Source: Cordylochernes scorpioides
Taxonomy: Eukaryota > Arthropoda > Arachnida > Pseudoscorpiones > Chernetidae
Direction: 5' to 3'
NCBI GenBank assembly: GCA_030710605.1
Contig: CP092877.1
Location: 45,678,406-45,742,405, forward strand
Length of the DNA: 64,000 nt
Translations under genes and position numbers: made by a program
Shown: piece after piece, positions 1 to 64,000 of the stretch
How positions within the stretch are numbered: the first letter of the stretch is position 1
How the letters are laid out: each line of letters opens with the position of its first letter
Notes under the pieces: generated by a model
Database searches by the model: none
What the model was told of the DNA's origin: nothing
Seen by the model: only the letters and a program-made list of their open reading frames with translations

Positions 1-258
1 ATGTTGTCCAAACTATGTCTAACTTGTACCAGACCAAGTCTATGCTGTCCAAACTATGTCTAACTTGTACCAGACCATGTTTAACAGACCACATTTATGT
101 TGTACCAGACCATGTCTATGTTGTACCAGACCACGTCTATGTTGTACCAAACTATGTCTACGTTGTACCAGACCATGTTTACCAGACCACATCTATGTTG
201 TACCAGACAGTGTCTACGTTGTACCAGACCATGTCGATGTTGTTCCAGCCAATACAAA
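1..258. repeat. 21-bp minisatellite
   Basis: About twelve tandem copies of a 21-bp unit resembling TATGTTGTACCAGACCATGTC, with substitutions and one longer variant near 175-195. It starts at the window edge, so the array probably continues upstream. Because 21 is a multiple of three, several frames stay open, but the resulting peptides are simple repeats and I do not regard them as genes. Confidence 0.9.
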
Positions 259-652
259 GAGGTACAAGAAGCCTATTTTAAACGAGAACAAGGTTATTTT
301 AACTCAACCTTCACCTGACTATCACAAATTGAGGTCAACTGTGCCAAGAATAGAAAACGGAAGAGTGTAAGAGCGCAATCAAGGACTTAAAAAAAACGAA
401 ACAAAAGACACAAGGTTACAATGGAAAGATAACAGTACAAGTGATGTAAATAAGGATAATTAAGACGCGCGGTGATTTGCATAATTGGCGCCGGCCGGCA
501 TCCTACGCAGTTATTTCTGGACACGGCGCCAGTCCACTACGTGACCCGGGCGGGATAAGTGGGACGTATCGGTGGTGGCATCCAGATACTAGGCTCATCA
601 GTGGTGAACCCTCCCAGCGGTTTCGCCAGTTCAAATTTTGAAATGTAAACTA
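259..652. repeat. Unassigned sequence plus truncated copy of dispersed repeat DR1
   Basis: From 259 to about 480 I see nothing recognisable. 480-590 is unusually GC-rich, with a GGCGCCGGCCGGC run. Bases about 590-640 are a copy of the dispersed family I call DR1 (CTCATCAGTGGTGAACCCTC, then CCAGCGGTTTCGCCAG), which recurs at 7762, 9838, 33667, 34250, 36370 and 46905. The copy is cut short by the Tc1 element that starts at 653. Confidence 0.6.
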
Positions 653-2020
653 CACTAGTGTCCAAAAAATAAGAAACTTAACCAATATTGAAATTTCTCA
701 AAAGCTAATTTATTAACAAATAAAAAATTTAGTATACAAATAGTTTAAACTATGGAGAATTTGACTAGCTATATGAAAATAAAAAAAATATATATTTGAA
801 ATTATGAAATATGCAAATTATTACCAACATACCCAAAGCTAAGGTTCCAGATCTTGAAGAAATAAGATATCAATAGGGAGTATGATCACCTCTAACAGCT
901 ATCAAGGTCTCACAGCGAGCCCTCATACTGTTTACCAGGCTTTGGAGGAGATCCAGGGTTAGTAAACCCCACTCCTCCAATAGAGCAGTTCTTAGCTCAA
1001 CGAGGGTTCTGGGAGAGGGTGACGAGCTCCAATACGCATCCCTAGAGCATCCCACACGTGCTCTATTGGAATCAGGTCCGGAGATCTGGCTGGCCAATCC
1101 ATCCTTCGAATATTCTCACTCTGGAGATATTCATTGACTAGCCTAGCCCTATGCGGACGAGCATTATCGTCCATAAAAATTAAATTGTGACCAATTTGAT
1201 CTCTATAAGGTCTTAGATAGAGCTCAAGGATCTCGTCCCTGTACCTTTGGGCAGTTAAAGTGCCCCCAGAAAAAATGTGGAGGGGTGTTGGTCTGCTAGA
1301 ACTGATGCCAGCCCAGACTAAGAGACTGCCCCCTCTAAAACTGTCTATTTCCCTGATGTTACTGGGATGATAGCGGGTCCCAGGCTCCCTCCAGATGAAA
1401 ACTCGTCGAAAATCTGTGTTTAAACTAAATCTTGACTCGTGACTGAAGAGAACATTGGCCCACTGATCATGAGTCCAGGCGTGATGTTCCAAGCACCAAT
1501 TCAAGCGGGCTCTCCTGTGAGCAGAGGTTAAAGGGATACAGACCATTGGTCGTCTTGCATAAAGAGCACCTTCGTGAAGCCTTCGGTAAACAGTTTGTCT
1601 TGAAATTCTCGTTCCAGTAGCACTTGAGAGTTCATTAGAGAGTTGAATAGCTGTCATCTCCCTATGGCGCTTGGCAGTTACGACCAGATAACGGTCGTCA
1701 GAGGTAGCTGTTTTTCTTTTTCTACCAGAACCTTCTTTTCTTTTGATGGTTCCTGTCTTAATGAACTTTTTCCATATTTTGCTGACCACAGATTTATTCA
1801 CATTTAGCAATTTTGCTACTTCAACTTGTGATTGCCCTGCCTCCATTCTTCCAACAGCTCTCCATTTTAAATCATCTGCTAAAATATTTCGTAAACTTAA
1901 AATTAACTAAGGATTAAATAAAATTATAATTGGACAATTCTTAGATGGGGTAAACGACACGCCAAATAGCACACTTATAAAGACAAGCAAAAATTTGCAT
2001 ATTTTCAATTTTACCGAATC
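653..2020 (-). mobile_element. Tc1-like transposon, right end lost in assembly gap
   Basis: The left end reads TA followed by CACTAGTGTCCAAAAAATAA, which looks like a Tc1 terminal inverted repeat next to its TA target duplication. The transposase lies on the minus strand at 870-1846. The matching right terminus should lie at or inside the N run at 2021, so only one end can be seen. The element sits inside a DR1 repeat copy. Confidence 0.7.
870..1846 (-). pseudogene. Tc1-family transposase, frameshifted and active-site mutated
   Basis: The conceptual product has an N-terminal helix-turn-helix (start MEAGQSQVEVAKLLNVNKS), a linker rich in R/K (IKRKEGSGRKRK) and a DDE domain ending in the typical SPDLIPIEHVWD. 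The second Asp (FMDDNARPH) and the Glu are present and separated by 34 residues, the standard Tc1 spacing. The first catalytic Asp is replaced by His (FSHESRF instead of FSDESRF). The frame starting at 1846 breaks near 1000-1030; the C-terminal part (LVELRTALLEEW to ETLIAVRGD) continues in another frame to a stop at 870. It is therefore a dead cut-and-paste transposase. The family is clear; whether any copy elsewhere is active cannot be judged here. Confidence 0.9.
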
Positions 2021-2120
2021 NNNNNNNNNNNNNNNNNNNNNNNNNNNNNNNNNNNNNNNNNNNNNNNNNNNNNNNNNNNNNNNNNNNNNNNNNNNNNNNN
2101 NNNNNNNNNNNNNNNNNNNN
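2021..2120. other. Assembly gap of 100 N
   Basis: Exactly 100 N, a conventional placeholder for a gap of unknown size. It removes the right end of the Tc1 element and the 5' LTR and gag start of Gypsy-1. Confidence 0.99.
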
Positions 2121-2121
2121 T

Positions 2122-2688
2122 TGGTTTAAAGAAAGTGAAAATGCTCGTATAAAACTATTAATAACTGGTGTCGAATTAGGTAATATGAAACCTAGCCAGC
2201 TACTTCAAAAATTGATAGCCATCGCTACACCAGATATTTCTGAGAAACTAATCAGGACCTTATGGCTTGATAAATTACCAGATTCTTTTAAAGCGATCTT
2301 ATTAGTCAGTGATGAAGATGTAGACAAATTGGCGGCAATGGCAGACAAAATAACTGACATGACTACTAAATCTGAAATTTATGACATTAATCATGATACT
2401 AACAAAGTTCTTCTAGATAAGATCTCGGAACTCGAACGACAAATCTCACAAATCAATGTCGACCATTACTCAAGAAGAGATAACCGACAATCGAATTCGG
2501 CGCGAACTCGATCCAGAAGCAGATCTAACCGTCGTTTCAACCCAAATGGAAAACTATGTTATTATCATTATCGCTTTGGAAAAAAATGCCTACCCGGAAA
2601 GTGTGTCCAACCTTGCGGCTGGGAATATAGAAACACCATTAATAGAACACCACAAGTTGATCAAACGGAAAACTCCAGCCTGCAGTAG
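2122..2688 (+). CDS. gag: Gypsy-1 Gag, C-terminal part
   Basis: Structural protein of the retrotransposon particle, which binds element RNA in the cytoplasm. The frame is open from the gap edge (WFKESENARI...) to a TAG at 2686-2688, so the true start is missing. The visible part is an acidic capsid-like region (DKLPDSFKAILLV, AAMADKITDM), a short coiled-coil-like segment (LLDKISELERQISQI), an Arg/Ser-rich RNA-binding patch and a Cys/His cluster CYYHYRFGKKC...CVQPC. That last motif replaces a classical zinc knuckle and is common in arthropod gypsy Gags. pol opens in the -1 frame at 2661 and overlaps this gene by 28 nt. Confidence 0.8.
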   Translation, partial: WFKESENARIKLLITGVELGNMKPSQLLQKLIAIATPDISEKLIRTLWLDKLPDSFKAILLVSDEDVDKLAAMADKITDMTTKSEIYDINHDTNKVLLDKISELERQISQINVDHYSRRDNRQSNSARTRSRSRSNRRFNPNGKLCYYHYRFGKKCLPGKCVQPCGWEYRNTINRTPQVDQTENSSLQ

Positions 2689-5600
2689 AAGCAGCGACAA
2701 ATTCTACTGCGGGTTATGATGAACCATGTCGCAAATACCGCTTGTTTGTTTTTGATAAAATATCGAAATTGAAATTTTTAGTTGACACTGGTGCTGATGT
2801 GAGCATCATTCCAGCCACTGCTCAATTCAAACAAGAAAGTGATTACAAACTATACGCGGCAAATGGTTCCGAAATAAAAACTTTTGGTGTTAAAATACTT
2901 AACCTGGATCTAGGCCTCCGCAGAGACTTCCAATGGCCTTTTATAATAGCTAATGTAAAGAGGGGCATATTGGGTGCTGATTTTCTATTTAAATATAATA
3001 TTTTGGCTGATATTAACAAAAGGAAATTAATTGATGGACTTACTAACCTCGAAATTATCTGTGAAGCCATTTCGACATTCGAGGGTAGTATCACCACAGT
3101 CAAGGCCAACAGTACATTCAACCTCATTGCGCAATTTCCTGATATCACTAAACCCTTGTTGTTTCCCACGAAACTTAATCATGGAGTAAGGCATAGAATA
3201 ATAACAAAAGGTCAACCTAAATTTGCGAAGGCGAGACAGTTAGACCCCCGCCGACTGGAATTAGCTAAACAGGAATTTAAATTCATGCTAGATAACAACA
3301 TCATTAAGCCATCTAAGTCTCAATGGGCAAGTCCGCTACATTTAGCTCTTAAAAAGGATGGCACTTTTCGCCCATGTGGAGATTACAGACAACTTAACTT
3401 CTGTACCTTGCCTGATAGATACCCTATTCCAAGAATTGAAGATGTTCAAAATATTCTTAAAAATACTAATATCTATTCGAAAATTGATTTGCTCAAAGCT
3501 TACTTTCAAATTCCTATTGCAGAGGAGGACCAAGAAAAGACTGCCATTATCACTCCATTTGGATTATTTGAATTTAATGTTATGTGCTTCGGATTGCGTA
3601 ACGCTCCTGCAACGTTTCAGCGCTTTATGCACGAAGTTTTAAGAGACCTCAATTTCGCATTCTCCTATTTGGATGATATTTTAATTGCTTCCACAGATGA
3701 AAAACAACACAAAGAACACCTAAATTTGGTATTCAAGAGATTAAATGAATATGGATTAAAAATAAATGTGTCAAAATCAGTCTTTGCAGCTACAGAAATA
3801 GAATTCTTAGGCTATTTGATTACACCGATGGGTACTAAGCCTTTACCATCAAGAGTCCAGGTGATTCAGGATTACAAACTTCCAGACACTATTCAGGACC
3901 TACGAAAATTCCTTGGCATGGTAAATTTTTACCGACGGCATATAAAAGGTGCGTCAGATACCCAAGCGATACTCCATAATTATTTACAAGGTGCAAAAAA
4001 GAATGACAAAAGAAGAATCAAATGGACAGATGAAGCTAAGAAGCAATTTATAAAGTGTAAAGCTGATTTAGCCAACATGGCATTATTATCGTTCCCCGAC
4101 TCCAATTTACCAATTTCACTGTGTACAGATGCCTCGAACTCAGCCATAGGAGCGGTATTACAACAGTATCATAATCAGGGTTGGAAACCTATAGCATTCT
4201 ATTCAAAAAAATTAAATTCCACCCAACGGAATTATAGCACGTATGATCGCGAACTTTTAGGAATCTACCTCTCTATTAAAAACTTTAAACATCTATTAGA
4301 AGGAAGGAATTTCAAAATTTTCTCAGATCACAAACCCTTGATTTACGCTTTTCATCAGAAACCAGAAAAAGCCTCTCCAAGACAACTACGGCAACTCCAT
4401 TTTATATCCCAGTTCTCCACTGAAATTTGTCACATCAGTGGCCAAGATAACGTAGTGGCGGATACACTGTCTAGAATCGAAGAACTCACGCTTATTGATT
4501 ATGATGTAATTGCAGACGAACAAGTTTTGGATAGTGAATTGAATAATCTTCAAACTAATGTTCAAACCTCTTTGAAGTTTAAACAATATCCCCTTCCATC
4601 TGGTAAACAGCTTTGGTGCGACACATCTACCGCAAATATAAGACCCTACTTACCAAAATCTCACAGAATGCGAATGTTTCATCAATTCCATGGACTGTCA
4701 CACCCAGGGATAAGGTCAACAATTAAGCAAATGACTCAAAGGTTCATTTGGCCTAGCATAAGGAAAGATGTCCTACAATGGAGTCGAGATTGTAGGGCGT
4801 GTCAAAGAAATAAAATCAATCGCCATACAAAAACAAGTTTTGGAACATTTCAAATGTCAACAGAAAAATTTAATGATATTCATATCGATTTAGTGGGACC
4901 ACTACCACCATCTAATAACTATATATACTGTCTTACATGTATTGACCGCTATAGTAACTGGATGGAAGCAATACCCTTGGAAAACAACTCGGCTGATACA
5001 GTAGCGAGGGCAATCTATAATAATTGGATCACAAGATACGGTACTCCATTACGACTTGTCACTGATAGAGGAGCACAGTTCACATCAGATACATTTTCTA
5101 ATCTAACAAAAATATGTGGAATTAAATTACAACATACCACTGCATACCACCCCCAAGCTAACGGGAAGGTTGAGCGTTTGCATCGAACATTAAAGGCGGC
5201 AATCGGAGCACACAACAACCCTACCTGGAGTGAATCTATACCAACGATACTTTTGGGTTTGCGTACAGCTATACCGAATGACTCTAATCATTCCATAGCG
5301 CAAGTAGTATATGGTAATAATATAAGATTACCTGGTGAATTTTTTGTCGAACCAGATTCATATTTGACACAAGAAGAGTATGTTTATAAATTACAGAAAC
5401 AGATGGAAAACTTTGGACCCAGACCAAAGAACTTAAAAACTAACCAAAATATATTCGTCCACAAAAATTTGAGAACATGCTCCCATGTATTTTTAAGAAC
5501 GGACAGAGTAAAAAAGGCTTTAGAGCCACCTTACGAAGGTCCTTTCCAAGTGCTAAGGAGAGAGGAAAAATATTTTATCATTAAAATCAAGAACAAAGAA

Positions 5601-5786
5601 GTGTCAGTTTCAATAGACCGACTAAAACCAGCATATTTATTGAACACCTCTCAACCTGAGGAATCTGCTAAAGACAACACTTCAATCGGACAACCCGTGG
5701 AGCCACCAGCAGACATCAGTAGGACTTCAACACGAACTGGACGGACTATAAAACCCCCTGTCAGATTCCAGGACTATCAGACGTAA
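2661..5786 (+). CDS. pol: Gypsy-1 Pol polyprotein (protease, RT, RNase H, integrase)
   Basis: One uninterrupted frame of about 1,040 codons. It makes the enzymes for replication: an aspartic protease (LVDTGAD, about 2775), an RT with YLDD (about 3667) and fingers motif KDGTFRPCGDYRQLN, RNase H (CTDASNSAIG, about 4122), an integrase zinc finger (HQFHG..H with CRAC, 4675-4800) and a catalytic core with IHIDLVGPL, VTDRGAQF and NGKVERLH as the D,D,E residues. The frame is open from 2661, with no early ATG, and overlaps gag in the -1 frame, so expression by -1 frameshifting is likely. I see GGAAAAC in the overlap but no canonical slippery heptamer. No disabling mutation is visible. Confidence 0.92.
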   Translation, partial: SNGKLQPAVEAATNSTAGYDEPCRKYRLFVFDKISKLKFLVDTGADVSIIPATAQFKQESDYKLYAANGSEIKTFGVKILNLDLGLRRDFQWPFIIANVKRGILGADFLFKYNILADINKRKLIDGLTNLEIICEAISTFEGSITTVKANSTFNLIAQFPDITKPLLFPTKLNHGVRHRIITKGQPKFAKARQLDPRRLELAKQEFKFMLDNNIIKPSKSQWASPLHLALKKDGTFRPCGDYRQLNFCTLPDRYPIPRIEDVQNILKNTNIYSKIDLLKAYFQIPIAEEDQEKTAIITPFGLFEFNVMCFGLRNAPATFQRFMHEVLRDLNFAFSYLDDILIASTDEKQHKEHLNLVFKRLNEYGLKINVSKSVFAATEIEFLGYLITPMGTKPLPSRVQVIQDYKLPDTIQDLRKFLGMVNFYRRHIKGASDTQAILHNYLQGAKKNDKRRIKWTDEAKKQFIKCKADLANMALLSFPDSNLPISLCTDASNSAIGAVLQQYHNQGWKPIAFYSKKLNSTQRNYSTYDRELLGIYLSIKNFKHLLEGRNFKIFSDHKPLIYAFHQKPEKASPRQLRQLHFISQFSTEICHISGQDNVVADTLSRIEELTLIDYDVIADEQVLDSELNNLQTNVQTSLKFKQYPLPSGKQLWCDTSTANIRPYLPKSHRMRMFHQFHGLSHPGIRSTIKQMTQRFIWPSIRKDVLQWSRDCRACQRNKINRHTKTSFGTFQMSTEKFNDIHIDLVGPLPPSNNYIYCLTCIDRYSNWMEAIPLENNSADTVARAIYNNWITRYGTPLRLVTDRGAQFTSDTFSNLTKICGIKLQHTTAYHPQANGKVERLHRTLKAAIGAHNNPTWSESIPTILLGLRTAIPNDSNHSIAQVVYGNNIRLPGEFFVEPDSYLTQEEYVYKLQKQMENFGPRPKNLKTNQNIFVHKNLRTCSHVFLRTDRVKKALEPPYEGPFQVLRREEKYFIIKIKNKEVSVSIDRLKPAYLLNTSQPEESAKDNTSIGQPVEPPADISRTSTRTGRTIKPPVRFQDYQT

Positions 5787-5809
5787 CTCTGTTACTGGCA
5801 AGGGAGTGA

Positions 5810-6093
5810 TGTAGGGAATCATATCATTTTATTTCTTATAATTTTAAATCATATTATTTTATTTCATATAATTTTATTTCTTATTATTTTAAATCAATAA
5901 TTGTAATAACCAAAATAAAAAACAACAGCTCAATTGTAAATATATTATCATCATCAATTCTCATGTTATTGTTGTAAACAAAGAACACGCACGTATAAAA
6001 ACGATAATAAAATTACTAGCTGAATTTAATGTGATTTAGTAATTAATTCTCAAATTATAAATATATTGTAACACGCCTGCAGCCGCACCTACA
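5810..6093 (+). repeat. Gypsy-1 3' LTR (3' limit approximate)
   Basis: Starts with TGTAGGGAATC directly after a polypurine tract that ends at 5809. The first 100 bp contain short AT-rich internal repeats (ATTTTATTTC, ATAATTTTA). It ends near GCCGCACCTACA. The 5' LTR is missing, so identity and target duplication cannot be tested. Confidence 0.6.
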
Positions 6094-6114
6094 TAACCAT
6101 GTCCAATATCAACA

Positions 6115-6510
6115 AACAACAACAAAAAGGCTTTTATTAGGGCCCATTGCCCTGTATGGATTCGCCATACAACAACAAAATAATACAGTAATTTTTTCTC
6201 CCCATCCCCATGTGCACGTGAGCCTTTGTTTTAAAAGGGATTTATTTACACATATGTTCTAAGACTTTCCTCACTACCTCTTTTGCGTATGAATCTATTA
6301 ACAATTGATCTGTAGAAATTATAGAGTTCTATTGCTATATTTCTCTTTTCTGAAATAGTTCTCAGCGTCTGCAGTGGGTTGCTAAGTCTCCAGAAGGTGT
6401 TTTTGAGAGTTTTCCCAATAAAACATTTAAAAATGAGGAAATTACTGTAATCTTGTGTGGTTATAAATACCTTGTTTTTCAAAGGGAGATTTTTCAAGGA
6501 CATTCCGACA
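6115..6510 (-). mobile_element. LINE 3'-end fragment with (TTG)n tail
   Basis: On the minus strand, an 85-codon open stretch (6503-6246) is followed by a short 3' region with CAGGGCAATGGGCCCTAATA, a polyadenylation-like signal and TTGTTG repeats at 6115-6135. The same tail layout (CAGGGCAA..GCCCTAATAAAG plus TTG repeats) closes the LINE at 18249 and, in a looser form, the one at 30514. The ORF is probably a piece of an ORF2 C-terminus, but I cannot assign a domain. Confidence 0.5.
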
Positions 6511-6655
6511 CAACAAAAAAAGGTATTTATATATAATTAATTCAACTCTTACATATGTATCGATTTACTTCCTCTTACCGATCTAAACTTAACTGATTGT
6601 AAATAGCTCAACTTGATCAACTTTCTCTCTACACCATACTAATTATTACAGATAA

Positions 6656-6742
6656 TGTTATTCTTGTATGTACCCTACATTTCTGTGCTTGGAGAATCCG
6701 TATAAGACTAAATTGTCTTAATAAAGCTTTTTGTTGTTGTTG
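6656..6742 (+). mobile_element. 87-bp 5'-truncated LINE tail
   Basis: Ends in TTAATAAAGC and four TTG repeats. It is flanked by a perfect 12-bp target duplication, TATTACAGATAA (6644-6655 and 6743-6754). The paralogous copy near 45100 has the site uninterrupted (read on the minus strand), so the insertion limits are secure. Confidence 0.85.
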
Positions 6743-6852
6743 TATTACAGATAACTTCATCAACTTCCATCGTTGCTCAACATATTGTAAATAACTACCT
6801 TGCGATTTCTTCTATCTGCTTATGTTGTTGCTTGTTTGTTTAATGTATATAT

Positions 6853-7123
6853 AAACAATACTTAAAGTTACACCGCATAAGTTTATTTTTTTTTTGTGAA
6901 AAATCAATATTTATTTCAAAGAGAAATATTTACTATTTCTAACTTTTTTGAATGAAGTATGAGAGGGTGAAAATATGAAGAGTAAGGGCGAACGGAAAAA
7001 TAAAAGTGTCCAGGGGCGGGAATCGAACCCACAACCTTCTGCTTACCGGGCAGGTGCCATGTCCACTAGGCTACCCTGGACGTATTCTTCCGTTCGTAAA
7101 TAATATTCAAAGTAACTTATAAT
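6853..7123 (-). mobile_element. tRNA-derived SINE
   Basis: A 271-bp block flanked by the 12-bp duplication TAATGTATATAT (6841-6852 and 7124-7135), absent from the DR3 copy at 44840-45125. On the minus strand it has a tRNA-like head (7081-7008), a body and an A-rich stretch. Related body sequence lies at 44770-44835 and 45120-45190. Mobilisation by a LINE is inferred from the target duplication. Confidence 0.8.
7008..7081 (-). tRNA. tRNA-like SINE head (not a functional tRNA)
   Basis: 74 nt with a perfect 7-bp acceptor stem (GTCCAGG/CCTGGAC), an A-box-like TAGCCTAGTGG and a perfect B box GGTTCGATTCC in a paired T arm. The anticodon loop would be CCGGTAA, lacking the universal U33 and giving an unused GGU anticodon; the first anticodon-stem pair is mismatched. 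It probably acts as a Pol III promoter for the SINE. Confidence 0.65.
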
Positions 7124-7504
7124 TAATGTATATATGTTTATTCAATGCTCTTTTTCTTAATTGTTTATTTTCTTTTTGACAATTCTGTTACCTACTCTAC
7201 TACAATATGAATTATTGTAAATATTTCACGCGCAATTATCCAGATCGGATATTGCGTGTCTTATTTGCAACTGGAAATAAATAAATAAAATATAAACTTG
7301 TATTTATGTACAGTAGAGACTTCCTTAAGTATCAATTTCAATAAGTGTCGATTCTTCTTTACGTGTCACTCGTGGTTCCTATTTACTTTTCTCGACATCT
7401 CTATCACTCCAAAGTATCCTTTTCAACAGACTTGTTGAAGTGTAACCGTGTATCCAAGTACCTTATGCAGAGTTCGCTGAGAGAAACACTCCATATAAGA
7501 AATC

Positions 7505-7692
7505 ATTTTGATCTAATCAATAAGAAATCGAGGATTTCGTTTCTTATTTCTTTTATTTTTCGAGCTACCGGGCAACATGCCCTTCACAGATCCACGGATC
7601 TCCGTGTTGAAGGGCATGTTTTAGCTTGAAAGCTTGATAAATAAAAGAAATAAGAAACGAAATCCTTGATTCCCTTTTGATAAGATCAAAGT
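7505..7692. mobile_element. Foldback hairpin element A
   Basis: Two inverted arms of about 80 bp (left GGATTTCGTTTCTTATTTCT, its complement near 7650) flank a short centre with ACATGCCCTTCA and TGAAGGGCATGT. A related core (AAGCTTTC.GGCAAG and GCCCTT) is found in hairpins at 35938 and 47515. No ORF. Confidence 0.75.
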
Positions 7693-7761
7693 ATAAAAGC
7701 AGGGAAGAATTTATATTATAAGGAATCATTATTTTAGGGTCTTATACTCTATCATATATAT

Positions 7762-7880
7762 TAATTATGATGCATTAGCGCGCCATCTGTTATGAAAATT
7801 CGAAACTATTATAGACGCGTATGATTCTTTTAAAAATCAAACAAATTCTACTGCCCTTACTGCAATGGAAAAATTAATAT
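7762..7880 (+). repeat. Dispersed repeat DR1, partial copy
   Basis: Contains GCATTAGCGCGCCATCTGTT, AAATTCGAAACTATTATAGA and TCTACTGCCCTTACTGCAAT in the same order as the copies at 34200-34370 and 36370-36600. Confidence 0.8.
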
Positions 7881-8017
7881 TTGTAACAATTGACTAAGAG
7901 TGTCTAAAAAATATTTTGAATATCAGAACAGTGTAGGAGAGAGATTGAACCTGTACGCAGAACTAAATTTTGACGTTTTACGATTTATAGTGTTATCCTA
8001 TCTCAGAGGTCTTGCTA

Positions 8018-8745
8018 CCTTTTTCGGTGTTGTTCCTGGGATAGTTGCATTGCCGAACAAGTATTTCAGGAGCCATGCTATTCTTCTCTATATCATTACT
8101 GTTGTAATTGAACTGTTGCACAAGTGTTGCAGGGACCATTCTAACTTTATATCGTTCCTGTTGTAATTGAAGCGTTGTTTCAAGTGTCGCGGGGACCATG
8201 CTAACTTTGTATCGTTCCTGTTGTAATTGAAGTATTGTACAAGTTTCAGAGTGACCATGCTAACTTTGTATCGTTCCTGTTGTAATTGAAGTGTTGTACA
8301 AGTTTCAGAGTGACCATGCTAACTTTGTATCGTTCCTGTTGTAATTGAAGTGTTGTACAAGTTTCAGAGTGACCATGCTAACTTTGCATCGTCCCTGTTG
8401 TAATTGAACCGTTGTACAAGTGTCGCAGGGACAATACTAACTTTGTATCGTTCCCGTTGTAATTGAAGCGTTGTACAAGTGTCGCAGGGACCATGCTAAC
8501 TTTGTATCGTTCCTGTTATAATTGAAGCGTTGTACAAGTGTCACAGGGACCATGCTAACATTGTATCGTTCCCGTTGTAATTGAACCGTTTTACAAGTGT
8601 CGCAGGGACCATGCTAACTTTGTATCGTTCCTGTTGTAATTGAAGCGCTGTACAAGTGTCACAGGGACCATGCTAACTTTGTATCGTTCCTGTTATAATT
8701 GAAGCGTTGTACAAGTTTCACAGGAACCACATGCTAATTTTATCT
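8018..8745. repeat. 59-bp minisatellite
   Basis: About eleven copies of a 59-bp unit (CCTGTTGTAATTGAAGCGTT, then TACAAGTGTCGCAGGGACCA, then TGCTAACTTTGTATCGTT). The first two are degenerate, the central ones 90% or more alike by eye. It lies immediately downstream, in gene direction, of the SDR exon, so probably in its first intron. Confidence 0.92.
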
Positions 8746-8875
8746 ATAACATTCCTAATGTAAAAGAGTTATGCATTCAAATAATTATCACAGGTAACAA
8801 GTAACTCCTTGTATCTATTCTCAAACTAGCCTACTATGACAATCATGCAACAAGATAAACAAAGAAAGGACTCAC

Positions 8876-9142
8876 CAGGTCGATGTCCCAAAGTACCAGC
8901 CGTACCCCACGTAGTCTAGCCAGCCTCAGTACCAAGGCCCGGCCGAGCCCGCGGCCAGCCCCGGTCACCAGCGCCGTGGTACCTTCCAGGGAACGTCGAG
9001 GCGCCGGTACAGCCCATCGCCACACCGTGCGGACGTACGCCGCGACCACCCTCGCCGCTAGCAGTAAGACCTCAACCACCAGGTAGCCGTCCTTTCCCTC
9101 CGCCATCCTAGCCGGAACTGGTTCCGCTGACCTCACCATCAC
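8876..9142 (-). CDS. Short-chain dehydrogenase (RDH10/SDR16C-like), first coding exon
   Basis: The translation has a hydrophobic N-terminal membrane anchor (YLVVEVLLLAARVVAAYV), a basic/aromatic linker, then a Rossmann start with the NAD(P)-binding motif TGAGRGLG and the beta-2 strand RLVLWDID. This order fits membrane-bound retinol dehydrogenase 10 and related SDR16C enzymes, which oxidise all-trans-retinol or similar lipids at the ER. The exon ends with CTG followed by GTGAGT (donor at 8874-8875 on the minus strand); the remaining exons, with the YxxxK active site, are not in the window. The first ATG is at 9142; the ATG at 9106 (MAEGKD) is also plausible. The exon is much richer in GC than its surroundings, as expected for a real host exon. 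The exact substrate class is inferred. Confidence 0.75.
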
Positions 9143-9391
9143 CTCGTCACCACCGACTGACTGACTGACCTTCCCCCCTTCTTTTTTATTTATTTATTTC
9201 ACTCCTTGATGAGCTCGTTCTTACTGCAATAGACACCTTTCGTTGATTCCTCTTTTTTCTTAGCAAAATTAACGTTACTTGACAATCTTCTCTAAAAAAA
9301 CTCCTAAATGACACCAAGTAAACAGTAAACTTTTCTAAACCTTATACAGCACTTCTTGATAACCACACACAGTATATATATATGAAGTTAA
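9143..9391. other. Probable promoter and 5' UTR side of the SDR gene
   Basis: Sequence upstream (in gene direction) of the SDR exon: a short repeat of GACT/TGAC units, a pyrimidine stretch and AT-rich DNA. No clear TATA box. Nothing else recognisable. Confidence 0.3.
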
Positions 9392-9633
9392 ACCTGTCTA
9401 TAGCGCCCCCTCTTGGGACTCACCAAAAGAAATGGGGTTGACCCAATATCAGGAAACAGGTTAAATCAATTTTTAGTTTATTTCTGTTTCACTGGATGGC
9501 GCTCTGCCATCTAAAAATCTCATGTGCTCCTGGACAGGATATGCTCTTAATTATTTTTAATATTATTCATTGTAAATAACATAAGCTAGCTTACTCTTTA
9601 CTCTGCTATAGAGAGGGGGTACTATAGACAGGT
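9392..9633. mobile_element. MITE with 22-bp inverted repeats
   Basis: Left end ACCTGTCTATAGCGCCCCCT; right end is its complement with a small internal change (CTATAGACAGGT). 242 bp, no ORF. The sequence CCTGTCTATAGCGG also appears in the Helitron minisatellite at 51300-51800. Confidence 0.65.
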
Positions 9634-9837
9634 CACTTTTAATGTAAATTGCATCGTACTACGTATTTAAAATCGGGCGCATTTTTTAATTAAAAATTAA
9701 AGGCAAACTTGAATAAAATAGTTGTCGTTTTTTATTCTAGTTATCCTTTTAATTTTTAATTTTAAAAAATAAAATTTTCGGGACTTATGGGTCACCCTAT
9801 ATGTTAAAATGAAATTTCATCTTCCAGTTTACAATAC

Positions 9838-9912
9838 TGTCGAAACCGCTGAGAGGGTTCACCATTAATGATCTAGGCCTTCCCATTAATTTATTATTGC
9901 AGTAAGGGCAGT
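9838..9912 (+). repeat. Dispersed repeat DR1, partial copy
   Basis: Contains GAAACCGCTGAGAGGGTTCA and, further on, TTGCAGTAAGGGCAGT, the two best conserved blocks of DR1. Confidence 0.75.
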
Positions 9913-10676
9913 ATAAAATTATATTTTTATATCAAAAAATCAAACGCGTTAAAAATAGTTTAAATTTCTTAAAAACGTATATAAACAAATGCACATTTCC
10001 ATTTTATTTATATAGATCAAATTTTGTTTCAATAGTTGAGAAATGTTATAGAGAAATATTGAATTTTTTAAAGCTCTTACCATTAAATAATCAAAGATGT
10101 ATATTTTCGCGAGTATCGGCCTGAAAAACACCTACAACCTCCTCCAATAGATGGCGCTTTCGCCTATTTCTGTTCTGGGACAGGTGTGGGAGTCGTCTAC
10201 TATTGTGGGCCTGTTTCCTGGGGATAATAAATGTAAATATCCGTTTATATTGACTCTAGAATGTAAATTACTGTAAATACCTATTAATTGATATTCGAGT
10301 TCTTATGTAATGTGGATTAAAGATTACAATAATAGAGGAGTGTTAGCAGACTTGTTGCCGTTTGTTGTTGTTACTCTCTCTCTCCAACATCACAGTCGCT
10401 ACTCTTTTGGTAAGTCTCTCGTGTACCCCCACCAGTGGTAAGGCCTAGAATTAGTGCCAGAGGGAAAGGAGATCCACTTGAGTAGTGGTTCTCACAGGGT
10501 CTTTAGGTGGTCTGCAGGGTAGAGCTGCAGAGGGAAAGCAACGGAGTCCAGAGTAGGTGATCCACGACGGAGGTAGCGGCGTCGTCGCGAAGAACCAAAG
10601 AGGACACACGCGACAATATGATATTAAAGGTAAAAGTGTTGAGTTAATTTCTAATATATTGATCAAATTTATATAA
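9913..10676. other. Unassigned interval, possible LTR remnant
   Basis: Mostly AT-rich. 10187-10392 begins TGTGGGAG, contains AATAAATG and ends ...CATCACA, so it could be a solo LTR, but I found no convincing target duplication. 10440-10640 is more GC-rich without a supported ORF. Confidence 0.25.
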
Positions 10677-13446
10677 AGGGTGATCTAAAAGTCTTGCACA
10701 ACTTTAAAGATTAATAACTCCGCGAATATTTGCGCTAGAGCAATGCGGTAATAACCATTGTGTTCAGGATGCAATAAGATTTTTAGAGCAAATTATGAAA
10801 AATTCTAAATTTATATAAGTTACAATTTTATTCGCTAGATGGCGCTCTACCAGAATCGGAGATTCAGCGGCCAAATTGTTTGATAAAATGAAAAATATAA
10901 CTGATCGACGCGTATTTTTCCTTTTTGAATACTTGGAAAGGACCCTTATAATATCAAATGATAAATTAATTAAACGCCATTTCGCCAAAAGTAGAAGAAT
11001 TGGATGACGATTTTTAAATGCAATCCGAGATATGTAAAATAGGTAAATGCAAATTAAAACATTTAGCAAAAAATATATATATATTAGATGCGGTTTTGTG
11101 AATTAAATTGAATGTTTGAAAAACACTGCTGATATCAATACACGATTTTTTTTAAATGTTAATACAATAATGGCACTACTAATAAGATGTCTTGCTATAA
11201 GAAATGTATAGTTTCATGACATATTGAGACACTTGACTAGTTAACTGGAAATTTGTCATGATCAAACAAGTTGAATAAAGAGGGGGTGACAAAATATATT
11301 TGTTGTACTTTATTCCAAATAGCCTTAAGGCTTGTCAAATGTTATCATTCCTTATTATACTGTACAAAATTTTAAAAACGTGTCTCCTCGAATAAAGCTC
11401 ATTTTTAGATTGACCTTTTGCGTTGAATAACGTGGTAGTAAAATCATTTTGTATTAATATTTTTGAGCAAAATTTCTAAAGTTTGGGGTGTACAGATAAT
11501 ATTCCTTATGATATTTGTTCTAATGAGCGAAAAGCGATAAACTAAACATAAGGGGCAAAATTGTGTGTACCAGTGATATTCGTGTAGTTAAAACACTTTG
11601 GTCTGCACGACATAATTAATATAAGATGTGAGCAAATGAAGAAAAAAAAAGAGAGTCAAGATTTGAGGACAGTATTTATCATCCCCATAACCCAAAACTA
11701 AGAGCTGCAAAATATTGGTAGATAATATAATACATGGCAGTTTATATAACACATGAGGTAACTGCCTTCTCTTTAGTATTAGGTCACAATCCTTTCTCAA
11801 TGTGGCGCTCTTCATTCTCAAACACCGCATGCAGACGATAGAAGACAGATTGGACAGCATTAAATAACATATCTGTTGAAATAGAAGACGTCTGATAGAA
11901 GCCTTCAACATAACCAATGTGGGAGGCCGGCATCGATAAACACGCGACTTAATGTACCCCCACAGCCAAAAATTTCAAGGCGTCAAGTCTGGTGATTTTG
12001 GAGGCCACTGGTGTATAAAGTGGCGACTTATAACACGATCTTCACATAAAGTATCTTTCAGCAATTCTTTGACACAGCGGGAGATATGAGAAGGTCCTCC
12101 TTCTTCCATGAATGTTATTTTGCTTAGTGCTTGTCTGTCCTGCAATATGGGAATAAACCTTTCTCTCAAAAGTTGAACATAACGTTCACCAGTTACAGAA
12201 ACGGTTTTAAAAGTTCTTCCATTTATTTCTTCAAAGCAAAATAGCCCAATAATAAAAGAAGAAGTGAACCCACACCAAACTGTAACTCTGGGCTGATGAA
12301 GTGGCATTTCTGTAAAATTCCTAGGGTTTTCTGTTGCCCAAATGCGGGTGTTTTGAGTGTTAACTTCTCCGTTTAGAGAAAAGTGAGCTTCATCGCTCCA
12401 CGGAACATTCGACAGTCAGTTTTCGTCAACATCAAATTTCCGGAAACCCATGCAGCGAATTCTTGACGCTTCTCAAAATCGCCGACTTTTAGCTCGTGAA
12501 ATCTTTGGATTTTGTACGGGTATTTTTAAAGGAAAATTCTTAGTGCTATCCAAACTGTTCCATGCGAAATCCCCGTATGTCGAGAAACTTGTCGAGCACT
12601 TACTTCTCTAAACCTGGATAATGTTTCAATAGCTTCAACATTCAGCGAAACCGTAGCAACCACTGACTTGCATGTCGTAGGTCTTACACTCCGAGGTTTT
12701 GCTTCCAGAGATCCAGTCTTCTCAAAATCTTTTATCATTCGCCTTAGAGAATAGCAACTCATGGGTCCTTTACCACTCCGAATACCTTTAAAGTTACGAA
12801 ACGCTCGTAAAGCTTCAGTGGCAGATTCTGAATTGCAATTTTAAAAAATTCACCAAGAGTGCTTTATCCTGTAGTGACGGCATTCCAGAGTAAATAAATT
12901 ATCAGAGATAGATAGATAATTTTCAAATGAATTGAAATAAATATAATCGATACTGAGAGAGAGTTGAATTTTAAAAATTAGAAATTTATTTTCTTCGAAA
13001 TTTAAATCGCTGAGAGTATTCCAGCAAACAGCATCTAAAATATCATATTTTTTTTGCTACATGTCCTAATTTGCATTTACCTATTTTACATATCTCGGAT
13101 TGCATTTAAAAATCGTCATCCAATTCTTCTACCTTTGACGAAATGGTGTTTAATTAATTTATCATTTGATATTATTGGCGTTCTTTCCTGGTATTCAAAA
13201 AGGAAAAATACTTGTCGATCAGGTATATTTTTCAATTTATCAAACAATATGGCCGCTGAATCTCTGATTCTGATAGAGCGCAATCTAGCGAATAAATTCT
13301 AACTAAAATTAATTTAGAATTTTTAATTATTTGCCCTAAAAAATCCCATTGCATCCTGAACACAATGGTGTTTACCGCATTGCTCTAGCACAAATATTTA
13401 CGGAGTTATTAATTTTTAAAGTTTTGTAAGACTTTTGGATCACCCT
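10677..13446 (-). mobile_element. IS630/Tc1-superfamily (DUF4817-type) transposon with long inverted repeats
   Basis: The outer ends are AGGGTGATCTAAAAGTC and its complement GACTTTTGGATCACCCT. The inverted homology extends about 420 bp inward (10677-11100 against 13020-13446), including a shared open stretch of some 80 codons on opposite strands. A decayed transposase lies between the arms on the minus strand. The exact target duplication is unclear. Confidence 0.8.
11784..12883 (-). pseudogene. DUF4817-type transposase, decayed
   Basis: Read from an ATG at 12883, the pieces show a helix-turn-helix region (MIKDFEKTGSLEAKPRS, then ARQVSRHTGISHGTVW) and, in other frames, the core MPLHQPRVTVWCGF, ITFMEEGGPSHI, HQWPPKSPDLTP and a C-terminus (FYRLHAVFENEERHIEKGL) ending at a stop near 11784. 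Members of this family normally have QDGA where this copy has EEGG, so the second metal-binding residue is changed as well. Several frameshifts separate the parts. The overall length of about 366 codons is near full size. The element is not autonomous in this state. Confidence 0.8.
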
Positions 13447-14167
13447 GTATATAGGGATGTAGCAGTAACCTACAAAACATCGCGGGATTAAATGAACATT
13501 TTAGAAGAAATTCTCAAACTTTAGGTTATCAAATATACAAAGGACAGTAATAATAACAACAAAAGAAATAGATTTTTAAAATATTTTTTAAATGCACTAA
13601 AAAGGAAAAATATAATATTTTTTATCTTCTGCCATGAGTAGGGCCTCCAATCCCGGAGCCAAATAATGATCCCGAAATCCCGGGATTCTGCTCGAAAAAT
13701 CCCGGGATTACTGGTTTGTAAATGAAAACCAGCGCAAAAATATATTTTTCTTATCTAGCATTTTGGTAATCAAACAGATGATGAGATAGCACACTTTTGA
13801 CGTTTTGTTTATACAGCTGCATTTTGGGTCTTTTTTTTTTCTGTGAGATTTGAAATTATTTTCATGCACTAATAACGAAGGGTTATTCTGCAAGATCTTT
13901 CCAAAATGGCAGCCTATAAAATGAGAGTATGCAGCAGTATACATGGAGGGGGCCCCAGTTTTTGTTGACATGCAAATAGTGGCTTCTTAGATAATAGCGG
14001 CATCCCTTTATTTTTGTGGCGGACCTGCGTGTAACATGGACCCGCCACTTACCTCTTATCTGGGCTCCAAATTGTTTTATAATTTTTTTTTAATCTATGT
14101 TTATACTCTCCATCCTGTACTCTGTATGCATGGGTCATCATGAACGCGCTGCTCTGCTGTTCATTTT

Positions 14168-14831
14168 GTGAAACCCTCGCTAGCTTTTTTGTCATTTAAA
14201 CATTTGACTGCAGAAGCAACAGTAAAGTTTCTTCTAAAGGAGCTGCAAGCACAATCTCATTCTCTCAGCAAATATCTGCAAAAATCTTTTCAAAAGAGAA
14301 TTTTAGAAGAGCGATGCAATAAAACATCTTTAATCCTCCAATATCTGCACAATCCGCAAGCACAGTTAGAAAAAAAAGAAGATGGTCGAAGACTTTAGCG
14401 TGAAATTGATTTTGCGTCTTAAACCGTTATAGGAACAAATGGCCGAAGTAAGAATTCAGGCTGATAATTCGCAACTTCCTCGGAGTTTACAAGAACGCCA
14501 TGAGCCATCACAATCGAATGGCCATCTTACAATTGAGCGCCGATTGCAAGAAGCTATTGAGGCTGCCTCTTCAACTTCAATTGCAATACCTACCACAGAC
14601 TCCGCATCCTACTCAACTATGATTAACCACGAACTTAATATTGCTGCTCAGTCAGGCAAACGAGGACCACATTTAGAGAGTGTGTATCAATACTTGCTGA
14701 CAATTCCTCCAACGTCTGTGGAATCGGAAAGAGTCTTCTCCTCCTCTGGATGCAATAAGATACGTTCTAGTTTGCATGATGACACTCTTGACAAATTATC
14801 TTTCCTACGCTCAAATATTTCTCGAAATTGA
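14168..14831 (+). pseudogene. hAT transposase C-terminal remnant
   Basis: Two open pieces. The first (14168-14398) ends with ILQYLHNPQAQ, which resembles the helical region of hAT transposases. The second (14439-14831) carries the hAT C-terminal dimerisation motif: HLESVYQYLLTIPPTSVESERVFSSSG...KIRSSL. The N-terminal BED finger and the DDE catalytic core are missing, so this copy cannot transpose by itself. Confidence 0.8.
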
Positions 14832-14900
14832 ATTTTTATTCTTAAAATAAAGTAATTCATGGTTTTTAAAACGGTGCTGTCTTCTTTCTAAACATTAATA

Positions 14901-15149
14901 CATAGTTGGGCAAAATTCAATAATGATTACATTTTCTATAATCACAATTGCAAATAATCATGATTACATTTGCTATAATTACAATTACAAGTAATTTTAA
15001 TCACAATTGTGCTATCATTATATATAGAATAACGAGTAATTATGTTTACATTCTAATGCAATTATTTTTTTTTTGCAAAGTAATGCATTGCAAAGTAATC
15101 GTAATTACAAGGTAATGTATTACTTTGAATGGATTACTGCCCAACACTG
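14901..15149. mobile_element. hAT-type MITE inside the hAT element
   Basis: Ends CATAGTTGGGCAAAA and TACTGCCCAACACTG. Flanked by near-identical 8-bp duplications CATTAATA (14893-14900) and CATTAAGA (15150-15157). Interior is AT-rich with repeated TAATCATGATTAC-like words and no ORF. Confidence 0.75.
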
Positions 15150-15713
15150 CATTAAGAGATGTGGTCTAAGAGTTCCAAGAACAGTAATTTTTTTCCAGAT
15201 GTGTGTACAGTAATTGACAGATAATTTCAAACTTTCACCCAAAAGCAATGATTTAGTTCATAAGCAGGCGCAAAATATATGGCTTTCAGGTTGTTTTCAT
15301 CGAAGTAAGTGCCACGTCATTGGCACTATATAAAAAAAAAATTAAAAATATAACGAACGAAACGATATACCTCTTGGCGTAGAAAGACGAAAATGTTTTT
15401 CAATCCCGGGATATCCCGGGATCCCGGGATTGAGAAAAAAGCAATCCCGAATCCCGGGATTGAAAATATGTACCGGGATTGGAAGCCCTAGCCATGAGCA
15501 ATTAGATGTATCTGAGTGAAAATAAAAGCGTCGGGGACAATCATCATGAATTTCTAACTTAATGTGATTTAATAAATGATTAGCAATTTTATATGTTACT
15601 AGATTTTTATAAGTGTTGACTAAATTTTAACTTCTTCTCTAAATATGATCGTCCCCCGCCGATTTTATCTACACACAGATACATCTAATTGCTCAATGGC
15701 AGAAGATAAAATA

Positions 15714-17131
15714 CACTGCGTGACATTGAAAATGGAACACCAAGAAATAGTGGCCAGAAAGTGATGAAACTCGGCAGACAGAGAGAGACAGGGACGAACA
15801 ATAAGTGATCTTTATTTCAAAATGATAGTCATAATACAGAGCGAGAACGGCGTCGGCTTAGTAGCAAGTAGGACCACCGCGGACGGCGATGCACGCAGCA
15901 ATACGTCTAGGTAGAGAGTCAATCAGAGTACGGATGGCGTCCTGAGGGATGGCTCTCCATTCCCTCTCAACCATTTGCCACAGTTCGTCTTCTGAACGCG
16001 GCTGTGGCAAGGCATGCAAACGGCGTCCAATGATGTCCCAGACGTGCTCGATTGGTGAGAGATCAGGAGAGTACGGTGGCCAGGGAAGCATCTGTACATC
16101 TTGCAGAGCTTGTTGGCTAATGCGAGCAGTGTGCGGTCGGGCGTTATCCTGCTGATAAAGGGCATTGGGTACCCCCTGAAGGTAGGGGAGTGTCACCGGT
16201 CGCAGATCATCATCAACGTATCGTTGGGCCGTCATAGTGCCCTGAATACGAAGTAAAGGTGACCTGGAATCATACGCGATTGCGCCCCAAACTATGATTC
16301 CACGTTGTCGCACGGTGGGGCGTTCCACAATTGCTGCCGGATTGGACCTTTCTCCACGTCGACGCCACACGCGTACACGGCGACTATCACTGGACAAGCA
16401 GAAACGCGACTCATCTGAGAACACGACCCTGTGCCATTCCGTCATCCACGTCGATCTAGCCCGGCACCATTCCAAACGTTGGCGCCTATTCGGTGGGGTC
16501 AATGGTAGTCTTCTTAGCGGACGGCATGAGTGCAAGCCATTAGCAACCAATCGACGGGAAATGGTTCTGGTCGAGATGGAATGATCTAGGGTGTCTTGCA
16601 CATGTTGCAGGATGGCGGTACAAGTGGCTTGTGGATCCGCCACTGCTTGTCGAAGGATACGCCGATCCACACGTGCTGACGTCACTCTGGTTGCACCGAC
16701 ATTCCTATAAATTGCCACATTTCCTTGTTCCAACCATCTTCTCCACAGTCGGTGCACCGTGGACGCACCAAGGTGTGTATCAGCTGCGATTTGACGTATG
16801 GACCAACCTGCCCTTTTCAGTCCGATCACCATGCCCCTCGTAAAAGCGTCTGTCTGCTTGAACTGCCTCCGTTTACGATGACCTGGCATTCTCTGTTATT
16901 ACACGTACTTTTGACACAAGAACAAAATTTCTACAATGATTTTCCTTGAAGAAATAACGACACGAATACTGTCCTTTCTGCAAGTTCCTTCCCTTATATC
17001 TTACTCCATGTGCGCACGAGAGCTGCGCATTTTACATCATTTGCATAACTCGGTTAGGCGCGTCTACCCTGAAATTTGCATAATTTTCTGGCCACTATTT
17101 CTTGGTGTTCCATTTTCAATGTCACGCAGTG
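15714..17131 (-). mobile_element. Tc1-A: intact Tc1-like transposon
   Basis: 1,418 bp between TA dinucleotides (15712-15713 and 17132-17133). The inverted repeats are about 46 bp and nearly perfect, starting CACTGCGTGACATTGAAAAT. A second copy in the same orientation lies at 45341-46759. It interrupts the right arm of the foldback element. Confidence 0.95.
15858..16889 (-). CDS. Tc1-like transposase (copy A)
   Basis: 343 residues, full length, catalysing cut-and-paste transposition at TA sites after nuclear import. It has a paired-type double helix-turn-helix (residues about 10-110; KRAGWSIRQIAADTHLGAST), a basic linker and a DDE core: Asp159 (VVFSDESRF), Asp248 (QQDNARPH) and Glu281 (SPIEHVWD). 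Spacing between the second Asp and the Glu is 32 residues rather than the usual 34 of Tc1. No stop or frameshift. The start is the first ATG (MPGHRKRRQ), just inside the inverted repeat. Against copy B I count about six amino-acid differences (for example GLKRAG/RLKRTG, DDDLRP/DDVLRP). Probably potentially active, but that is inference. Confidence 0.95.
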   Translation of the reverse strand: MPGHRKRRQFKQTDAFTRGMVIGLKRAGWSIRQIAADTHLGASTVHRLWRRWLEQGNVAIYRNVGATRVTSARVDRRILRQAVADPQATCTAILQHVQDTLDHSISTRTISRRLVANGLHSCRPLRRLPLTPPNRRQRLEWCRARSTWMTEWHRVVFSDESRFCLSSDSRRVRVWRRRGERSNPAAIVERPTVRQRGIIVWGAIAYDSRSPLLRIQGTMTAQRYVDDDLRPVTLPYLQGVPNALYQQDNARPHTARISQQALQDVQMLPWPPYSPDLSPIEHVWDIIGRRLHALPQPRSEDELWQMVEREWRAIPQDAIRTLIDSLPRRIAACIAVRGGPTCY

Positions 17132-17165
17132 TATATTTAATTTCTCCTTTTTAGTGTATGTAAAT

Positions 17166-18229
17166 TAAAGTTTTTTATTTTATTTATATTTAGTAATTAT
17201 TTAGAGTTAGTTTTTAGTCGTGAGTTTACAAAACAGAATCAAAAGTTACAATATATACGAAATCACATCAAAATATTTGAATATGAGCATCAATATTAAA
17301 CTCAGTATTATTATCTATATAAAACCCCATTCACAGATTATGATATATTAGAATATATATTTTATAAATAATATACATATGTGTGTGTAATATAAATCCA
17401 GGTTTTCTTAAACCTTCAGAAGATCTCTCTAACTACTCGTGCTGTCAGTCTTAAGTGTAAGACTTAAGTCTTTCTGATTATATTTACCATGGCTGTAGAA
17501 GTACAATATATTAGGTAATGTCAAGTAGATATTTTTCAAGGGATATTTTTCATTGATGCCAGAGGTTGAGATTTATAATCCATAGGAGTGTGGCCATTCG
17601 AAATCTTTGTTATCATAAATCTGAGGAGATGAAGAGGAGATGATCTACAGTTTGGATTTAATTCTATCAGTTGGGTTAAATAGGGTTCTGTTTCAAAATT
17701 TTACGTATTATGCTTTGCTTGGCCATGGCCAGTTAGGATGGATGTGCACTCATGTTAGATTCCTTGAAGGATGGAGATCAAAATTCTTGACGTGGCTGTA
17801 AATCTTCTAACATTGTTGGTTGTATAATCCATAATGCATAGGTCTATCCATAGATTCTGAGTTAGCGGATTTCTTTTAATGTGGGCAAATCTTCATGGAA
17901 AGATCTTGAAAGAGTGTTTATAAGTTAGAAAGTTCCATAGGCATAGTTCTTTGGTTTGCTAGTTCATTTCCCGGAATACTGCTGTGTGCAGAAGAATTCA
18001 AGTTGCTACTCCCACCAGTTTATGAGTTGATATCGTGCAAAACAATCCATATCTCTTGTAATTTGTACACTTGCATTTATTATGAATTATATCACAAAGT
18101 TACAGACACGTAATATATTTTTGTTTGGGGTTAATTGGTAAAGAGATTTAATTTGGATTATGATTATTCAATTAATTAATTTTAGTTAAAATTAACAAAT
18201 GATTGATTAAAAAAGGGAAAACTATTTAT
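17166..18229. other. AT-rich interval without recognisable gene
   Basis: About 1.06 kb of AT-rich sequence between the foldback element and the ORF1-only LINE. No supported ORF, inverted repeat or tandem repeat seen. Confidence 0.5.
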
Positions 18230-18248
18230 ATCTGTATCGTGAAATATA

Positions 18249-20294
18249 CAACAACAACAACAAAACAACTTTATTAGGGCGTCTTGCCCTGTACAGATTC
18301 GCCTTGGAAATACAGACAGTATTAAACACAGGAGAAAAGGGAGAGATAGAGTATTTACAATTAAGGTATGGTAAACAGGGTGACTTTAAACATATATTAC
18401 ACATATATGTTACACATAAATCATTAATGAGGAAGAAAAATAAAATGAATGATAAATACAAAAGTATAACATGAGAATATGAAGAACATTGAAAACAATA
18501 TGAAAATTACATTAGCCAAGGATAAGTGGAAAACATTTGATGATTATAAGAAAAATAAAAGGCATTTGTGAAAAGCAATAAACAGTAGGCAAAAAGTAAT
18601 ATGTACAAAAGGGAATATATGTAAATAAGAATGAACATGTAAATATTTTTTAAAAAGTAATGGTAGGAATAAAGAATGGTCATTTTGAAGAAAAAGAAAC
18701 AAGGTGGACAAAAACAAAAGTTAAAATTTACATATGTTGGTAATGAAAAATTTACATAGTTAGGTACGCTTTTAGATATAATTACATATGAAAAAGGTAA
18801 AGTGCGTAAAAATGCAAAAATCCTAAAAACAAAAACATTATGAAATCAGATTAAATAAGAAAAGATCAAAATACTAAAAGTTTGGGAATTTAAAATATAA
18901 AATTGAAATGTGAAGCTATAGGGTATTGTGGTTATTAACGAAAAAAAAATATTTATATAGTGGAAATATGATTTAAAAAAAAAATGTTAAATAGAGTTCA
19001 ATAAAGTATCTGATATATTTTTCGTAGCCTTTGGGTTTTTAAATTTAAAAGTTTTAGCCGTGAGTGTTTTATCATAAAGTGGCTGTACGGTCACTATATT
19101 AGAAATCTGATTATCAATCTGGAAAGTCCTATTTACATTCAGTGTTATGTTCTGTTTTTGCTATATCTTATTTCCATTATTATTGACAACTTGGCCATTT
19201 ACAGCTTCATAGACTACACAGTTTACAATAAGTTTATTATCTCTCAACTTTGATCGAGTGCCTTTTTCAAAAAGTTCTTTCCTTTTTGCAATAAGAATAA
19301 GCCGTTGGTCTCTAATCTTTTTACTATAATCTTTGTTTATGTAAATTTTGCTATCTCTAAGTTTAGTCGTATTTTTGAATAATTTAATTCTATCCTCATA
19401 TTCAGGCAATGAAATCAAAATAGGCGATTTATTAGCCTTTCCAAGTCTATGGCATTTAGTTATATTTATATTTTCTAGAATCCGCATTTTTTCTTTTAAA
19501 ATAGATTTAACTTTTTGAAGACTTTTAGCTGGTCCTTCATTCGCTTCTCCCTCAACTCCGTAGAAAACGAGATTTGGTTCCCGCAGCTTCATCTCCAGAA
19601 AGTCGGTCCTGGCTTCAATTTCCCTTAACTTAGTTACATTCTCAGAGACTATCTCGTTCGTAGCAGCCAAGGTTTCCACACAAGTTGTTACCTTCATTTC
19701 AACTCCAAGAAATCTCTGGTCCCACTCTATCATTCTTTTCTCGATGTTTGACAATCTCGTATCCATTCTCTCGCCGAGATTTCTGATCTCTGATGACATT
19801 TGGACGATCATTGTCTTCAACTCAGTATCAGCCGATTCCTTCACTGTGGGAGTTGGCTCTGTAAACAAAGTTGTCTGCTTTTTGGGGCCAGGGTTAGGCT
19901 CAATACCGCTGATCATTAGGAGTAAACAAATGACCTGGATACAATAGCCACTGGATATGTTCAGTAGTAGTATAGGAATGCCATAATATCCAAATCCAGC
20001 GTTTAATTTCCGATACATTCTCAGTTTACGTTTAACAAACTCTTGTATTAGGCATTCTGGCCGTTTGATACAAATTATGATATGGAGAACTAGCAACAAG
20101 TATGCAAATTTCGGAATTTTCATCTCGTCCTTACAACAGTTTTATTATTATTATCTTATAAATAAGTTATAACTTAGCTTTTCCCCTTTTTTTTCAGTAC
20201 TTATCCGCTTTAACTAAGAAAAAATATAAATTACTTACACATTATTCGGGAGCGTTTTTCAATGCGGCCGCTTGCCTTGGCCTCCTGGCGGCGA
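18249..20294 (-). mobile_element. ORF1-only LINE (HAL1-like layout)
   Basis: Bounded by a 19-bp target duplication with one mismatch, ATCTGTATCGTGAAATATA (18230-18248) and ATCTGTTTCGTGAAATATA (20295-20313). On the minus strand it begins with a GC-rich 5' end (CGCCGCCAGGAGGCC), encodes ORF1, has about 900 bp of AT-rich 3' sequence, and ends GGGCAAGACGCCCTAATAAA plus TTG repeats. No ORF2 (endonuclease/RT) is present although both ends are intact, so it is an internally deleted or naturally ORF1-only element. Confidence 0.8.
19161..20123 (-). CDS. LINE ORF1 protein with 2A-like motif, coiled coil and RRM-like domain
   Basis: 320 residues, intact. Residues 1-70 are hydrophobic and basic (YLLLVLHIIICI; IPILLLNISSGY; VICLLLM), followed by SGIEPNPGP at 72-80, a match to the ribosome-skipping 2A consensus DxExNPGP except that the Asp position is Gly. 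Then comes a heptad-like coiled coil (about 95-170, MDTRLSNIEKRMIEWDQRFL, REIEARTDFLEMKLREPN) and an RRM-like fold (NLVFYGVEG..KCHRLGKANKSPILISL) with a basic C-terminal domain. This is the architecture of LINE ORF1 RNA chaperones, which trimerise and bind element RNA. If 2A works, the hydrophobic leader would be separated from the RNA-binding part. The start is the first ATG after the 5' UTR; no other ATG gives the leader. Confidence 0.85.
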   Translation of the reverse strand: MKIPKFAYLLLVLHIIICIKRPECLIQEFVKRKLRMYRKLNAGFGYYGIPILLLNISSGYCIQVICLLLMISGIEPNPGPKKQTTLFTEPTPTVKESADTELKTMIVQMSSEIRNLGERMDTRLSNIEKRMIEWDQRFLGVEMKVTTCVETLAATNEIVSENVTKLREIEARTDFLEMKLREPNLVFYGVEGEANEGPAKSLQKVKSILKEKMRILENINITKCHRLGKANKSPILISLPEYEDRIKLFKNTTKLRDSKIYINKDYSKKIRDQRLILIAKRKELFEKGTRSKLRDNKLIVNCVVYEAVNGQVVNNNGNKI

Positions 20295-20313
20295 ATCTGT
20301 TTCGTGAAATATA

Positions 20314-21570
20314 TGATAACATAAGACCAAATACATATTTATTGAATATAAATATATGTTTGATATGATATTGAAATTAGATTATTGATTCATAACAGAA
20401 AATTAATATATTTATTGAATTTCAGCAAATTTTTGTCTGTAATTCCAAAGGGATTTTAGATATGAACCTGAATATTCGGATATCTAACTTGTTTATGGTG
20501 TTGAACAATCTTTAAAAAGTCAATTCGCAACTCCCAAAGGTTTCCTAGATGACATAGTGTAACACCAAAGATTCAAATAGAAATATAGAAATTGGTTCAT
20601 TCCTGGGGACCCCCGACCCCCCAGTAGTCTGTACGCTTGCATTGTTCGTTGGACTGAGCGAGTGTTCAAAATTCCATATTTATATGCGGTCTGGAAGCAT
20701 ATTAAAATTTAATCTCATATTTTTTAACTCAATTTGGAAATTTGTCTGTTTCCGGCAACCCTGACAACCCAAAGGTCTGAAAATATTGTCAAGTAGCTCT
20801 GCAACTCCGGCCACAAGAAGCTCCATGGGACACCTGTCAATCATCCCTGGACTCCGAGGGACTACCACAGGTGTGAGGGGTTCTCGGAATCTTATAGGAA
20901 AATAAGGAAAACGGGACGCCTCGGTGGCTGACAACGCTCATTATTAATCTCTTTACCTTGGGATAAGTTGTTATCTCTCTCTCCCTATAAATACCTCTTG
21001 TATATAATTTTATTGGAAAACTAAAAGGTAAATACCCTTTATAATAAATTAATTATCCCCAAATTTGCCCTTGCTTTATTTATCTCCGCGACAATATTTC
21101 AACTTATATGTTCATCGGGTTTCAAAGGGTATAAAATATTTCAGATTTCTATAAGCTATAGAAGTATATTAAACATTGATTAGAAGATTTGTGGACAGGC
21201 AGACAGGTAGTAAGTTAAACAGAAGCTTTTAATGAATAGTGTTAGTGTAAGAGCTTGCAGTTGTGAGGGGGGCCATCTAAGTGAAATAAATAGACTTTTA
21301 ACATAATGTAGTGTGTTAATTGTATTTTCAAACCTGATAAAAGTGAATACATGTTAAATTTAAAAATCGAAAGATTTGCTTATTTTAAAATGAAGAGACT
21401 TTTGGATAACCTTGTGTTAGATATATTAATTGTTTATATGTTGACCATAATAGAAATATAAAAGATATATTTATACACACGCCTTCATTTATATTTTATC
21501 TGTGTCAATATAATTAATCATGTATATATGAGCCTAGAAATGTAACCTAAAATATATATCAAACTCTCTC
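20314..21570. other. Interval without recognisable gene
   Basis: AT-rich. An 84-codon minus-strand open stretch at 20680-20934 has a CQGCRKQTNF segment but no family I recognise and no support as a gene. Nothing else stands out. Confidence 0.4.
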
Positions 21571-21577
21571 TATTCAG

Positions 21578-21591
21578 GTTTCTATGGTGAC
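21578..21591 (+). promoter_or_regulatory. Possible RFX X-box
   Basis: GTTTCTATGGTGAC matches the RFX X-box consensus GTHNYYATRRNAAC at 13 of 14 positions (G for A at position 12). It lies 72 bp before the ATG of the small ORF, the usual position in ciliary genes. A single site can occur by chance. Confidence 0.35.
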
Positions 21592-21662
21592 GAGTTTTCA
21601 TTCAATTGTTAGAGAGCGATAAGACTTGACGTAGAGCTACAAGTAAAGATTAATATATCGCA

Positions 21663-21872
21663 ATGGATAATTATTTCGAGGATGCCCTCATCAGAAGTCT
21701 GAATGACGACTTCAGAAAGCTGTACCGAGAAATGGTCAGCAACCAGCTGCTATTGGACGCGCTGGACGCGAAGATGGAAGAAGCTGAAATAAAGCTTAAC
21801 GAGGAGCCCATCTTCAAGAAAATGTCGAAAGAGGCCGTCAAGAAGCTGAGGGCGCCAAAGAAGTTTTGGTAG
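21663..21872 (+). CDS. Small hypothetical protein, 69 residues
   Basis: MDNYFEDALIRSLNDDFRK begins after a favourable CGCAATGG context. The product is charged, predicted mostly helical, and moderately coiled-coil-like (LLLDALDAKMEEAEIKLNEE), with a basic tail (KEAVKKLRAPKKFW). There are no Cys/His clusters, signal peptide or membrane segment. Codon use is clearly more GC-rich and ordered than in flanking DNA, which favours a real gene. I do not recognise the family. The near X-box upstream suggests, weakly, a ciliary or sensory-neuron protein. It could instead be the last exon of a longer gene, but no acceptor is needed because an ATG opens the frame. Confidence 0.5.
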   Translation: MDNYFEDALIRSLNDDFRKLYREMVSNQLLLDALDAKMEEAEIKLNEEPIFKKMSKEAVKKLRAPKKFW

Positions 21873-22129
21873 ATCCTCACTTCTTCAAGTGATCATCCCG
21901 ATGGCCGAGTACTAAAGTACTCCTCTTCTTTTAGAGCACCTCCTCTGGTCAAATATGTTGGCCTCAACATTATGGCATATTTTTGCCCATAACAAGCGAG
22001 CTTTTATTCCGCTTGAGGTGCTCAAGACCACTCACTGCGTGGCCTCTTCGCCCTACCTATGCAATAACCAAATAGGCTGCTTGTTTTTATTGCCTATCTC
22101 CAACATATTGCCCCACTCCAACTGGACTC

Positions 22130-25100
22130 TTTATCCTCCACCCTTAGCCCTCACAACCTGGGCCTTTTCTCATTCTCCTTTGGCCCCAAACCACTAGGGC
22201 CCTTTCTCCTCCCTTGGCCCCTACCACCGGAGCTCTTTCTCATTCTCTCTCAGCCCCGAACCACTAGGGCTCTTCCACTTCCTCCTTTGACCCCCACCAC
22301 CTGGGCTATTTCTCATTCTTCCTGAGCCCCAAACCACTAGGGCTCTTCCTCCTCCTCCTTTGGCCCCTACCACCTGAGCTCTTTCTCATTCGCTCTCACC
22401 CCCAAACCACTAGGGCTCTTCCTCCTCCTCCTTTGGCCCCCACCACCTGGGCTCTTTCTCATTCTTCCTGAGCCCAAAACCACTAGAGCTCTTCCTCCTC
22501 CTTCCTTGGCCCCCACCACCTGGGCCCTTTCTTAATATCTCTCAGCCCCAAACCACTAGGGCTCTTCCTCCTCCTCCCTTGGCCCCCACTACCTGGGCCT
22601 TTTCTCATTCTTCCTCAGCCCCAAAAACTAGGGCCTTTCCTTCTTCTTTCTTGGCCCCACACCACCTGGGCCTTTTCTCATTCTCCGTTGGCCTCAAATT
22701 ACTAGGGCGCTTCCCCCTCCTCCTTTGGCCCCCACCACTTGGGCCTTTTCTCATTCTCCTTTGGCCCCAAACCACTAGGGCGCTTTCTCCTCCTTCTTTG
22801 GCCCCCACCATCTGGGCCTTTTCTCATTCTCCTTTGGCCTCAAACCACTAGGACTCTTCCTCATCCTTCCTTGGCCCCCACCACCTGGGACTTTTCTCAT
22901 TCTCCTTTGGCCCCAAACCACTAGAGCCCTTCCTTCTCCTCCCTTGGCCCCCACCAACTGGGCTCTTTCTCATTCTCCTTTGGCCACAAACCACTAGGGC
23001 TCTTCCTCCTCCTCCCTAGGCCCCCACCACCTGGGCTCTTTCTCATTCTTCCACAGCCCCAAACCACTAGGGCCCTTCCTTCTCTTTTCTTGGCACCCAC
23101 CACCTGGGCCTTTTCTCATTATCCTTTGGCCCCAAACCACTAGGGCTCTTCCTCTTCCCTTGGCCCTAAACCACCTGGGCCTTTTCAGATTCTCCTTTGG
23201 CCCCAAACCACTAGGGCTCTTCCACCTCCCTTGGCTCCACACTACCTGGGCCTTTTCTCATTCTACTTTGGCCCCAAACCACTAGGGCTCTTCCTCCTCC
23301 CTTGGCCCCCACCACCTGGTCCCTTTCTCATTCTTCCTCAGCCCCAAACCACTAGGGCTCTTCCTCCTCCTCCCTTGGCCCCCACGACCTGGGCCTTTTC
23401 TCATTCTCCTTTGACTTCAAACCACTAGGACTCTTCCTCATCCTTCCTTGGCCTCACACCACCTGGGCCTTTTCTCATTCTCCTTTGGCCCCAAACCACC
23501 AAGGCTCTTCCTCCTCCTCCCTTGGCCCCCACCACCTGGGCCTTTTCTCATTATCCTTTGGCCCCAAACCACTAGGGGTCTTCCTCCTCCCTTGGCCCTA
23601 AACCACCTGGGCCTTTTCAGATTCTCCTTTGGCCCCAAGCCACTTGGGCTCTTCCTCCTCCTCCCTTTGACCCACACCTACTGGGCCTTTTCTCATTCTC
23701 CTTTGGCCCCAAACCACTAGGGCTCTTCCTCATCCTTCCTTGGCCTCACACCACCTGGGCCTTTTCTCATTCTCCTTTGGCCCCAAACCACTAGGGCTCT
23801 TCCTCCTCCCTTGGCCCCCACCACCTGGTCCCTTTCTCATTCTACCTCAGCCCCAAACCACTAGGGCTCTTCCTCCTCCTCCCTTGGCCCCCACCACCTG
23901 GGCCTTTTCTCATTCTCCTTTGGATTCAAACCACTAGGACTCTTCCTCCTCCTTCCTTGGCCCCCACCACCTTGGCCTTTTCTCATTCTCCTTTGACCTC
24001 AAACCGCTAGGACTCTTCCTCATCCTCCCTTGGCTCTCACCACCTGACCCTATTCTCATTCTCCTTTGGCCTCAAACCACTAGGGCTCTTCCTCCTCCTC
24101 CTTCGGACCCACCCCACCTGGACCTTTTCTCATTCTCCTTTGGCCCCAAGCCACTAGGACTCTTCCTCCTCCTCCCTTGGCCCTCACTACCTGGGCCTTT
24201 TCTCATTCTCCTTCGGCCCCAAACCACCTGGGCCTCTCCACCTCCTCCCTTGGCCCCAAACCACCTGGGCCTCTCCACCTCCTCCCTTGGCCCCAAAACA
24301 CCTGGGCCTCTCCACCTCCTCCCTTGGCCCCACTACCTGGGCTCTTTCTCATTCTCCTTTGGCCACAAACCACTAGGGCTCTTCCTCCTCCTCCCTTGGC
24401 CCCCACCACTTGGGCCTTTTCTCATTCTCCTTCGGCCCCAAACCACTAGGACTCTTCCCCCTCCTCCCTTGGCCCCAACCACCTGAGCAGCTTTTTCATT
24501 CCCCTTTGGCCCCAAACCACTAGGGCCCTTCCTCCTCCTCCCTTGGCCCCCACCACCTGGGCCTTTTCTCATTCTCATCTGGCCCCAAACCACTAGGGCC
24601 CTTCCTCCTTCTCCCTTGGCCCCACACTAGAACTCTTCCTCCTCCTTCCTTGGCCCCCACCACCTGGGCCTTTTCTCATTCTCCTTTAGCCTCAAACCAC
24701 AAGGACTGTTCCTCATCTTTCCTTGGCCCCCACCACCTGGGCCTTTTCTCATTCTCCTTTGGCCTCAAACAACTAGGACTCTTCCCCCTCTTCCGTTGGC
24801 CCCCACAACCTGGGCTCTTTTTCATTCTCCTTTGGCTACAAATCACTAGGGCCCTTCCTCCTCCTCCCTTGGCCCCCACCACTTGGGCCTTTTCTTATTT
24901 TCATCTGGCCCCAAACCACTAGGGCCCTTCCTTCTCTTCCCTTGACCCCCACCACCTGGGCCTTTTCTCATTCTCCTTGGCCCCAAACCACTAGGGCGCT
25001 TCCTCCATCTCCCTTGGCCCCACACTAGAACTCTTCCTCCTCCTTCCTTGGCCCCCACTACCTTGGCCTTTTCTCATTCTCCTTTGGCCCCAAACCACTA

Positions 25101-28100
25101 GGGCGCTTTCTCCTCCTTCTTTGGCCCCCACCATCTGGGCCTTTTCTCATTCTCCTTTGGCCTCAAACCACTAGGACTCTTCCTCATCCTTCCTTGGCCC
25201 CAACCACCTGGGCCTTTTCTCATTCTCCTTTGGCCTCAAACCACTAGGACTCTTCCTCCTCCTCCCTTGGCCACCACACCTGGGCTCTTTCTCATTCTTC
25301 CACAGCCCCAAAACACTAGGGCCCTTCCTTCTCCTTTCTTGGCCCCCAACACCTGGCCTTTTCTCATTCTCCTTTGGCCCCAAGTTACTAGGGCTCTTCC
25401 TCCTTCTCCCTTGGACCCACAACACCTGGGCCTTTTCTCATTCTCCTTTGGCCCCAAACCACCTGGGCCTCTCCTCTTTCTCCCTTGGCCCCCACCACCT
25501 GGGACTTTTCTCATTCTCCTTTGGCCCCAAACCACTAGGGCCCTTCCTTCTGCTCCCTTGGCCCCCACCAACTGGGCTCTTTCTCATTCTCCTTTGGCCA
25601 CAAACCACGAGGGCTCTTCCTCCTCCTCCCTTGGCCCCCACCACCTGGGCTCTTTCTCATTCTTCCACAGCCCCAAACCACTAGGGCCCTTCCTTCTCTT
25701 TTCTTGGCCCCCACCACCTGGGGCCTTTTCTCATTATTCTTTGGCCCCAAACCACTAGGGCTCTTCCTCCTCCCTTGGCCCTAAACCACCTGGGCCTTTT
25801 CAGATTCTCTTTTGGTCCCAAGCCACTAGGGCTCTTCCTCCTCCTCCCTTTGAACCACACCAACTGGGCCTTTTCTCATTCTCCTTGGCCCCAAACCACT
25901 AGGGCTCTTCCACCTCCCTTGGCCCCACACCACCTGGGCCTTTTCTCATTCTCCTTTGGGCCCAAACCACTAGGGTTCTTCATCCTCCCTTGGCCCCCAC
26001 CACCTGGTCCCTTTCTCATTCTTCCTCAGCCCCAAACCACTGGGGCTCTTTCTCCTCCCTTGGCCCCCACCACTTGGGCCTTTTCTCATTCACCTTTGGC
26101 CTCAAACCACTAGGAATATTCCTCCTTCTTCCTTGGCCCCCACCACCTGGGCCTTTTCTCAATCTCCTTTGGCCTCAAACCACTAGGACTCTTCCTCCTT
26201 CTTCCTTGGCCCCCACCACCTTGGCCTTTTCTCATTCTCCTTTGACCTCAAACCACTAGGACTCTTCCTCATCCTTCCTTGGCCTCACACCACCTGGGCC
26301 TTTACTCATTCTCCTTTGGCCCCAAACCACCAAAGCTCTTCCTCCTCCTCCCTTTGCTCCTACCACCTAGGCCCTTTCTGATTCTTCCTCAGCCCCAAAT
26401 AACTATGGCCCTTCCTTCTCTTTTCTTGGCCCCCACCACCTGGACCTTTTCTCATTCTGCTTTGGCCTCAGGCCAATGGGAATCTTCCTTCTCCTCCCTA
26501 GGACCCACAACACCTGGGCCTTTTCTCATTCTCTTTTGGCCCCAACCACCTGGGCCTCTCCTCCTTCTTCTTGGCCTCCACCACCTGAGCCTTTTCTCAT
26601 TCTCCTTTGGCCCCAGCCAATAGTGCTCTTCCTCCTCCTACCTTGGCCCCCACCACATGGGCCTTTTCTCATTCTCCTTTGGCCCCAAACCACTAGGGCT
26701 CTTCCTTCTCCTTCCTTGGCCTCCACCACCTGGGCTATTTCTCATTCTCCTTTGGCCCCAAACCATTAGGGCTCTTCCTCCTCCCTTGGCTCCCACCACC
26801 TGACTCTTTTCTCATTCTCCTTTGGCCCCAAACCACTAGGGCTCTACCTCCTCCTCCTTCGGACCCACACCACTTGGGCCTTTTCTCATTCTCCTTTGGC
26901 CCCAAGCCACTAGGGCCCTTCCTTCTCCTCCCTTGGCCCCCACCACCTGGGCTTTTTCTCATTTTCCTTTGACCCCAAACCACTAGAGCTCTTCCTCCTA
27001 CTTTCTTGGCCCGACCTCCTGGGCCATTTCTCTTTCTTCCTCAGCTCCAAACCACTAGGGCCCTTCCTCCTCCTCCCTTGGACCCACACCACATGGGCCG
27101 TTTCTCATTCTCCTTTGGCCCCACACTAGAACTCTTCCTCCTCCTTCCTTGGCCCCCACTACCTTGGCCTTTTCTCATTCTCCTTTGGCCCCAAACCACT
27201 AGGGCGCTTTCTCCTCCTTCTTCGGCCCCCACCATCTGGGCCTTTTCTCATTCTCCATTGGCCTCAAACCACTAGGACTCTTCCTCATCCTTCCTTGGCC
27301 CCAACCACCTGGTCCTTTTCTCATTCTCCTTTGGCCTCAAACCACTAGGACTCTTCCTCCTCCTCCCTTGGCCACCACACCTGGGCTCTTTCTCATTCTT
27401 CCACAGCCCCAAAACACTAGGGCCCTTCCTTCTCCTTTCTTGGCCCCCACCACCTGGCCTTTTCTCATTCTCCTTTGGCCCCAAACCACTAGAGCCCTTC
27501 CTTCTCCTCCCTTGGCCCCCACCAACTGGGCTCTTTCTCATTCTCCTTTGGCCACAGACCACTTGGGCTCTTCCTCCTCCTCCCTAGGCCCCCACCACCT
27601 GGGCTCTTTCTCATTCTTCCACAGCCCCAAACCACTAGGGCCCTTCTTTCTCTTTTCTTGGCACCCACCACCTGGGCCTTTTCTCATTATCCTTTGGCCC
27701 CAAACCACTAGGGCTCTTCCTCCTCCCTTGGCCCTAAACCACCTGGGCCTTTTCAGATTCTCGTTTGGGCCCAAACCACTAGGGCTCTTCCACCTCCCTT
27801 GGCCCCACACTACCTGGGCCTTTTCTCATTCTCCTTTGGCCCCAAACCACTAGGGCTCTTCCTCCTCCCTTGGCCCCCACCACCTGGTCCCTTTCTCATT
27901 CTTCCTCAGCCCCAAACCACTAGGGCTCTTCCTCCTTCTCCCTTGGCCCCCACCACCTGGGCCTTTTCTCATTCTCCTTTGGCTTCAAACCACTAGGATT
28001 CTTCCTCCTCCTTCCTTGGCCCCCACCACCTTGGCCTTTTCTCATTCTCCTTTGACCTCAACCCACTAGGACTCTTCCTCATCCTTCCTTGGCCTCACAC

Positions 28101-30290
28101 CACCTGGGCCTTTTCTCATTCTCCTTTCTCCCCAAACCACCAAGGCTCTTCCTCCTCCTCCCTTGGCCCCCACCAACTTGGCTCTTTCTCATTCTTCCAC
28201 AGCCCCAAACCACTAGGGCCCTTCCTTCTCTTTTCTTGGCCCCCACCACCTGGGCCTTTTCTCATTAATCTTTGGCCCCAAACAACTAGGGCTCTTCCTC
28301 CTCCCTTGGCCCTAAACCACCTGGGCCTTTTCAGATTCTCTTTTGGTCCCAAGCCACTAGGGCTCTTCCTCCTCCTCCCTTTGACCCACACCAACTGGGC
28401 CTTTTCTCATTCTCCTTTGGCCCCAAACCACTAGGGCTCTTCCACCTCCCTTGGCCCCACACCACCTGGGCCTTTTCTCATTCTCCTTTGGGCCCAAACC
28501 ACTAGGGTTCTTCCTCCTCCCTTGGCCCCCACCACCTGGTCCCTTTCTCATTCTTCCTCAGCCCCAAACCACTAGGGCTCTTCCTCCTCCCTTGGCCCCC
28601 ACCACCTGGGCCTTTTCTCATTCTCCTTTGGCCTCAAACCACTAGGACTATTCCTCCTTCTTCCTTGGCCTCCACCACCTGGGCCTTTTCTCAATCTCCT
28701 TTGGCCTCAAACCACTAGGACTCTTCCTCCTTCTTCCTTGGCCCCCACCACCTTGGCCTTTTCTCATTCTCCTTTGACCTCAAACCACTAGGACTCTTCC
28801 TCATCCTTCCTTGGCCTCACACCACCTGGGCCTTTTCTTATTCTCCTTTGGCCCCAAACCACCAAGGCTCTTCCTCCTCCTCCTTTGCTCCTACCACCTA
28901 GGCCCTTTCTCATTCTTCCTCAGCCCCAAATAACTAGGGCCCTTCCTTCTCTTTTCTTGGCCCCCACCACCTGGGCCTTTTCTCATTCTCCTTTGGCCTC
29001 AAGCCAATGGGGATCTTCCTTCTCCTCCCTAGGACCCACAACACCTGGGCCTTTTCTCATTCTCTTTTGGCCCCAACCACCTGGGCCTCTCCTCCTTCTT
29101 CTTGGCCTCCACCACCTGAGCCTTTTCTCATTCTCCTTTGACCCCAAGCCACTAGGGCCCTTCCTTCTCCTCCCTTGGCCCCCACCACCTGGGCCTTTTC
29201 TCATTCTCCTCTGGCCCCAAACCACTAGGGCCCTTCCTCCTTCTCCCTTGGCCCCACACTAGAACTCTTCCTCCTCCTTACTTGGCTCCCACCACCTGGT
29301 CCTTTTCTCATTCTCCTTTAGCCTCAAACCACTAGGAATCTTCCTCATCTTTCCTTGGCCCCCACCACCTGGGCCTTTTCTCATTCTCCTTTGGCCCCAA
29401 GCCAATAGGGATCTTCCTACTCCTCCCTTGGCCCCCACCACCTGAGCCTTTTCTCATTCTCCTTTGACCCCAGCCAATAGTGCTCTTCCTCCTCCTACCT
29501 TGGCCCCCACCACATGGGCCTTTTCTCATTCTCCTTTGGCCCCAAACTACTAGGGCTCTACCTCCTCCTCCCTTGGCCTCCACCACCTGGGCCATTTCTC
29601 ATTCTCCTTTGGCCCCAAACCATTAGGGCTCTTCCTCCTCCCTTGGCACCCACCACCTGACCCTTTTCTCATTCTCCTTTGGCCCCAAACCACTAGGGCT
29701 CTTCCTACTCCTCCTTCAGACCCACACCACCTGGGTCTTTTCTCATTCTCCTTTGGCCCCAAACTATTAGGACTCTTCCCCCTCCTCCCTTGGCCCCCAC
29801 CACCTGGGCCTTTTTTCATTCTCCTCTGGCCCCAAACCACAAAGGTCCTACCTTTTCGTCCCTTGGCCCCCACCACCTGGGCTCTTTTTCATTCTCCTTC
29901 GGCCGCAAACCACTAGGGCCCTTCCTTCTCCTCCCTCGGCCCCCACCACTTGGGCCTTTTCTCATTCTCATCTGGCCCCAAACCACTAGGGCCCTTCCTT
30001 CTCCTCCCTTGACCCCCACCACCTGGGCCTTTTCTCATTCTCCTCTGGCCCCAAACAACTAGGGCCCCCACCTCCTTCTCCTTTGGCCCACACTAGAACT
30101 CTTCCTCCTCCTTCCTTGGCCCCCACTATCTTGGCCTTTTCTCATTCTCCTTTGGCCCCAAACCACTAGGGCGCTTCCTCCTCCTTCTTTGGCCCCCACC
30201 ACCTGGGCCTTTTCTCATTCTCCTTTGGACTTAAACCACTAGGGCGCTTCTTCCTCCTCCCATGGTCCCACACCACCTCTTTCTCCTACT
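22130..30290. repeat. 8.2-kb minisatellite of a 73-bp unit
   Basis: Roughly 110 tandem copies. The consensus reads TTGGCCCCCACCACCTGGGC, CTTTTCTCATTCTCC, TTTGGCCCCAAACCACTAGG, GCTCTTCCTCCTCCTCCC. The two halves share the start TTGGCCCC.A.CCAC, so the unit is an ancient dimer of about 36 bp. The plus strand is strongly pyrimidine-rich. Larger blocks are also duplicated, for example 25039-25350 resembles 27140-27440 and 26275-26590 resembles 28810-29120. Long open frames on both strands (plus SFSFGPKPLG; minus KENEKRPRWWG) are by-products of the repeat. A C-run is at 30313-30325. Confidence 0.97.
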
Positions 30291-30500
30291 GGGCCAAAGT
30301 CTTCTTATCCTCCCCCCCCCCCCTTGCCACTTCATCTTTCCCTTGTCTCGTACCTCCTGTGTAGCTTCTCCTGTGTCTATTGAAGATTGTCATAACAACG
30401 TTTGGAGTCTAAGACTAAATTATTGATTCAACTCATTTGTTTCTGAATGTTGAAAGATATTAGGAATAAACATTTATAAATAAAAATATATTCTCTACTC
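30291..30500. other. Flank between minisatellite and LINE
   Basis: Short stretch with a run of about 13 C and unremarkable AT-rich sequence. No gene seen. Confidence 0.4.
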
Positions 30501-30513
30501 TCTATATTTTCAA

Positions 30514-33399
30514 CAACAACAACAACAATAGCCTTTATTGGGCACACGTGCCATACAGGATTCTTCCGGTAGGACAAAATAAAAAAATAACAAATTAGCA
30601 TCATAGTTATATACAAATATTGGGTATTGACCTCGACCAATTATCGAGTTGGATCCGGTGTCTGTGCTAAATATTTTGATTGAGCTGATTTTCAGTATTT
30701 ATAAAAAGCGAATGCAAAGGGTCTGGATTTTACGACTTTTGCCATTAAAACATAAGGCGAATTGCTATTATAGCCGGTCTCTTCACGAAGAATTTCTCTC
30801 TCTTCTTCCATTGCCGTACAGTAGAACATGTAGTGTGGAAAGTCGAGACTAAATTCACCGTTGCATAAGGGGCATTTTATGGTCTTAGTTTTCAAAAGTG
30901 AAACATGATTAATTCTCTGTACTGCAAAAAGGCTTCTTACTTGTGCAATGATTCTCTTTAAGGTTAGGGGGATATTGTCATTCAGATAGCATTCCATTGT
31001 AGGTGATGAATGAAAGTATTTATAGTGAGAGTAGAGTACTGATTTTCTTATTCTTACATAATCCAGCTGCAAGGACTGATCGGTTGCCGTTCTAATAATT
31101 AGGGGGATGTATCTTTGTAGAATATTGAAGTCTGTACTTCCAACAAGTCATGAGAAGCCGGTGTTATCAAGTAGCTCTGTTATACTTTTTACCAGTCCGA
31201 TATTCTGTTTTGAAGAAATTGAAATGTCCCACAAATGTGCCAAACAAATTGATGGTAGTCTGCTGCCGTCCATTTTCAGAATTCTAGTCCAGAATTTTAA
31301 AGTTAGTTTTTTCACTGTGATATCAAGAGAGTTTCTTCCTGTTTCGGCCCTCAAAATATAGCCCGGAGTATAGCTTGGAAGGCACAGAAAACGTCTGAGA
31401 AAGGTATCCTGGATTCTATCTAAGATTAAGGCTTGATCATTTGCCCAGATTGGAGCCGCATAGAGTAGGACTGTCAAGATCATAGAATCCAACAATCTCA
31501 TACTTGCATGGAAGGATTTGAGCTTGGACTTCAGAATAATCTCCCCCACAGCACCCATCGCAGCCATGGTCCTGCCTCTATAATTTAAGGCAACTTGAGT
31601 GAAAGAAATCGAAGGGGTTAGCGGGTAGCCCAAGTACGTATATTTTGATGTAACACTTAAAGGACTTTGACCCCAGTACCATCTTTCTGAACGCGCCACC
31701 TTTCCTCCATTACGGAAAACCATTATTCTTGACTTGTTTTCGTTCAGAGTTAGTAAGTTCGTTTCTAGATAGGTTTTCAGTATATTGATTTTCAATTGAA
31801 GGTTTATTTTAGAATCACCTATCAAAACAATATCGTCGGCATATAGGAGAAGGTGTATGTTTCCGAAATTGGGTAAGTATATTCCTGACAACCCCGAGTC
31901 ATCAAATATTTTAATCAAATCATTAATAAAGAGTAAGAATAGGCATGGGGATAGTGGGTCACCTTGGAGCACCCCCGAACGAATTTCAATGAATTCAGTG
32001 ATAGAATTGTTCCAACGAACCGCAGCGGTCATGTCTTCATAATAACATTTAATTAAGTTTACAAATCGGTGATTCAGTCCTATTTTGACTAGTTTTGTCC
32101 ATAGCAATGCGTGAGGAACCGTGTCAAAAGCTTTTTTTAAGTTTACGAAGAAGGAGTAACATTTACCTCTTTTCTTCCTTAGGGCAAGTTGGATTACAGA
32201 TGTCAATATGAAAATGTGATCTTGACATGAGTGAGCAGATCTAAAGCCCGCTTGATTCTCTGGGATAATATCATTAGTTTCAATCCATTTGACTAGGCGG
32301 GACCTAAGTATTGCTATAAATAGTTTCGCGAAATTGCTCAGCAGTGAGATTCCGCGGTAGTTGGATGGATTATCAGAATCGCCATTTTTAAAAATCGGAA
32401 AGAGGATGGGAATACAGCTGATCTTAGTATTCTGTTGTATAGATCCTTGAGTAACAGAATATAACTGTGGGGAAGGAGCTTGATTGCTTCGTTCGGTACC
32501 TCGTCGATTCCAGCTGCTTTACAGTTCTTCAAACGCGAGATTTCTTCTGTTATCTCCCTCATTGTAATTTCCGCCAATAAGCCTGTATCCACTGAAAGCG
32601 TGTTTAGTATAGGAAGGATATATTCTGTTGATGTTTCGGATGAGAGTAGTTTGTCGTAAAATTGGTGCCATTCTTGAAGCGATATGTTTCCTTGAATGAA
32701 ACTTATTTTTTTTTATAAATGCTTATTGTTTTCCAAAAGTTTTTAGAGTCATGAGTATTGCTTGATAAATTTACATGCAATGATTGGTAGTATTTTTTCT
32801 TTTTATCTCTAATTAATGCAGCATAGAATTTCTTTTTTGAAATATAGTTAACACGGTCTGTTTCTTTTTTTTATTTCATGTAGATTTTAAGATGGGATTT
32901 AGTATTCTTTTTTGTTAGATAACATTCTCGATCAAACCAGGGCTTTGAATTTGGGTTCAATGTTTTGGATCTTCTCTGCATCCCCGCTTTGCCCATAGTA
33001 TCAATGATTTTATCAGTTAAAAGCCTCATTGTACTATCTATTGAGTGATTCCAATTCAGGTGTATTTCATTTAGTGCCTGCGAGAAAAACTGTGAGTTAT
33101 CATGTGTCCATCTATAACCTGTTAAAGGTGTTGGATTTGTATGTCTCGAGTAATTCACCATCGACTGTAATGAAGTAATTCTGCGATCAGAACCGGGCAC
33201 TATATGGGCAGACAAGGTGATAGGGAGATGGTCCGAATATGGAGAACATTCAACTTGGAAGTTCTCAATTAGATCCAAAAGCAAGGGGGTCACCACAAAG
33301 TAATCCAAGACCGAAGAGCCACGGTCTGAGATGTAAGTAAAATTGCCATTTTGATTTGCCATCGATCTGCCATTTAATATTGTCAGTAAATTATTACTA
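30514..33399 (-). mobile_element. 5'-truncated LINE with (TTG)n tail
   Basis: Flanked by a perfect 13-bp duplication TCTATATTTTCAA (30501-30513 and 33400-33412). The tail is six CAA repeats on the plus strand, preceded by GCCCAATAAAGG on the minus strand. Truncated inside the endonuclease domain at 33399, the typical fate of LINE copies. Confidence 0.9.
30692..33399 (-). pseudogene. LINE ORF2: endonuclease and reverse transcriptase, frameshifted
   Basis: Four open pieces follow each other on the minus strand. 33362-32871 holds the C-terminal half of an apurinic-type endonuclease (SVLDYFVVTPLLL, CSPYSDHLPITLS). 32592-32338 and 32206-31148 hold the reverse transcriptase, with KNCKAAGIDEVPNE, LKKAFDTVPH, GVLQGDPLSPCLFLLFINDL and YADDIVLI. 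31072-30692 ends with a Cys/His cluster CPLCNGEF..FPHYMFYC, as in I/R1/jockey-like LINEs. In an active element the protein nicks target DNA and reverse-transcribes the RNA in place. At least three frameshifts or stops make this copy inactive. The clade is not certain from motifs alone. Confidence 0.88.
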
Positions 33400-33599
33400 T
33401 CTATATTTTCAATTCTACAACATACCTATATCACACATTCTGATATTTAGAAGTATCTTCACACTTTTTATTTAAAATTACATGGAGATTGACTTTTATT
33501 TTTGTGAATATAAAAATTGCTAAATATTGAATATTATTTCAAATTATATGATGTAAAATAATTTAATTTTATCATTAGTATGTCACAATCTAGATGTTT

Positions 33600-34030
33600 A
33601 TGTGTAATATTGAACTTTAGAATATTAAAGAATAAAGTTTCAAAAATTGCGTCCAAAAGGCCTACGTTTCTTGTACTGGCCCAACATCTCACCAGTTAGT
33701 ACTTCGCCAATTTAATCTACCAGACCGCTTCTTAGAGCTCTAATACTATATTGGACGATTTTTCTTATATAGGCAGCACTGAAGGGTGGAATCTCAGAAA
33801 TGGTTTACAAGAAAACTATGAGATTCCACCCTTCAGTGCTGTGTATATAAGCAAAATCGTCCAATACAGTATTAGAGCTCTAAGAAGCGGTCTGGTGGAT
33901 TAAATTGGCAAAACCGCTGAGAGGGTTCACTACAGATGAGTCAAGCCCTCCCAATATATTTTTTCATCGCAGTAAGGGCAGTAGAAGTTTGTATTGTGTA
34001 TAAAAGAAGCATTCGTGCTTAAATCCTTTC
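33600..34030. repeat. Two DR1 copies in inverted (palindromic) arrangement
   Basis: 33667-33790 (minus sense) and 33800-34030 (plus sense) mirror each other around GGGTGGAATCTCA and TGAGATTCCACCC. The plus-sense copy has AGAAGCGGTCTGGTGGATTA, AACCGCTGAGAGGGTTCA, CATCGCAGTAAGGGCAGTAG. It matches 46944-47166 over more than 200 bp. Confidence 0.85.
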
Positions 34031-34199
34031 AGGGTTATATATGTTACATCGTTTTGTAATATTTATATAAACATTAATGGACAGAATCCTATTTACTGGG
34101 GAACACGAGTGGTAGCTAGGTTTTGGTATAAGTGTTATAGTGCATATAATATACATACGTTAACTTTTTCATATATAGAGATTTACATACGTTTTCTTT

Positions 34200-34600
34200 A
34201 TATAGATGAAAATTCGAAACTTTTATAGACGCGTATGGTTCTTTTAAAAATAAAACAATTTCTACTGCCCTTACTGCAATGGAAAAATTAATGGGAAGGC
34301 CTAGCTCATCCGTGTTGATTCCTCCCAGCGGTTTCGCCAGTTTAATCTACCATACCGCTGTTATATTGCATTTTTAGATATTCTTTTTACAGTGATACTG
34401 ATGCAAGACTCTTGGAATGGGTATTTTAGATGAACTATCGACATAAGCTTTGAGGACAGTAGAATTACATACACTTATAAATATATAATATGCTTCGAGC
34501 AATCGCTCTTCCGCAAACTTCAAATTTTGTCTTTAATGTGAACAATTATATTATGCTGCATTAGCGCGCCATCTGTTATATCAAAAATATTTCTTAAATG
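34200..34600 (-). repeat. Dispersed repeat DR1, near-complete copy and a fragment
   Basis: 34206-34360 carries, on the plus strand, AATTCGAAACTTTTATAGAC, CTACTGCCCTTACTGCAATG, then CCCAGCGGTTTCGCCAGTTT and CATACCGCTG. Another start (GCATTAGCGCGCCATCTGTT) is at 34557-34577. Confidence 0.8.
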
Positions 34601-35122
34601 TATATGCATTTATTTTTGTATGTAAAGTCTATTTACAATCAGCACCATCGGTTCGTAACTTTCTACCGTCCACTTGGTAGGACAAACCTTTGGTAACGTA
34701 AATGTCTACAAAGAGGCCCCTGACCCCCAAATATTTCCAAACCCACCCTCACCCCCCTCCCTAGAAGGCTTCCACTGGAGGAGAGGGGGTACCGCCCACG
34801 TTAAACATCACCCCTATAGGGCCCAACCTCCCATTAGCGGCCTATATGATGACATCCTTTATTTATGTCTATGTGAGGCGTGGTGTGGCTTGTAGATAGG
34901 ACGCTGTGATAAATAAACATATATTTTTATAAAATAAATTTACTTTATTAACGCCAAAAATGAGTAGAGGAAAGAAATAGCGGCCGCTTGAAGAAAGCTT
35001 TGTTGCTCGAACGGCGCGTGTGCCAAGAGTCCTGGATGTCACGCGCGCTGGCTGAGGCATGGTATAGCCGTCATATAAATATATATATATGTGAAAAATA
35101 GCACAAAAGTGAATGTACAAAC
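34601..35122. other. Unassigned interval upstream of the hammerhead
   Basis: Contains a C-rich stretch at 34715-34850 and a GC-rich patch at 34980-35060 (GCGGCCGC, ACGCGCGCTGGC). No supported gene. It may belong to the retroelement that carries the ribozyme. Confidence 0.3.
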
Positions 35123-35176
35123 AGCTTTCACCACGCTGAAGAGGGCCAATAGCCCGAAACGCGTACGTGGTTAGCT
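35123..35176 (+). ncRNA. Predicted type I hammerhead ribozyme
   Basis: The plus strand contains all hammerhead core elements in type I order. CUGAAGA is at 35136-35142; stem II is GGGC (35143-35146) with GCCC (35152-35155) closed by loop CAAUA; GAAA is at 35156-35159; the minimal stem III is the self-complementary ACGCGU (35159-35164); A17 is at 35165; stem I is ACCACG (35130-35135) with CGUGGU (35166-35171). Outside stem I a small internal loop is followed by a second helix, AGCU (35123-35126) with AGCU (35173-35176), where tertiary contacts normally form. Cleavage is expected between 35165 and 35166. Such short-stem-III type I ribozymes are known from Penelope-like retroelements. I see no Penelope RT nearby. 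Confidence 0.65.
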
Positions 35177-35464
35177 TTTCTTGATTAATCAAGAGACGGT
35201 ATTTGGCCAATACTGGAATAATTAAAAATCAACGATTAGGTGATATTTATTCCGATAGATGGCGCAAGCTATCAACAACTATCAGTTGCACGATCAGGAA
35301 ATGCCTTTTTTCTTAATATATATTTAAAAAAAAAAAGATTTTTCTGTTGATTTTATTTTTAGGATTAATTAGAGTTATAGAATCATTGATCATTTGCTTG
35401 ATACAGAATTTCCTTAGGTTGTTCAGGATATATGAGTATGTTTGTGATATTGATTATTGCAGCC

Positions 35465-35615
35465 GTGGTAAAAATAATTGACTTTTTCAAGAATCGGGGG
35501 CCATTGGAGCATTTTTTTATCAGAAAAAAAGTGTCCAATGCTGGAATCGAAACCGGGTCGTAGCGGTCAAAACCAACGGTTTAGACGATCCTTCCACCAA
35601 CCCACTAGTTTAGTA
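35465..35615 (-). mobile_element. SINE family DR2, copy with tRNA-like head
   Basis: The minus strand has a B-box-like GGTTTCGATTCC in a GACCCGGTTTCGATTCCAGC context, followed by a body containing TGCTCCAATGGCCCCCGATT. The same body occurs in the copies at 36655-36885 and 44168-44455. Confidence 0.6.
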
Positions 35616-35937
35616 TACTTTTAATAGATGATCTTACCCCGGTTTTGTGGCCCTTCTTGACAAATTTGGTTTGGAATCTTTTCAAGCTGTAGGATGTCTT
35701 ATCTCTCTATTATCTTATTTCCTTTTTTGTAATACATATACGTTTGACAACTTTCTCAATCAGCTCTATGAAGAAATATATTTTGGAATTATTTCTAACT
35801 TCTCCATGCCCCTCATTCTTCTTCGCTGTCTTCAAATGGAACAAGAGCTCTCGTAGACTTCTGGAATCCTAATTTTGATAATTTATAAATTTATTAACTT
35901 GAGTTCACAATTCGATAAAATAATCCCTTGAATCAAT
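35616..35937. other. Interval without recognisable gene
   Basis: An open 69-codon stretch at 35647-35856 starts at a non-ATG codon and has no known motif. I see nothing else. Confidence 0.35.
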
Positions 35938-36222
35938 ATTAAAATAAGCCTCCAGGGAATAAATTATTTTTTAAAATATTTTTTATTTAAAAATCTCTCA
36001 AGCTTTCGGGCAAGAAAGCCCTTCTACGGGAGAAAATATCTTACATCATTAAAACGCCAATAAAATAAGATTTAATATTAAATAAAGTGCTTTTGTTGTT
36101 TACATTTGTTTCATTCTCCCGTAGAAGGGCTTACTTGCCCGAAAGCTTAAGAGATTTTTAAATAAAAAATATTTTTAAAAAGAATCTTTTTCCCTGGATG
36201 CTTACTGTTATTATTTTAATTA
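35938..36222. mobile_element. Foldback hairpin element B
   Basis: Inverted arms of about 100 bp. The innermost and best conserved part is CAAGCTTTCGGGCAAGAAAG, then CCCTTCTACGGGAGAA on the left and its complement at 36112-36155. The loop of about 70 bp has no ORF. Same core as hairpins A and C. Confidence 0.8.
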
Positions 36223-36369
36223 TAAATGTATTGTAATCGATCATCCAGAAATCTTGAAAAATCTTTATGATTTGTGAGAGTCTGAAATTCTCCTTCGATG
36301 TCTTCCAGTTTAAAAATAACTTTATTAGGTACCACTCAGAAAGATCAACCTAGCTTATGTTATTTACAA

Positions 36370-36600
36370 TGGATAATATGGTACATTAGCGCGCCTCTGT
36401 TATGAGAATTCGAAACTACTATAGACGCGTAGGATTATTTTTAAAATTTAAAAATTTTCTACTGACCTTACTGGGAGGGTTCACCACTAATGAGCCAGGC
36501 CATCTCTTTAATTTCTTATTGCAGTAAGGGCAGTAGAAAATTGTTATATTTTAAAAAGAATCATACGCATATATAATAGTTTCGAATTCTGACTATGGTT
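36370..36600. repeat. Dispersed repeat DR1, rearranged copy
   Basis: Has ATTAGCGCGCCTCTGTTATG, CTACTATAGACGCGTAGGAT, then directly GGGAGGGTTCACCACTAATG and TTGCAGTAAGGGCAGTAGAA. The central AGCGG...CCGCT block is deleted. Confidence 0.8.
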
Positions 36601-36654
36601 AATATATACAGGTTCTTCACATTTGTACACAGTGTATTCAGGGGGGGAGGGGTT

Positions 36655-36885
36655 TGATTCCCGCATTGGACACTTTTTTCTGATTGAAAAAAAAAATGTT
36701 CCAATGGCCCACTATTCTTGCAAAAGTCCAACCCCACCAGCGTGTGCAAGTAACCAAACGGGGCTCTGGCACATTTGTAAGTGCAAAGTCGAACTTCTTT
36801 TCACAGCAGTGCACTTACAGTAAAAAGCAGTCGCCTATTTCTACCCATCATGATTATCATGGCCTGTACCACGTGTACTATGGAT
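36655..36885 (-). mobile_element. SINE family DR2, copy
   Basis: Inverse orientation to the copy at 44168-44455; shared words include CAGTAAAAAGCAGTCGCC, ATCATGATTATCATGGCC and ACCACGTGTACTA. Confidence 0.65.
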
Positions 36886-37134
36886 AAGCAAATAAAAAAA
36901 ACAGTGTATTCCTATATTTAGAATGAATTCCTATATTTACAAGCCTTGTGGTGTGGGAACTTGGATTTGGGACGTTCATTCTTCTGTAAAATGATCTGTT
37001 TTCCTATTTTTTTTTGTTTTGACCTCATCTTTTTTCTTTTTTTTTTTTTCACTTGCCTACTTTTGTTCTCAATTGATATAGGAGTTGCCTTGGGTTTCCT
37101 ACTCTTTGTTTCTTTCTTTTTTTTTTGCTCATCC

Positions 37135-37230
37135 CTAGTACACATGGTACAAGCCATGATAATCCTGGTGGGAAGAAGTAGGCGACTGCTTTTACTGTAA
37201 GTGCACCACATGTCTACACATGTGAAAAAC
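37135..37230 (+). repeat. SINE family DR2, fragment
   Basis: CAAGCCATGATAATCCTGGT, GCGACTGCTTTTACTGTAAG, CACATGTCTACACATGTGAA, as at 44180-44275. Together with the copy ending at 36885 it forms an inverted pair around AT-rich DNA. Confidence 0.65.
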
Positions 37231-37346
37231 AGTCTGTTTGTTTTTGTTTGTAATTTCAAGCCTCTTAGAAGGTTGTGCTTTCAATATTTTCGGATTTTTT
37301 GTAGAAGTTGAAAGCTTGTCTTATTATGAATCATTTATATTTTCTA

Positions 37347-37400
37347 CTAGCCGAATGACCCGGGCAACGCCCGGGGTTTACCAGATTAAATGCTTTTATT
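37347..37400 (-). mobile_element. Helitron 3' terminus
   Basis: On the minus strand: hairpin CCCGGGCGTTGCCCGGG, then TCATTCGG and terminal CTAG followed by T. The same layout closes the Helitron ending at 51918. The other end of this copy is not identified. Confidence 0.6.
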
Positions 37401-37449
37401 CAAATACTATTCGTTACAATTATAAATTGGCGCCGTGGATGTCATTCTT

Positions 37450-37826
37450 GTATAATATATAAATGAGTTTTAAAGATTATAAAAAAAAAATGCATCGGCC
37501 GGGAATCGAACCCGGGGCGCCCGCGTGGCAGGCGAGCATTCTACCACTGAACCAAAAGCAAACGGTGACAGAATTAAGAAAGAATTGTGCATGACACTGA
37601 TAACTGTATATATTAATAATCGAAATTGTACCTTATCATTGGATTTGGTCTTATTACCTTGTTTTTATAATCTCTTATATATAATCTCCTTTATACATAG
37701 ACAGGAAAAGCACATATATTTTAATAATATAAATGAGTTTTAAAATTGTAAAAAAAAATGCATCGGCCGGGAATCGAACCCGGGGCGCCCGCGTGGCAGG
37801 CTAGCAATGACGCTGATAACTGTATA
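37450..37826 (-). repeat. Tandem units carrying a tRNA-Gly-like sequence
   Basis: Two units in tandem (about 37450-37607 and 37608-37826), and a third at 43804-44070 beyond two inserted elements. Shared words: CATTGGATTTGGTCTTATTA, AATATAAATGAGTTTTAAA, an A run, the pseudo-tRNA, and CTGATAACTGTATAT. The second unit has lost part of the pseudo-tRNA (GGCAGGCTAGCAATGACG). Confidence 0.85.
37492..37559 (-). tRNA. tRNA-Gly(GCC)-like pseudogene
   Basis: The minus strand has GTTCAGTGGTAGAATGCTCG, anticodon GCC in a normal loop (CTGCCAC), and GGGTTCGATTCCC, closely matching tRNA-Gly. The 5' acceptor strand is GCTTTTG instead of the complement of CCGATGC, and the two bases linking acceptor and D arm are gone, so it cannot fold as a working tRNA. 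Confidence 0.75.
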
Positions 37827-38611
37827 CAGTGGTACCTCGACATACGAGTTTAATTCGTTCCGCAACCTTGCTCGTATCTTGAATTACTCGTATCTCGAAG
37901 CAAATTTCCCCATACAAAACAATTGAACTACCATTAATACGTTCCAACCTCCAAAATATCACCCCAGTTATTTTTGTAACGTGGTTTTAAATAATAAAAA
38001 CGTATTTATAAATATCAAATATTTATTGCACAAAAACAAAAAAGAGAATGTAAAGAAATAAATTAGATATCCTCACTGGTCTTTGCCTTTTTCGCTACTT
38101 TATTCTCGCTTTCACCTGTAGGCCGTTTAGAAAAAAACATGTCCAAGGAGGTTTGTTTCTTCCTCCCTCTCAGAATGTTCCGGAAATGAGTTAGGCAAGT
38201 GTCATTAAAAAGGTCAGATGCACGACCTGTTGCAACTTTTTCTGGGTGTTTTTTTTTTTCCACGAACTGTGAAACTCTCTCCCACATTCCTAAGATAGTG
38301 TTTCAACTTTAAAAGCACACAAAAATATAATAAACTTGAATTTGTTTATTCAAGTCTCAAAAAACAAAGCTTTGCATATAGAACAAATAATAATGAAGAA
38401 GAAGAAAGAAACATTTTAGGAAAATCAAAAACAAAACAAAAGTACTGGTCAAAAAGAAACATTTAAAATCACATATTAATATCTTCAACACTACCGAACC
38501 GAACTCGTATCTCGAATTTCGCTCGTAACTAAAAGCAAAAAATCACTTGCTCGTCGGCTCGTATCTCGAAAAACTCGTATGTTGGGACGCTCGTATGTCG
38601 AGGTACCACTG
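37827..38611 (-). mobile_element. Tigger/pogo-type non-autonomous element
   Basis: 785 bp with 22-bp ends CAGTGGTACCTCGACATACG.. and their exact complement, between TA duplications (37825-37826 and 38612-38613). It contains only the C-terminal remnant of a Tigger-type transposase and a second inner copy of ACTCGTAT-rich sequence. Confidence 0.88.
38063..38287 (-). pseudogene. Tigger transposase C-terminal remnant
   Basis: 75 residues. The segment DTCLTHFRNILRGRKKQTSL followed by DMFFSKRP resembles the C-terminal tail of Tigger/pogo transposases. The DNA-binding CENP-B domain and the DDE core are missing, so the element depends on a transposase supplied elsewhere. Confidence 0.6.
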
Positions 38612-38616
38612 TATAT

Positions 38617-38962
38617 TGTTACATCATGATTAATGGCGTATTTCTTATATTATTTTTAATATATTTGAAATTTAAATTATATATTTATTTATTTTTATAT
38701 AAAATATTCTATGATATTTATTTAAAACAGATTATTTTTTAGATTATCATCATTTGTATTTAGGTACACGTGTGACTTCACTGCTCTCTTTGATGTGAGA
38801 AAAATAAATAGATTATTCTGGAGGATACTTAAAGTAGACTTATCTCATTATTCCCTTATATAAATTTGTAGGATGGTTGAAACACGCTCTGGTAAGATGC
38901 AAGACCCAGCACAGGAGAGAATCATGGCTGAAGAGTCTGCCAAGCCGCAACCTGGTGCAACA
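38617..38962 (+). repeat. Gypsy-2 5' LTR
   Basis: TGTTACATCATG...GGTGCAACA, identical by eye to the 3' LTR. The gag ATG at 38873 is inside it. The primer-binding site would start at TGGTAGAGATGC, two or three bases after the LTR. Confidence 0.93.
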
Positions 38963-40021
38963 ATTGGTAGAGATGCTAGTTCCGACCCAGTTGTCCTGAA
39001 TCCCAACATCGACATCCCCAAGTATGATGGAACGGAAGACCCTCGCCCATGGATTGAATCTCTTGAAGAAATTGGCTTCCTGTACCATTGGGCAGACTAC
39101 ATTATCTCTCGTTATGCCGCCATGAACATGACGGGAAGCGCTAAAACCTGGTTGAATTTACACAAAGCTAGTTTCACGAGCTGGGAAAATATTAAAATCC
39201 GCCTCATTCAGGATTTTTCTTTGGACGCGAATAAAGAAGAACTTAGAATGAAGCTCAACAGAATGCAACACGGGAATGAACCAGCAATCAGGTTCGCGGA
39301 AGACATTCTAGTGTTGTGCAACAAGGTTGACCCCGCAATGGAAGAAGAAACAAAAATTGAACATGTTATTGGAGGACTGAAAAAAGAGTACTCATTCGCG
39401 CTCTACCTGAACCCCCCTAAATCGACCGATGACCTTCTTGTCGTGTGCAAGAAAATGGATTATTTTGAAAAGAAGTATCGGGAACGTGTGGAGAAATCCA
39501 GAAACCTATATAACGGTCCACGCTATTCTAGACACCAACAACAATCGAGGTACGTGCCGCCGACTGCCGCACGAAACTACCAGACCACTTCCAGGCCCCA
39601 AGCCCCTGTTTCCAATAATTACAAGAACGACTCCCCTCCTACTCCCAGACAGTATCGAAACAACTTTCCCCAGCCCTCTACCCCTAGACGTCCTTATAAT
39701 CCTAACTTTGTGCCGAAACCAAACCTTCAGAGAAACACCTACAATAAAAGCCAAGAAGTGAGCAAAAATAGGACGGAAGATGGAAGACCAATCTGCTTTA
39801 AATGTAACAAGCCAGGGCACGTGGCCCGTTATTGTAGGGTCAAGTTTATAAGAATCCTAGAAGAGGATCCAGCAGATACCCAAGAGAAGGTCGAAGAGAA
39901 ATGCCAAATGAATGAAATATCAGAGAAATCAGGACCTCGGCTTTATGCTGATGTATGTCATAGCACACAGACAAATATTCCTACCCGGAATAGATATTCC
40001 GTGTTGGAAGATTTAAACTAA
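38873..40021 (+). CDS. gag: Gypsy-2 Gag
   Basis: 382 residues, intact. The ATG (MVETRSGKMQDPAQER) lies within the 5' LTR, and the frame runs through the LTR end and the primer-binding site. Residues about 50-200 form a retrotransposon capsid region (KYDGTEDPRPWIESLEEIG, SAKTWLNLHKASFTSWENI, LIQDFSLDANKEELRMKL), followed by a Pro/Arg/Asn-rich linker and one CCHC zinc knuckle CFKCNKPGHVARYC near residue 306. The stop TAA directly follows a UUUAAAC slippery heptamer, so Pol is made by -1 frameshifting. The next internal ATG (38897 or 38924) could also be used. Confidence 0.9.
   Translation: MVETRSGKMQDPAQERIMAEESAKPQPGATIGRDASSDPVVLNPNIDIPKYDGTEDPRPWIESLEEIGFLYHWADYIISRYAAMNMTGSAKTWLNLHKASFTSWENIKIRLIQDFSLDANKEELRMKLNRMQHGNEPAIRFAEDILVLCNKVDPAMEEETKIEHVIGGLKKEYSFALYLNPPKSTDDLLVVCKKMDYFEKKYRERVEKSRNLYNGPRYSRHQQQSRYVPPTAARNYQTTSRPQAPVSNNYKNDSPPTPRQYRNNFPQPSTPRRPYNPNFVPKPNLQRNTYNKSQEVSKNRTEDGRPICFKCNKPGHVARYCRVKFIRILEEDPADTQEKVEEKCQMNEISEKSGPRLYADVCHSTQTNIPTRNRYSVLEDLN
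40012..40018 (+). promoter_or_regulatory. Canonical -1 frameshift slippery site UUUAAAC
   Basis: In gag frame the bases read GAT TTA AAC TAA, giving U-UUA-AAC, one of the most efficient eukaryotic/viral slippery heptamers, immediately before the gag stop. The -1 frame continues directly into protease. A downstream stimulatory structure was not established. Confidence 0.85.
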
Positions 40022-43000
40022 GCGTCGCGCCTGAATCTGTCAATCAAAGCAAGTCGACCATAAACGGAATCAAGAAGTTGGACCCTAAATACAAATTAAA
40101 AATTAATGTGGACAAGATAGGGACTTTTGAAGCTTTGGTTGATACAGGTGCTGACCTCTCAGTGGTCGACCTCAGAACGGCCCTCGATACAGGCCATGGT
40201 ATAAGTAAACTCGCAAAAATTTGTGCAGGACCCGATGGAAAAAAATTGGACATGGTAGGAAGTATATTTTTAAATATAAAAATTGATGACGAAACATTAT
40301 CACACAACTTTGTGATATTGAAAACGCATTTACGGACATTAATTCTTGGGAGAGATTTCCTTAAGAAAATGAACGCAAAAATAGATTGTAAGCAAGAAAC
40401 TATAAAATACGATTTGACGAATAACCATGACGAAATCAATTTTGAAATGTTGAAAATAAAGAGTGCCAAGGATTCCATTGTACCGGAATGTTCCATTAAA
40501 TTGATCAAGGCATTGGTAGAAACAGAGGATGGAGAATATATTATCGAGGAGAGCAGCAAAATGTTTCAAACAAATGGACTTCGTCTAGCAAGAAGCTTGA
40601 TCAATGTTATAAATAGGGAAACACACATCTGGATAACTAATCCGTATCCTCGACCGTTAAAAATAATGAAAAACCAAACATTGGCTTTTGGAAGTAGTCC
40701 AGCGAAAATAAATGTGAGTCGAGAAAGAGAGGTAGAAGAGAACGAAGAACCTAGATTCCAAATAAACGAAAATCTTTCACCAAAGGAACAGAAGGAGTTA
40801 AAACAAGTTTTAGAAAGGTATGGAGATCTTTTTTCGTCGAGATTAGGGAGAACCAATTTGTCAAAACATCGGATAGACACAGAAGATGCGAAGCCAATTA
40901 AACACAAGCCTTACCGGGTAAGTGCTAAAGAACGAGATATTATAAAAGAGCAAATTGACGAGATGCTTACAGAGGGCATAATTAGGCCATCTTCTAGCCC
41001 CTGGTCTTTTCCAGTAATATTGGTCAAGAAGCGAGATGGTAAATACAGATTTTGTGTGGACTACAGAAAACTGAATAATGTGACAGTAAAAGATGTCTAT
41101 CCGATCCCTAGAATAGACGAAGTTATGGATACTCTCCAAGGATCTACACACTTCTCAGCAATAGACCTCAAATCTGGATATTGGCAAGTTGAAGTCGAAG
41201 AAAGAGACAAAGAGAAAACAGCTTTCACTACAGCGCATGGATTATATGAATTCAACGTGATGCCTTTTGGACTTTGTAACGCGCCTGCTACCTTTGAGAG
41301 AAATATGGAGAATATGCTTGGAAATCTGAGATGGCAAATTTGTTTGTGTTATCTGGATGATGTTATCATATATAGCCCGGATTTTCCAACGCACCTCAAA
41401 AGACTTGAAGCTGTTTTTAGATGTTTTCGTGAATCTAATTTAAGGTTAAACGACAAAAAATGCCGATTTGCTTTTGAAGAATTGGAGATTCTCGGCTATA
41501 TAACGAGCAAACATGGTATAAAACCCGCGGAACATAACATCAAAGCTGTCAGAAATTTTCCTCGGCCCAAAAAGGTCAAAGAAGTACAATCCTTTTTGGG
41601 AATGTGTTCATATTATAGAAAATTTATCAAAGACTTCTCAAAAATTGCTGACCCTTTGACCAACCTTATAAAAAAAAGTGTATCATTTACCTGGACAGAA
41701 AGACAAGAGGAAGCGTTTCAAACCCTAAAAACAGCACTATTAAGTCCGCCAATTTTAGGTCACTTCAATCCAAATGCACCTACTTATGTTCATACTGATG
41801 CGTCCAACATCGGCATAGGTGCAACACTTGTCCAAGACATCGGTGGTGAAGAGAAGGTGATCTCATATTTGAGTCGTACCCTAAGTAAAGCGGAGCAAAA
41901 TTATTCAACCACTGAAAAAGAATGTCTGGTCAATGTCAAAATTACGACCCTACCTTTATGGAAGACACTTTAAAATAGTAACAGACCATCACGCCTTATG
42001 CTGGCTTAAAAACTTGAAGGATCCAACAGGTCGATTGGCAAGATGGGCATTGAAAATTCAAGAATATGACTTCGATATAATACATAAATCAGGAAAGAAG
42101 CATCTGGACGCCGATGGCTTATCTAGGGGACCCTTACCAGAAACTGATTGGGATGAGGATTTTGAAAGGCTATTTTTAAATCAAATAACAGACGAAGAGG
42201 ATAAGTTTATCGAAAGTGTTAAGAAAAACCTTAATGGAAGCAGGCGATCAATTGCGCAAAACTTTAAAGTAGAAGATGGATGCCTCTTTAAGAAAAACCC
42301 GAACCCTGAAGGCAGGGCGTGGTTGCTTGTGGTTCCAGAGAAGAAAAAGAGAGAAATTATGAAAGAATATCACAATCATATGTCGAATGGCCATCTGGGT
42401 GTCGTCAGAACCATGTACCGAATAAAGAGTAAATACCTTTGGCCATCCATGCTAAAGGATGTCTCAGAGTTCGTTAAGACGTGTCACCTTTGCCAAAGTA
42501 TAAAAGGCTCAAACCAATTACCTTCTGGACTACTACAGCCCATTCCCCCAGCCAACTTTCCTTTCGAAAGAATTGGAATTGACTTTGTTGGTCCATTGCC
42601 ATCTACGAAAAACAGGAAAAAATGGATAATCGTGCTGACGGACTACTACACTAGATATGCAGAAACAAAAGCAGTCTCGGAAGCAACAGTGAAAGAAGTT
42701 TCAAAATTTCTAGTAGAGGATATTTTTCTCCGGCACGGAGCCCCACAATATCTTATTAGTGACAGAGGCTCTCAATTTACCAGTAATTTAATGAAAGAGG
42801 TGATGAAAACGTGCAAGATTAAACATTGCTTCACAACGAGCTATCATCCCCAGACTAATGGATTGACAGAGCGGTTAAATAGAACATTGATCAATATGCT
42901 CAGTATGTATGTGAACACTGATCAGAAGAATTGGGACGAAATACTCCCATTCATCACTCACGCTTACAATACTACAATTCAGGAAACCACAGGATATTCT

Positions 43001-43474
43001 CCCTTTTTCCTGATGTTTGGAAGAGAACCCACGTCTCTTTTGGACGACAGGAATATCTCGGTGGACATTGACAAGGATGATTATGATGAATACATAAAAC
43101 ATCACTTAGACAAAATAAACAGAACAAGAAAATTAGTTATTAACAACACAATAAAGACTCAAGAAAGAATGAAAAAGAACTATGATAAGAAACACACGGA
43201 AAGAAGCTACGAACCAGGAGAATTAGTAGCAGTTTGGACACCAATTAGGAAAATAGGAAAGTGTGAGAAACTACTGAGAAAATATTTTGGCCCATATAGA
43301 ATATTAAAGAAGCTGTCCAACGTAAATTACTTAGTTGAACCAAAAGATAATCCTGGCCAAGACCCATTGATTGTCCATGTCTCAAGAATCAAACCCTATT
43401 TTGAAAGAATTGATGAGGTCAATCACGAGGACTTGACGACCTCTGGAGAGGGGGAAGTGTTACATCATGATTAA
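40012..43474 (+). pseudogene. pol: Gypsy-2 Pol, broken by a small deletion in RNase H
   Basis: Entered from gag by -1 slippage. Domain order: aspartic protease (ALVDTGADLSVVD, about 40135), RT (KRDGKYRFCVDYRKLNNV; YLDDVIIYS, about 41349), RNase H (HTDASNIGIGA, about 41791), integrase zinc finger (HNHMSNGHLG..CHLCQ, 42375-42495) and catalytic core (IGIDFVGPLP, LISDRGSQFTSN, NGLTERLNRTL), then a GPY/F-like C-terminus (YFGPYRILKKL). Near 41930-41945 the frame changes: ECLVNVKITT runs to a stop at 41973, while the continuation starts at SKLRPYLYG in the next frame. Compared with related elements about ten bases are missing here. Apart from this the gene is intact and the LTRs are identical, so the break is recent or a sequencing error. 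Confidence 0.9.
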
Positions 43475-43803
43475 TGGCGTATTTCTTATATTATTTTTAA
43501 TATATTTGAAATTTAAATTATATATTTATTTATTTTTATATAAAATATTCTATGATATTTATTTAAAACAGATTATTTTTTAGATTATCATCATTTGTAT
43601 TTAGGTACACGTGTGACTTCACTGCTCTCTTTGATGTGAGAAAAATAAATAGATTATTCTGGAGGATACTTAAAGTAGACTTATCTCATTATTCCCTTAT
43701 ATAAATTTGTAGGATGGTTGAAACACGCTCTGGTAAGATGCAAGACCCAGCACAGGAGAGAATCATGGCTGAAGAGTCTGCCAAGCCGCAACCTGGTGCA
43801 ACA
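43458..43803 (+). repeat. Gypsy-2 3' LTR
   Basis: Same sequence as the 5' LTR. It carries an orphan copy of the first 30 codons of gag (43714-43803). Confidence 0.93.
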
Positions 43804-44070
43804 ATATTAATAATCCAAATTGTACCTTATCATTGGATTTGGTCTTATTACCTTGTTTTTATAATCTCTTATATATAATCTCCTTTATACATAGACAGGA
43901 AAAGCACATATATTTTAATAATATAAATGAGTTTTAAAAATTGTAAAAAAAAAATGCATCGGCCGGGAATCGAACCCGGGGCTCCCACGTGGCAGGCGAG
44001 CATTCTACCACTGAACCAAAAGCAAACGGTGACAGAATTAAGAACGCATGACGCTGATAACTGTATATAG
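43804..44070 (-). repeat. Third tandem unit with tRNA-Gly-like pseudogene
   Basis: Continues the array interrupted at 37826. The pseudo-tRNA is at 43956-44023 with anticodon GCC, an intact B box and the same damaged acceptor stem as at 37492. Confidence 0.85.
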
Positions 44071-44167
44071 AATTTTGATGTTCTTTCTAATGATATTGTT
44101 CCTGACAAACCAAGGGTAGGTGTCTTCAAATGAAATCAGGAGAAAGGAAAGCATTTTCAAAACATTA

Positions 44168-44455
44168 TTATTATTATCCCTAGTACACGTAGTAGAAGCC
44201 ATGATAATCATGGTGGGTAGAAGTTGGCGACTGCTTTTACTGTAAGTGCATCACATGTCTACACATGTGAAAAGGAGTTCGACTTTTGCACTTGCAAATG
44301 TGCCAAAGCGTTTGATTACTTGCACTCGCTGGTGGGGTTGGACTTTTACAAGAATCGGGGGCCATTGGAGCATTTTATTTTTTCATCAGAAAAAAGTGCC
44401 CAATGCGAGATTCAATTTCGGGTCGTTACGGTCGAAAACCAATGGTTTAGACCAG
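44168..44455 (+). mobile_element. SINE family DR2, longest copy
   Basis: Contains AAGCCATGATAATCATGGTG, GCGACTGCTTTTACTGTAAG, GAATCGGGGGCCATTGGAGC and, at the end, TTCGGGTCGTTACGGTCGAA (complement of the tRNA-like head). It is followed by CAGGGGTTGGCAAACTTTT at 44454, which resembles a hAT-type terminus, but no partner end was found. Confidence 0.65.
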
Positions 44456-44769
44456 GGGTTGGCAAACTTTTGAGTCGGAAGAGTCAAAATTTCAACGTTT
44501 TAAAAGAGCCACAAAATATCTTCTTACCAACAATAAATAGTACTCGCATGAATAATATTTACGTATTCTATATACAGTTACGAGCGTCATCCGTTCTTAA
44601 TTCTTCATCTCCTAATCATTTGTCATCTCTGTCACCGTTTGCTTTTTCTTTGGAATGGCGCCCTCCTATTGGTTGGCTACGATCACGCCACCTTTGCCCC
44701 CCCCCCCCCTTTCACCATCCTTTCACCGAGCCCCCCATATTCAAAACATCTATGAATGAGGTTTGACAA

Positions 44770-45190
44770 TTTTACCGCAAATGTTTCTTTTGAACGAAAA
44801 ATCGTTATTTATTTTAAGGAGAAATAACGACTATTTCTATCCTTATTTATTTATTACCAGTTAGAAATAAGACACGCTATATCCGATCTGGATAATTGCG
44901 CGTGAAACTATTTACAATAATTCATATTGTAGTAGAGTAGGTAACAGAATTATCAAAAAGAAAATAAACAATTAAGGAAAAAGAGCATTGAATAAATATA
45001 TCCATTAAACAAATAAGCAACAACATAAGCAGATAGAAGAAATCGCAAGGTAGTTATTTACAATATGTTAAGCAATGATGGAAGTTGATGAAGTTATCTG
45101 TAATAATTAGTAACCTTAAGAATGAAGTATGAAAGGTTGAATTATTAAGAGTAATCATAAACGGAAAAATAAAGTGTCCGGGGATAGGAT
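44770..45190 (-). repeat. Dispersed repeat DR3 (empty-site copy) with SINE fragments
   Basis: 44840-45125 is the inverted counterpart of 6630-7290 and lacks both insertions present there. 44770-44835 and 45120-45190 resemble the body of the SINE at 6853-7123. Confidence 0.75.
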
Positions 45191-45340
45191 TATGAATAGA
45201 ATTAAGAATATCCTCGTCGCTACTTGAGTCCAGTATCAAAAAGAACAGTGGTATTGAGTCAGGATAGAATGTCTGCGTTGTTATATAATAAAGGTTAATA
45301 GTTAATTCTATTAACACAAAGCAATAACGCGCCATATATA

Positions 45341-46759
45341 CACTGCGTGACATTGAAAATGGAACACCAAGAAATAGTGGCCAGAAAGTGATGAAACTCG
45401 GCAGACAGAGAGAGACAGGGACGAACAATAAGTGATCTTTATTTCAAAATGATAGTCATAATACAGAGCGAGAACGGCGTCGGCTTAGTAGCAAGTAGGA
45501 CCACCGCGGACGGCGATGCACGCAGCAACACGTCTAGGTAGAGAGTCAATCAGAGTACGGATGGCATCCTGAGGGATGGCTCTCCATTCCCTCTCAACCA
45601 TTTGCCACAGTTCGTCTTCTGAACGCGGCTGTGGCAAGGCATGCAAACGGCGTCCAATGATGTCCCAGATGTGCTCGATTGGTGAGAGATCAGGAGAGTA
45701 CGGTGGCCAGGGAAGCATCTGTACATCTTGCAGAGCTTGTTGGCTAATGCGAGCAGTGTGCGGTCGGGCGTTATCCTGCTGATAAAGGGCATTGGGTACC
45801 CCCTGAAGGTAGGGGAGTGTCACCGGTCGCAGCACATCATCAACGTATCGTTGGGCCGTCATAGTGCCCTGAATACGAAGTAAAGGTGACCTGGAATCAT
45901 ACGCGATTGCGCCCCAAACCATGATTCCACGTTGTCGCACGGTGGGGCGTTCTACAATTGCTGCCGGATTGGACCTTTCTCCACGTCGACGCCACACCCG
46001 TACACGGCGACTATCACTGGACAAGCAGAAACGCGACTCATCTGAGAACACGACCCTGTGCCATTCCGTCATCCACGTCGATCTAGCCCGGCACCATTCC
46101 AAACGTTGGCGCCTATTTGGTGGGGTCAATGGCAGTCTTCTTAGCGGACGGCATGAGTGCAAGCCATTAGCAACCAATCGACGGGAAATGGTTCTGGTCG
46201 AGATGGAATGATCTAGGGTGTCTTGCACATGTTGCAGGATGGCGGTACAAGTGGCTTGTGGGGCCGCCACTGCTTGTCGAAGGATACGCCGATCCACACG
46301 TGCTGACGTCACTCTGGTTGCACCGACATTCCTATAAATTGCCACATTTCCTTGTTCCAACCATCTTCTCCACAGTCGGTGCACCGTGGACGCACCAAGG
46401 TGTGTATCAGCTGCGATTTGACGTATGGACCAACCTGTCCTTTTCAGTCTGATCACCATGCCCCTCGTAAAAGCGTCTGTCTGCTTGAACTGCCTCCGTT
46501 TACGATGACCTGGCATTCTTTGTTATTACACGTGTCTTTGACACAAGAACAAAATTTCTACAATGATTTTCCTTGAAGAAATAACGACACGAATACTGTC
46601 CTTTCTGCAAGTTCCTTCCCTTATATCTTACTCCATGTGTGCACGAAGAGCTGCGCATTTTACATCATTTGCATAACTCGGTTAGGCGCGTCTACCCTGA
46701 AATTTGCATAATTTTCTGGCCACTATTTCTTGGTGTTCCATTTTCAATGTCACGCAGTG
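45341..46759 (-). mobile_element. Tc1-B: second intact copy of the Tc1-like transposon
   Basis: 1,419 bp between TA dinucleotides (45339-45340 and 46760-46761), with the same 46-bp inverted repeats as Tc1-A. It appears to be inserted near a GCGCGCCAT motif that begins DR1 copies. Confidence 0.95.
45485..46516 (-). CDS. Tc1-like transposase (copy B)
   Basis: 343 residues, uninterrupted. The catalytic triad Asp159, Asp248, Glu281 is in the same places as in copy A and with the same 32-residue spacing between the second Asp and the Glu (QQDNARPH to SPIEHIWD). Differences from copy A include RLKRTG, AAPQATC, GIMVWGA, DDVLRP, EHIWD and RRVAAC. Several of these are the likely ancestral states, because the IMVWGA form is the usual one in Tc1 proteins. 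Binds the terminal repeats, excises and reinserts at TA. Two such intact copies in one window suggest recent activity. Confidence 0.95.
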   Translation of the reverse strand: MPGHRKRRQFKQTDAFTRGMVIRLKRTGWSIRQIAADTHLGASTVHRLWRRWLEQGNVAIYRNVGATRVTSARVDRRILRQAVAAPQATCTAILQHVQDTLDHSISTRTISRRLVANGLHSCRPLRRLPLTPPNRRQRLEWCRARSTWMTEWHRVVFSDESRFCLSSDSRRVRVWRRRGERSNPAAIVERPTVRQRGIMVWGAIAYDSRSPLLRIQGTMTAQRYVDDVLRPVTLPYLQGVPNALYQQDNARPHTARISQQALQDVQMLPWPPYSPDLSPIEHIWDIIGRRLHALPQPRSEDELWQMVEREWRAIPQDAIRTLIDSLPRRVAACIAVRGGPTCY

Positions 46760-46904
46760 TACATATAAAAAGAAATTCGTGCTTTTAAATCCTTTCATTT
46801 TATATATATAGATGGCTCGTTATTTCTTTGTGTTAATTAATGCCTAAGTGACCTTGCTTTATTGTTTGCGGAAGAGCATTGCTCGATGCAAATATTTGAA
46901 TGTA

Positions 46905-47166
46905 ATTCTACTGCCCTGTAAGCTTATGTCCATAGTTTTCTTGAAAACCATTTCTGAGATTCCACCCTTCAGTGCTGCGTATATAATCAGAATCGTCCAA
47001 TACAGTATTAGAGCTCTGAGAAGCGGTCTGGTGGATTAAATTGGCGAAACCGCTGGGAGGGTTCACCACTGATTAGCCAAGCCCTCCCAATATATGTTTT
47101 CATCGCAGTAAGGGCAGTTTTGTATTATGTATAAAAGAAACATTCGTGCTTTTAAATCCTCTCAGT
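46905..47166 (+). repeat. Dispersed repeat DR1, best preserved plus-sense copy
   Basis: Starts with CTACTGCCCTGTAAGCTTAT and ends near CTTTTAAATCCTCTCAG. The core 47022-47088 contains three complementary segment pairs: AGCGGT/ACCGCT, TGGTG/CACCA and TTGGC/GCCAA, plus GGGAGGG/CCCTCCC. Confidence 0.85.
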
Positions 47167-47397
47167 TTTTTTCTATATCTGTGAAGACATCCTCTCTGGT
47201 CTAATACCCTACATCAACTCATATTGCAAGAAATTTTATTTTCATCTAACTGTGGCGTCAATAAACTTACAGTTCACTTACATGTCCCTTAGTTTAGCAC
47301 TTGGTAGATAGACAATTGTGAGTAAGGGTAATTTACTAGAAATTGATTAAAAGAAATTAACAAAAAGGATTTAAGACTATAAAAATCTCCCCTGCTT

Positions 47398-47475
47398 TTC
47401 ACATGTGATGCACTTACAGTAAAAACAGTCTCTAACTACCCACCATGATAATCATGATTATCACGTGTACTAGGG
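47398..47475 (-). repeat. SINE family DR2, fragment
   Basis: CACATGTGATGCACTTACAG, CACCATGATAATCATGATTA, CACGTGTACTAGGGA: complement of 44170-44260. Confidence 0.6.
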
Positions 47476-47514
47476 AGGGTGATAATTTTTAAAAAATAAT
47501 CTCCCTGTTCGTTA

Positions 47515-47765
47515 ATAGAAAAAAATCACAAGACGGAGAGTAGAGTTTCTTTTATTCATAAACGTTTGTACAAGCTTTGGGGAAGACACACTTCTAGGGG
47601 AAGAACACAATATGTACATTTTTTCCACAGTTGTGTAAATATATAAATTCTTACCATTTGTACTTCTTTGATTTATTATACCCGATCTCTTGCCTGAAAG
47701 CTTGTACAAACATTTATAAATGAAAGAAACTCCTCTCCCCGTCTTACGATTTTTCCTCTAAAAAG
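47515..47765. mobile_element. Foldback hairpin element C
   Basis: Left arm AGAGTTTCTTTTATTCATAA, CGTTTGTACAAGCTTTGGGG; the right arm at 47685-47755 is its imperfect complement (CCTGAAAGCTTGTACAAAC). The AAGCTTTC..GGCAAG core resembles hairpins A and B. Confidence 0.7.
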
Positions 47766-48210
47766 CATTTAATTAAAAAAAAATCATAAATATACATACA
47801 CATGCAGCTTTATTAAGACCACCAGTCTTATGCAAATTTACCACAGGAAAGAAGCATAGATGGAGCTCCTATACTCCAGGTAGCACAGTACCCAACAGCC
47901 TCCAGGTCTAACACGTGTCCACTGGCCACACCGTGTATATGTCAAGGTTAGCGAATCACTGAAAAGGCGAGTGTGGAATCAGCCGCGTTCTAATTTTTGC
48001 TTTCCTCGTCCAAATGGACCACGACATTCGGCTATTCTATTAATCTCCTCCGAACGGGGTGACTGTGGTCTTCTAGAATTTATATAAATCAAAGACCTTG
48101 ATCAAACATCATTGTATTCATCCAGTTATATATTTGTTGACTATCAAGTTGAGACAAGGATAAGTCGCTCAAGAGTTCTTTTCTCTGTTCTCTAAGCAAT
48201 AGCAACCAAA
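47766..48210. other. Interval without recognisable gene
   Basis: Contains TTTATTAAGACCACCAGTCT and a moderately GC-rich stretch (47860-48070) that may be an old transposon relic. No ORF supported. Confidence 0.3.
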
Positions 48211-48212
48211 TA

Positions 48213-49520
48213 CAAGGTATGTCCCATAAGTTCCCGGACTGGGTCCGTAAAAAAAATGAAAAATGAAAATAAATTTGACTGTTTATTATAGAAAAATATC
48301 TGGCAACACGGTACCAATATCGAGGCGGTACGTGCGCGCGCGCCAAGGTCATTCTAATTTATTTAAAAGTTACACCTAGCGCTGCGGCGATTTTACGATG
48401 GAACAAAAATTGAAGCAGAGGATTCGCAGAGAATTTTGTGTGAAACTTCAAATATCAGCAACCGAAACTTTTGAAATGCTTAATAAAGCATTCCCCAATG
48501 ACGCCCCAAAGAGGAAAAACTGTTTTTGAATGGCATTCTGGATTTAAAGCTGGCAGAATTTCCATTGAAGATGATCCTCGTCAAGGACGCCCAAAATTTC
48601 AAAGGACTGATGAAAATGTGCAAAAAATCACCGATTTGATAAAATAAAATCCTTGAACCACTTTGCTGGAGCTAGAGCAAGACACAGGCATCTCTAAAAC
48701 AACGATTGGAAGGATCGTAACCGAAGATTTGAAGCTCAAAAAGACTCCTGCAAAATTCATCCTAAGATTCCTCACTAATGAGCAAAAACTGTGTCGGCTT
48801 GCAACCTGTGAGGACATGTTGGAAATGACAAGAACGGATCCGGAATGGAAAGACAAGATAATCACAGGCGACGAGACACGGGTCTATGGCTATGACCCTG
48901 AAACCAAGCGTCAATCTGCCGAGTGGAGAGGTCAGGGTAAGCCTAGACCCAAAAAATCCAGGATATTGAAATCCAGAAACAAGGTGTTGCTGGTCGCTTT
49001 TTTGGATAACAAGGGCATTGTTCAACACGAGTATCTTCCTGCAGGCCAAACAGTTATTAAGGAAATGTATTTGGGCATTCTTCGCCGTCTAAGGGAAGTA
49101 ATTTGGGGGAAAAAAGGCCAGATAAATGGACTAATGGTGACTAGATCCTACACCATGTCAATGCCCGCCCTCACACAGCGCCTTGGTGACGAGTTTTTTG
49201 GCGAAAAACGGGACAGAAATCCTACCTCAACCACCCTATTCCCCAGACATCGCACCAAATGACTTTTTCCTGTTCCCCAAACTTAAAGCAGTTCTGAAAG
49301 ACATTTTGACACCAGGGATGACATAATAGAAAAATCGCTGTTGGCATTGAAGAGCATTCCAAAAGAGGCCTATAAAAATTGTTTTGATAATTGGGAGAAA
49401 CGATGGCGCTGGTGCGTTGAAGCAAGGGAAGATTACTTTGAAAAGTTTTAATAATTTTTTTTTTAATATCTTACCATATTTTTTATGGACCCAGTCCGGG
49501 AACTTATGGGACATACCTTG
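48213..49520 (+). mobile_element. mariner-type transposon, inactive
   Basis: Inverted ends CAAGGTATGTCCCATAAGTT..CCCGGACTGGGTCC and complement, between TA duplications (48211-48212, 49521-49522). 1,308 bp, typical mariner size. Confidence 0.9.
48398..49451 (+). pseudogene. mariner-family transposase, frameshifted
   Basis: The reading starts at an ATG (MEQKLKQR...) and breaks near 48505. It resumes at 48663-49262 with a helix-turn-helix region (LEQDTGISKTTIGRI) and the first part of the catalytic core (IITGDETRVYGYDPETKRQS, EYLPAGQTVIKEMY), where TGDET holds the first Asp. The segment that should contain the second Asp (HHDNA-like) is out of frame near 49130, and the tail ends at a stop at 49451. 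About 350 codons in total, the usual mariner length, but inactive. Confidence 0.88.
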
Positions 49521-49600
49521 TATTATATGCATGATTTCATCTTGTATTTTGTTTTTTGATAGATCACAAGGACAGTCTTCCAGCGCTTTGAACGATGGTA

Positions 49601-49776
49601 CAGTAGAACCTCTCTGTAAAGGACACCTAATTGCAGAGCCAAAGTGTCCTTTAGGGAGAAGTGTCCTCTTACCAGAGAGTTGCAAAAAGGTAAAAAATGG
49701 TAATTTTGCAAATGAAAACTGTCCTTTGTAGAGAGGAGTCCTCTAGCGTGAATGTCCCCTCATGGAGGTTCTACTG
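49601..49776. mobile_element. pogo-type MITE
   Basis: 176 bp, ends CAGTAGAACCTCTCTGTAAA and its near complement (GGAGGTTCTACTG), between TA duplications (49599-49600, 49777-49778). Confidence 0.8.
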
Positions 49777-50245
49777 TATTTGCTATTATTCTCCCCCAAA
49801 ACTACTGAGAAAAAAATTGGAAAATTTTGCATGTAAATAGCTGAATAAACAGATTAATATAAAAGCCATTTAAAGACTAAAATTAGACAAATAACAAACA
49901 ATTTTGCATATTTTGGAGATATGAAATGATCATAATTATTATACACTAGCTGAATGAACTAGCTTCTCCCAGCTTCTTCCTGAGTGAATGATTGTCTGAA
50001 GAATACCCCTCGAGGGAACCCCTTGGCAGAGCTGACTGCTACAGGGCGCATCCCCAGGTAGCGGATAGGGGAATGACCTTCAGATATGAAGGCCAGCTGT
50101 GAAACAAGCAGAATAACTGACGAATAAGCAGTCGCGGACCAACAGCAGCATTGTTAGAGGATTGATAGACCTCAGCAAGTTTTCCCTCTTCAGGGATACA
50201 GAGCTGTGTTTGTACTCATGTTAGAGTCGGCAGCAAAGGCTTCCA
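49777..50245. other. Interval without recognisable gene
   Basis: AT-rich up to 49940, then a moderately GC-rich 300-bp stretch starting CACTAGCTGAATGAAC, whose CTAGCTGAATGA resembles the complement of a Helitron terminus but lacks the hairpin. No ORF supported. Confidence 0.35.
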
Positions 50246-50854
50246 TGTTAGGAACAACCTAAAATTACAGAGAAAGTCAGACTTTTTTGTTTTGGTGAAA
50301 CAAAGTGTGCCTGGATCATGGTGCCTTCATCAACGAAAGCTGCACCCCAACACCTCATTCCATGTGATCATGAACTCATGGAATTCATGTAATCTTAATG
50401 TCGTATTTTATTTTTCAATACTCGGTGTGAAAGCTAGATTTTAAATAGGAACTAACCTGTAGGTGGTATCAGATTGATTAACCTAAAAACGTTTTGTTTG
50501 GCATTCCTAGTTTTTCTTTTCCTGCTAAATGCAATAAATAATTATTTTGTTGCTTTAAAGAGAGTTGTAATTATTTAAAATACTACAATTTATGGTAGCA
50601 GAGCGTGGTTCAATTTAAAACTTGAGAAAAAGCGAAAATATTTTATCAGAAGTTTGATATGTTTATTCTAATCGGTAAACAAAGATCTCTTCTGCATCAA
50701 CGTATGTAAATTTTGAAATATGTTTCAATAGAATTTGAATTATATTGATAAAAGAAAGTTTTAAATAGAAGGATTGAAAAAAAAACATTTTTGAATTATA
50801 AACTACCTTTAAACTATATTGTTTAATTTTTAAACGTTGAAAAACAAGGCTAAA

Positions 50855-51210
50855 ATGGATTGCAATTTTTCGCCAACGACAAAAATTGAACCTTTAACAG
50901 GAACAAATTATCTGATTTGGGCTTTAAAAGTCGGAGCACTTTTACGTGGAAAGAAATTATTTAAATGCGTAATTTCGGATCCCGAGCCTGATATAAAAGA
51001 TGAAGTCGCTTGGCAAATATGGAGTGAAAAGAATGACGAAGCCTTTGGAATTATAGTTACAACTCTATCAGATGAACAAGCAGGAATGTTTCTAGATGAA
51101 ACTAAAGCAAAGAAAGTATGGGATGAATTAAAGAAAATCTACACGGGCAACCTAGAAGATAAGATCATTGATATTGGACTTGAACTTAAGAATATCAAGA
51201 TGAAAAATAA
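50855..51210 (+). pseudogene. gag: Copia-1 Gag, N-terminal piece
   Basis: Begins with ATG at 50855 and shows the copia Gag opening (PLTGTNYLIWALKVGALLRG, DEQAGMFLDETKAKKVWDEL, i.e. the UBN2/DUF4219 region). It is interrupted after an AAT codon by the Helitron at 51211. The 708-bp insert is a multiple of three, and joining base 51210 to 51919 keeps the frame. Confidence 0.88.
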
Positions 51211-51918
51211 TCTATATATATAATTGCCTTATTCTGTCTGAAGCTCACGGATAGAATGCGCGCCCATTGGCTGCCGGCGAACACGTGTCCTCCCTGCCCC
51301 CCTCTAGACAACCCTGTTATCATTACATACACCTGTCTATAGCGGCCATTCTAGACAACCCTGTTATCAGCAGTGTGTTACATCCACCTGTCTATACAGA
51401 CCACCCTGTCTATAGCGGACACTTTAGGCAACCCTGTAATCAGCAGTGTGTTACATCCACCTGACTATACAGACCACCCTGTCTATAGCGGTCACTTTAG
51501 GCAACCCTGTTATCAGCAGTGTGATACATACACCTGTCTATACAGACCACCCTGTCTATAGCGGCCACTCTAGACAACCCTGTTATCAGCTGTGTGATAC
51601 ATACACCTGTCTATACAGACCACCCTGTATATAGCGGCCATTCTAGATAACCCTGTTATCAGCTGTGTGATACATCCACCTGTCTATACAGACCACCCTG
51701 TCTATAGCGGCCACTCTAGGCAACCCTGTTATCAGCTGTGTGTAACATCCACCTGTCTATACAGACCACCCTGTCTATAGCGGCCACTCTAGGCAACCCT
51801 AGGAAGCAAGATGTATACAAGGTGTAGACAAGATGAAGATCTAGATGAAGAATAAAACGTTTTTAAAATATATTCGCACTCGGGTAAAACCCGGGCGTTG
51901 CCCGGGCCATTCGTCTAG
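51211..51918 (+). mobile_element. Non-autonomous Helitron
   Basis: Starts TCTATATATATAATTG, ends with hairpin CCCGGGCGTTGCCCGGG (51890-51906), CCATTCGT and CTAG (51915-51918). It is inserted precisely between A (51210) and T (51919), the Helitron signature, with no target duplication. It carries a minisatellite and no Rep/helicase gene, so it needs enzymes from elsewhere. Confidence 0.93.
51300..51800. repeat. 73-bp minisatellite inside the Helitron
   Basis: About 6.7 copies of a unit containing CAACCCTGTTATCAGCTGTG, TACATCCACCTGTCTATACA, GACCACCCTGTCTATAGCGG, CCACTCTAGG. Unrelated in sequence to the 73-bp array at 22130-30290. Confidence 0.92.
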
Positions 51919-53656
51919 TGAATCCATAAAAGAATATATGGCTAGAGCCAAAAATATTGCCTCTCAAAGTTCTTCACTCGGACACCAAATATCCCAAAGA
52001 GAACTAGCGTTTCATATTGTGCGAGGTATCCATCTAAGATTGGAAAAGATCGCTGTTGTACTGAGAACTAGAAGAGACTTAACTCTTGATGAAATTCGGC
52101 AGTCACTTAGAGAGGAAGAGAATCGAATGAATTCTAAGATGAATGGGAGTCATTCTGATGAAAATGAACAGGCTTACAGAAGAAATCACTATCAACAGAA
52201 TCGACAAAAGGAGTGTTTTGTTTGCCATAAAAAAGGACATTTAGCTAAAGATTGCTGGTTCAAAAATAAGCGAACTCAAGAACAACATGGGAAAAGAAAT
52301 GCAAATTCAAATACTAACTATAACAAACAAAATTTCAGAAATAATGCGAATACCGTCTCAAGCAAGCCTGCGGAACAAACTTTCAATACCAGCACAGATC
52401 GAGTTTTTGAAAACTCCTCAAATAATTATAGTCAGATACAAACCTGGTGTCTTGACTCAGGGTGTACTACGCACTTATCCCCACACTTGGACTGGATGGA
52501 AAATGTAATGCCTTATGAAAGTGAGATAAATTTGGCAGAAGAAGGTAAAGTTACACATGCTACAGCTAAAGGTGATATCAAGGTTTCTACTTGTACCGAA
52601 AACGGAATTGAGAATGTTCAAATTAAAGGAGTTCTGCATGTACCTAACTTAAGGTCTAATCTTTTATCAATATACGAATTAACTAACAAAAGAAATACTG
52701 TAATTTTCAATAGAGATGGAGCAAAGATTTACAATGAACAGGATGATTTAATTGCAGAGGCTCAAATCCAGGATAGGATGTATGTAATGGAAACAAGGTC
52801 CAGAGATGAATACTCGGAAAAGACGGAGAATGTCATGACCACAAAAGATGATTTCTCAAATGACAATATCAGCTTGTGGCATAGAAGACTGAATCATTTG
52901 AACGAAGCGTACATGAAAGAGATAATTCAACGGAATGTGGTATTGGGGTTTAATGTTAAATTTAAGAACTTGCCAGAATGTGAAGCTTGTATAATGGGGA
53001 AATTGACTCGACAACCTTACCATCCCGTTACCACCAACTGTACAACCAAACCCCTTGAATTGGTGCATATGGATTTATGTGGTCCAATGCCATACCAATC
53101 TCTAGGTGGATCAAAATACTTTTTTGTTCTGGTTGATGACTTCAGCCGAAGAACCTTTATCTACTTTCTGAAAAACAAAGATGAAACTTTGGGGAAGTTT
53201 GAAGAATTTAAGGCAAGAGTGGAAAATGAGCTAAACCTGAAAATAAAGGATGTGCGAACTGATAATGGCACAGAGTTCACTAATCACAGATTCAAGAATT
53301 TCTTAATTAAAAATGGAATACACCACCAACTCTCCACCACCTACTCGCCACAAAGTAACGGAGTTGCGGAGAGAGTAAACCGAACCCTAATTGAAACAGC
53401 AAGGACATTATTGCTTGATTCAGGATTACCCATGGCTTTCTGGGCGGAGGCAGTCGCTATTGCATCATATGTCAAAAACTGTACTCCACATAGGTCAATC
53501 AATCTTGATACACCAATGGAGAAATGGAAAGGAATAAAACCCTCCATTAGACATTTCAGAATATTCGGTTGTTTGGCGTTTTGGCCCATTATACAACAAC
53601 ATAGAAGTAAATTTATGCCTAAAAGTCGAAAAGGTATTTTTGTAGGCTATTCTCTG
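51919..53656 (+). pseudogene. Copia-1 Gag C-terminus, protease and integrase
   Basis: One open frame. Gag continues (SIKEYMARAKNIASQSSSLG), then a CCHC zinc knuckle CFVCHKKGHLAKDC (52214-52255), the aspartic protease with DSG (WCLDSGCTTHLSPH, about 52450), the integrase HHCC finger (WHRRLNHLN..CEACIMGK, 52880-52995) and catalytic core with VHMDLCGPM, VRTDNGTEF and NGVAERVNRTL. It stops mid-protein at FVGYSL (53656) where Copia-2 has inserted. The remaining RT and RNase H are at 62142 onward. It is open, but the gene as a whole is broken. Confidence 0.93.
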
Positions 53657-53872
53657 TGTTGGAATAGCGATCAAAATTGGCGTGGAGCATTGGGGGATCG
53701 ACCAATCAACGGCCGCGGCGGCGCTGCGGTCGACGTCAATATATATAGTCTTTGTCTCTCGCCTTCCTATATATACTTGCCTTTAAAATTTTGCTACTTT
53801 AACATCTTGTTTTAAGTTACTTTGTTTAATAAATAATCCTTTTATTCCTTGATTCAATCTCAAACTTCAACA
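53657..53872 (+). repeat. Copia-2 5' LTR
   Basis: 216 bp, contains a TATATATA box-like stretch (about 53742) and AATAAATAATCC near the end. Confidence 0.93.
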
Positions 53873-54019
53873 GGTTATGGGCCCAGCACGCTTCCACTGC
53901 GCCTAAAAGGATTAACCGCCAGCAGTGAGTAAGCCTTTGTTTTGCTCGAAGTTTAGGCGTCAACCGCCAACCATAACCCTAGTTTCTTTTTGTCGTTGGC
54001 CGATTCCAAGACAAAGAAG

Positions 54020-54721
54020 ATGAGCGAAGATTGTCTTTCAAGGATTAAAGTTTTTAATGGTGAAAACTTTTCACTATGGAAATTCCAATTCAGGCTTCTT
54101 TTGGAACAACAAAAATTACTAGAATTATTGGAAGGCTTAGAAATAAAGCCGAATGTTGTTTCCTCCGATAGTAACTCTGAAAGTTCACTACAGAATTGGG
54201 AATCAAAGGACGTTAAGGCAAGGATGTTATTATCACAGGCAATCGAATTAAAGTTTCTTCAGCCCCTGATGAACTGTACTTCCGCTTCACAAATGTGGCA
54301 GAAATTACTTGCTATTCATGAACAAAAATCCGAATTTACTATTGGCCTACTTTGGCAACAATTCTTCGATGCACGATTGACATCGGAAACAATAAGTGAT
54401 TATATAGCAAAAATTGAAAATATTTCTGCACAAATTTCACAAATGGGCGGAACCATTACGGAAGATCAAAAGGTAGCAAAAATTTTAAATACTTTGCCTT
54501 CGAGTATGCGCTACTTTGTTGCAGCGTGGGAATCGTTAGATCCGAAAGCTCAAACTCTTAACAATTTAACTGCAAGACTTTTGATTGAAGAAACAAGGAA
54601 TCAACAAAGCGGTTCTTCTAAACAAGATGAGGCCTTATTACACAGGCAAGCACGAACGAAGCCTAAAGATACACAACGTTCTTTTCAAGATGCCAAGAAG
54701 AACACTAAATGCCACTATTGT
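54020..54721 (+). pseudogene. Copia-2 Gag part of a Gag-RT/RNase H fusion, split by BEL insertion
   Basis: From ATG 54020 (MSEDCLSRIKVFNGENFSLW) it reads as a typical copia Gag (QLWQKLLAIHEQKSEF-like region; AKILNTLPSSMRYFVAAWES; LTARLLIEETR) down to the first half of a CCHC knuckle (KNTKCHYC). The knuckle is cut by the BEL/Pao element after the target duplication ATTGT at 54717-54721. The second half (CHKIGHWSRECR) is at 60858. Without the insert the frame is continuous from here to 61931. Confidence 0.9.
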
Positions 54722-55085
54722 TATTGCGATTTCACCGCCACTCTGTGTTGTGACGACGATCTAAATTCTATAGAGGTAGTCACTCACCTCTATTCTTGGT
54801 CGGCGGGGTTGAAGGTTCAAAGTTAAGGCGTCGTTGTTTATAACACTTTTAAAATATACGACGAAAACAGGAGGGAAAATTATATTTATTACAATTTAAG
54901 AAAATAAGTAAAGTATTATTTAAACATTTACACTAAAAGAATCGGAGATCAGGGCAAATTCTAGCGTTCGAAAAAAACTTGTTTACAAGTTCTTCCTCTA
55001 TTGTTTCCTCATTTTTGCCGCTGCATCCCCGTAGCTGCCTCCGCCGGCCTCCCATTGGCTGCTTCGGACGTCTTCTTTTCCAACA
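54722..55085 (-). repeat. BEL/Pao 3' LTR
   Basis: Same sequence as 60489-60852. The C-terminal reading frame of the polyprotein overlaps its start. Confidence 0.93.
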
Positions 55086-55451
55086 TTTCTCCCACCTTTG
55101 AGTTGGCGTCTCGACGACTCAAACATGGGAAGGAAAAGTTCAGTAGATCCAATCGGTTGGGTCTCTTGATGGGCCGTCCGTAACTTGACACAACATTCGG
55201 GGTAGCAATGTGATGTTGCTCTTGTTGTGAAGTCAAAGGGTCCTCTTCAGTTGTCAATCGAACTTCTTGTGTGGGAGATCGCTCCGTTAGAGGGTCTCGA
55301 CATCTTATCTCGGGCGTTATCTCTAAATTGTAGAGTTTTTGAATAGGTCGTATTTTATCACCTGATGAAGTTTTCACTTTCGCAACCCTCACAAGTCCGT
55401 CTTTTCCTGGATAGAGTTGGATTATTCAGGCTAACGGCCAGTGTAGTCTCT
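55009..55451 (-). pseudogene. BEL polyprotein C-terminal tail, out of frame
   Basis: The tail (RVAKVKTSSGDKIRPIQKLY, NLEI) belongs to the BEL integrase end (DUF5641-like). It is separated from the main frame by a one-base shift just after KVGDMVLIDKRV and by a nearby TGA. The open part ends inside the 3' LTR. Confidence 0.8.
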
Positions 55452-58400
55452 TTAAACTCTCTTGTCAATGAGTACCATGTCTCCCACCTTGAATGGTATG
55501 GTAGTCTTCAGGCGTCTCGTTTCTTGTCTCAGGAATCCAAAATATTCGATACGAAATCGTTCTCTAAGATCTTCTCGTACACGTTTGATATATTGATATT
55601 TGCGGGAGAGGGTCTGGTTATCAATCAAGTCCAGGTCTGGAACGCCAACCTCTCTGACCTCATGTAAGAACAACGAAGGTGTCAATGGAGCGAGATCCTC
55701 ACTTTCTTCAGTTAGGTAGGTCAGTGGGCGTGTGTTCATCAAGCTTTCGACGTCACACATCACCGTGGAAAGTTCTTCATATCCCAAGGAGGTTTGACCG
55801 AGAATCCTAAAGAGCAATTGTTTCATCATTCCAATCAAACGCTCCCACCATCCACCCCACCAAGGAGCACCAGGCGGTATGAATTTCCAGGTGATGTTTT
55901 TCAATGTGGGATCACATTTTAATCTCGAAAAATCAATCTTCTTTAAAGCATTAGCCATACCTTTGAAATTAGTCCCATTATCCGAATACACAATCAATGG
56001 TCGGCCTCTTCGAGCAATAAATCGGCGGAAAGCTTGGAGGAAGGCTTCCATAGACAAAGATGTCACAAGTTCCAGATGAACTCCTCTATACACTGCACAT
56101 GTGAAGATGACAATCCATGCTTTCTTCTTATTCTTTAAGATAAGATGTCCAGTTAGATCAACTCCTACTATTTCGAAAACTGCAGCATCTCGTACTCTGT
56201 CTTCTGGTAATGATGTTGACTCGACGGTAGCTGGTGTCGCGGTGAATCGTTTACAGCGAATGCATTGATTGATGATCTTCTTGACGGTTTTCCTGGATCT
56301 TAGTATCCAATAGTTTTCTCTCAGAATACCGAGGAGAGTTTGTAGACCGGCGTGCCCGTGGGTTTCATGGTTCCACCTGATGAGCAAAGAAACCAAAAAG
56401 TGATCTGAGGGCAATAAAATGGGCATTCTAAAATTAGCAAAATCTTCTCTTCTGCAAATTTTAGTTTTTATTCTCAAAATCCCTGAAGAGCCTACTAGCA
56501 ACTTAAAGCCTTGTAGTTTCTTATCTTCATGCCCTGAAAACGATTCTCTCTGGATAAGTCTTATCAGTATTATTTCTGACTTAGTGATTTCCTCTGTACT
56601 GAGATCTTCTGAAATTATCTTTCTTCTATCAATCTTGGCGTTGTTGAAGAATCTGTATATCCAGGCGGTGATTCGTACTATTCTCAAAAAATGGGAATAA
56701 CGTCCAAATAAATTTTCATTTTCTCTTGTCGTACACAAGGTGTTCAGGATGGTCTTGCGCCTTTCAGAATAAACAATCTCCAAATCAGGGATAATGGTTG
56801 ATTTGGGCCACTCTTCTTGAGATACTTTTAACCATGCAGGTCCCTCCCACCATCTTGTCTCCTTAAGTGATTCTGCTGAACATCCCCGAGATGGGAGGTC
56901 TGCCGGGTTTAATCGGCCTGGTATGTGGCGCCAAGATTCGGGGGAGCTAAGATTATGAATTTCCTTAACACGGTTCATCACAAAGGCTGCCCAGTTGTCT
57001 TCCCTTTGGATCCAACAGAGAGCATTGGTCGAATCGGTCCAATAAAATCTTGGAATTTCCTCAAATTCCAGATCTTGTATGACGTTAGCTGCCAAACGAG
57101 CTCCAATCAGACAAGCCAAAAGCTCCAATCTTGGGATGGTGAGTTTCTTCAGTGGAGCTACTCGTGTTCGAGCCTGTATCAATTGGATGTCTACTCTATC
57201 TTCCTTTTCAATGCGGAGGAAAATACAGGTTGCATAGGCAAACTGACTGGCGTCGCAAAAGATGTGGAGAGTGGTTTTCTCTACATAGGAGTCCTTAAAA
57301 CAAAGCCATCTAGGAATTTCTATGTTAGGCAAGTGTTTCAGTTTGCTAAACCACTTCCAAAATCTTTGTACTAAACATCCAGGTAGGACTTCGTCCCATG
57401 TCAACTTCTGTATCCAAGTTTCCTGTAATATCAGCTTGGGAATTAAAGTCACAGGACAAGCAACTCCTAATGGATCAAATATCTTGCTCGCTATTGAAAG
57501 TACTTTTCTCTTGGTGGTTGGTCCAATTAATTCAAAATCTTCCAAACCAATTGTCAGTGTGTCTCTATCAGTATTCCATGTTATTCCTAAAATGTTCACT
57601 TCCTTATTCAGTTGGTTCATAAGAGAAAAGTCTGTAACGTTACTCACCCAATCTCGGAGATTGAAACAAGCTGTAGAGAGCAGTTCAGTAGATTCTTTCA
57701 CGAATTTCTCCGTTTCTTCAACGTTCTGAAAACTGGATAAACAATTGTCAACATAAAAGGATGATTTCAACTGTTCAGCTGTGATTTTTAAATGTTCAGG
57801 AGCCTTATCTAAGTGGAGAGATAAGGTAGCCTTTAAAAGATACGGACTAGTGGTAATTCCAAAAACAACCCTTTTATGTCGATACGTGATTAATCTTCCG
57901 TCTTCTGTGTGCCACAGGAATCGTAAATAATCTCGGTCTTCTTCTTTTATTCCAATTTGTAAAAATGCTTTCTCAATATCGGAAGAGACACCAACTTCAT
58001 ATTTCCGGAATTTATTTAAAAGTCTTGGTATAATTTCTATCAAATTGGGTCCCTTATCCAGACAGTCATTCAGGGAAAGTTTACCTCTCTTCCGTGCCGA
58101 CGCATTGAATACTGGCCGTATTCTAGAAGTGTGACTGTTCCTTTTATACACTGGTCGATGTGGCAGGTAGTGTACACCATCTAGTTTATCCTCTCTGGCA
58201 TACTCGATTATCCCCTGTTTCATCCATTCTTCAAAGATTTGTCCATACTCTTTCATGTCTCCAACTTCTTCAAGTTTTCTTCTTACAGACCTTAGTTGGT
58301 TTTCGGCTAGATCTTTATTCGAAGGAATCCTTTCCTGGTCTTGCACCCAGGGTAGAGCTACCTCATAGCGCCCCTCGATATCTCGCGTCGTGGTGTGGGC

Positions 58401-60371
58401 GAAATGTTCCTCCATTTCAGCTTGTAATGACTGAGTCTTCTTCTCAACCTCCGCGTCAGAGACTCCAATTGCATCTAATTTCCACAAGTTTTCTAGATCC
58501 AAAGATAGAAGTGTGGTCACGCAAAGGGAGCTGATGTCATCTCTCACCTCCGTTGGAGGAATCTTTCCCATCACAGTCCATCCTAGTTTGGTACGGATTG
58601 CCACCAGTCCAGATGAGATCCTTCTCTGATCATCAGTTAGCAATCTCCCGGCGATGTCCGCGCCTATAAGGACTTCTATACGGTCTCTCATCAAATCAGA
58701 CACGTCGAGTTCTTCACTCCCTTCTAACAATGATCTTGGACACACCGGAGGTATGCTTCCACAGATAAGGGGTTGACCTAGTGCTTCAAACTCACAGCGA
58801 TAGGAATTATTGATGTCAGATAAATGAATGGTATAGACCTCATGTTCAACTACGTCGGTACTCGATCCTCCAAACAAGGAATGCCGGAAGAACTCTCTCC
58901 TAGATTGTTCGTATTCCATTTCCATTGCTGTGCTATGTAAAATATACGATCTTTGGGATCCGGTGTCTATTATAGCCCGTGCCGTCTTCTCTGTTCTGTT
59001 CCCTTTGAGGGTCACTCTCAAAGTAGGTAACAAGACGTCTGGGGAGGTTGATAAGTTGGCGAGAGTTTCATCTTGCACCGTTGGAGACTTGGAAGATCCA
59101 CCTCTATCTAAAATCAGTTTTGTGCACATGACATCCAGGTGGGAAGACATGTTGCAGATCGAACAACGGACTACATTTCTGCAAAATTTACTTAAATGAG
59201 AAGGCCGAAGACATTTATAACAAACGCCTTTTTTCTTCATGAGTGATCTCTTTTCGTTTAAACTAATATTAGCTGCAAAGTCACACTTAGGGCTTCCATG
59301 GTTGTCTTTACCACAAAATACACATTCATTCGATTTGTGAACTGAATTCAAAAGTTCTGAAGCTGTCGCAATTGGTTTTTCATTGTAGAATCTTGTCTTT
59401 GGATGTTTGTTTACCAAATTAGGTTTAGAAGTTGATTCATTCCCGGTACCGATTTCGTTTCTAAAACTCTTCTCCCGTGCAGTTAATTGTCTTTCCAGGA
59501 AGGTAATCAAGTCATTAATTACATAACCTGTCGGGAGTTCTTTGTTCAATTCCAAATTAAGGTCTGCAGGTAGAAGCTTTATTATTATCGGGCACAACAG
59601 TTGTCCGTAAACATCAATGGACACGTTTAGTGACTCGAGACTTCTTATATGAACAGAAAGGTTGTCAAAAAGTTCGCGGAAGGTTCTTACATCGCTTGAT
59701 GTTTTGAGTGGTCTCATTGACAACAAATTGTTCATATGTCGGCTAATCAAAATGTCTTCTCGCCCAAATCTGTCTTTAAGCAATTTTATAGCTTTTTCAT
59801 AATTGTCCGCAGATAAAGCGAAACCTTCGACTGTGTTTAGTGCAGTTCCGCCGAGATGTGACTTCAGATAGTTAAATTTATCGATCGGGTTCAGTGAGTT
59901 GTTCTGGTGTATAGCTGCATCAAAAGAATTCCAGAACGTCAGCCATTCACTAAAGTTTCCATAAAATTTCGATATCATCAATTTCGGAAGTTTCACAGTC
60001 GTGCAGGAAGGTACATAATGTCTCATTTCGTTTTCGTCTATTCGTGAGTTCGAATTCGGTATATTTTCGCCCTGAAAATCTGATTGGCGAATCTTTTTAT
60101 TTGCCCTAAATCTCCAAGTAATATATTTCTCTCGATATTCCTCTACGCCCTGTAATTCCTTCTCTAAATCGTCAGTTTCAAGAAGCGTTTCTATTTCGTG
60201 ATCCACTACTTTAAGTTCGTTAAATGATTCATTCAATTGTTCTAATAATTCTTCAAGTTCAATTCTCATTAGCGTGTCAAGTCCACTTTCAATCTTATTG
60301 CATGTTTTCGTTAAATATGATCTGTTAACAGCACGCTTCTTTTTTAAACGTAGAATTAATTCTTCCGCCAT
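55452..60371 (-). CDS. BEL/Pao Gag-Pol polyprotein, nearly complete
   Basis: 1,639 residues from ATG 60371 (MAEELILRLKKKRAV) in one frame. Order: DUF1759-type Gag (PKLMISKFYGNFSEWLTFWN, residues about 130-280), zinc knuckles (CVFCGKDNHGSPKC; CYKCLRPSHLSKFC; CSICNMSSHLDVMC, about 350-420), aspartic protease (AIIDTGSQRSYIL, about 466), RT (DIEKAFLQIGIKEEDRDYLR; FYVDNCLSSF near 870), RNase H (HIFCDASQFAYA, PRLELLACLIGA, YWTDSTNALCWI), integrase zinc finger (HAGLQTLLG..CIRCKRF) and core (VGVDLTGH, YSDNGTNF, PWWGGWWERLIG). The RT has YVDN rather than YVDD, a variant I recall in BEL elements. Only the last part is lost by frameshift at the C-terminus. Confidence 0.95.
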   Translation of the reverse strand: MAEELILRLKKKRAVNRSYLTKTCNKIESGLDTLMRIELEELLEQLNESFNELKVVDHEIETLLETDDLEKELQGVEEYREKYITWRFRANKKIRQSDFQGENIPNSNSRIDENEMRHYVPSCTTVKLPKLMISKFYGNFSEWLTFWNSFDAAIHQNNSLNPIDKFNYLKSHLGGTALNTVEGFALSADNYEKAIKLLKDRFGREDILISRHMNNLLSMRPLKTSSDVRTFRELFDNLSVHIRSLESLNVSIDVYGQLLCPIIIKLLPADLNLELNKELPTGYVINDLITFLERQLTAREKSFRNEIGTGNESTSKPNLVNKHPKTRFYNEKPIATASELLNSVHKSNECVFCGKDNHGSPKCDFAANISLNEKRSLMKKKGVCYKCLRPSHLSKFCRNVVRCSICNMSSHLDVMCTKLILDRGGSSKSPTVQDETLANLSTSPDVLLPTLRVTLKGNRTEKTARAIIDTGSQRSYILHSTAMEMEYEQSRREFFRHSLFGGSSTDVVEHEVYTIHLSDINNSYRCEFEALGQPLICGSIPPVCPRSLLEGSEELDVSDLMRDRIEVLIGADIAGRLLTDDQRRISSGLVAIRTKLGWTVMGKIPPTEVRDDISSLCVTTLLSLDLENLWKLDAIGVSDAEVEKKTQSLQAEMEEHFAHTTTRDIEGRYEVALPWVQDQERIPSNKDLAENQLRSVRRKLEEVGDMKEYGQIFEEWMKQGIIEYAREDKLDGVHYLPHRPVYKRNSHTSRIRPVFNASARKRGKLSLNDCLDKGPNLIEIIPRLLNKFRKYEVGVSSDIEKAFLQIGIKEEDRDYLRFLWHTEDGRLITYRHKRVVFGITTSPYLLKATLSLHLDKAPEHLKITAEQLKSSFYVDNCLSSFQNVEETEKFVKESTELLSTACFNLRDWVSNVTDFSLMNQLNKEVNILGITWNTDRDTLTIGLEDFELIGPTTKRKVLSIASKIFDPLGVACPVTLIPKLILQETWIQKLTWDEVLPGCLVQRFWKWFSKLKHLPNIEIPRWLCFKDSYVEKTTLHIFCDASQFAYATCIFLRIEKEDRVDIQLIQARTRVAPLKKLTIPRLELLACLIGARLAANVIQDLEFEEIPRFYWTDSTNALCWIQREDNWAAFVMNRVKEIHNLSSPESWRHIPGRLNPADLPSRGCSAESLKETRWWEGPAWLKVSQEEWPKSTIIPDLEIVYSERRKTILNTLCTTRENENLFGRYSHFLRIVRITAWIYRFFNNAKIDRRKIISEDLSTEEITKSEIILIRLIQRESFSGHEDKKLQGFKLLVGSSGILRIKTKICRREDFANFRMPILLPSDHFLVSLLIRWNHETHGHAGLQTLLGILRENYWILRSRKTVKKIINQCIRCKRFTATPATVESTSLPEDRVRDAAVFEIVGVDLTGHLILKNKKKAWIVIFTCAVYRGVHLELVTSLSMEAFLQAFRRFIARRGRPLIVYSDNGTNFKGMANALKKIDFSRLKCDPTLKNITWKFIPPGAPWWGGWWERLIGMMKQLLFRILGQTSLGYEELSTVMCDVESLMNTRPLTYLTEESEDLAPLTPSLFLHEVREVGVPDLDLIDNQTLSRKYQYIKRVREDLRERFRIEYFGFLRQETRRLKTTIPFKVGDMVLIDKRV

Positions 60372-60488
60372 CTTGTAAACAAAGCGGCAAGTAGGGTTAG
60401 CTAGCGAGTTCCAAAATGGTCAGCTCAAAATGCTTCCTTTTTTTCTTCTAGAATTTACCTTCAACAGTCCCGGCTGGGATGCCAAAAA

Positions 60489-60852
60489 TATTGCGATTTC
60501 ACCGCCACTCTGTGTTGTGACGACGATCTAAATTCTATAGAGGTAGTCACTCACCTCTATTCTTGGTCGGCGGGGTTGAAGGTTCAAAGTTAAGGCGTCG
60601 TTGTTTATAACACTTTTAAAATATACGACGAAAACAGGAGGGAAAATTATATTTATTACAATTTAAGAAAATAAGTAAAGTATTATTTAAACATTTACAC
60701 TAAAAGAATCGGAGATCAGGGCAAATTCTAGCGTTCGAAAAAAACTTGTTTACAAGTTCTTCCTCTATTGTTTCCTCATTTTTGCCGCTGCATCCCCGTA
60801 GCTGCCTCCGCCGGCCTCCCATTGGCTGCTTCGGACGTCTTCTTTTCCAACA
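60489..60852 (-). repeat. BEL/Pao 5' LTR
   Basis: 364 bp, identical by eye to the other LTR. Ends with TATTGCG on the plus strand, so the LTR closes TG...TA rather than TG...CA. Confidence 0.93.
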
Positions 60853-60857
60853 ATTGT

Positions 60858-61931
60858 CACAAAATTGGACATTGGAGCCGCGAATGTAGAAAAAGATTAG
60901 CTAATGAGAAAAATAAATCCAAAAATCTTCATGATTCAAATGTTATCTTAGCTCTCTATGTTGATGATGGAATTATTCTATCTAAAGATAAAGAGGCAAT
61001 AGCTATTATAATGGATGAGTTAGAACACGCATTTGATATTACATCTGGAAGTGTTAACTTTTTTGTTGGGCTACAAATTGAGCAGTCAGATGATAGAGCA
61101 AGTATTTTCATTCACCAGTCATCATATATTGACAAAATTTTGAGTAAATTTAATATGGCTGACTGTATTCCTGCTTCGGTGCCTATGGATCCTTCTGTCA
61201 TCTTAACAAAGCAGGACTGTCCTACTCCAGAACAAAAGGAAAAGATGCCTAAATTCCCTTTTCGAGAAGCTGTTGGATCCCTTATGTTTGCATCATGTGT
61301 TTCACGTCCAGATATCACTTATGCAGTTTCACAAGTGAGTAAATTCCTAGAATATCCAGGACCTGCACATTGTACAACAGTGAAGAATATTTTCTGTTAT
61401 CTGAAAGGCACTCCACACATGGGAATTCTCTTCACTGGACAAGACCAACTTGTTGGCTACTCTGATAGTGATTTTGCTCGTGATGTTGACTCCAGAAAAA
61501 GTACGACTGGTTATGCCTTCATGATGAACGGAGGAACTGTTTCTTGGGCAAGCCAACGACAACCAATTATCGCACTTTCAACCACCGAAAGTGAATACAT
61601 CGCTGCCTGCAGTGCTGCTAAGGAATTGATTTGGATCAGAAGACTTCTACAGGGCATCGGCTGTGATATTACTAAAGAAACTGAACTTTATATCGACAAC
61701 CAAGCAGCAATAAAACTTATTGAAAATCCAGTATTCCACAAACGAACGAAACATATTGATGTTCGCTACCACTTCATTAGATCCAAACATGAAGAAGGTG
61801 AACTTAAAGTGCATCATGTTTGCAGCTCAGAACAGCTAGCTGATATAATGACTAAACCTCTTCCACGAAACAAATTCCACTACTTAAGAGGTCTACTGAG
61901 CATTTTGGATCGAGAGGGAGTGTTGGAATAG
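60858..61931 (+). pseudogene. Copia-2 RT (C-terminal half) and RNase H, second half of the fusion
   Basis: Continues the zinc knuckle (CHKIGHWSRECRKRLAN) and then, after SKNLHDSN, jumps straight to the RT active site ILALYVDDGIILSKD. The rest follows normally: FFVGLQIEQSDD, GSLMFASCVSRPDITYAVSQ, YSDSDFARDVDSRKSTTGYA, STTESEYIAACSAAKEL, YIDNQAAIKL, HIDVRYHFIRS, MTKPLPRNKFHYLRGLL. The stop TAG lies 11 nt inside the 3' LTR. Protease, integrase and RT fingers are absent, so the product could not replicate by itself. Confidence 0.92.
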
Positions 61932-62136
61932 CGATCAAAATTGGCGTGGAGCATTGGGGGATCGACCAATCAACGGCCGCGGCGGCGCTGCGGTCGACGT
62001 CAATATATATAGTCTTTGTCTCTCGCCTTCCTATATATACTTGCCTTTAAAATTTTGCTACTTTAACATCTTGTTTTAAGTTACATTGTTTAATAAATAA
62101 TCCTTTTATTCCTTGATTCAATCTCAAACTTCAACA
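61921..62136 (+). repeat. Copia-2 3' LTR
   Basis: Preceded by the purine tract GAGAGGGAG. One base differs from the 5' LTR. Confidence 0.93.
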
Positions 62137-62141
62137 CTCTG

Positions 62142-64000
62142 AAAAGAAAGGCTTATCGAGTGTATGACATAATCACTAAGAAAATAGAAGAAGTAAGATC
62201 AGTAAAATTTGTCGAAAATGAGAAAGGAATTGATTATGCAAAAAATCTTCAAGAAGACACAAATTACGACCATTTTTCATATAAAAAGGAAGAGGAAGAT
62301 GACATTGAAATCGACCTTCGGACGCGTCCAGAAACCTCAGAACTAAATGAAGAAACGATTCCCACGCTAGACGAACCTAACGAGGAAAGAATTGTAAGGT
62401 CAGGTCGCAAAAAGAGAGATACACAAGAAGTTTTAGAGGAAAAACACAGAGCAAAACTGAGAGAAGGAGAAATTAAATTGCTTGAACAAGGCGTTCGACG
62501 TTGGCAAAGAATAAAAGAAAGAAATAACGTGAATTTTATATTAAAACCAGAAGAACGTATTCCCGAAAATTATGAGGAGGCGATTAACTGCGAGAATAAA
62601 TATGAATGGCTCGAAGCAATGAAAGAAGAACTTTACTCTATTAACAAGCATAAAGTATGGACTCTCGTTGAAAGAGAAAAGAATATGAAGATCATAAACT
62701 GCAAATGGATCTTTAGCATAAAGAGTACGCCTAGTGAAGGTGTTTATAGAAGAAAAGCTAGATTAGTTGCTATTGGTTGTAATCAAAAATATGGCGTAAA
62801 ATATGAGGAATCATTTTCACCAGTGATCAGAAAAGAAAGTCTTCGTGCAATTGTAGCCCTAGCGGCTCAGTTGAATTTGGTTATAACATCATATGATGTG
62901 AAGACCGCCTACCTTTACGGAGAATTGAAGGAAACTATTTTTATGAAACAGCCGGAAGGATTTGTTGAAAAAGGTGAAGAAGACAAAGTTTGAAATTTGT
63001 TAAAAAGTATATATGGACTTCCACAATCGGGACATTGTTGGAATAAAAAGATCACACAACGAGATACTGATACAACTGGGAATGGAAAGATCGCAATATG
63101 ATCCATGTGTCTACACTTTTAGAAAAGGAAAGGAATATGGAATATTGGGTTTATACGTGGATGATCTAATAATAGCCGGAACGGATAAAACCTTTAATGA
63201 AAAACTAGCATCAGAGATAGGAAGATTTGTTGCTTTAAAAGAAAAAGGGGAGAATGAACCTTTCATCGGTATAGAGATAAAGAAAACAGAATACGGTTTT
63301 GATCTATCACAAGCCCATTATATCGATAAAATCTTGAAGAAATTTGCACTCGAAGAATGTAACATTGTACAAACTCCGGGAGATCGAGACCAAAGTTTTG
63401 ATGAATGTCAAGACTCCAAACCAGTAGACAGGACATTGTATCAAGAGATGATCGGATCCCTGATGTATTTGGCAACCGGAACTCGTCCAGATATTTCTTT
63501 TAATGTGAGCAATTTATCCCGATTTTGCAATGATGCAAGAGAAGTACATTTAACAGGAGTTAAGAGAATATATAGATACCTGAAGGGCACCAGAGATAAA
63601 ATGTTAAGATACAAGCCATCAGAAAATAGCATTCTTGTCAGCACAGATGCAAGCTGGTGTTCAACAAGTGACGCAAAGTCTTATTCCGGATACACAGTTA
63701 AACTGGGAAACAACCTGATCAGTTGGAGAAGCAAGAAACAAAGTGTGGTGGCTCTGTCTTCATGCGAAGCCGAACTGATTTCGATATGCGAAGGGATCTG
63801 CGAAGTAAAATGGATTAAAGGACTTTTAGAAGAACTATGTAAGGATGCGAACTTTCCTACAACGCTTAAAACAGATAGTCAATCTGCTATCAAGTGGATT
63901 ATATCTGAAAAAATAACTTCCCGGACGAAACATTAAACCGAAAATTGTATTTTGTAAAAGATGCTGTGGAAGAAAGAACAATCGACCTTGAATTTGTTAG
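62142..64000 (+). pseudogene. Copia-1 RT and RNase H, with stop and frameshifts
   Basis: Continues the Copia-1 frame after the target duplication (KRKAYRVYDIITKKIEEV). RT motifs: CKWIFSIKSTPSEGVYRRKA, VAIGCNQKYGVKYEESFSPV, ITSYDVKTAYLYGELKETIF, LYVDDLIIAGTD (about 63154). RNase H motifs: DASWCSTSDAKSYSGYTVKL, VVALSSCEAELIS, KTDSQSAIKW. A TGA at 62991-62993 replaces a codon in front of the conserved IYGLPQSG, a frameshift follows near 63048, and another lies at 63933 (after SRTKH). The gene therefore cannot make a full polyprotein. The end lies beyond the window. Confidence 0.92.

Follow-up and report, generated by a model that had tools for sequence, protein, structure and literature searches.

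Insertion anatomy of a hammerhead-bearing, retrozyme-like repeat in Cordylochernes scorpioides points to probable Penelope-type mobilisation

The window, a 64,000-nucleotide stretch of contig CP092877.1 of the pseudoscorpion Cordylochernes scorpioides, carries a conserved type I hammerhead motif. The motif belongs to an interspersed repeat whose 340-bp unit, U, also occurs in tandem. Many U insertions are made of two arms joined head to head, with two fixed outer ends, direct repeats resembling target-site duplications (TSDs) and AT-rich flanks. U insertions thus show the features used to recognise Penelope-like elements. As a ribozyme, the hammerhead is ordinary and falls in a known class, and U is a new family within a known kind of element. 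What is new here is the insertion anatomy of U, which ties a retrozyme-like element to Penelope-like machinery. In the available parts of two published accounts, the mobiliser of animal retrozymes is argued from shared features and co-occurrence (PMC7229834, PMC11722881). Insertion ends offer a direct genomic test of the mobiliser, applicable to any retrozyme-bearing genome.

Results

A type I hammerhead motif at 35123-35176

The motif is on the forward strand. Its stem I consists of a distal helix (35123-35126/35173-35176) and a proximal helix (35130-35135/35166-35171), separated by a UUC/U internal loop located 6 bp above the core. The CUGAAGA core (35136-35142) is followed by stem II, GGGC-CAAUA-GCCC (35143-35155), in which a 4-bp helix bears a 5-nt loop; contacts between loop 1 and loop 2 are not readable from the sequence. 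Then come GAA (35156-35158) and the palindromic stem III ACGCGU (35159-35164), in which A15.1 (35159) and U16.1 (35164) enclose CGCG. H17 would be A35165, and cleavage is predicted at the 35165/35166 bond. CUGANGA, GAAA and U16.1-H17 are found in order with three helices and an open-ended stem I, as in type I hammerheads.

A descriptor composed after the motif had been seen finds one site in the window, and one in 48 Mb of simulated sequence, scanned on both strands and generated by a first-order Markov model of the window outside its satellite. The chance expectation is ca 0.001 per window, a single-window figure for a motif picked from among many windows. Rfam reports no hammerhead in the whole window, nor in region 34800-35500 at E<=5. 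When 81 bases are searched alone, RF02275 (Hammerhead_HH9) is found with 21.6 bits (E 0.0011). Genomic copies of the motif give RF02275 scores of 27.6 bits for one hammerhead each in loci L139, L129 and L144, and of 20.1 bits for a second one in L144. Assignment to the HH9 family was rejected, the window and the copies scored being below its gathering score of 52 bits.

A sequence-only reading of the window had placed a type I hammerhead at these coordinates, with this scissile bond, and had proposed a covariance-model search and a survey of genomic copies as checks. The sequence agrees with that placement. Neither the HH9 match, below the gathering score in the 81-base search, nor the 63 copies described below, which retain the core and include compensated changes in the stems, refutes it. 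Judged from sequence and conservation, the motif is confirmed as a type I hammerhead. The same reading had taken the ribozyme for the minimal kind found in Penelope elements, and this part has to be given up. Minimal Penelope hammerheads are described as usually devoid of non-conserved helix III nucleotides and of loop contacts (PMC7761336, in part), whereas nearly all of the 63 copies have four nucleotides between A15.1 and U16.1. The stem I internal loop also contradicts the minimal assignment. U therefore differs from Penelope elements in its ribozyme.

Searches outside the genome gave little. An exact 30-mer has no match in viral contigs. A loose pattern returned at least 120 stretches from these contigs; 2 of them pass a loose hammerhead fold scan, neither with the architecture seen in the window. 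A 20-base match is present in 2 phage records.

Predicted dimer folding through stem III

Folded alone, the window monomer is predicted to prefer a competing structure (-18.0 kcal/mol versus -17.0 kcal/mol for the hammerhead helices) that hides part of the core. With two strands, the predicted minimum is a double hammerhead at -43.1 kcal/mol, compared with -36.0 kcal/mol for two monomer minima. In this predicted double hammerhead, ACGCGU gives 6 bp between the two molecules. The earlier suggestion that a self-complementary 6-nt stem III would favour a dimer is thus in line with the cofold minimum.

Comparable cases are known. In the axolotl hammerhead HHR_Amex1, described in words in the part of PMC7229834 available, a 4-nt palindrome caps a single A-U pair. 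The window ribozyme resembles the newt and axolotl satellite hammerheads in its one-pair stem III with a palindromic tetraloop, for which an active dimer is expected, and differs from them in sequence. The dimer work on these satellite hammerheads is that of Forster 1988, as cited in PMC7229834 and PMC6155905 (partial texts). Hammerheads of Aedes and Nematostella repeats are likewise interspersed and have a palindromic stem/loop III thought to act in dimers, according to extracts of PMC3088659. A perfect 16-nt palindrome, TCTTGATTAATCAAGA, is also present just downstream of the hammerhead (35179-35194) and in most of the copies listed.

Genomic copies and covariation

The hammerhead repeat occurs in many copies in the genome of the window (2.62 Gb, 24 contigs). 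A genome search returned 2286 candidates, of which 40 were scored. Identity is 93-95% in 38/40 matches other than the window itself, and 38/40 matches start at query position 32, which corresponds to window position 35121. Forty loci were studied (L121-L160, L121 being the window's own copy), sampled with a probe that contained the hammerhead.

Sixty-three hammerheads were aligned, using rows that cover query positions 4-54 and leaving shorter matches out; these copies are relatives rather than independent events. The core is nearly invariant across them. Position N7 is T in 37 copies, A in 13, C in 13 and G in none; H17 is C in 40, A in 17, U in 6 and G in none. Loop 1 differs from the reference copy at one place in 40/63 copies, and loop 2 at one place in 10/63. 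The six columns of stem III (ACGCGU) are kept in 63, 62, 61, 61, 61 and 62 of the 63 rows.

In 5/63 copies (three from L141, one each from L147 and L153), both partners of three base pairs are changed; stem I contains two of these pairs and stem II the third. As the three compensated pairs are confined to one subfamily, they count as one branch. When covariation was computed on the 17 distinct rows, 95.8% of the cells were paired. Nine cells are changed on both sides, versus 1.7 in shuffles; 0/500 shuffles reach this value, and no such cells are seen in six slid controls. The number of pairs showing a both-side change (3) is equalled in 72/500 shuffles. Our own covariance model, built from 18 rows, gives the window 89 bits, with the window row itself among the 18. 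With it, 70 matches were obtained from 41 sources, where the window and L121 represent the same site. The model also detects a second family of different sequence, V, which it finds twice in L139 and also in L130.

U as a retrozyme-like unit

In L128, L142, L146 and L152, same-strand hammerheads are spaced by 338-340 bp, revealing tandem units. The spacing is 350 in the diverged L141 subfamily. The unit taken from L146 is 340 bp long with 40% GC. Metazoan retrozymes are defined by a tandem unit of ca 150-450 bp, a type I hammerhead and a GC content below 50%, and U has all three. The high self-pairing expected of a retrozyme circle is also found in the predicted single-unit fold: a one-unit circle has a predicted minimum free energy of -115.4 kcal/mol (z -9.5 versus 100 shuffles).

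As far as sequence can tell, the element fits a non-autonomous metazoan retrozyme-like repeat rather than a minimal-hammerhead Penelope element. The idea of a non-autonomous ribozyme-carrying repeat, already put forward in the sequence-only reading, is therefore retained, the 338-340-bp tandem unit fitting published retrozymes. In the portions of PMC7229834 available, metazoan non-LTR retrozymes share with U the type I hammerhead, a unit within 170-400 nt, GC below 50%, TSDs longer than 4 bp, a strongly folded RNA (a predicted fold in the case of U) and a weak palindromic helix III. U differs from them in having its own sequence, and is known here from DNA alone. Head-to-head insertions with two fixed outer ends are a feature of U that is absent from the description in these portions.

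A six-frame Pfam search of region ~30.3-45.3 kb of the window, with stops read as X, detected no Penelope-type reverse transcriptase (RT) or GIY-YIG frame. This agrees with the earlier statement that no such gene is nearby. The domains detected in this region are all of Ty3/Gypsy type, apart from a single RVT_1 domain judged non-LTR by eye. Filing U as a Penelope-like element was rejected, there being no frame with RT and GIY-YIG in ~30.3-45.3 kb.

Insertion anatomy of U

In 25/40 loci, an inverted arm on the left is joined to a forward arm on the right, the 5' sides meeting mid-insertion at varying places. For the statistics on ends and stops, arms were entered by hand from the unit mapping. 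Two outer sites, A (U197-203) and B (U244-256), were set after looking at the data. Both outer ends are at A or B in 17/25 two-armed loci, as 15 A+B, 2 B+B and 0 A+A (permutation p 0.0023). These figures include L121, L136 and L142, which have spurious outer matches and were added by hand; a script alone counts 12 A+B and 2 B+B. In unit coordinates, the A and B ends are 44-58 nt apart, with 47-48 nt in 10/15. In the other eight two-armed loci (L124, L134, L140, L143, L149, L150, L157 and L159), one or both ends are away from A and B, some of these ends being based on 17-21-nt matches. The scored outer end is at A or B in 14 of the 15 remaining loci, which are one-armed or complex. One complex locus, L133, contains a tail-to-tail pair.

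Direct matches of at least 9 nt are present at the flanks of 14/17 insertions, compared with 14.7% of 272 cross-paired controls. These TSD-like matches were sought with a slack of 8 nt per end, so that their lengths can include letters of the element. The 20-nt flanks are 84% AT, versus 64% overall. Because some flanks are simple AT repeats, single TSDs are ambiguous, including that of the window; those of L127, L137, L142 and L146 are not simple repeats. Most of the printed ends carry no poly(A) tail, and the window copy is followed by a run of A. Taken together, the marks of Penelope insertions, namely inverted repeats arranged head to head, a one-ended tail and a TSD, are found in 15/17 of the A/B-ended insertions.

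The window's own copy is a small insertion. A short inverted 3'-terminal piece (35089-35119, reverse strand) ends at outer site B; U250-228 match at 35089-35111, and the extension to about 35119 was assigned by eye. The forward arm (35121-35321, forward strand) was mapped to U1-U203 of the 340-bp unit and ends at outer site A. Flank matching gives a candidate TSD, AATATATAT, on the left at 35078-35086 and on the right at 35315-35323. Both copies are ambiguous: the left one is simple AT sequence and the right one overlaps the end of the element.

Arms reach 678 nt, and 11/34 are longer than one unit, which implies that the template is tandem or circular. Uncleaved concatemers fit these long arms as well as circles do. 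The 34 inner stops are spread from U1 to U304 and differ between insertions. Since U1 is an arbitrary start and pieces shorter than 18 nt were dropped, the U1 stops of L128, L137 and L142 probably lie around U326 (14-16-nt gaps). The cleavage site is crossed by 27/34 arms; because the probe contained the hammerhead, one arm per insertion crosses it by selection, and among partner arms the count is ~10/17. No arm stops at U43-47, where ~0.5 would be expected in 34, so that this count is little informative.

Families V and W

Family V is a second hammerhead repeat, of period 319 (a 319-bp unit in L139), with an 8-nt palindromic stem III, ACCAUGGU. Its predicted two-strand minimum is a double hammerhead at -51.6 kcal/mol. 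Copies of V were located in L139 (1627-2446), L130 (2121-2470), L123 (2355-2807) and L155 (5-106). Both two-ended insertions (L139 and L130) have their outer ends at V191-192 and V223-224. A clear TSD is seen in L139 only, with none clear in L130.

A third repeat, W, is abundant and has a 377-bp tandem unit (L129 2588-2965). Neither our covariance model nor a further scan found a hammerhead in W. It is present in the window at 33703-34478, 36471-36568, 46764-47177, 7756-7874, 9838-9967, 589-634 and 45310-45342. W forms a head-to-head insertion in L129, whose ends are separated by ~25 nt and whose flanks share a 14-nt direct match, TCAAAACTTTATAT. Head-to-head insertions of W in L126 and L153 have ends ~21 nt apart.

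The 10-mer ATAGATGGCG is common to U (at U138), V (V131) and W (W200). In the window it is found at 35255-35264 and 10147-10156, two matches versus 0.08 expected. Its candidacy as an enzyme-binding site was rejected, the position relative to the ends being different in W.

Discussion

It is the insertion anatomy of U, and not its ribozyme type, that points to Penelope. According to the parts of PMC3846280 and PMC11167929 available, Penelope-like elements resemble U in that their inverted repeats lie head to head, only one end has a tail, TSDs are close to 9 bp, targets are AT-rich and a hammerhead is located upstream of two adjacent RT start sites. U differs from them by its 340-bp tandem unit and its non-minimal hammerhead, and its ends are 44-58 nt apart whereas the published Penelope tail measures 30-40 bp. 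According to the available text of PMC11167929, the Penelope protein of the anole cuts both strands and extends them, and its reverse transcription starts at two adjacent internal sites, the intervening stretch becoming the tail.

We therefore think it rather likely that U is a retrozyme-like element, cut by its hammerhead and inserted in trans by a Penelope-type RT/GIY-YIG endonuclease. The hammerhead would cleave multimeric U transcripts, probably after pairing into a double hammerhead through the palindromic stem III. By analogy with published retrozymes, the folded unit-length RNA may then be closed into circles by a host ligase. An enzyme acting in trans, presumably of the Penelope type, would nick both strands of an AT-rich site. 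Reverse transcription would have two adjacent start points inside the RNA, at U~200 for one strand and U~250 for the other, and would run 5'-ward for up to about two units. Head-to-head joining of the two cDNAs would leave the target site duplicated. Three points of this scheme are inferred: cleavage, the enzyme involved, and a template that is circular rather than a concatemer. As a hammerhead mutant of Penelope still inserted in vitro (PMC11167929, in part), cleavage need not be required.

A broader proposal is that animal retrozymes parasitise Penelope-like elements. The RT, working in trans, would round the circular RNA from two sites, one per nicked strand, and the cDNAs would be joined head to head. 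The A and B ends would then be the footprint of both starts in one event, a route used by at least three families (U, V and the hammerhead-less W). We regard this proposal as about evenly balanced. The A+B pairing also bears on the Penelope enzymes themselves, whose two start sites may correspond to one per target strand and not to an optional tail. A 2020 paper considers Penelope-like elements strong candidate mobilisers from shared hammerheads, tandem copies and co-occurrence, with LINEs also possible (PMC7229834, in part). A 2024 review, as far as its available text goes, still names both LINEs and Penelope-like elements (PMC11722881). In the literature covered, partly as extracts, we found no insertion-end evidence on the retrozyme mobiliser, though such evidence may be in print.

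The nearest alternative is that U is the pseudo-LTR (pLTR) of an autonomous Penelope-like element, its copies being solo or tandem pLTRs rather than an independent retrozyme. Type I hammerheads are carried by Penelope elements, and pLTRs show the same head-to-head, tail and TSD anatomy (PMC3846280, in part). This reading nevertheless seems unlikely to us: the units of L128, L142, L146 and L152 directly abut at 338-340 bp with nothing between them, and the ribozyme is not of the minimal Penelope kind. Mobilisation of U by a LINE, the inverted arms being the product of twin priming, is improbable. LINEs have been named as possible mobilisers (PMC7229834, in part), and an RT frame of non-LTR appearance is located on the opposite strand at a distance of 2.6 kb (31148-32518). 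The absence of a poly(A) tail from most printed ends counts against them. With twin priming, the inverted piece would have its outer end at an internal position that varies. Both outer ends are instead at fixed sites in 17/25 two-armed loci, 15 of which have one of each.

With outer ends that are inverted copies of one sequence and flanking TSD-like repeats, U could also be read as a DNA transposon of the foldback or MITE-like type, with a hammerhead present by coincidence in its terminal inverted repeats. Cut-and-paste transposition would reproduce a single fixed structure, so the varying inner junctions (34 stops, U1 to U304), with arms reaching 678 nt, count against this reading; the two ends moreover differ by 44-58 nt, and we hold it to be very improbable. 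That the hammerhead pattern is a chance match devoid of ribozyme function has a negligible probability in our view, even though no Rfam match reaches the gathering score. The simulated rate of one match per 48 Mb, the conservation pattern with compensated pairs in the copies and the same architecture in family V, of other sequence, all speak against it. Insertion in trans by a Penelope-type enzyme thus remains the reading that we prefer.

Other features of the window

Several other repeats surround the U copy. An 8-kb satellite of 73-bp units occupies 22127-30278 and has an extreme strand skew (GC skew -0.53 to -0.55). Broken retrotransposon frames with an RVT_1 domain, non-LTR by eye, lie on the reverse strand at 30692-33425. 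Two tRNA-Gly-like sequences in antisense orientation (37491-37559 and 43955-44023, reverse strand) flank a Ty3/Gypsy element (38873-43474). The pair adjoins sequence repeated on both sides and is possibly a relic in LTRs. On the reverse strand, 55455-60371 holds an open frame of 1639 aa that encodes domains of a BEL/Pao retrotransposon; to our knowledge, BEL/Pao elements are confined to animals.
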